DNA of 24,853 bases, taken from IMG/VR virus record IMGVR_UViG_3300006793_000264, positions 1 to 24,853 of that record; one strand, given 5' to 3'. The notes beneath the pieces were generated by a model. It saw only the letters and a list, made by a program, of their open reading frames with translations. It ran no database searches and was not told where the DNA came from. The stretch comes from a virus. Numbering within the stretch: position 1 is the stretch's first letter; the number at the start of each line of letters is the position of its first letter. This document shows positions 1 to 24,853 of this stretch, piece by piece. A program made the translations under genes and the position numbers.

Positions 1-275
1 ACAAACTGCCTTTAATTATGGCACAAGAAAATCCTGTTAGTTGGGCTAATACAAAATACAGGTATTTTTATTTACACCATATTCATCACAAAGTAAAACA
101 TAAATGGCTAGATGCTAAAGATTATATTGGTGTTACTGTTGAATATATGCGTAGCCCATCTGCAAGTGATTCTTGGCATAGTCGCAAAGGGTATGTTGGT
201 ACATTGACTGCCGTAGAAGGATTTTTGCACGAAAAAGAATCCGGACAAATCGCAAGGATAACCCATTATTTCTAA
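1..275 (+). CDS. Probable metallophosphoesterase (calcineurin-like), C-terminal part, cut by the window edge
   Basis: The reading frame is open from base 3 to the stop at 273-275 with no upstream stop, so the ATG at 18 need not be the true start. The residues before it (KLPLI) read naturally into the rest, so I treat this as the end of a longer protein. The key segment is YFYLHHIHH followed by a D-x-IGVTVEYMRSPSASDSWHS stretch. It resembles the last metal-binding motif (GHxH region) and the tail of calcineurin-like phosphoesterases found in phage replication modules; that resemblance is from memory. In such enzymes the histidines bind the two-metal centre that hydrolyses phosphoesters. The family call is an inference from about 90 residues. 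The next gene starts 27 bases downstream, behind its own promoter-like box. Confidence 0.45.
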   Translation, partial: KLPLIMAQENPVSWANTKYRYFYLHHIHHKVKHKWLDAKDYIGVTVEYMRSPSASDSWHSRKGYVGTLTAVEGFLHEKESGQIARITHYF

Positions 276-287
276 AAATTTTTTTGC

Positions 288-295
288 TATATTTG
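288..295 (+). promoter_or_regulatory. Bacteroidota-type -7 promoter element TATATTTG
   Basis: TATATTTG matches the Bacteroidota -7 consensus TANNTTTG exactly and lies 7 bases before the ATG at 303, in the only gap between the first two genes. Transcription would begin at or just before the start codon, giving a leaderless or nearly leaderless transcript. I see no TTG at the usual -33 distance, so only half of the promoter is supported. The same octamer occurs at 6511. Confidence 0.5.
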
Positions 296-302
296 AAAAT
301 AA

Positions 303-875
303 ATGACACACACTATAGATATATCAAAACTAAATACAGCACATTATAATCCAAGAGATATTACAGAAAAAAATTATACAAAGTTAAAAATCAATATACA
401 GACATATGGTATTTTACAACCTTTAATAGTAAACAACCATAAGGACAGAAAGAATATTATTATAGGTGGACATCAACGATTTAGAATTGCAAATGAATTA
501 GGATATAAAGAAGTACCTGTTAGATATTTGTCTTTAAATTTACATCAAGAAAAAAAATTAAATCTTGCATTGAATAAAAACACAGGGCATTGGGATAAGG
601 ATATTCTTGCAAATGAATTTGAAATAGAACAATTGTTAGACATTGGATTTACAGAATTTGAATTAGGCATAAATGATTTTACAGAGCCGACATTTAAAAC
701 ATTTACGGCAAAATTATCAGAAGAAGAACATCAAAAAACAAAAGAAGTAATTACAAGAATAAAAGAGGCGAATGGCTATAATGATACACAGGCCTTTATG
801 CACATAATTCAGTATTTCTGGAAAGGCTCAAGTGTACGAGTAAACAACAATAAACATTTATATAAAAATGACTAA
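303..875 (+). CDS. ParB/Srx-fold (ParB-like nuclease domain) protein
   Basis: A 190-residue protein whose first ~110 residues have the ParB-like layout. There is an N-terminal motif with YNPR (15-18), then GILQPLIV (36-43), the core motif GGHQR (55-59), and VPVRY (71-75) after a helix ending in LGY. The GGHQR box corresponds to the CTP/nucleotide-binding motif (G-E/H-R-R) of ParB and of phage ParB-like domains. The C-terminal ~80 residues are charged and unassigned. Phage proteins of this type are often found next to or fused to DNA methyltransferases, and one lies two genes downstream. It probably acts with the modification cassette rather than in plasmid-style partitioning, because no ParA is visible. 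It starts the operon behind the TATATTTG box and overlaps the next gene by 8 bases. Confidence 0.75.
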   Translation: MTHTIDISKLNTAHYNPRDITEKNYTKLKINIQTYGILQPLIVNNHKDRKNIIIGGHQRFRIANELGYKEVPVRYLSLNLHQEKKLNLALNKNTGHWDKDILANEFEIEQLLDIGFTEFELGINDFTEPTFKTFTAKLSEEEHQKTKEVITRIKEANGYNDTQAFMHIIQYFWKGSSVRVNNNKHLYKND

Positions 876-1146
876 AGAAGAAGTAGATTTATTATTAAAA
901 AATTCAGAATTTCAATTTGCAAAAACAATGGCTAAACATCCACATAGTTATACTTTGTTGCATAAGCATTGGAACTATGACAAAAAAATTTGGTTTCAGA
1001 TGGTAGAATTTATTTGGAATAATAGTGTAAGAGAACATTGGAATTACGGACACTACTATAATTATTATTATGCAAATGGCTACAAATATTGGAGTATGGA
1101 TAAAACAATACTAACAACGGACTTGATAAACAGAGCAAAAGTATGA
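868..1146 (+). CDS. Small aromatic-rich conserved phage protein, function unknown
   Basis: A 92-residue protein with many Tyr, Trp and His. It begins with a KHPHSYTLLHKHW segment (24-36), continues with a WFQMVEFIWNN helix and a Tyr-rich run (GHYYNYYYANGYKYWSMD), and ends in TDLINRAKV. I recall short phage proteins of the same pattern (HPH-Y-T-L near the N-terminus, Y-WTMG then T-LINRA at the C-terminus) next to DNA methyltransferases and ParB-like genes. I know no function for them. The ATG overlaps the upstream gene by 8 bases, which suggests translational coupling. No membrane segment or metal-binding cysteines are present. Confidence 0.7.
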   Translation: MTKEEVDLLLKNSEFQFAKTMAKHPHSYTLLHKHWNYDKKIWFQMVEFIWNNSVREHWNYGHYYNYYYANGYKYWSMDKTILTTDLINRAKV

Positions 1147-1162
1147 CTATAATTTTTTTAAG

Positions 1163-1170
1163 TATATTAG
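1163..1170 (+). promoter_or_regulatory. Possible weak -7 element TATATTAG
   Basis: TATATTAG differs from the Bacteroidota -7 consensus TANNTTTG at one base. It lies in the 54-base gap before the methyltransferase gene, followed by a 30-base leader made almost only of A, T and C. No TTG is seen at the -33 distance. In such AT-rich DNA this match could arise by chance. Confidence 0.25.
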
Positions 1171-1200
1171 CACAAAAAAAAATAACAAAAATATAAACAG

Positions 1201-1836
1201 ATGGAAAATTTAGATAGACATATTATATGTCAGAAATCAATTGAGCAGGTAGATATACAACAATTATTGCAAGGACAAAAAGCAAAGATATTTTATTCAG
1301 ACCCCCCTTGGAGTGATGGAAATTTGAAGTATTGGAATACTATGCGTAATAAAATGTCTGGCACTACAGAAAAAAGTGTTATTACTTTAGAGGAAATGAC
1401 AAACACAATTAGAAATATAATTAAAAATCATATAGACGGATATGTATTTCTTGAAACAGGAAAAGCAGCAGTTGAATTTCAAAAAGAATTATTAGAGCCG
1501 GTAGTTAATGACATAAAAATATTTGATGTATTTTATCGCTCCGGTAGTAAATGGCTACCTAATAAAGTATTAGTAGGAGTTACAGATTCTAAACATAAAT
1601 TTGATATGGATTTGTCAGATGTTAAATGCGATGGATTTGTATTGCCTAATATGGTTTTTGAAAAAATTGCAAACAAAGGAGATATAGTCATAGACCCTTT
1701 TATGGGATTGTGCAATACAGGAATGGCTGCAATAAAATGGGGATTGACTTTTAGAGGAAATGAATTTAATAAAGTGAGGTACGAAAAAGCTAAAGCGTCT
1801 TTACTTAGGAATATCAAAAAATATGATAGAGCATAA
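1201..1836 (+). CDS. DNA methyltransferase (N6-adenine or N4-cytosine), motif order IV then I
   Basis: A 211-residue SAM-dependent DNA methyltransferase. The catalytic motif IV is DPPW (34-37, in FYSDPPW). The SAM-binding motif I appears near the C-terminus as IDPFMG (164-169), followed by GNEFN (186-190). The order IV, then a recognition region, then X-I is that of the beta class of amino-methyltransferases; DPPW fits adenine or cytosine amino methylation. The protein is short for this class, so its recognition domain (about 40-150) is compact. No restriction enzyme gene accompanies it. It is probably an orphan phage methylase that protects phage DNA or marks it for regulation or packaging. 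The A-rich leader lacks a Shine-Dalgarno site. Its end overlaps the SpeD-like gene by 14 bases. The target sequence cannot be read from the protein. Confidence 0.85.
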   Translation: MENLDRHIICQKSIEQVDIQQLLQGQKAKIFYSDPPWSDGNLKYWNTMRNKMSGTTEKSVITLEEMTNTIRNIIKNHIDGYVFLETGKAAVEFQKELLEPVVNDIKIFDVFYRSGSKWLPNKVLVGVTDSKHKFDMDLSDVKCDGFVLPNMVFEKIANKGDIVIDPFMGLCNTGMAAIKWGLTFRGNEFNKVRYEKAKASLLRNIKKYDRA

Positions 1837-2194
1837 ACATTTAATACTAAAAGGAACAATGGCTCAATCCCTCAAAAAAGGGGATGTGCATAATTTACTA
1901 AATGATATGGTAGAAGTTTTAGGTATGGAATTGATACAGGGAGTAAGAACAAATCCTAATGTAGGATATGAGGGTGGAGATTATCCTGGTGTAACCGGAT
2001 GCGCTTTAATTACTACAAGTCATATAGTATTGCATACTTGGGACAAAACAATGGATTTTCAGTTTGACTGTTATTCTTGCAAAGATTTTAATCCGGATGA
2101 TGTTATTGCTGAATTGATAACTTGGGGATTAAATGCAGAGCATAAAAAATATTTCGATAGAGAATATAAAATTATAGAAATAGATAATGAATAA
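1823..2194 (+). CDS. speD: S-adenosylmethionine decarboxylase-like (SpeD family) pyruvoyl enzyme
   Basis: A 123-residue protein, the usual size of the short bacterial SpeD form. The core reads PGVTGCALITTSHIVLHTW (55-73). Ser66 is at the expected self-cleavage site that becomes the pyruvoyl cofactor, and His71 and Cys86 sit at the spacing of the processing His and catalytic Cys of the Thermotoga enzyme (63/68/83 by memory, a constant shift of 3). Classical SpeD turns SAM into decarboxylated SAM for spermidine synthesis. The residue before the cleavage Ser is Thr65, where I recall Glu in typical SpeD (ESH). The substrate may therefore differ; phage SpeD relatives acting on arginine or ornithine have been described. 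The gene overlaps the methyltransferase by 14 bases and the IbrA-like gene by 8, inside the modification cassette. No spermidine synthase gene is in the window. Confidence 0.85.
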   Translation: MIEHKHLILKGTMAQSLKKGDVHNLLNDMVEVLGMELIQGVRTNPNVGYEGGDYPGVTGCALITTSHIVLHTWDKTMDFQFDCYSCKDFNPDDVIAELITWGLNAEHKKYFDREYKIIEIDNE

Positions 2195-3386
2195 TCACAA
2201 AGGCACTATAAGAGTATATAAAGGTAAAACTGTATATGAAGAATCATTGATTAGAATACGCAGATTATTTGATGACTTTCCAAATGTTGTTGTTGGATTT
2301 AGTGGTGGTAAAGATTCTACAGTATGTTTAAATTTAGCACTAAAAGTTGCAGAAGAAAAAAATCGATTGCCGTTAAGAGTAATCTTTTTAGACCAAGAGG
2401 CTGAATATGAAAACGTAATCAATTATATGCGAAATATTAGGGCTGACAAAAGAGTCGATATGTATTGGATTCAATGTCCTTTCAGAATAAATAATGCTAC
2501 AAGTTTTGAAAACCCTTGGTTAAATGCTTGGGAAGATGGTGGCGAATGGATGAGGGAAAAAGAGCCGGATTCTATAAAAGAAAACATATTTGGAGCAAAA
2601 GAGTTTTTTGATTTTTTTGATAGAATTGCAAATACATTATATCCGGATGAGCCTATGTGCTATATATCCGGAGTAAGAGCCGAAGAATCCCCTGCAAGAA
2701 CAATGGGATTAACATACGATGTTACATATAAAGACATCACTTGGGGTAAACGATTGAACGATGAAAAAAGACACTATACATTTTATCCTATTTATGATTG
2801 GAGTTACACAGATGTATGGAAAGCAATAGATTCTAACGATTGGGAATATTGTAAAATATATGATTTTTTATATCAAAAGGGAGTGCCTATTCGAGATATG
2901 CGAGTATCAAATTTACATCACGAAACGGCACTAAAGGGATTGCATAATCTACAAGAGATAGAGCCTAACAATTGGAACGCATTAACAAAACGATTAGACG
3001 GAATAAATACTACAACACAATTAGGGCACGAACAATATAAAAAGATTAAAGAATTGCCTTTTATGTTTAGCGATTGGAAAGAGTACAGAGATTATTTGTT
3101 AGACAATCTAATTACAGAAGAATATCATAAAGGATTTGTAAAGTTTTTTGCAAATATGGATAGGAAATATGCAGACATTGTAGATATAGATGATTTATAT
3201 AAAACACAAATAGCAAGTATATTGACAAATGATTTTGAATATACTAAAATGAAAAATTGGAAAAAGAATCCACAAGTAGGTACTTTTATAAAATGGACAA
3301 ACGGCATAAGAACAAGTCGTATGCTAAATAATAAATTTATTCCACAAGAAAATTTAGAACAAGAAATAATTGAATATGAAAAATAA
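2187..3386 (+). CDS. ibrA: IbrA-like PP-loop ATPase / PAPS-reductase-family protein (DUF3440 type)
   Basis: A 399-residue protein. The N-terminal half is a PP-loop (adenine nucleotide alpha-hydrolase) domain with the signature SGGKDS at 39-44, an LDQEAEY segment at 68-74 and GVRAEES at 162-168, as in PAPS reductases. The second half carries YPIYDWSYTDVW (200-211) and MRVSNLHHET (238-247) followed by LQEIEP, which I recognise from IbrA/DUF3440 proteins. In Escherichia coli IbrA acts with IbrB to activate immunoglobulin-binding protein genes of a prophage; the biochemical reaction is unknown to me. PP-loop enzymes adenylate substrates, often for sulfur transfer or reduction. The gene overlaps SpeD upstream by 8 bases and its IbrB partner downstream by 11, so the pair is probably translationally coupled. 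Confidence 0.85.
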   Translation: MNNHKGTIRVYKGKTVYEESLIRIRRLFDDFPNVVVGFSGGKDSTVCLNLALKVAEEKNRLPLRVIFLDQEAEYENVINYMRNIRADKRVDMYWIQCPFRINNATSFENPWLNAWEDGGEWMREKEPDSIKENIFGAKEFFDFFDRIANTLYPDEPMCYISGVRAEESPARTMGLTYDVTYKDITWGKRLNDEKRHYTFYPIYDWSYTDVWKAIDSNDWEYCKIYDFLYQKGVPIRDMRVSNLHHETALKGLHNLQEIEPNNWNALTKRLDGINTTTQLGHEQYKKIKELPFMFSDWKEYRDYLLDNLITEEYHKGFVKFFANMDRKYADIVDIDDLYKTQIASILTNDFEYTKMKNWKKNPQVGTFIKWTNGIRTSRMLNNKFIPQENLEQEIIEYEK

Positions 3387-3996
3387 ATTAGACAATCATC
3401 CTGTTAGTAATGTGCAATGGGTAGATAAAAATAAAGTACAGGCAAATGATTATAATCCAAACTCAGTTGCTAAAATAGAATTAAAGTTATTGCATACGTC
3501 AATATCACACGATGGCTATACACAACCTATAGTTACTGTTTATGATAAAGAAAAAGATAAATATATAATTGTAGACGGATTCCATAGACATTTAATATGT
3601 AGTACATATGATGACATAAGCGAATCTACAGGTGGAAAAGTGCCTATCGTAGTACTAAAGAAACAAATTAACGATAGAATGGCTAGTACAGTTCGACACA
3701 ACAGGGCAAGAGGTAAACATTCAGTTAAAGGAATGAGTAGTATGGTGTTTACAATGTTAAGCAATGGAATGTCAGACGAAGACATATGCAACGAGTTAGG
3801 AATGGAAGCACAAGAATTAATAAGATTAAAACATATAACCGGATTTAGTAAATTGTTTAAGGACACACCTTACAACAAAGCTTGGGAGACGGACAGGCAA
3901 ATTAACATAAGAAAATATTATAAAGAAAATGGAGAAGAAGCTACAAGAGAAAAGTTTAAACAAAGAGATTCAAAGGGTAAAAATTTCAAAGGTTAA
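3376..3996 (+). CDS. ibrB: IbrB-like ParB-domain protein, partner of the IbrA-like gene
   Basis: A 206-residue protein. I chose the ATG at 3376, which overlaps the IbrA stop by 11 bases; the frame could be extended to a TTG at 3370. The ParB-like fold is marked by VQANDYNPN (21-29), DGYTQPIV (46-53) and the nucleotide-binding-type motif VDGFHRH (66-72). A following helical part contains MASTVRHNRARGKHS (102-116), then an HTH-like segment (DEDICNELGMEAQEL). These blocks are those of IbrB, which occurs directly downstream of IbrA in the systems I know. The role may be DNA binding or nucleotide-dependent regulation. Its last 68 bases are shared with the next gene in another frame, and its tail (KQRDSKGKNFKG) is basic and probably disordered. 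Confidence 0.85.
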   Translation: MKNKLDNHPVSNVQWVDKNKVQANDYNPNSVAKIELKLLHTSISHDGYTQPIVTVYDKEKDKYIIVDGFHRHLICSTYDDISESTGGKVPIVVLKKQINDRMASTVRHNRARGKHSVKGMSSMVFTMLSNGMSDEDICNELGMEAQELIRLKHITGFSKLFKDTPYNKAWETDRQINIRKYYKENGEEATREKFKQRDSKGKNFKG

Positions 3997-4525
3997 ACCT
4001 TATTGGAGAAACGCAAGAAATAATACCGAAACAATAAAGCTGATAAAAGAATCTGTAACTAAATATGGATTCAATGGTACAATATTGGTAGACAAAAACT
4101 ATGTAATAATCACAGGACACGCAAGATATTCTGCATTAGTACAATTGGGATTTGAGGAAGTACCTGTTGAAATATCAACTTTAAACGAACAACACACAAA
4201 GGAATACAGAATATTAGATAATAAAATATCAGAAAAAACAGATTGGGTTACTGAAGAATTAATGATGGAAATAAGAGAGATTGGTAACATTGAACATATG
4301 CAGAAGTTTTTTAATGTAGACTTGGGAAGTTGGTTAGATGTATCTGTTGGAATAACGGCAGAGGATGTTACAGAGAAAGATGTAAACAAAGTTAAAGAGA
4401 ATTTAGATAATGCGTTTAAGGGTAAAGTAGAGGAAACATTAAATAATATGATAGAAATTACTTGTCCACATTGTCTTGAAACGATTGAAGTAACTCAAAA
4501 ACAATTAGAAGATAAATTAAAGTAA
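3929..4525 (+). CDS. ParB/Srx-fold protein with C-terminal CxxC knuckle
   Basis: A 198-residue protein with a second kind of ParB-like domain. VKISKVKPYWRNARNN (17-32) is the N-terminal strand and motif, ITGHARYSAL (61-70) is the nucleotide-binding-type box, VPVEI follows, and then ILDNKISEKTDW (95-106). This is the pattern of ParB domains fused to phage DNA methyltransferases, but here no methyltransferase domain follows. Instead the C-terminus has a charged linker and one CPHC knuckle (179-182), too little for a complete zinc ribbon unless it dimerises. The ATG at 3929 gives a 68-base overlap with the IbrB-like gene. No later Met precedes the domain, so this start is preferred. It may be an accessory of the methyltransferase at 1201. 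Confidence 0.75.
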   Translation: MEKKLQEKSLNKEIQRVKISKVKPYWRNARNNTETIKLIKESVTKYGFNGTILVDKNYVIITGHARYSALVQLGFEEVPVEISTLNEQHTKEYRILDNKISEKTDWVTEELMMEIREIGNIEHMQKFFNVDLGSWLDVSVGITAEDVTEKDVNKVKENLDNAFKGKVEETLNNMIEITCPHCLETIEVTQKQLEDKLK

Positions 4526-4526
4526 A

Positions 4527-4955
4527 ATGACAAATAGTGACGCTGAACAGGACAAACTAAAATCTGAATTAGAACAGGAGATGGTAGATGATTTGGCATT
4601 GGCTAATAATTTATACCCTGTAAAAAAACAAGAGATGCTAATGGCTTTGGAAAAATCATTAGGCATTGTAACACCGGCTTGTAAAGCAGTCGGCATTGCA
4701 CGACAAACGCATTACAGATGGCTAGGCGAAGATGAATTATATGCTAAGTTAGTTAAGGATGTGCAAATGACAAAAAGAGATTTTACAGAATCTGCAGTAT
4801 TTCAATTGGTACAAAAAGGGAATGTACAGGCAACATTATATGCAAATCGAATCAATAAAGACAGAGGATATTCTGATAGTATGGAGCATACCGGAGCAGA
4901 GGGAGAGCCGATTAAATGGGTAGAAATAAAAACATATGAGGGGAAAGAAGAATAG
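4527..4955 (+). CDS. terS: Terminase small subunit-like DNA-binding protein
   Basis: A 142-residue protein with a central helix-turn-helix (about 47-66): IVTPACKAVGIARQTHYRW, the pattern of small terminase and homeodomain-like DNA-binding segments. An acidic N-terminal helix precedes it and a C-terminal segment (DFTESAVFQLVQKGNVQATLYANRI) with an RGY motif follows, which I associate with small terminases. TerS recognises phage DNA and loads the large subunit for headful or cos packaging. Position directly before the HNH and large-terminase genes strongly supports the call. The ATG follows the previous stop by one base, so packaging genes appear to be co-transcribed with the upstream modification cassette. 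Confidence 0.8.
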   Translation: MTNSDAEQDKLKSELEQEMVDDLALANNLYPVKKQEMLMALEKSLGIVTPACKAVGIARQTHYRWLGEDELYAKLVKDVQMTKRDFTESAVFQLVQKGNVQATLYANRINKDRGYSDSMEHTGAEGEPIKWVEIKTYEGKEE

Positions 4956-5184
4956 TCAAAAGCAAATGTTCTTTGAGATATGGGATGAAAGAGAACATAT
5001 ATGCGAAAATTGTCAAAGGCATTTAGGAATGGAGCCGTTAGCACAATATTTTAGTCATATAAAACCAAAAGGATTATATCCGGAATTGAAATTTGTAAAA
5101 AGCAATATTCAGTTATTATGTTTTGATTGTCATTATGCTCACGACTTTAAAGGTAAAGAAGCATTTGACAAATTGAAAAGATGA
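4936..5184 (+). CDS. HNH endonuclease of the packaging cluster
   Basis: An 82-residue HNH protein. Two zinc knuckles, CENC (23-26) and CFDC (62-65), flank the catalytic core. The nuclease His is probably His41 (in FSHI), with Asn57 (KSNIQLLC) and His66/His69 (CHYAHD) completing the H-N-H pattern. HNH proteins beside terminases are known to assist the large terminase in cos or maturation cleavage in several phages, and the position between the two terminase genes fits that role. It overlaps the small terminase by 20 bases and the large terminase by 4 (ATGA junction). A homing endonuclease is less likely because the ORF is tightly integrated between two packaging genes. Confidence 0.85.
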   Translation: MRGKKNSQKQMFFEIWDEREHICENCQRHLGMEPLAQYFSHIKPKGLYPELKFVKSNIQLLCFDCHYAHDFKGKEAFDKLKR

Positions 5185-6482
5185 AATTATCTGCAAAGCA
5201 AACAATTGCTTTAGACATATTAGAAGATAAAAATACTAACAGTTTATTATTTGGTGGTGGAGCAGGTGGTGGTAAATCATTATTAGGATGTTATTGGATA
5301 TTGAAAAATTGTATGAAGTATCCTAATACAAGATGGTTAATCGGTAGGGCTAAATTACATACATTAAAAGCAACAACATATAACACATTGCTTGAAGTAA
5401 TGAAAATGCAGGGATTGACATCTGCCGACTATAAGTATAATTCACATTCCGGATTTTTACGATTCAAAAAAACAGGTAGCGAAATAGTATTTAAGGATTT
5501 ATTCTTTTATCCATCAGACCCCTATTATGATAAGCTAGGTAGTATGGAGATAACCGGAGCATTTATAGATGAGGCTGCCGAAGTTACGCAAAGGGCATTT
5601 CAAATATTATCATCAAGAATAAGATTTAAATTAGATGATAACGGATTAATACCAAAAATATTATTGACTTGTAATCCTACTAAAAATTGGCTATATACAG
5701 AATTTTACAAACCTGAAGAAGATGGTACACTTCCAAAGCATAGGCGATTTGTCAAATCATTGGTAACAGATAATCCTTATATCAGTAAACATTATATAGG
5801 GCAACTAAATAGATTGGATAGGGTTTCACGTGAAAGATTACTAAATGGTAATTGGAGATATGATGATACACAAAATAAGTTATTTGATTATGATTCAATA
5901 AATGATTTATTTACTAATGATTTTGTTGATGAGGGGGAGAAATATATATCTGTTGATATTGCGAGATATGGTGCTGATAGTTCAGTCATTTGTTGTTGGA
6001 GTGGGTATCGATGCGAAGAAATAATACAACATAAAAAATTAAGTATTCCACAATTAGCAGATGAGGTAGTGAAAATGGCTAACAAATATAAAGTTAGAAG
6101 AGGAAATATAGTTGCTGATGAGGATGGAGTTGGTGGAGGTCTTGTCGATATGGTATCCGGATGCAAGGGCTTTGTAAATAACAGTAGAGCATTATTGGGA
6201 GAAAATTATGCAAACCTAAAAACACAGGCATACTATAAATTTGCAGAATTGGTTAATAAAGGAGAAGTATATATTAATGCCGATATGCAAATAAAAGATT
6301 ATATTGTCCAAGAATTAGAAGTTGTTGAAATGAAAGATATGGATAAGGATAATAAACTACAGATTATTGGTAAGGATAAAATCAAAAGCAACATTGGGAG
6401 AAGTCCAGATTTTTCTGATGCGTTAATGATGAGAATGTTTTTTGATATAAAGAAAACTACTAAAATAACCTATTACGGATAA
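5181..6482 (+). CDS. terL: Terminase large subunit (packaging ATPase and nuclease)
   Basis: A 433-residue two-domain terminase. The ATPase has Walker A GGGAGGGKS (25-33), Walker B AFIDE with the catalytic Glu (127-131), and the coupling-type segment LLTCNPTKNW (161-170). The C-terminal RNase H-like nuclease shows the expected acidic residues: Asp259 in SVDIARYG, the acidic cluster 313-315 in VADEDG, and Asp410/Asp413 in PDFSDALMM. It docks on the portal, pumps DNA into the prohead and cuts the concatemer. The length is normal for the PBSX/Terminase_3-6 type. All catalytic residues appear intact. The next gene starts 40 bases later behind a promoter-like box, so this gene may end the early/middle unit. 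Confidence 0.95.
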   Translation: MKLSAKQTIALDILEDKNTNSLLFGGGAGGGKSLLGCYWILKNCMKYPNTRWLIGRAKLHTLKATTYNTLLEVMKMQGLTSADYKYNSHSGFLRFKKTGSEIVFKDLFFYPSDPYYDKLGSMEITGAFIDEAAEVTQRAFQILSSRIRFKLDDNGLIPKILLTCNPTKNWLYTEFYKPEEDGTLPKHRRFVKSLVTDNPYISKHYIGQLNRLDRVSRERLLNGNWRYDDTQNKLFDYDSINDLFTNDFVDEGEKYISVDIARYGADSSVICCWSGYRCEEIIQHKKLSIPQLADEVVKMANKYKVRRGNIVADEDGVGGGLVDMVSGCKGFVNNSRALLGENYANLKTQAYYKFAELVNKGEVYINADMQIKDYIVQELEVVEMKDMDKDNKLQIIGKDKIKSNIGRSPDFSDALMMRMFFDIKKTTKITYYG

Positions 6483-6510
6483 ACTGCGATTTTAAAAATA
6501 AACTAAAGAA

Positions 6511-6518
6511 TATATTTG
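6511..6518 (+). promoter_or_regulatory. Bacteroidota-type -7 promoter element TATATTTG
   Basis: An exact TANNTTTG match, identical to the box at 288. It lies 4 bases before the ATG at 6523 in the short gap after the large terminase gene. As with the first copy there is no visible TTG at -33, and the predicted transcript would be leaderless or nearly so. It probably starts the tail-gene unit; a phage-encoded or phage-modified polymerase could explain the lack of the -33 element. Confidence 0.5.
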
Positions 6519-6522
6519 CACT

Positions 6523-7170
6523 ATGATAATAATTGAAGTAAACGGAATTGAAAAGAAAATACCACAGAGTTATAAAGAAATAACTGTAAATCAGTTTACA
6601 GAATTATGGAAGATACTACAAAAGTATGATTTAACACAAGAGGATGATGAGGTAAAAAGGGGTGTAGATGAAATGGATTGTACTCTTGAAATTGTTGCTA
6701 AATTATTAGATATAGATTTGATGGATGTGGATAAGATACCCTATGACAAAGCAATTGAAGTTGTTAATATTTTTAATAATATGATTAGCGAGGATAGGTT
6801 AGATAAAGATATGTCAGATTGGACATTTGTGCATAATGGCGAATCGTATTACTTTCCAAAGGTAACATTAGACAAATTAACATTTGGAGAATATGCTGAT
6901 GTAAAACAAATCGAAGCAATATTAGGTAAAGACGTTGAAAATAAATTTGATTTTATACCTCAACAAATGGCAGTAATGTGCAGGAAACATAAAGAAGAAA
7001 AGGGTAGTTATGATATGAATAAACGGATAGAAGAATTTAGTAATTTGACAATGGATATTGTTATGAATTTCGCTTTTTTTTTGTCCAAGTGGAATCAAAT
7101 ATTAAGTCAAAATATCCAAACCTCTACAGACAATCCAAAGGGACTGCAAAAAAAGTTAGTCACATCTTAG
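6523..7170 (+). CDS. Probable tail assembly chaperone, short form (gpG-like)
   Basis: A 215-residue helical, acidic protein (for example ITVNQFTELWKIL at 20-32 and LTFGEYADVKQIEAIL near 125). I do not recognise the family by strong motifs. The call rests on architecture: its 3' end overlaps a second frame that has no ATG at the junction, and a phased A AAA AAG heptamer lies at 7149-7155. This is the arrangement of the gpG/gpGT-type chaperones of long-tailed phages, which coat the tape measure protein during tail assembly. The tape measure gene lies about 5.6 kb downstream rather than directly next, which is unusual. The C-terminus after the slip site is only four residues (LVTS), consistent with the stop serving mainly to end the short form. 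Confidence 0.6.
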   Translation: MIIIEVNGIEKKIPQSYKEITVNQFTELWKILQKYDLTQEDDEVKRGVDEMDCTLEIVAKLLDIDLMDVDKIPYDKAIEVVNIFNNMISEDRLDKDMSDWTFVHNGESYYFPKVTLDKLTFGEYADVKQIEAILGKDVENKFDFIPQQMAVMCRKHKEEKGSYDMNKRIEEFSNLTMDIVMNFAFFLSKWNQILSQNIQTSTDNPKGLQKKLVTS

Positions 7171-7373
7171 GAGAGTATGGATGGCTTAATAGTGTATATG
7201 AAGTAGCAATGGATGGGATATTTACAAAGGCATATAAATATAGCCCTGTAGAAAGTGTAGAGGAAGCAGATGTATGGGATGTATTAACTTATTTAAGTTG
7301 GAAGTCGGCAACGGCAGAATATAAAAATACATATCAAGAATTAGAACAAAAAAGATTAAAAAATAAAGGATGA
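7044..7373 (+). CDS. Frameshift extension of the tail assembly chaperone (gpT-like part of a gpGT fusion)
   Basis: The -1 frame is open from 7044 to the stop at 7371-7373. It has only a GTG at 7089 and no ATG until 7209, inside the conserved-looking part, so independent initiation is doubtful. A -1 slip at 7149-7155 joins residue 211 of the upstream gene to 72 residues beginning VSHILGEYGWLNSVYEVA, giving a 283-residue fusion. The extension is helical and ends in a charged Lys/Glu segment. In known phages the T part recruits the tail tube subunit to the tape measure complex. An ATGA junction couples it to the next gene. Confidence 0.6.
   Translation, partial: FDNGYCYEFRFFFVQVESNIKSKYPNLYRQSKGTAKKVSHILGEYGWLNSVYEVAMDGIFTKAYKYSPVESVEEADVWDVLTYLSWKSATAEYKNTYQELEQKRLKNKG
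7149..7155 (+). other. Programmed -1 frameshift site A AAA AAG
   Basis: In the zero frame the codons are CAA AAA AAG TTA, so the heptamer is A_AAA_AAG in exact slippery phase, the same heptamer as in Escherichia coli dnaX. A purine-rich AAGGGA stretch (7138-7143) lies 5 bases upstream and could act like an internal Shine-Dalgarno stimulator, although Bacteroidota use such sites little. The zero-frame stop follows 12 bases later. I see no strong downstream hairpin by eye. Confidence 0.65.
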
Positions 7374-7831
7374 TAAGAGATATACAAGAATTAGTAGATG
7401 ACATTGATACTGCTAGACAAGTCGGCAATCAATTCCAAAGATTCGAATACGGATATTTAGGAGAAATAAATTCTATGAGAACATTAAATAAATACGATGC
7501 TATATTATTATTGCTTCCACCAGAATCCAATATGCCTGATGTCTATAAGAACGATGAAGAAATAATTTGTGTATTTCATTGTTTAGTACCTTTTGAAGAT
7601 TTTGGACAACAATCAAATGCATCTGCATCTTTGCAATATTTACACGATAGTTTATATAGCAAATTCTTAAATACAATTCAAAGTTTAATGAAGAACAACG
7701 AACACAAATATATACCGGCAGGGGCTTTACGAATTGTTAGGACAAGTAGAGAATTTAATCAAAATTATGTTGGATTAGAATGTACTATGACATTCCGTAA
7801 GTTTAGTTTTTGTTTAGAATATTCAAGTTAA
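7370..7831 (+). CDS. Possible tail terminator / tail completion protein
   Basis: A 153-residue protein without a family I can name. It has an N-terminal helix (RDIQELVDDIDTARQV), a mixed alpha/beta middle (DAILLLLPPES, EEIICVFHCLVPFED) and a C-terminal strand-rich part (AGALRIVRTSREFNQ, then VGLECTMTFRKFSF). The small size, the strand pattern ending in a V-x-L-x-C-x-M-x-F type segment, and the position between the chaperone and an HK97 gp10-like gene would suit a tail terminator or joining protein. This is positional inference. It starts in an ATGA junction and ends in TAATG with the next gene. Confidence 0.4.
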   Translation: MIRDIQELVDDIDTARQVGNQFQRFEYGYLGEINSMRTLNKYDAILLLLPPESNMPDVYKNDEEIICVFHCLVPFEDFGQQSNASASLQYLHDSLYSKFLNTIQSLMKNNEHKYIPAGALRIVRTSREFNQNYVGLECTMTFRKFSFCLEYSS

Positions 7832-8304
7832 TGGTATTTGATTCTAAAATATTACGAAGAATAGGAGAGGAATATGCTAAAGCATTTGGTATTGAATTGA
7901 TTAAACAGGGTAGAGAAGCACGTGCCGGTGGATTAATAAAATCACTACAAGTAAAAACATACCCTACAAGTATCGAGATATTGGGAAATGATTATTGGAG
8001 ATATGTAAACAAAGGAGTAAGAGCAAATCAAATCCGATATCCAAAAGCACCTGCAAGAATTAACGCATTGATTCAATGGTTAAAAAGAAAGGGGGTAGCC
8101 GGAAGTGATAGTGTAATAAGAGGAATAGCATATGCGATTGCATATACTCATAGCAAAGTTGGAATGCCTACGATGAATGGTAGGATAGATAGAAGTCGAT
8201 TAAATTTTGTTGATAAAGCAATACTAAAAAGACAATCACAAATCGATGAAGTAGTAGAATTAGAAATTGGAAAATCAGTAGACTTAATATTAAAAAAATT
8301 ATAA
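7831..8304 (+). CDS. Tail completion / HK97 gp10-like structural protein
   Basis: I chose the ATG at 7831, which forms a TAATG junction with the upstream stop; the frame can be extended to a TTG at 7810, but the coupled ATG is more natural. The 157-residue product is basic, with the segment DYWRYVNKGVRANQ, then PARINALIQWLKRKG, IAYAIAYTHSKVGMP and NFVDKA. The pattern of a Y-W-x-Y-V-N-K-G turn plus an AIA-x-x-I/T-H-x-x-G motif resembles head-tail joining proteins of the HK97 gp10 group. That family call is from memory and moderate. It would complete the neck or the tail end before head attachment. Confidence 0.5.
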   Translation: MVFDSKILRRIGEEYAKAFGIELIKQGREARAGGLIKSLQVKTYPTSIEILGNDYWRYVNKGVRANQIRYPKAPARINALIQWLKRKGVAGSDSVIRGIAYAIAYTHSKVGMPTMNGRIDRSRLNFVDKAILKRQSQIDEVVELEIGKSVDLILKKL

Positions 8305-8305
8305 A

Positions 8306-8377
8306 ATGGCTAAAAAGAAAAAAGCATACGGAACAAAGACAAAACCTAAATCGGTTAAAAAGAAAAAAAGATATTAA
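8306..8377 (+). CDS. Lysine-rich micro-ORF (23 residues)
   Basis: An ATG at 8306, just after the previous stop (8302-8304), opens a 23-residue frame starting MAKKKKAYGT and ending KSVKKKKRY. Eleven of the 23 residues are Lys, bracketing a short neutral middle. Its first 18 bases (ATGGCTAAAAAGAAAAAA) are identical to those of the 43-residue ORF at 12661. It fills the gap between two structural genes that are otherwise tightly packed, which favours it being real. It could be a nucleic-acid-binding or virion peptide, or only a translational spacer. No function can be assigned. Confidence 0.5.
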   Translation: MAKKKKAYGTKTKPKSVKKKKRY

Positions 8378-8389
8378 AACGTAGAAATA

Positions 8390-9652
8390 ATGATAACAGA
8401 AATTGGAAATAATATAGCACTATATGATTTAACAAGACCTTTCGTTTGGAAATTTAATTCTACAACGGCATCGAATCTTGTTTATGTTATTCAGAAAATG
8501 AATACAAATGGAGTGTTCGTTGATGTTAGTGGCGAATTAAGGCAACCTGTAGAGTTTGGCTCTAACGGAGATTTCTATATAAATCCAAGCGAAATATTAT
8601 CAGATGAAATACAAACTAAAATTAGAAATAAAAACTCTTCAGACCCCTTAGTACATTTTGAAGGGTATGTGATTTTTAGATTGGCTATAACAGAAGAAGT
8701 TTTATCGTCTAGTAATGTATTAAGTTATTCTTCATTACGAGCAGATTGGCATTACACTAATACGGCATATGGTTTAGATGCTGCAACACAACACGAAGAA
8801 ACATTTGCACTAAGTCAATCAAATTTTTTAAACGATTATTTTATAACGGCAAACAATTCAAATTCTAGGAGAGCAAAATGGCTAACAAACAAGCCGTTAA
8901 ATAATACAGATATGTCCGTTGATGACAACGAATATATATATGCTTTTTTAAATTTAAAGAAATGTAAAGTTCATATTTCTATAGAATCTGAATCGCAATC
9001 ATTACATAGTTTTAGTACGGCATATCTCCTTTATGGATTAAATAGTGTTGGAATCGGAGTTCCGAATATCATAGATGCTATCGGACAATCTACTTGGGAT
9101 ACAATAAGCAACACAGCATATAGGGTAAGATATGTCGTAAAAAACTTTTTTGGTACTGAAATTAGCGAAGTGGGTACATACATAATTAACAAAGAAAAAT
9201 GCACAAGAGAAAGATTAAGATTGTATTGGAAAAATCGTAAAGGTGGGATTGATGGCTATACATTCAATAGTGAATTAACAGTTACTACAAATGTCAAATC
9301 AAAATTGGCTAAATCTGTATTGGGATATAGACGTAGCAATAGAGAAGAAATTATGATGGGGCAGAATATAGTAGACAATACATATGGTAGTGCTACTAGA
9401 ACATTAAAAACTGTAGATATTGTTGCAAGCGAACGAATCAAAGTAACAAGTAGATTCCATACAGAAGAACAATTAAGGTGGCTATCAGAAATGACAACAA
9501 GCCCACTACTTTGGATAGAAAATTTACAAACAGGACAATTAAATTCTGTTTATTCAATAACCAAAAAACAAACGACAAAACCAAAGGGCAGAGGTGTAGG
9601 ACAAATAAAATTAAGTTTGGTTATGAGTAATGAGATAATGACACAAAGATAA
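8390..9652 (+). CDS. Distal tail / baseplate-like structural protein
   Basis: A 420-residue, strand-rich protein. The C-terminal third contains ERLRLYWKNRKGGIDGYTF, followed by a region with LRWLSEMTTSPLLWIEN and a final GVGQIKLSLVMSNE strand. I associate this layout with proteins of Bacteroidota phages in the Dit/minor tail position. The N-terminal half is beta-rich with few charged clusters, as in virion proteins. It sits directly before the 1002-residue hub-like protein, as Dit sits before Tal in siphophages, which supports a distal tail role. The exact family is not certain. The start is a normal ATG after an A-rich leader; the 12-base gap follows the micro-ORF stop. Confidence 0.5.
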   Translation: MITEIGNNIALYDLTRPFVWKFNSTTASNLVYVIQKMNTNGVFVDVSGELRQPVEFGSNGDFYINPSEILSDEIQTKIRNKNSSDPLVHFEGYVIFRLAITEEVLSSSNVLSYSSLRADWHYTNTAYGLDAATQHEETFALSQSNFLNDYFITANNSNSRRAKWLTNKPLNNTDMSVDDNEYIYAFLNLKKCKVHISIESESQSLHSFSTAYLLYGLNSVGIGVPNIIDAIGQSTWDTISNTAYRVRYVVKNFFGTEISEVGTYIINKEKCTRERLRLYWKNRKGGIDGYTFNSELTVTTNVKSKLAKSVLGYRRSNREEIMMGQNIVDNTYGSATRTLKTVDIVASERIKVTSRFHTEEQLRWLSEMTTSPLLWIENLQTGQLNSVYSITKKQTTKPKGRGVGQIKLSLVMSNEIMTQR

Positions 9653-12600
9653 ATGGCTAACACAGACGTTAAAATAGAAATATATAAAGAGGGAGAAATA
9701 AATGGTACATTGGATATGTATGCTAAAACAAGATTCCCTTTAGCATTAAATTATGGAATTAAAAACATAAAAAATATTTCTGAAACAACAGGTAGTTATT
9801 CTAAAACAATAAAAATACCTGCGACCAAAAACAATAATAAGGTACTAAAAAATATAGGATTTGATAATGTAATAAATTACGAATCACTATTAGACAATAG
9901 TATTCAATGTAGAGTATCACAAAATAGCAATGTTCTAATTGTCGGAAGTTTACAAGTTAAAAGTATTATAACGGCAGAACGTATTGAAGAATATCAAGTA
10001 ACAATATTGGGTAGCAATATTACTTGGGGTAAGGTATTTGCAGAAGAATATATGTGCGATGTATCAGATAAATACGATGGAAATAATTTCACATACACTT
10101 GGAATAATACTTTATGGAAATTTGCTAATGATAATTTAATATCTCCATTTGCAGATTCTGTATGGTGTATGCCTGTTATATGTTGGGGAGAATGGGAAAA
10201 AGAATCATACTCATTAGGCAATATTAAAAAAATGGATTTGATGGAAGTAAGACCTGCGTATTTTGTCAAAGCATTATTAAAAGATTATTTTAATGCTGCC
10301 GGTTATAAACTAGAAAGTAAATTTTTTAATACCCTTGAATTTCAAAAATTGATTATGCCTACATCTCACGAAGATTGGATTAAGGACAATATATTAGGAC
10401 ACGCAACAAAAGAAGTAAGGGCTGAATTTACAGGAAAAAATTTAAGAACACAATCCGGACATCAGACAAATTTAGAAGCAAGATGGATACGAAGATTTGC
10501 ATATCATAATGAGCCGGAATGGTGGCAGTCCGGAGTAAATAAATTAATGCCGTTTGATGTTGAGCATAAGGATTTAGGCAACGACCAGAAATTAGCAGAA
10601 CACGATTTTCCATATACACAAACTGTTAGCGAGGGCTATCCGATTAGGTGGGGATTCACATATGATGAGGGACTTAACAATAATCAACCTGCTCCATATC
10701 ATTCTTGGAAGTGTCCTGTTGATGGAGAGTATGAAATACGAAGTAATATATCTATAGGTAGATTGCACGGAAGTAAAGCATATGCGTCAATTGTTGTATT
10801 TAGAGATTTGACAATAAACGATATTCCTCACGAATATAATTTTTTTAGCAATCCACCTGTTGCACAAGAACAGAATCCTATATTTAGAAGAATGTGTATA
10901 GGTAATACATCTCACGACCCTATCCAACTTGTATCTAAAACATTGGATGATGATTTAGGACATTTGATAGGACAGGATTCTACTTACACTCAGTATAAAC
11001 ACGTAGAATATCAAACGATAGAATTAAATAGTGGTAAAGTACAATTATACAGAGATGATGAGGTTTGTGTTTTTATAACAAATTTAGAAGCAAATACATA
11101 TTTAAATTATGGGAATCAAGCAGACCAGATGTGTTGGGCTTTACACGAAAACACTCCGGAAATTATAGGCACAGACCAACATCTAAGCATATACACAGGA
11201 CAAAATAGAGTATTAAAAATAAACAATTATCCTGCATCCGGTAAACTTGCTAAAACAATATTTGAAGTTGATAGAGTAGGTAGAGTATCATATGGCGATA
11301 AAATAAAAATAAAGAATTTTCTACCCTGCGATGTATCAAAAATAGATTTGGTTAAAGCCGTTACAGGTATGTTTAATTTATATTGGGATACTGACGAATT
11401 AGGAAAAACAGTATATTGTGAGCCGTACAATTCTTTTTATAAAGGCAGAAATGAAGCAATCAATATGACAGATTTAATTGATTTATCAAAACCTATGACT
11501 ACAAGTTTTATATTAGACGATTTAAAAAAACAATTATATTTTAAATATGCTAAAGATAGTCAAGACAATTATGTAGATGAAATTGAAAAAGAATTAGTAC
11601 AAGAATTTCATTCATTGAAAATTGATATGCAAGACGGATTTTTGGATGAAGTACAGGTATTAGGAAATGAAATTACGGCTCCAACATATATGATTAAGGA
11701 TTGGGAATTGACAAGAGATGAGAGAGATAGTCCTAGAATACCTTTGATAGTAGGAGAATATGTAGAGGATATTTCTCATAACACAAAACCACCAAGACTA
11801 GAATCTCATCATATGAGAATATTATCGTATGAGGGAATGAGAACATTTGAATCAACAGGTTATGGAAGTTGGGATTGGCTTAACGGACAGAATGGAGCAG
11901 TAAGTGAATATCCATCTGCAAGTACATTCCACGATACTGATACGTCTTACAATAATTTAGATTATGATGACAGGGCAATACCAGGTCTTTACAATACCTA
12001 TTGGGCTAATTTTATAAACAACATCAGCAATAATCCTAGAATAAAAAGTGTGTTTTTGAATCTATCGGCAAAACAAATATCTCAATTGGATTTAAGTAGA
12101 CCTATTTATTTAGAGGATTATGGAAACGGCAATGGTAGTTATTGGATTATACAAAGAATTGTAGATTACAAACCTGTTGAAAATGAAAGCACAAAAGTAG
12201 AATTATTAAAATATGATAATGCAATAGTTAAATTAAAAAAGAAGAAACGTAGAATAATTCAAACAGAGGGAAAAACAAAGGACAATGTATCTACAAGAAT
12301 ATCATTGCCGGACAATTCTAGTAGTGAATATAAACACACAGGATTAATTGTAAGAGGGAATAATAATAGTCCTAAAAATAATGGAAACGTAATTTTAGGT
12401 AATAATTTAAATACTAGAAAACAAAATCAAGTGTTGCTTGGACAATACAATAAACAGGATGACGATGCTCTTTTAATAATTGGTGGTGGTACATCCGAAA
12501 ATGATAGGCGAAATGTTTTGACAGTATCAAGTGATGGTACAGTACATATGGGAGAAAATGGTGGTGGTGGTGGAATGGTTACTAAAGACGATAATGGTAA

Positions 12601-12661
12601 CATAGTGGATTTATATACAGAAGAAAAAAACGATACAATAATAAAAGTAATAAAAGGATAA
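9653..12661 (+). CDS. Large tail hub / baseplate protein with C-terminal adhesin-like segment
   Basis: A 1002-residue protein. The N-terminal ~130 residues (starting TDVKIEIYKEGEINGTL, with the ETTGSYSKTIKIPAT segment at about 44-58) match a hub or baseplate type common in Bacteroidota phages, as I remember it. The middle is a long beta-rich region with many Trp. From about residue 893 the sequence changes to short repeats such as GNVILGNNL and NQVLLGQYN, then IIGGGTSENDRRNVLTV and SSDGTVHMGENGGGGG. These resemble YadA-head or phage appendage repeats and a G2-type appendage domain. The likely role is the tail tip: the N-terminus assembles on the tail and the C-terminus contacts the host. It follows the Dit-like gene and precedes a micro-ORF and the tape measure gene. 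Confidence 0.6.
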   Translation: MANTDVKIEIYKEGEINGTLDMYAKTRFPLALNYGIKNIKNISETTGSYSKTIKIPATKNNNKVLKNIGFDNVINYESLLDNSIQCRVSQNSNVLIVGSLQVKSIITAERIEEYQVTILGSNITWGKVFAEEYMCDVSDKYDGNNFTYTWNNTLWKFANDNLISPFADSVWCMPVICWGEWEKESYSLGNIKKMDLMEVRPAYFVKALLKDYFNAAGYKLESKFFNTLEFQKLIMPTSHEDWIKDNILGHATKEVRAEFTGKNLRTQSGHQTNLEARWIRRFAYHNEPEWWQSGVNKLMPFDVEHKDLGNDQKLAEHDFPYTQTVSEGYPIRWGFTYDEGLNNNQPAPYHSWKCPVDGEYEIRSNISIGRLHGSKAYASIVVFRDLTINDIPHEYNFFSNPPVAQEQNPIFRRMCIGNTSHDPIQLVSKTLDDDLGHLIGQDSTYTQYKHVEYQTIELNSGKVQLYRDDEVCVFITNLEANTYLNYGNQADQMCWALHENTPEIIGTDQHLSIYTGQNRVLKINNYPASGKLAKTIFEVDRVGRVSYGDKIKIKNFLPCDVSKIDLVKAVTGMFNLYWDTDELGKTVYCEPYNSFYKGRNEAINMTDLIDLSKPMTTSFILDDLKKQLYFKYAKDSQDNYVDEIEKELVQEFHSLKIDMQDGFLDEVQVLGNEITAPTYMIKDWELTRDERDSPRIPLIVGEYVEDISHNTKPPRLESHHMRILSYEGMRTFESTGYGSWDWLNGQNGAVSEYPSASTFHDTDTSYNNLDYDDRAIPGLYNTYWANFINNISNNPRIKSVFLNLSAKQISQLDLSRPIYLEDYGNGNGSYWIIQRIVDYKPVENESTKVELLKYDNAIVKLKKKKRRIIQTEGKTKDNVSTRISLPDNSSSEYKHTGLIVRGNNNSPKNNGNVILGNNLNTRKQNQVLLGQYNKQDDDALLIIGGGTSENDRRNVLTVSSDGTVHMGENGGGGGMVTKDDNGNIVDLYTEEKNDTIIKVIKG

Positions 12662-12792
12662 TGGCTAAAAAGAAAAAATTAAATAGTAAGAATCCAAAGT
12701 ATATGGATAATGTTGAGGAAGCAAAAATCAAAAGAGAGATTTTAATTAAAAATATTAATGGAGTAAAAATAAAAGCAGTTTGGTATGAGTAA
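12661..12792 (+). CDS. Lysine-rich small ORF (43 residues) coupled to the tape measure gene
   Basis: The ATG at 12661 overlaps the previous stop by one base (TAATG) and the frame ends at 12790-12792. The 43-residue product starts MAKKKKLNSKNPKYM and continues with a helical charged part (EEAKIKREILIKN), ending GVKIKAVWYE. It overlaps the tape measure ATG at 12785 by 8 bases, so both junctions are translationally coupled. Without it there would be an unexplained 123-base gap in a packed operon. The first 18 bases are identical to the micro-ORF at 8306. Function unknown; a small tail or DNA-contacting peptide is possible. Confidence 0.6.
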   Translation: MAKKKKLNSKNPKYMDNVEEAKIKREILIKNINGVKIKAVWYE

Positions 12793-15700
12793 GATATCTA
12801 AAATAATTGACATAAAAATTGTAGGAACGCAACAACTACAAGAGCTAGAAGCAACGATTTTAAAGACGGAGCAAAAGCTAAAAAATATGACACAAGCCGG
12901 TAAGAAAAATGCCGGTATGCAAAAAATCCACGCAAAGAATATTGTCAATACTAAATTAAAATTAAAGCAATTACGACAAGAACGTAATGCTGAAAGCAAG
13001 GCTATATTAAATTCACAGAAAAATTTAGTAAAATTAGACGGCTCATACAATTCGTTAGTAAAAAGGAATCAACAATTATTAGCGAAAATGAAAGCAAGTA
13101 CAGGTGGGATAAACTCCAACAGTACTGCAATGCAAAAAATGAAAGCAGAGTATTCTGCGAACAATGGAAAACTAAAAGAATTTGATAAATCATTAGGAAA
13201 CAATTTTAGAAATGTAGGTAATTATGGAAGTGCGTTAGGTGGTGTCAAAGAAAAATTGGCTGCAACAGGACTTGCAATTGGTGGAGCAATAGTAGCTTTC
13301 CAAGCGATGAGTAGAGTCGTACAATCAATTACAGGAGATTTTGGAGAATTTGAAAAAGGATTCACAAATGTATTATCCCTTATGAGTTCGGATGATATCG
13401 CAAAATTTGGTAGTACGTTAGAAGCCGGAGCAATCGAAGTAATGAAAGAGTTTGGTCTGGAGATTAACGATATGAATAAAGCATTATTCGATGCAGTATC
13501 AGCCGGAGTACCTGCCGGAGAATCAATTGAATTTTTACGAGTAGCATCTCAATTAGCAGTAGGTGGTGTTACAGATTTAACAACTGCAACGGATGGTATT
13601 ACTACAGTAATGAATGCCTTTGGATTGGAAACGGCAAATGCTGAAGAAATTGCAAGTGCATTTTTCTCTGCACAAAAATTTGGTAAGACAACTGTGGAAG
13701 AATTATCACAGACAATCGGTACAGTTGCTCCGATAGCAAAACAAGCCGGATTGGGATATAAAGAATTATTGTCTGCAATGGCAGTATTGACTAAACAAGG
13801 ACTAAATACAAACATAGCAACTACGGCATTAAAAGGAGCAATTGGAGCATTAGCAAAACCTGCTGATAGTGCAAAAAAAGAATTTAAACGATTAGGAATT
13901 GATTTTGGTATTAGTGCATTAAGAGGGGAAGGATTTATGAAAGTCCTAAAACAAATATCAGTCGCTGCCGAAAAAGATTCAGATGCATTAACAAAATTGA
14001 TACCAAATGTAAAAGCCCTTACCGGTATTGGAGCATTAGGTACTGCACAATTAGAAGATTACGATAACATACTACAACAAGTAAATACTGATTACGGAGA
14101 AAATAGTAGTTTGGCTGCAGCCGTTGCTATGCAACAGGACACATTGAAAGAAGCTACAAACCGATTAAATGCTGAATATTCGGCACAAAAAATATTATTA
14201 GGTAGAGAATTGAAACCGATATTTTCTGCTATACTAAATACATTATCATTCTTAATTAAAAATTTTACAAATATAGGAAAGGCATTAGGAACAGGAGTTG
14301 TTGCTTGGACGGCATATAGTGTTGCAATTGCAATAGGTACTGCAAGAAGCAAAGGGTTTTCATTAGCAACAATTGATTTACGAGGAAAAATTAGAGCCCT
14401 TAATGCTACAATAATGAAAAATCCGATTGCATTATTAGTGGCTGCAATAGCCGGAGCAGTTACGGCTTACGTTGCTTGGAATCGTCAATTGACTGATTTA
14501 GAAAAAAATCAAAGAAATATTGATAACATAAACAAAAATGCAGAAGCATCCTCATTAACACAGGTAAATAATATACAGAATTTATTATCATTGGCTAGGG
14601 ATGAATCACAGGCAACAGGATTAAGGGAACAAGCAGTTGCAAAATTAAATGAAGAAGTTGATGAGCTAAACGGACTTTTAACTTTAGAAGAAATAAACAC
14701 ACAGGCAACAACAGATGCTATCGAAAGAAATACTAATAAAATATTAACCAACGCAAAAGTAAAAGCTAGTCAATCAAAATTAGAAGAATTATTTGCTGAA
14801 CAATTAGAAGTTGAGGGAAAATCTTTAGACCAAAATGCACGATGGTATGATTATTTAACTGCAGCAATAACATCACAGGGTAGTGTTATGAAAGGTACTA
14901 CTAAGTTACTTACATTAGGAGCAAAACGTAGATTTGAAGATATTGATGGATTAACAAAACAACAAGAAGAAATTGCTAATTATATATTATCATTGACGGC
15001 AGAAAGTCTTGCAGTTAAAGAGGGAATGACGTTAAGAGATATTGAAACAAAAAAATACGGATTAACTGTAGTTGGATTGCAAAAGAAATTAAAAGATTTA
15101 AAAGCAATTGAAGAAACAAGTGTCGATGGAAGTCAAACGCAGGACAAAATTAGGAAAGCAATTACAAAAACAACAAGAGAATTAACAAAAGCAATTGAAG
15201 AACAAAATGGCTCTACATTATCAAAACAACAAGTAGATAAATTACAAGAGAAAACATTAAATCAAATTAGTGCTAAAAAAGCTGAATACAATAAGTTATT
15301 GAAAGATGAAATTGTTAATAGTGATAATTATAAAATAATACAAAAAGAAATAATCCGATTAAATGAAAAGGCTAAAGAGGGGGAGATAAAAACAACAGTT
15401 GCTAAAGAAAATAAGATTGATAAAATCAATGAAGAAATTAGTACTCTTGAAAATATGGAAAAAGTTTTGGAGGGTAAAGAGGGTGTTGAAATTGAGGCTA
15501 CTAAAAATTCTATAAAATTAGCACAGGCAAGATTGCAATTGATATTTGCCGAAGCCGAAGCCGGTAAGGAATTGGATGCAACGGCATTGGACAGAATTGC
15601 TGAATTAAAAACCAATATACAAGATTTACAGAATACTTTAAAAGGTGGCGATGGCGATGAGGGTAGTATATTGGATGGTATTTTTGGCGATGGCGAAGAT

Positions 15701-16534
15701 GGACAGGAACGATTTGAAAATACTATGGATGGCTTAAATGCTATAAATGGATTGATAACCGAAAGAGCAAGACTGATACAAGCAGAAGCCGATGCGAAAG
15801 TCAAAAACCTTAATACCGAAGAAGCAAAGGAGAAAAAAAGATTAGAGGATTCAACACGATTTAAAAGGCTAACGACTGAACAACAGGAAAAAGAATTGTT
15901 GGCTATTGAAGAAAAATATCAAACACAGAGGGATGTAATAGAAAAAGATGCGTTTGAGAAAACTAAAAAAATGCAAAAACAACAAGCAGTTATAGCCGGA
16001 GCAATGGCTATTATGCGATTGGCTGCAGATGTACCAAAAGGAGATTTTGCAGTAATGACAGGAATATTAATCGCTGCTCAAATAGCAATGACTAAAATGC
16101 AATTAGATACAATTGACAAAGCTACATTTGCGTTAGGTGGAATGATTCCAAAATTTTCAAAAGGTGGCGAATTAAGTGGTGGTGGAGTGTTCTCCGGAAA
16201 ATCACACAAACAGGGTGGTATCAAATTCCATACAGGTGGTAGGTTAATGGAAGCAGAGGGTGGCGAAGCAATTATAAACAGACAAAGTACGGCTATGTTT
16301 AGAAATGAATTGTCAGCAATTAACGAAGCCGGTGGTGGAGTTAAATTTGCAGATGGTGGTATCACACAGGCATTGGATGGACAAATTGCACAAAGACAAG
16401 ATAGTATTTTGAACGATGACGATATTGGAAGAATTGCAAGTGCATTGAATACACAAGAAGTTGTAGTAACAGAACAATCTGTGAGTAGTACACAAAGAAG
16501 TGTTATGGTACAGGAAAGTAGAATGAGTTTTTAA
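12785..16534 (+). CDS. Tail tape measure protein (TP901 type)
   Basis: A 1249-residue protein. An N-terminal coiled-coil stretch (about 15-100) precedes the TP901-type core (about 185-390), with runs such as GEFEKGFTNVLSLM, FDAVSAGVPAGES and KGAIGALAKPADS. Hydrophobic segments at 501-520 and 546-565 may insert into or cross the host membrane during DNA ejection. A long helical charged region (about 570-1100) follows, then a Gly-rich C-terminus with FALGGMIPKFSKGGEL and HTGGRLMEAEGGEA, typical of tape measures. It sets tail length; at about 0.15 nm per residue (an approximate known rule) this gives a tail near 190 nm. The tape measure is far from its probable chaperone pair. Confidence 0.9.
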   Translation: MSKISKIIDIKIVGTQQLQELEATILKTEQKLKNMTQAGKKNAGMQKIHAKNIVNTKLKLKQLRQERNAESKAILNSQKNLVKLDGSYNSLVKRNQQLLAKMKASTGGINSNSTAMQKMKAEYSANNGKLKEFDKSLGNNFRNVGNYGSALGGVKEKLAATGLAIGGAIVAFQAMSRVVQSITGDFGEFEKGFTNVLSLMSSDDIAKFGSTLEAGAIEVMKEFGLEINDMNKALFDAVSAGVPAGESIEFLRVASQLAVGGVTDLTTATDGITTVMNAFGLETANAEEIASAFFSAQKFGKTTVEELSQTIGTVAPIAKQAGLGYKELLSAMAVLTKQGLNTNIATTALKGAIGALAKPADSAKKEFKRLGIDFGISALRGEGFMKVLKQISVAAEKDSDALTKLIPNVKALTGIGALGTAQLEDYDNILQQVNTDYGENSSLAAAVAMQQDTLKEATNRLNAEYSAQKILLGRELKPIFSAILNTLSFLIKNFTNIGKALGTGVVAWTAYSVAIAIGTARSKGFSLATIDLRGKIRALNATIMKNPIALLVAAIAGAVTAYVAWNRQLTDLEKNQRNIDNINKNAEASSLTQVNNIQNLLSLARDESQATGLREQAVAKLNEEVDELNGLLTLEEINTQATTDAIERNTNKILTNAKVKASQSKLEELFAEQLEVEGKSLDQNARWYDYLTAAITSQGSVMKGTTKLLTLGAKRRFEDIDGLTKQQEEIANYILSLTAESLAVKEGMTLRDIETKKYGLTVVGLQKKLKDLKAIEETSVDGSQTQDKIRKAITKTTRELTKAIEEQNGSTLSKQQVDKLQEKTLNQISAKKAEYNKLLKDEIVNSDNYKIIQKEIIRLNEKAKEGEIKTTVAKENKIDKINEEISTLENMEKVLEGKEGVEIEATKNSIKLAQARLQLIFAEAEAGKELDATALDRIAELKTNIQDLQNTLKGGDGDEGSILDGIFGDGEDGQERFENTMDGLNAINGLITERARLIQAEADAKVKNLNTEEAKEKKRLEDSTRFKRLTTEQQEKELLAIEEKYQTQRDVIEKDAFEKTKKMQKQQAVIAGAMAIMRLAADVPKGDFAVMTGILIAAQIAMTKMQLDTIDKATFALGGMIPKFSKGGELSGGGVFSGKSHKQGGIKFHTGGRLMEAEGGEAIINRQSTAMFRNELSAINEAGGGVKFADGGITQALDGQIAQRQDSILNDDDIGRIASALNTQEVVVTEQSVSSTQRSVMVQESRMSF

Positions 16535-16551
16535 TTTATAAAAAAAAAGAT

Positions 16552-16743
16552 ATGTTTAATTTATTTACAGATATGGATGAAAGAAAACGCAGGATGAAAA
16601 TATGTTTATCTTGCGAATTTAAAAGCGATAAATATTTATTGATATTTGATGGGGCAGGATGTTCTATATGCAAATGTCCTTTATCGTCAATAACTAAAAT
16701 TAAGGCAAAAGATTGTCCTAAAGGGAAATGGATGTTGAGTTAA
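16552..16743 (+). CDS. Small Cys-rich zinc-ribbon-like protein
   Basis: A 63-residue protein with six cysteines: C18, C21, C37, C40, C42 and C55. The CLSC (18-21) and CSIC (37-40) pairs are spaced like a zinc ribbon; the segment CKCPLSSITKIKAKDCPKGKW resembles small metal-binding proteins of tailed phages that I recall from structural gene clusters. A role as a zinc-stabilised virion or assembly factor is inference. The A-rich leader (16535-16551) lacks a Shine-Dalgarno site. It overlaps the next gene by 16 bases. Confidence 0.65.
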   Translation: MFNLFTDMDERKRRMKICLSCEFKSDKYLLIFDGAGCSICKCPLSSITKIKAKDCPKGKWMLS

Positions 16744-17003
16744 TATATAAAGAAGCTAATGCAGTACCGGATATTTTGAGAGGTAAAATCCATTATGCGT
16801 TTAATAACAATGCTAGATATTTTAGCAAATATCATAAGCATAGCAATAAAGAAATGAAAAAATTATTTTCGCATTACAACAATCTTTTTTCTTCATTGGA
16901 AAATTTTGAGGAAGACGAATATAGATGCGAGGGATGTATGGATACAGTTGTAAAATTTTGGAGTTTTGTTTTATTTGATATATGGGAAAGAGAAATAATC
17001 TAA
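16728..17003 (+). CDS. Hypothetical phage protein with a CxxC pair
   Basis: A 91-residue protein that I do not recognise. It is predicted helical, with a basic middle (FSKYHKHSNKEMKKLF), an acidic stretch (ENFEEDEYR), one CEGC pair (67-70) and an aromatic C-terminus (VKFWSFVLFDIW). It starts inside the end of the Cys-rich gene (16-base overlap) and runs 22 bases into the next gene, so all three small genes are probably translated together. No function is proposed. Confidence 0.6.
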   Translation: MDVELIYKEANAVPDILRGKIHYAFNNNARYFSKYHKHSNKEMKKLFSHYNNLFSSLENFEEDEYRCEGCMDTVVKFWSFVLFDIWEREII

Positions 17004-17302
17004 AAAATGTATTAAGATTTTGCGATGTCCTTACGGAAGAAATACATTTGCGATATGGCGATAATCCAACAGTAAAAGATATTTTATTTCATTTATCATC
17101 TAACGGAACGATTAAGCCTGTTACATTAAGAAATTATTTAATAATCCAAGATTTTTATAAAAAACTAAAAATTAATAATGGGCATATGAATCATACCTTT
17201 ATGGATATTAGTATAGAATACAATTTATCGGAAAGACAAATTCAAACAATTATATACGAGTATCAAAAAAAATTACAGGTTAAAAATAATATATCGCTAT
17301 AA
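16982..17302 (+). CDS. Small protein with possible C-terminal helix-turn-helix
   Basis: A 106-residue basic protein. The C-terminal part, about 71-95 (HTFMDISIEYNLSERQIQTII), has the layout of a helix-turn-helix: a first helix, a short NLSERQ turn and a recognition-like helix. This recalls Mor/C-type or sigma region 4-type segments. The N-terminal half (LRFCDVLTEEIHLRYG, DNPTVKDILFHLSS) is helical and could dimerise. It ends 59 bases before the protease gene, just ahead of a promoter-like box, so a regulator of capsid gene expression is an attractive but untested idea. Other small DNA-binding roles are possible. Confidence 0.5.
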   Translation: MGKRNNLKNVLRFCDVLTEEIHLRYGDNPTVKDILFHLSSNGTIKPVTLRNYLIIQDFYKKLKINNGHMNHTFMDISIEYNLSERQIQTIIYEYQKKLQVKNNISL

Positions 17303-17331
17303 ACTTCGTAATGCTATTAAAAATAATTTAG

Positions 17332-17339
17332 TATTATTG
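17332..17339 (+). promoter_or_regulatory. Possible capsid-unit promoter, -7 element TATTATTG
   Basis: TATTATTG differs from the Bacteroidota -7 consensus TANNTTTG at one base. It is the only promoter-like box in the 59-base gap before the protease gene, with 22 bases to the ATG at 17362. Strong expression of capsid and tube genes would need a promoter here. No clear -33 TTG is present. Confidence 0.35.
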
Positions 17340-17361
17340 CATAAAACAAACAAATCTTACT

Positions 17362-18360
17362 ATGAAAGAAATTCTAATATATGATGTTATTGGCAGTTTT
17401 GATTTAACTGCAAAGAATGTAATTGAGCAACTGAATGATGCAAATGGGGAAGACATTCTTGTTAGGATTAATTCAGTTGGTGGCGATGTATTTGAGGGAA
17501 TGGCGATGTACAACGCACTAAAAAAATATGAGGGAAATGTAAAAGTAGAAATTGAAGGGTTATCAGCATCTATGGCTTCAATCATAATGTTAGCAGGAGA
17601 TGAAGTAACGGCTTCTGAAAATTCATTAATTATGGTACACAATCCATCTGCAGGGGTTATGGGAGAATCTAAAGATTTAAACAAACGTGCAGAATTATTA
17701 GATAAAATGAAGACTCAAATGGTTACAATTTACAAAGGTAAATCATCAATTAGCGAAGAAGAAATTATTTCTATGATGGATGAGGAAACTTGGTTTACGG
17801 CTGATGAAGCAAAAGAAGTTGGATTAATCGATAATGTAACAGAGGCAATAAAAGTCGCTGCACATTTTGACTTGAAAACAATAACTAATAAAATACCGGA
17901 ATGGGTATCAGAAAAATATACTAATCAAAATAATACTGAAATGGAAGAAGTAAAAAATATGTTTGAGGAATTAAAATCTGCAATAGCAAGTTTTGTAAAT
18001 TCAAAAACAGAAGAAAATAAAACTGACGATGTTATAGTAAATATCGCAGATGATGAAAGCATTAAAGAACAAATCGTAGGATTCTCTGAAAAATTAGGAG
18101 AGTTAGAAAACGTAAATACGGAATTGGATGCAAGCAAATCTTTAATCGCAACGATGGAAGAAACTATTGCGTCAATGGAAGTAGAAAAATCAGAATTGGA
18201 AGCTGAAATAAATAAGCATAACGCAACACCATCTGAAATAGAAGAAACTGCAGACCCTGTTGTAACGGAATCGATTGAAAGAGAATCAAGTGTTTGGGAT
18301 GATGCCGGTAGAACTCTTGTTGATGGAGATGGTGCTTTCAATTTTACAAAAAAGAAATAA
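17362..18360 (+). CDS. ClpP-like prohead protease with C-terminal scaffold-like coiled coil
   Basis: A 332-residue protein. Residues ~1-165 are a ClpP/SppA-fold serine protease: the nucleophile is probably Ser70 in GLSASMAS, the His is His93 in MVHNPS, and an acidic residue near Asp140 (SMMDEETWF) lies where ClpP has its catalytic Asp. This protease cleaves scaffold and capsid precursors during head maturation. From about 185 the sequence becomes acidic and coiled-coil-like (FEELKSAIASF, then SEKLGELENVN and MEETIASMEVEKSELEAEI), as expected of an internal scaffold. An in-frame ATG at 17941 could produce the scaffold alone. The gene sits directly before the major capsid gene. Confidence 0.85.
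   Translation: MKEILIYDVIGSFDLTAKNVIEQLNDANGEDILVRINSVGGDVFEGMAMYNALKKYEGNVKVEIEGLSASMASIIMLAGDEVTASENSLIMVHNPSAGVMGESKDLNKRAELLDKMKTQMVTIYKGKSSISEEEIISMMDEETWFTADEAKEVGLIDNVTEAIKVAAHFDLKTITNKIPEWVSEKYTNQNNTEMEEVKNMFEELKSAIASFVNSKTEENKTDDVIVNIADDESIKEQIVGFSEKLGELENVNTELDASKSLIATMEETIASMEVEKSELEAEINKHNATPSEIEETADPVVTESIERESSVWDDAGRTLVDGDGAFNFTKKK
17941..18360 (+). CDS. Possible nested scaffold protein from an internal start
   Basis: The in-frame ATG at 17941 (Met194 of the protease ORF) follows an A-rich stretch and begins MEEVKNMFEELKSA, exactly where the protease domain ends and the coiled-coil part begins. The product would be 139 residues, acidic and helical. Phage lambda makes its scaffold Nu3 from a nested start within the C protease gene in the same way. 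No Shine-Dalgarno site is visible, which in this phage is normal. The nested product is inference. Confidence 0.4.
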   Translation: MEEVKNMFEELKSAIASFVNSKTEENKTDDVIVNIADDESIKEQIVGFSEKLGELENVNTELDASKSLIATMEETIASMEVEKSELEAEINKHNATPSEIEETADPVVTESIERESSVWDDAGRTLVDGDGAFNFTKKK

Positions 18361-18387
18361 ATTAATAATAAATAAAAAAGAAGAAAA

Positions 18388-19383
18388 ATGGCGAATTTAA
18401 TTACAAATTCATTGAGTTATACTCAAGAAGATGCTCAAAAATATTTTCTACAACCATTATTCGTACAGAATAGTGCTTTAGATTATTTTGAGATAATGAC
18501 GAATGTGAAGTCATCACAAAAACTAGACAAGTTTTCTACATTAGATAAAATCACAAAAGCTGAGGCTTCTGGATTTAATGCTGCGAGTGGTGTTACATAT
18601 ACGCAAAGAACAATATCTGTTGCAAGAATGGAAGCAGAAGTTGAACAAGCAGGTGGAGCATTTTTTAATACAGTAAAAGGTGAATTACTAAAATTAGGAT
18701 TAAACAAAGATGATATTTCTGGAACAGTTATCCAAACTATCGTTGCTGACATTATGCTAAGAGGAGTAAAAAGAGATTTAGAAAGACAATTATGGTTTAA
18801 TGATTCTGCATCAGGAAGTGCTGATTACAATCAGTATGATGGTATCTTTAAGCAATTAGCAGGTTTACCGGCAGGACAAAAATTAGCAATCGCTTCCGGA
18901 GCATTGGCAGCAAATGTAGCTAAAGCAGAATTTCAATCAATGATTGATGCAATGCCTAACGAGGGATTAGAGAACAGAGCTGATTTAGTATTTTTTGCTT
19001 CTCGTTCATTATGCGATAACTACAGAGCAACATTAGGAGCAGGTGGACAAGAGTTAGCATATTTATCATCTGTAAATGGAACACAATCTTTGGCTTACCA
19101 AGGTATTCCGATTGTAGAAATGGCTCAATGGGATACGCATATAGCATCTGACGCAGCATCTACTGCTCCATCATTGAATACAGTTGCAAATGATTTTGAT
19201 GCTCATATTGCAGTATTGACAGTTAAAAATAACATTGTTATTGCTACTGATTACAATGCAGTAAGTGGTGCTGATTTATGGTACAATAAAGATGAAAAGT
19301 TAAATAGATTTAGATTTGAATATGTTATTGGTACAAACTTCAAGAATACTGAATTAACAGTAACTGCAGATTCTAACTCATAA
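18388..19383 (+). CDS. Major capsid protein (HK97 fold)
   Basis: A 331-residue protein with the features of an HK97-fold capsid. A helical N-arm (SLSYTQEDAQKYFLQPLF) precedes an E-loop-like region (SQKLDKFSTLDKITKAEASG). A long spine helix (DDISGTVIQTIVADIMLRGVKR) is followed by the P-domain and A-domain segments with ADLVFFASRSLCDNYR. The C-terminal strands are DLWYNKDEKLNRFRFEY and VIGTNFKNTELTV. It follows the protease and precedes the tail tube gene. Hundreds of copies form the icosahedral shell. The leader (18361-18387) is strongly A-rich, the translation-initiation style of Bacteroidota. The family call is well supported by context. Confidence 0.85.
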   Translation: MANLITNSLSYTQEDAQKYFLQPLFVQNSALDYFEIMTNVKSSQKLDKFSTLDKITKAEASGFNAASGVTYTQRTISVARMEAEVEQAGGAFFNTVKGELLKLGLNKDDISGTVIQTIVADIMLRGVKRDLERQLWFNDSASGSADYNQYDGIFKQLAGLPAGQKLAIASGALAANVAKAEFQSMIDAMPNEGLENRADLVFFASRSLCDNYRATLGAGGQELAYLSSVNGTQSLAYQGIPIVEMAQWDTHIASDAASTAPSLNTVANDFDAHIAVLTVKNNIVIATDYNAVSGADLWYNKDEKLNRFRFEYVIGTNFKNTELTVTADSNS

Positions 19384-19414
19384 TCGAATATTAACTTAAA
19401 AAAATAAAAATAAA

Positions 19415-20002
19415 ATGGGATTACTTACGAAAGGACATATCATTGCTTGTAGCGATAGAAATCGTAGAGGTGGTATCAAATCAATATGGCTAGGCGAAGT
19501 TGCAAACATCACAGGTGCAACTGCAGCGGCTCCCCACTCGTATTCTGCAATAGCAGGATTCAGTACAGGTGGAAGTACATTGGTGTACAAATTTGAATTT
19601 GATAGAGAAACTGCATACTTTACGGCTAACGCAACAAGAGAAAATGGCTCTACAGTTGTAGATGCTGAGGTTGGATTTACTGTACCAAAAATTACAGAAG
19701 AAATTCAAGCTAGATTAGAGGAACTAAAAGGTACTTGTGGATTATTTGCAATCGTTGAAACTTTTGCAGATGATGGAGCAGCAACTCCGGTTACTTATAA
19801 ATTTGTTATAGGATACGATGAAGTATTTACTACTGAATCATTCCTTGACTTTTTAAGTGGAGAGCAAAACTCCGGAACGGCTCTTCAAGACCCTAACGAA
19901 ACTCAAGTTAAATTAGCTTGTAAAATGGCTGAATACCCAAGAGAATTTACAGGAAATATTACGTCTGAAACACCGGCTGATAATTCATTCTTCTTATCAT
20001 AG
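19415..20002 (+). CDS. Major tail tube protein
   Basis: A 195-residue strand-rich protein with segments LVYKFEFDRETAYFTANAT, STVVDAEVGFTVPK and a domain ending TYKFVIGYDEVF. This pattern fits the tube proteins of siphophages, which polymerise in hexameric rings around the tape measure. It directly follows the capsid gene, behind an A-rich leader, and is closed by a strong terminator, as expected for one of the two most abundant virion proteins. The C-terminus (EFTGNITSETPADNS) is flexible-looking. An alternative would be another beta-sandwich virion protein, but no other tube candidate is in the window. Confidence 0.75.
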   Translation: MGLLTKGHIIACSDRNRRGGIKSIWLGEVANITGATAAAPHSYSAIAGFSTGGSTLVYKFEFDRETAYFTANATRENGSTVVDAEVGFTVPKITEEIQARLEELKGTCGLFAIVETFADDGAATPVTYKFVIGYDEVFTTESFLDFLSGEQNSGTALQDPNETQVKLACKMAEYPREFTGNITSETPADNSFFLS

Positions 20003-20030
20003 GGGGTATAAAAAAATAGTGTTTGTATTT

Positions 20031-20075
20031 AGAAAGGCAGGGTGCTTCGGATTATACCAAGCCCCTGCTTTTTTT
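20031..20075 (+). terminator. Rho-independent terminator after the tail tube gene
   Basis: GCAGGG (20037-20042) pairs with CCCTGC (20063-20068). After a one-base bulge, GCTT (20044-20047) pairs with AAGC (20059-20062), and GG pairs with CC around an ATTATA loop. Seven Ts follow (20069-20075), and flanking A and T bases can extend the stem. This is the most GC-rich hairpin in an AT-rich window and ends the capsid/tail tube unit. Confidence 0.85.
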
Positions 20076-20086
20076 CTATTTAAATT

Positions 20087-20347
20087 ATGAGTTGTAATTG
20101 TAACAAAGAAAAAAATAAAAATTTAAACGAAAAATTAAATCTTATTATGAAAAAAAATGTAACTTACAAACTAAAAAAAGAGTGGGATGTTGGCTCTTAT
20201 TTTTTATTTGGTGGTAGTAAAATATATGTGGATTCACTAACACAGGAACAGATGAAAAGATTATTTAACAATGGATTAGAACACATAGAAATAATAGAGG
20301 AAAAACCAACAAACACAAATGACAAAAAGAAAAAATACAAAAAGTAA
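20087..20347 (+). CDS. Small hypothetical protein upstream of the portal gene
   Basis: An 86-residue lysine-rich protein. It starts MSCNCNKEK with a CxC pair, and a second in-frame ATG at 20147 (Met21) would give a 66-residue form beginning MKKNVTYKL. The middle, KKEWDVGSYFLFGG then IYVDSLTQEQMKRLF, looks like a small alpha/beta domain. The C-terminus is basic and repetitive (NTNDKKKKYKK). I do not recognise the family. It begins just after the terminator and overlaps the portal start by 29 bases. Confidence 0.6.
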   Translation: MSCNCNKEKNKNLNEKLNLIMKKNVTYKLKKEWDVGSYFLFGGSKIYVDSLTQEQMKRLFNNGLEHIEIIEEKPTNTNDKKKKYKK

Positions 20348-21635
20348 AAATCAAATTACAGGGGGAGTGAAATTCAAAGTAATGAATTTTGTAACTCAAA
20401 GAGATTTTTCAGAGGAAAAAGAGTTAGACAAATTATCATACGATTATATACCATTTGGAGATAAAGTCAAAAACGATTTGCCTCAACATCTTGCAATGTT
20501 GCGTAGAAAATCTGCAACACATCGTAGCATATTAGAACAGAAAGTAGCATTTTCTTTAGGATGTGGATTTTTAACGGAAGACGATAAAATCGAAGAATAT
20601 TTTAAAAACGTAAATAGCAACGCAGAATCATTTACGGATGTATGGTACAAAGTTTTGTCTGATAATTATACGTTTGCAAATGCGTATTTAGAAATAGTTA
20701 CATTTGATGGTGGATTTAATATCTTCCATATTGACGCTACAAAAGTTAGAAAATCAAAAGATACAGATAGCATTATAGTTCATCACGATTGGACTAATTA
20801 TAATATGACTAGAGATAAAGCAGTAGTTTTGCCGATGTATCCGGATTTTGTTAGGGATGGTGGTGTAAAAAGAAGTGCAATGCATCTAAAAAAATATGAG
20901 CCGGAATTTACTCACTATGGTATGCCGGATTATATTGCAGTATTGGAAAGCATATCTGTTGATTATGAGATTGGAAGATGGAATAATAGTAAATTTAAAA
21001 ATCATTTTCAGCCGTCTGCAATTGTTGAAATCAATGGAGATATGTCTGACGATGAAGCAGAAAATTTAATTGAAGAAGCTAAAAATAAATTTACAGGAGA
21101 GGGCAATAATGGTAAGATTTTATTTATGGTAAAAAATGGAGATTCATCTCCGGCAACAGTTACTCCTATTGGAGATACATCTGAGGGTAACTTTTTGGAT
21201 TTACAAAACACTACAAATCAAAATATTATTACTGCTCACAGATGGCAACCGGCTTTATCCGGTATAGTGTCGGCAGGTAAAATGAATAATACCGGAAGTG
21301 AAATTAGGATAGCATACGAAATGGTTATGACTACAGTTGTAAAAAACACAGTAAACTATTTGATGCAACCAATTAAAAAGGTACTAATAGATAATGGATT
21401 TAATGCAGAAGATTTAGCAGTTAAATTTGAGCCACCAATTTCTTTCTTCTCAGATGTAAATATTGCAGAAGTTTTAGAGATTAACGAAATGAGAGAAATT
21501 ATTGGATATGAAGAAAAACCGGATTACTTTAAATTGACAAATCAAAAAGAAGAAGAAGACGTAAAAGATGGCTTTCACAAAATGCCTGATGGTAGCATAA
21601 TGGCAGATGAGGATATGAAAAAAGAAGATTACTAA
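20319..21635 (+). CDS. Portal protein
   Basis: A 438-residue protein with the portal pattern. An N-terminal arm leads to SATHRSILEQKVAFSLGCGF and a wing/stem segment with YGMPDYIAVLESISVDYEIG and WNNSKFKNHFQPSAIVEI. It continues with SDDEAENLIEEAKNKF and GKILFMV, then the crown part with GNFLDLQNTTNQNIITAHRW and MNNTGSEIRIAYEM. The dodecameric ring sits at one capsid vertex, docks the terminase and later the tail. Its position after the capsid and tail tube genes, rather than right after terL, is unusual. It overlaps the upstream small gene by 29 bases and touches the next ATG (TAATG). Confidence 0.85.
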   Translation: MTKRKNTKSKNQITGGVKFKVMNFVTQRDFSEEKELDKLSYDYIPFGDKVKNDLPQHLAMLRRKSATHRSILEQKVAFSLGCGFLTEDDKIEEYFKNVNSNAESFTDVWYKVLSDNYTFANAYLEIVTFDGGFNIFHIDATKVRKSKDTDSIIVHHDWTNYNMTRDKAVVLPMYPDFVRDGGVKRSAMHLKKYEPEFTHYGMPDYIAVLESISVDYEIGRWNNSKFKNHFQPSAIVEINGDMSDDEAENLIEEAKNKFTGEGNNGKILFMVKNGDSSPATVTPIGDTSEGNFLDLQNTTNQNIITAHRWQPALSGIVSAGKMNNTGSEIRIAYEMVMTTVVKNTVNYLMQPIKKVLIDNGFNAEDLAVKFEPPISFFSDVNIAEVLEINEMREIIGYEEKPDYFKLTNQKEEEDVKDGFHKMPDGSIMADEDMKKEDY

Positions 21636-21967
21636 TGACTTGGGAAGAAGCTATAAATATAAATATGGAAACATATAAGGACTATCCTCAGTCGGCTAGT
21701 AATAATGCAAAAAAAGCAATTGCATATAAAAAAGAAAACGGCAGTTCTTGTGGTACGCAGGTGGGGTGGACAAGAGCCGGACAATTAGCTAGGCGAGAAG
21801 CATTATCTCGTTCAACAATTGCTCGGATGGCTTCATTTAAAAGACATCAACAACATAAAGACGTTCCATATTCAGAGGGATGTGGAGGTCTAATGTGGGA
21901 TTGTTGGGGTGGTACAAGTGGAATTAATTGGGCAATATCAAAATTAAAAAAAATAGATAAAAAATAA
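21635..21967 (+). CDS. Conserved phage head-region protein, function unknown
   Basis: A 110-residue basic protein starting at a TAATG junction with the portal. It contains QSASNNAKKAIAYKKENG, then CGTQVGWTRAGQLARREALS and RSTIARMASFKRH. A DVPYSEGCGGLMWDCWGG motif ends in a Trp-containing helix. I recall similar segments (VGW-x-RA, ISRST-x-ARMASF-x-RH, GG-x-MWD-x-WGG) in phage proteins near portal and prohead protease genes, but know no function. The helical, positively charged make-up would suit contact with DNA or capsid. The reading frame and neighbours leave little doubt that it is a gene. Confidence 0.65.
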   Translation: MTWEEAININMETYKDYPQSASNNAKKAIAYKKENGSSCGTQVGWTRAGQLARREALSRSTIARMASFKRHQQHKDVPYSEGCGGLMWDCWGGTSGINWAISKLKKIDKK

Positions 21968-21979
21968 AAAAAATAAAAA

Positions 21980-22411
21980 ATGGCGACAACAGTAACGGCT
22001 TCAACACTTACAAGCACTATAACAGAAATAATTACTTTAAACGGACAGGCACACGGAAACACAAATACATATGAAGTGGCTAGTCAAGGAGAAGCATTGT
22101 CAAGAATATTATCTTGTGCAACGGCAGATACTACATTGTTAAATTTTGGAGCAACGGATAGTGCAGGTACTATTGTTGGCGATGATATGAAATATTTAAG
22201 AATTACAAATTTAGACGATACTAATTATGTAATATTGTCTTTTTACAATTCAGCATCTCATTATAAAATAAGATTAAATGCCGGAGAATCACATATCTTT
22301 ATGAATAATCAAATGGCTTTAGCAGGTGCTGATTTAACAGATATGACAATGGTAAAAGGACAGGCAAATACATTAGCTTGTGATTTAGAAATTTCTTCAA
22401 TAACTGCTTAA
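21980..22411 (+). CDS. Small virion protein, possibly a head decoration protein
   Basis: A 143-residue, Thr/Ala/Asn-rich strand-forming protein (TVTASTLTSTITEIITL, DDMKYLRITNLDDTNYV, then HYKIRLNAGESHIFMN). It has no charged clusters and looks like an exterior virion protein. A poly-A leader (21968-21979) like those of the capsid, tube and fibre genes suggests strong translation, which would suit an abundant decoration protein. I cannot name the family; a neck or fibre accessory is also possible. A two-base gap separates it from the next gene. Confidence 0.45.
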   Translation: MATTVTASTLTSTITEIITLNGQAHGNTNTYEVASQGEALSRILSCATADTTLLNFGATDSAGTIVGDDMKYLRITNLDDTNYVILSFYNSASHYKIRLNAGESHIFMNNQMALAGADLTDMTMVKGQANTLACDLEISSITA

Positions 22412-22413
22412 TT

Positions 22414-22950
22414 ATGGCTTATAATAACGTAAACAATTTGCAAAGGCTTGTATCTACAACAGAGGTACTTGCAACATTATCAAATCCTAATTTTGATGCC
22501 GGATTGATTACTGATGACGTTATTAAGATAGCTGAAATAACTCATATAGAAAAAACAATTGGTAGAGAATATTACGAAGAATTAGTAATTCAACATCACA
22601 ACGCAACATTGACGGCAGACAATACTATAGTTATGAATGATTATCTTATTAGATGTTTATGTTGGTTTGTACGATTTGAGATATTAAATGATTTACAATA
22701 TCAAACTACAAATAGTGGAGTAATGCAAAACATAGATGATTTTAGTCAAGCAGTATCTCCAAAGCAATTCGATTTAATCAAACAAGACGTTTATAGAAAA
22801 GCTAAATTGTTTTTACAAGATATGCTAGATTTTATAAATGATGAAAATAATTTAAGTAACTATCCAACATACAAAAATAGTAAGAGTGCCGATTATGATG
22901 CTATGGGAGATGTTACTGCTAACAAACAAGGTGGAATAATATTTTATTAA
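22414..22950 (+). CDS. Head-tail connector / head completion-like protein
   Basis: A 178-residue helical protein. The pattern IAEITHIEKTIGREYYEELV is followed by NDYLIRCLCWFVRFEIL and QFDLIKQDVYRKAKLFLQDMLDF, with a short NNLSNYPTYKN C-terminal turn. Helical proteins of this size with an IG-x-x-YY-x-x-L segment occur in Bacteroidota phages and prophages in the neck position, as I recall. The connector would close the portal and receive the tail. Location next to the portal group supports this. The call is moderate because no catalytic or metal residues can be checked. Confidence 0.5.
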   Translation: MAYNNVNNLQRLVSTTEVLATLSNPNFDAGLITDDVIKIAEITHIEKTIGREYYEELVIQHHNATLTADNTIVMNDYLIRCLCWFVRFEILNDLQYQTTNSGVMQNIDDFSQAVSPKQFDLIKQDVYRKAKLFLQDMLDFINDENNLSNYPTYKNSKSADYDAMGDVTANKQGGIIFY

Positions 22951-22953
22951 TAA

Positions 22954-23715
22954 ATGAGTAATTTTCATAGTAAACAAAAAGGGACACAGGTACATAATCC
23001 AAAGAGATTTGAGGAAGCATCTGATAATTCGTTATTAGCTAAAATTGATGGAAACGTATCCTATGTAACTACAAACCATCAACATACTACAACATTGCAA
23101 CCTGTTGCTGATGTAAGTGGTAGTTTAAATAATAAATCTTTTATTTTATATACTAAAAATAATACACAAAAAATATTAGTAGTATTTAATGTGGGGGGAT
23201 TAATGAATTTAATTACTCCGGATGGAATAGATAAAAGAATCAATATTGCAATAGACACAAACGATACAGTTGCTAGTATTATAGACGATATTGTTATAGC
23301 ATTAAATTCTAATAGTGATAATACACATACTATATTTAAAACACTAACAGATAATACTACAACATTAACTCTCGTAAGCGAGGCTAATGCTTTGCCGATT
23401 GACGTAGATACAGGATTTACTTTCACAACATCAACGGCACAAAATTCAGTTGAAGAATATTTGGTATCCGAAGCAACGACAGGAAAATTAGTTTTTAAGT
23501 CGGCAGCCGATGGAATTGGAGATAAATTTTTTCAACATAATCAAACAGAAGCGAGTGCAACTTGGGTAGTAAATCATAATATGACTAAATTCCCAAGTGT
23601 TACTGTTGTTGATTCAGCAGGTACTGTAGTGATTGGAAAGGTTACATATAACTCAACATCACAAGCAACACTTAACTTTGTAAGTGCATTTTCCGGAAGT
23701 GCATATTTTAACTAA
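22954..23715 (+). CDS. Fibre-like virion protein with C-terminal receptor/trimerisation-type domain
   Basis: A 253-residue protein. The N-terminus is short and polar (MSNFHSKQKGTQVHNPKRF). The middle is Thr/Asn-rich and strand-forming. The last ~60 residues (FFQHNQTEASATWVVNHNM, then FPSVTVVDSAGTVVIGKV and FSGSAYFN) match a domain widespread at the C-terminus of phage fibre proteins, with the pattern W-x-V-x-HNM-x-K-x-PSV-x-V-VDSAG. It probably forms a trimeric fibre or appendage tip. It is placed just before the larger fibre gene. An A-rich gap of 32 bases follows. Confidence 0.65.
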   Translation: MSNFHSKQKGTQVHNPKRFEEASDNSLLAKIDGNVSYVTTNHQHTTTLQPVADVSGSLNNKSFILYTKNNTQKILVVFNVGGLMNLITPDGIDKRINIAIDTNDTVASIIDDIVIALNSNSDNTHTIFKTLTDNTTTLTLVSEANALPIDVDTGFTFTTSTAQNSVEEYLVSEATTGKLVFKSAADGIGDKFFQHNQTEASATWVVNHNMTKFPSVTVVDSAGTVVIGKVTYNSTSQATLNFVSAFSGSAYFN

Positions 23716-23747
23716 AATCAATTAATTAATTATAAATAAAAAAAAGA

Positions 23748-24853
23748 ATGGCTATTAAATTTTTAAACAATCTAGATGTACAAGGTACATTAGATTTAAA
23801 TGACAATCAATTACTCAATATTGTTGTACAGAAATTAGCTACAGACCCTGCAGTTGTTGAAGGACAAATTTACTACAATACTGCTTCGGATGTACTAAAA
23901 TATGCAACGGCAAGTGCTTGGGTAGAATTATCTTCTGCAACAGGAGATATTACAGGAGTAACTGCAGGTAGTGGATTAGCAGGTGGTGGTGGTAGTGGAA
24001 CAGTAACAGTAAGTTTACACCAGGACACTTTAGATGAAATCGCAGCGAATACTGCAAAAAATTCATATCCAAGTGCAGACGCAACTAAATTAAGTGGTAT
24101 TGATGCAAGTGCAAATAATTATTCACTTCCAACGGCTTCCGGCTCTACATTAGGGGGGATAAAAGTAGGAACAAATTTAAGTATTGCAAGTGGTGTTTTA
24201 TCTGCTACTGATACTAATACAACTTACTCTGTTGGAGATGGTGGATTAACTCAAAAGAATTTTACTACAACTTTAAAATCAAAACTTGATGCTATTGAAT
24301 CTGGTGCTGACGTAACAGATTCTACAAATGTTGTTGCAGCCCTAACGGCAGGTTCTAATATTACTATTGCAGCAAATGGTACAATTTCATCAACAGATAC
24401 TAATACTACATATTCTGTAGGTAATGGTGGATTATCAGAAATCAATTTTACAAGTGCAGATAATACAAAACTTGACGGAATTGAGGCTTCGGCAGATGTT
24501 ACTGATACAGCGAATGTTAGAAGTGCAGGGGCATTGATGGATGATGAAATAACAGATTTAGCAGGTATAAAATCATTAACAGTTTCTGATTTAGCAACTA
24601 AATCTGCTCCGGCACTAACAGGAAATGCAACTGCAGTAACACAAGATGCAGGAAATAACTCTACTAGAATTGCTACAACTGCTTTCGTTACAAGTGCAGT
24701 TTCTAATTTAGTTGGTGGTGCACCTGCAGCCCTTGATACTTTAAACGAATTAGCTGCAGCTATTGGAGATGATTCTTCATATGCTAGTGGAATTACTACT
24801 GCTTTAGCAGGTAAATCTCCAACGGCAGGTAATACTAGTTTGACAACAGTAGG
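23748..24853 (+). CDS. Tail fibre protein, 3' end outside the window
   Basis: An open frame from the ATG at 23748 to the window edge (368 codons, no stop). The leader is A-rich (TATAAATAAAAAAAAGA). The N-terminal segment MAIKFLNNLDVQGTLDLND and DPAVVEGQIYYNTASDVLK are typical of fibre tail-attachment parts. Two copies of a 62-residue repeat follow, each with DTNTTYSVG and a KLD-x-IE-S/A-x-ADVTD motif. Then comes a phage-fibre-repeat-like part, TRIATTAFVTSAV and DTLNELAAAIGDDSSY. Such fibres form trimers that bind the host surface; the receptor-binding end lies beyond the window. Confidence 0.8.
   Translation, partial: MAIKFLNNLDVQGTLDLNDNQLLNIVVQKLATDPAVVEGQIYYNTASDVLKYATASAWVELSSATGDITGVTAGSGLAGGGGSGTVTVSLHQDTLDEIAANTAKNSYPSADATKLSGIDASANNYSLPTASGSTLGGIKVGTNLSIASGVLSATDTNTTYSVGDGGLTQKNFTTTLKSKLDAIESGADVTDSTNVVAALTAGSNITIAANGTISSTDTNTTYSVGNGGLSEINFTSADNTKLDGIEASADVTDTANVRSAGALMDDEITDLAGIKSLTVSDLATKSAPALTGNATAVTQDAGNNSTRIATTAFVTSAVSNLVGGAPAALDTLNELAAAIGDDSSYASGITTALAGKSPTAGNTSLTTV
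24153..24533 (+). repeat. Two tandem 62-codon repeats inside the tail fibre gene
   Basis: The motif starting at GATACTAATAC occurs at 24210 and again at 24396, a spacing of 186 bases (62 codons). Each unit reads G-x-N-x-(S/T)IA, then TDTNTTYSVG-x-GGL, then KLD-x-IE-x-x-ADVTD. Copies differ at the codon level, so they are old rather than recent duplications. They probably form repeated shaft elements of the fibre. Confidence 0.75.

Follow-up and report, generated by a model that had tools for sequence, protein, structure and literature searches.

A stretch of viral DNA of 24,853 nucleotides (IMG/VR record IMGVR_UViG_3300006793_000264, hereafter the window) carries, within a compact cassette, a gene for a pyruvoyl decarboxylase of the SpeD family that overlaps the gene of an enzyme with the fold of DNA amino-methyltransferases (MTases). 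Comparing the sequences of this pair with those of their relatives, we consider it probable that the two proteins bring about an aminopropylation of phage DNA that depends on decarboxylated AdoMet (dcAdoMet), a metabolite so far known chiefly for donating aminopropyl groups when polyamines are made. SpeD would decarboxylate S-adenosylmethionine to dcAdoMet, and the MTase-fold enzyme (1201-1836), whose gene overlaps that of SpeD and is probably co-translated with it, would take dcAdoMet instead of AdoMet, moving a 3-aminopropyl group onto an exocyclic amine (N6 of adenine or N4 of cytosine) in the DNA of the phage. What the virus would gain is probably camouflage against restriction or other DNA-targeting defences, an amine handle decorated by other enzymes of the cassette, or both. 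SpeD is paired with an altered MTase in considerably more than 100 phage contigs, which suggests that aminopropyl, not methyl, groups are probably placed on their DNA.

The initial annotation had described, at 303-4525, a seven-gene cassette with a DPPW MTase, SpeD, IbrA/IbrB and two further ParB-like proteins, and both the open reading frames and the domain matches agree with it. All seven genes are on the same (+) strand, in the order ParB1, g2, MTase, SpeD, IbrA, ParB2/IbrB and ParB3, most of them overlapping their neighbours by 8-68 bp, the exception being a 54-bp gap 5′ of the MTase gene. A promoter-like box, TATATTTG, can be read from the sequence at 288-295. The features are as follows:

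303..875, + strand: ParB1, a ParB/sulfiredoxin-fold protein (ParB_N, 5.5e-12; best PHROG phrog_498, ParB-DNA-methyltransferase fusion)
868..1146, + strand: g2, a 92-aa conserved companion domain (motif FAKTM..PH...YKYW.M...NRA)
1201..1836, + strand: DNA amino-methyltransferase-fold enzyme, proposed DNA aminopropyltransferase (structure match, residue 172)
1823..2194, + strand: SpeD, class 1b pyruvoyl decarboxylase, proposed source of dcAdoMet (PF02675, AdoMet_dc, 5.2e-12)
2187..3386, + strand: IbrA, PP-loop PAPS-reductase-like protein with DUF3440 (phrog_2302, 1.1e-84; PF01507; PF11922)
3370-3996 (open reading frame, ATG at 3376), + strand: ParB2/IbrB-like protein (phrog_2159, 2.6e-71)
3929..4525, + strand: ParB3, third ParB-fold protein (ParB_N, 4e-6; phrog_620, 3.1e-34)
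4527..4955, + strand: terminase small subunit, TerS (phrog_4044, 1.8e-6), the cassette boundary, outside the modification unit

Directly 3′ of the cassette follow TerS (4527), an HNH gene (4936) and TerL (5181), and TerS occupies the same position in loci L001 and L002. The gene order is identical in L002/L003, with protein identities of 69-89%, and L026 retains most of it at 24-66%; being conserved in this way, the arrangement is not due to chance. The search for conserved gene order that had been suggested for this cassette thus finds the genes together beyond this genome, and L002/L003, L025, L026 and others rule out a pairing peculiar to it.

The MTase of the window has a weak match in Pfam (N6_N4_Mtase, 3e-5). 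Its AlphaFold model (pLDDT 93.9) retrieves with Foldseek, at E <= 0.001, DNA amino-MTases, among them M1.HpyAVI (4.4e-11), CcrM (2.0e-10) and MboIIA, and this predicted structure firmly places the enzyme in the beta class of that group. The DPPW motif, at residues 34-37, is invariant across 38 homologues. Motif I reads DPFMGLCNTG, with N172 at the position of the AdoMet carboxylate, in alignment with T200 of M1.HpyAVI. In the latter enzyme T200, S198 and H168 contact the AdoMet carboxyl (PMC5173035), and it is this same carboxylate that SpeD removes. The window MTase lacks the expected FxGxG with a carboxylate-contacting residue at the T200 position: it reads FMGLCN, the second glycine being replaced by cysteine, with asparagine at residue 172, which is mostly tyrosine in SpeD-less relatives.

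It is to this residue that SpeD is linked in the family of the window enzyme, the type-A MTases, which were collected by motif IV and not by motif I. Column 172 has the strongest association with SpeD, ranking 1 of 204 alignment columns: tyrosine is found there in 0/16 SpeD-linked enzymes versus 43/55 SpeD-less ones (Fisher 9.5e-9, uncorrected for relatedness). On a tree built without the motif-I region the 16 SpeD-linked rows are spread over six clades, and tyrosine is absent from each, the residues being N, N, L, F, N and N. Two observations count against the proposal, namely that 12 of the 55 SpeD-less enzymes are also without tyrosine at 172, and that L001 and L025 have SpeD-linked MTases of another subtype without the N172 change. 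In an independent-pairs test on the type-A tree about 2.6 pairs agree and 0 disagree, with only four usable pairs, so few that significance is unreachable. A scan for the asparagine variant gave 13 loci, with SpeD present in 10/10 of those having enough upstream DNA; this is no independent confirmation, because the contigs largely overlap the first type-A set.

A similar coupling is seen in Stutzerimonas phage ZRG1 and Croceibacter phage P2559S, where the SpeD gene overlaps that of a ParB-DNA-MTase fusion. These two fusions, 38.9% identical to each other, align along their length with ordinary ParB-DNA MTase fusions (phrog_498), from which the SpeD-linked ones differ by FAGD[TS]VFG in place of FAGGSVRG and by the overlapping SpeD gene. 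Motif I is D[TC]FAGDTVFG in ZRG1 and P2559S, versus DP[FW][AC]GG..R in seven SpeD-less relatives. Among the matches listed, SpeD stands <=2 kb from 113/126 ParB-MTases of the FAGDTVFG form, with 102 overlapping, and accompanies 45/47 of their clusters at 70% identity; beside the canonical FAGGSVRG controls it is found in 0/118 of the matches listed, in a scan that restricted serine and arginine codons to the TCN and CGN families. As the SpeD-linked variant is a single clade, only one origin can be credited to it. E62, S63, H68 and C83 are conserved in every one of the 113 SpeD partners, and P71 in 112 of them.

The SpeD of the window scores 46.5 bits against PF02675, above the gathering cut-off of 25, and retains the equivalents of S63, H68 and C83, involved in self-processing and catalysis; threonine and aspartate replace E62 and P71. 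The five residues make up the signature of AdoMet decarboxylases (AdoMetDC), Pro71 separating these from arginine decarboxylases (ADC) (Li 2023, PMC10407285). The two marks are not decisive, because the validated AdoMetDC of phiN3 is likewise without both, and an AdoMetDC assignment from the Pro71 mark alone was dropped on that account. The protein clusters with pelagiphage-type SpeDs. That of pelagiphage HTVC201P acts on arginine and related phage SpeDs decarboxylate ornithine, and SpeD (gp67) of Croceibacter phage P2559S is an AdoMet decarboxylase, which brought spermidine back in an E. coli strain without speD (PMC9992855). AdoMet is the putative substrate of the window enzyme. A DNA MTase adjoins SpeD in the window and in L001, L002/L003, L025, L026, L122, L134, L137, L440, L442, L444, L445, L464, L483, L491, L505, L509 and L511. 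SpeD does not sit beside MTases by default, since 75/79 of the loci collected by SpeD similarity have neither such an MTase nor IbrA nearby; this figure, together with the 0/118 controls among the matches listed, rules out chance placement.

We may ask whether polyamines, rather than DNA, are the destination of the SpeD product. SpeD could be an arginine or ornithine decarboxylase, or feed a host spermidine synthase, and so provide polyamines for packaging, next to an ordinary methylase with which it would merely be co-regulated near the terminase. The phage SpeDs with ODC or ADC activity (PMC9992855), the missing E62 and P71, the pelagiphage-type clustering and the terminase genes abutting the cassette all fit this scenario, which we nevertheless judge unlikely: it leaves unexplained why, in each of two MTase families, the presence of SpeD goes along with an altered AdoMet motif, and the scarcity of such MTases or of IbrA in the SpeD-similarity loci also weighs against it. 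Very improbable, in our opinion, is a role of SpeD in depleting AdoMet as an anti-restriction measure, in the manner of phage SAM lyases, with an adjoining MTase adapted to low AdoMet. Phage SAM-degrading enzymes are known counter-defences (PMC7877911), and the study of phage CmoA brings up SAM depletion as one of its side effects (PMC12783734); yet the loss of a carboxylate-contacting residue, or the gain of a loop aspartate, is unexpected if AdoMet is to be bound more tightly, and the SpeD gene goes with a single MTase variant, which it usually overlaps.

Parallels to the aminopropylation that we propose exist in known systems. In spermidine synthase (SpeE), an aminopropyltransferase of MTase-like fold fed with dcAdoMet by SpeD, Asp103 of the cofactor loop (motif I) binds the dcAdoMet amine; this aspartate favours dcAdoMet and decides between it and AdoMet, and the D103I change results in a weak methyltransferase activity (PMC3725402). 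Here, in contrast, the partner has a DNA amino-MTase fold, and no SpeE is found in the annotations of ZRG1 or P2559S, nor by domain search in the window cassette. The CmoA-CmoX-CmoY system, which makes carboxymethylcytosine in Synechococcus phage S-B43, resembles the present one in that a SAM analogue produced by the phage (Cx-SAM, from CmoA) is used by a DNA MTase homologue, CmoX; the transferred group is there a handle for an ATP-dependent enzyme, and ParB-domain proteins are often nearby (PMC12783734). CmoX is however a C5-cytosine enzyme with SPPC and the Cx-SAM-binding Arg350, features absent from the window enzyme, an amino-MTase with DPPW (SCPPY in the ParB fusions) for which the proposed cofactor is dcAdoMet from SpeD. 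The S-B43 study reports no CmoA-associated counterpart at N6-adenine or N4-cytosine, and the words 'decarboxyl' and 'aminopropyl' are absent from it (PMC12783734). In the papers searched we found no described dcAdoMet-dependent DNA modification, and no IbrA-ParB DNA modification.

Were this proposal true, dcAdoMet would also be a cofactor for DNA modification, a group of phage genes regarded as 'auxiliary polyamine genes' would become DNA-modification genes, and the N6 of adenine or the N4 of cytosine would bear a positively charged amine, a natural handle for DNA labelling. Phages P2559S and ZRG1, being isolated, make aminopropylation directly testable. They also help to sort out the guess of the initial annotation, a nucleic-acid modification joining polyamine or aminopropyl chemistry to a PP-loop enzyme, with recognition by ParB domains: the aminopropyl part gains from the comparative coupling of SpeD to the adjacent MTase, and the PP-loop part finds no support in the form given, IbrA being dispensable for the pair because in both phages SpeD accompanies a ParB-MTase and no IbrA gene adjoins them. 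The recognition role given to the ParB domains would likewise be a putative one.

IbrA belongs to a wider platform with swapped neighbours: glycosyltransferase-like proteins, GNATs, SpeD, several methyltransferases and a SET domain. The window protein matches PAPS_reduct (2.9e-17) and DUF3440 (4.3e-9) in Pfam, with a short match to the PAPS-reductase-like domain of FAD synthase; in an alignment with 7 homologues, SGGKDST and other motifs are invariant, and no cysteine is. With the DndC phosphorothioation enzyme it shares the PP-loop and the PAPS-reductase family, but a DndC-like identity was rejected, given 32 bits against an equivalog cut-off of 290.4 and the lack of an invariant cysteine. 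As in the known IbrA/IbrB pair, a DUF3440 PAPS-reductase-like protein (phrog_2302) stands beside a ParB protein (ParB2, phrog_2159; ParB_N 2.6e-4, under the Pfam cut-off). ParB2 lies immediately 3′ of IbrA in most relatives, and the pairing is retained in most of 89 loci; unlike the known pair, that of the window sits inside a larger cassette, whose modification enzymes are interchangeable. ParB1 keeps its position in L002, L025, L026 and many IbrA loci, and ParB3 is found in many, not all, relatives.

A larger hypermodification can be imagined on this basis, in which IbrA, as an ATP-dependent adenylating enzyme, would form a platform with ParB2 and g2, SpeD and the MTase being interchangeable tailoring enzymes acting on its product and not on the unmodified base. 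We regard this as possible, if somewhat unlikely. It agrees with the variety of genes that relatives have between g2/ParB1 and IbrA, where a GT-like protein, a GNAT, SET-g2, class I MTase-g2 or SpeD may stand, and with the fusion of the g2 domain to several of these enzymes, its partners being GT-like, SET and class I MTase domains as well as SpeD; it sits less easily with the SpeD and ParB-MTase pairs that occur without adjacent IbrA or g2. This scheme overlaps with ours, as the aminopropyl step could hold in both. A broader view of DNA aminopropylation, in which we place about as much belief as doubt, would make it a widespread and previously unrecognised phage modification with at least seven origins (one in the ParB-MTase fusions, six in type A), through recruitment of SpeD and remodelling of the site that receives the AdoMet carboxylate; within IbrA cassettes it would be a single interchangeable module in a combinatorial platform for DNA tailoring, built on ParB, g2, IbrA and IbrB.

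The GNATs of related loci were considered as homologues of Mom and rejected (hhalign probability against Mu Mom, 0.2%). For g2, no match appeared in Pfam, PHROG or NCBIfam, and its AlphaFold model is confident (pLDDT 93.4), yet a structure search of the PDB gave no significant match. The swappable enzymes beside IbrA suggest that more undescribed modifications may exist. The g2 gene (868-1146), which the initial annotation had not singled out, is itself a recurrent part of the cassette, with 26 homologues aligned.

The seven-gene cassette proposed by the initial annotation at 303-4525 is borne out: within the 24,853-bp virus record all seven ORFs are present on the + strand, overlapping or almost touching, in the order ParB1, g2 (a companion protein), a DPPW DNA methyltransferase (MTase), SpeD (pyruvoyl decarboxylase family), IbrA, ParB2 (IbrB-like) and ParB3, and directly 3' of ParB3 come the terminase small subunit, an HNH protein and the terminase large subunit. 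The closest counterparts of the large subunit are those of Flavobacterium phage 11b and Cellulophaga phage phi10:1, which makes a host among the Bacteroidota probable. The small HNH gene (4936-5184) overlaps both terminase genes between which it lies, and the structural genes at 12785-21635 are in an unusual order, with a tape-measure-like gene upstream of the others:

12785-16534, tape-measure-like gene
from 17362, head protease
from 18388, virion structural protein
from 20319, portal

It is fairly probable that the cassette encodes a SpeD-coupled DNA aminopropyltransferase. SpeD would convert AdoMet into decarboxylated AdoMet (dcAdoMet), the aminopropyl group of which the MTase-like protein would transfer to DNA; this is the simplest reading of what is observed, namely gene linkage, fold and motif covariation, from which we infer the transfer, its target base and its function. 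The modification hypothesis of the initial annotation is supported in part, in this sharper form. The known phage system CmoA-CmoX-CmoY follows the same principle, using another analogue and another class of enzyme; the study describing it reports no CmoA-associated counterpart for N6-adenine or N4-cytosine (PMC12783734).

Conservation of gene order, which the initial annotation had proposed to check, was found in other contigs. Two near-identical ones representing a single phage type, L002 and L003, have the same cassette order (69-89% identity), the match extending to the exonuclease upstream and the terminase downstream. The order is largely kept in L026 (ParB1-g2-MTase-SpeD-IbrA-ParB2-terminase; identity 66% for MTase, 53% for SpeD, 45% for IbrA). 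L001 is 97-99% identical from SpeD through terminase, with a different MTase (25%) and a glycosyltransferase (GT)-like upstream gene.

Stutzerimonas phage ZRG1 and Croceibacter phage P2559S, both isolates but with different hosts, show a second arrangement, in which the 3' end of a ParB-DNA-MTase fusion gene overlaps a SpeD gene, adjoining terminase genes; the pair lacks IbrA, and no SpeE (spermidine synthase) was found in the annotations of either phage. Within the phage collection the two ParB-MTases are mutual best matches (38.9% identity over 484 aa). The P2559S SpeD belongs to a set of phage proteins that gave E. coli lacking speD its spermidine back, which marks it as a genuine AdoMet decarboxylase (PMC9992855). 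In both fusions motif I is D[TC]FAGDTVFG, as against DP[FW][AC]GG..R[GA] in seven SpeD-less ParB-MTases. When viral and genome contigs were scanned, blind to SpeD, for DNA encoding FAGD[ST][VI]FG, 126 ParB-MTase ORFs bore it among the matches listed; within these, 113 had SpeD within 2 kb (overlapping in 102), as did 111 of the 116 whose contigs extend 400 bp or more downstream; clustering at 70% identity gave 47 groups, 45 of them with a SpeD-linked member. A control scan by the same method found SpeD near none of 118 FAGGSVRG ParB-MTases among the matches listed. Among the SpeD partners, the catalytic residues Ser, His and Cys are retained, along with Glu62, in all 113 and Pro71 in 112, and MTase and SpeD divergence correlate (Mantel rho 0.39, p <= 0.0005). 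When motif I is excluded, the ParB-MTases linked to SpeD group in a single clade, and the family, though widespread, therefore counts as one event. Judged from the motif register, counting along FxGxG, the Gly-to-Asp change would fall on the position equivalent to S198 of M1.HpyAVI. The cofactor loop of spermidine synthase has an Asp that binds the amine of dcAdoMet and presumably repels the carboxyl of AdoMet; the D103I change yields a weak methyltransferase (PMC3725402). Close to the ZRG1 pair lies a gene (L183:12041-12640) annotated 'Nmad5 family putative nucleotide modification protein'.

The window's MTase has a weak Pfam match and a confident model (pLDDT 93.9, from an alignment of 38 sequences). 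As its Foldseek matches at E <= 0.001 are DNA amino-MTases, such as M1.HpyAVI, CcrM, MboIIA and M.BceJIV, its expected substrate would be an exocyclic amine of DNA. Among relatives gathered with motif IV patterns, not motif I, residue 172 has the strongest association with SpeD of 204 alignment columns: Tyr occupies it in 43 of 55 SpeD-less enzymes and in none of 16 SpeD-linked ones, which have Asn (11), Phe (3) or Leu (2). In a tree built without this region the latter fall into six clades, none with Tyr172, pairs being too few for significance in a formal independent-pairs test. Residue 172 lines up with T200 of M1.HpyAVI, which together with S198 and H168 contacts the carboxyl of AdoMet (PMC5173035). 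The position that tracks SpeD most closely is thus the one in contact with the very group that SpeD takes off. In L001 and L025 the MTase belongs to another subtype, without the N172 signature.

Glu62 and Pro71 are absent from the window's SpeD, which clusters with SpeDs of pelagiphage type, some of whose kin decarboxylate arginine or ornithine (PMC9992855). Both residues are also missing from phiN3 SpeD, a validated AdoMet decarboxylase, so the window's enzyme may yet act on AdoMet, and the change at residue 172 of the MTase argues for that substrate. In Microcystis phage MaAM05 (L186), a pair of neighbouring SpeD homologues, only one of them bearing the AdoMetDC signature, stands next to speE and may form with it a phage pathway combining ornithine/arginine decarboxylase and spermidine synthesis.

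Across 89 IbrA-type loci, ParB2 lies directly 3' of IbrA in most, and ParB1 and g2 lie upstream in many close relatives. The g2-IbrA interval varies (MTases, GT-like proteins, GNATs, SpeD, class I MTases and others), SpeD being present in eight loci, at differing positions and from differing lineages. The mobile domain g2 is fused in relatives to SpeD, GT-like, SET or class I MTase domains, and for that reason looks like an adaptor; its AlphaFold model is confident, with no family hit and no significant PDB match found. It occurs at:

window 868-1146 (+ strand); L025:4582-5481; L121:5294-6004; L110:4578-5375; L483:3306-3950; L511:2761-3387, g2 (FAKTM..PH..)

L444 has both SpeD and a GNAT, which, speculatively, would fit acylation of an introduced amine. 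In a second group of IbrA loci (L162-L181), a helicase-like gene and conserved proteins of ~250-290 aa (clusters c17 and c18, no convincing Pfam hit found) lie directly 5' of IbrA. In L103-L159 the position next to IbrA, on its upstream side, is taken by several GT-like families, two GNAT families, a TylF-like O-MTase, class I MTases, SET and an unassigned family, c16, a diversity that suggests many undescribed modifications. A single 644-aa ORF (L126:2854-4788) joins an N-terminal glycosyltransferase-like domain to IbrA.
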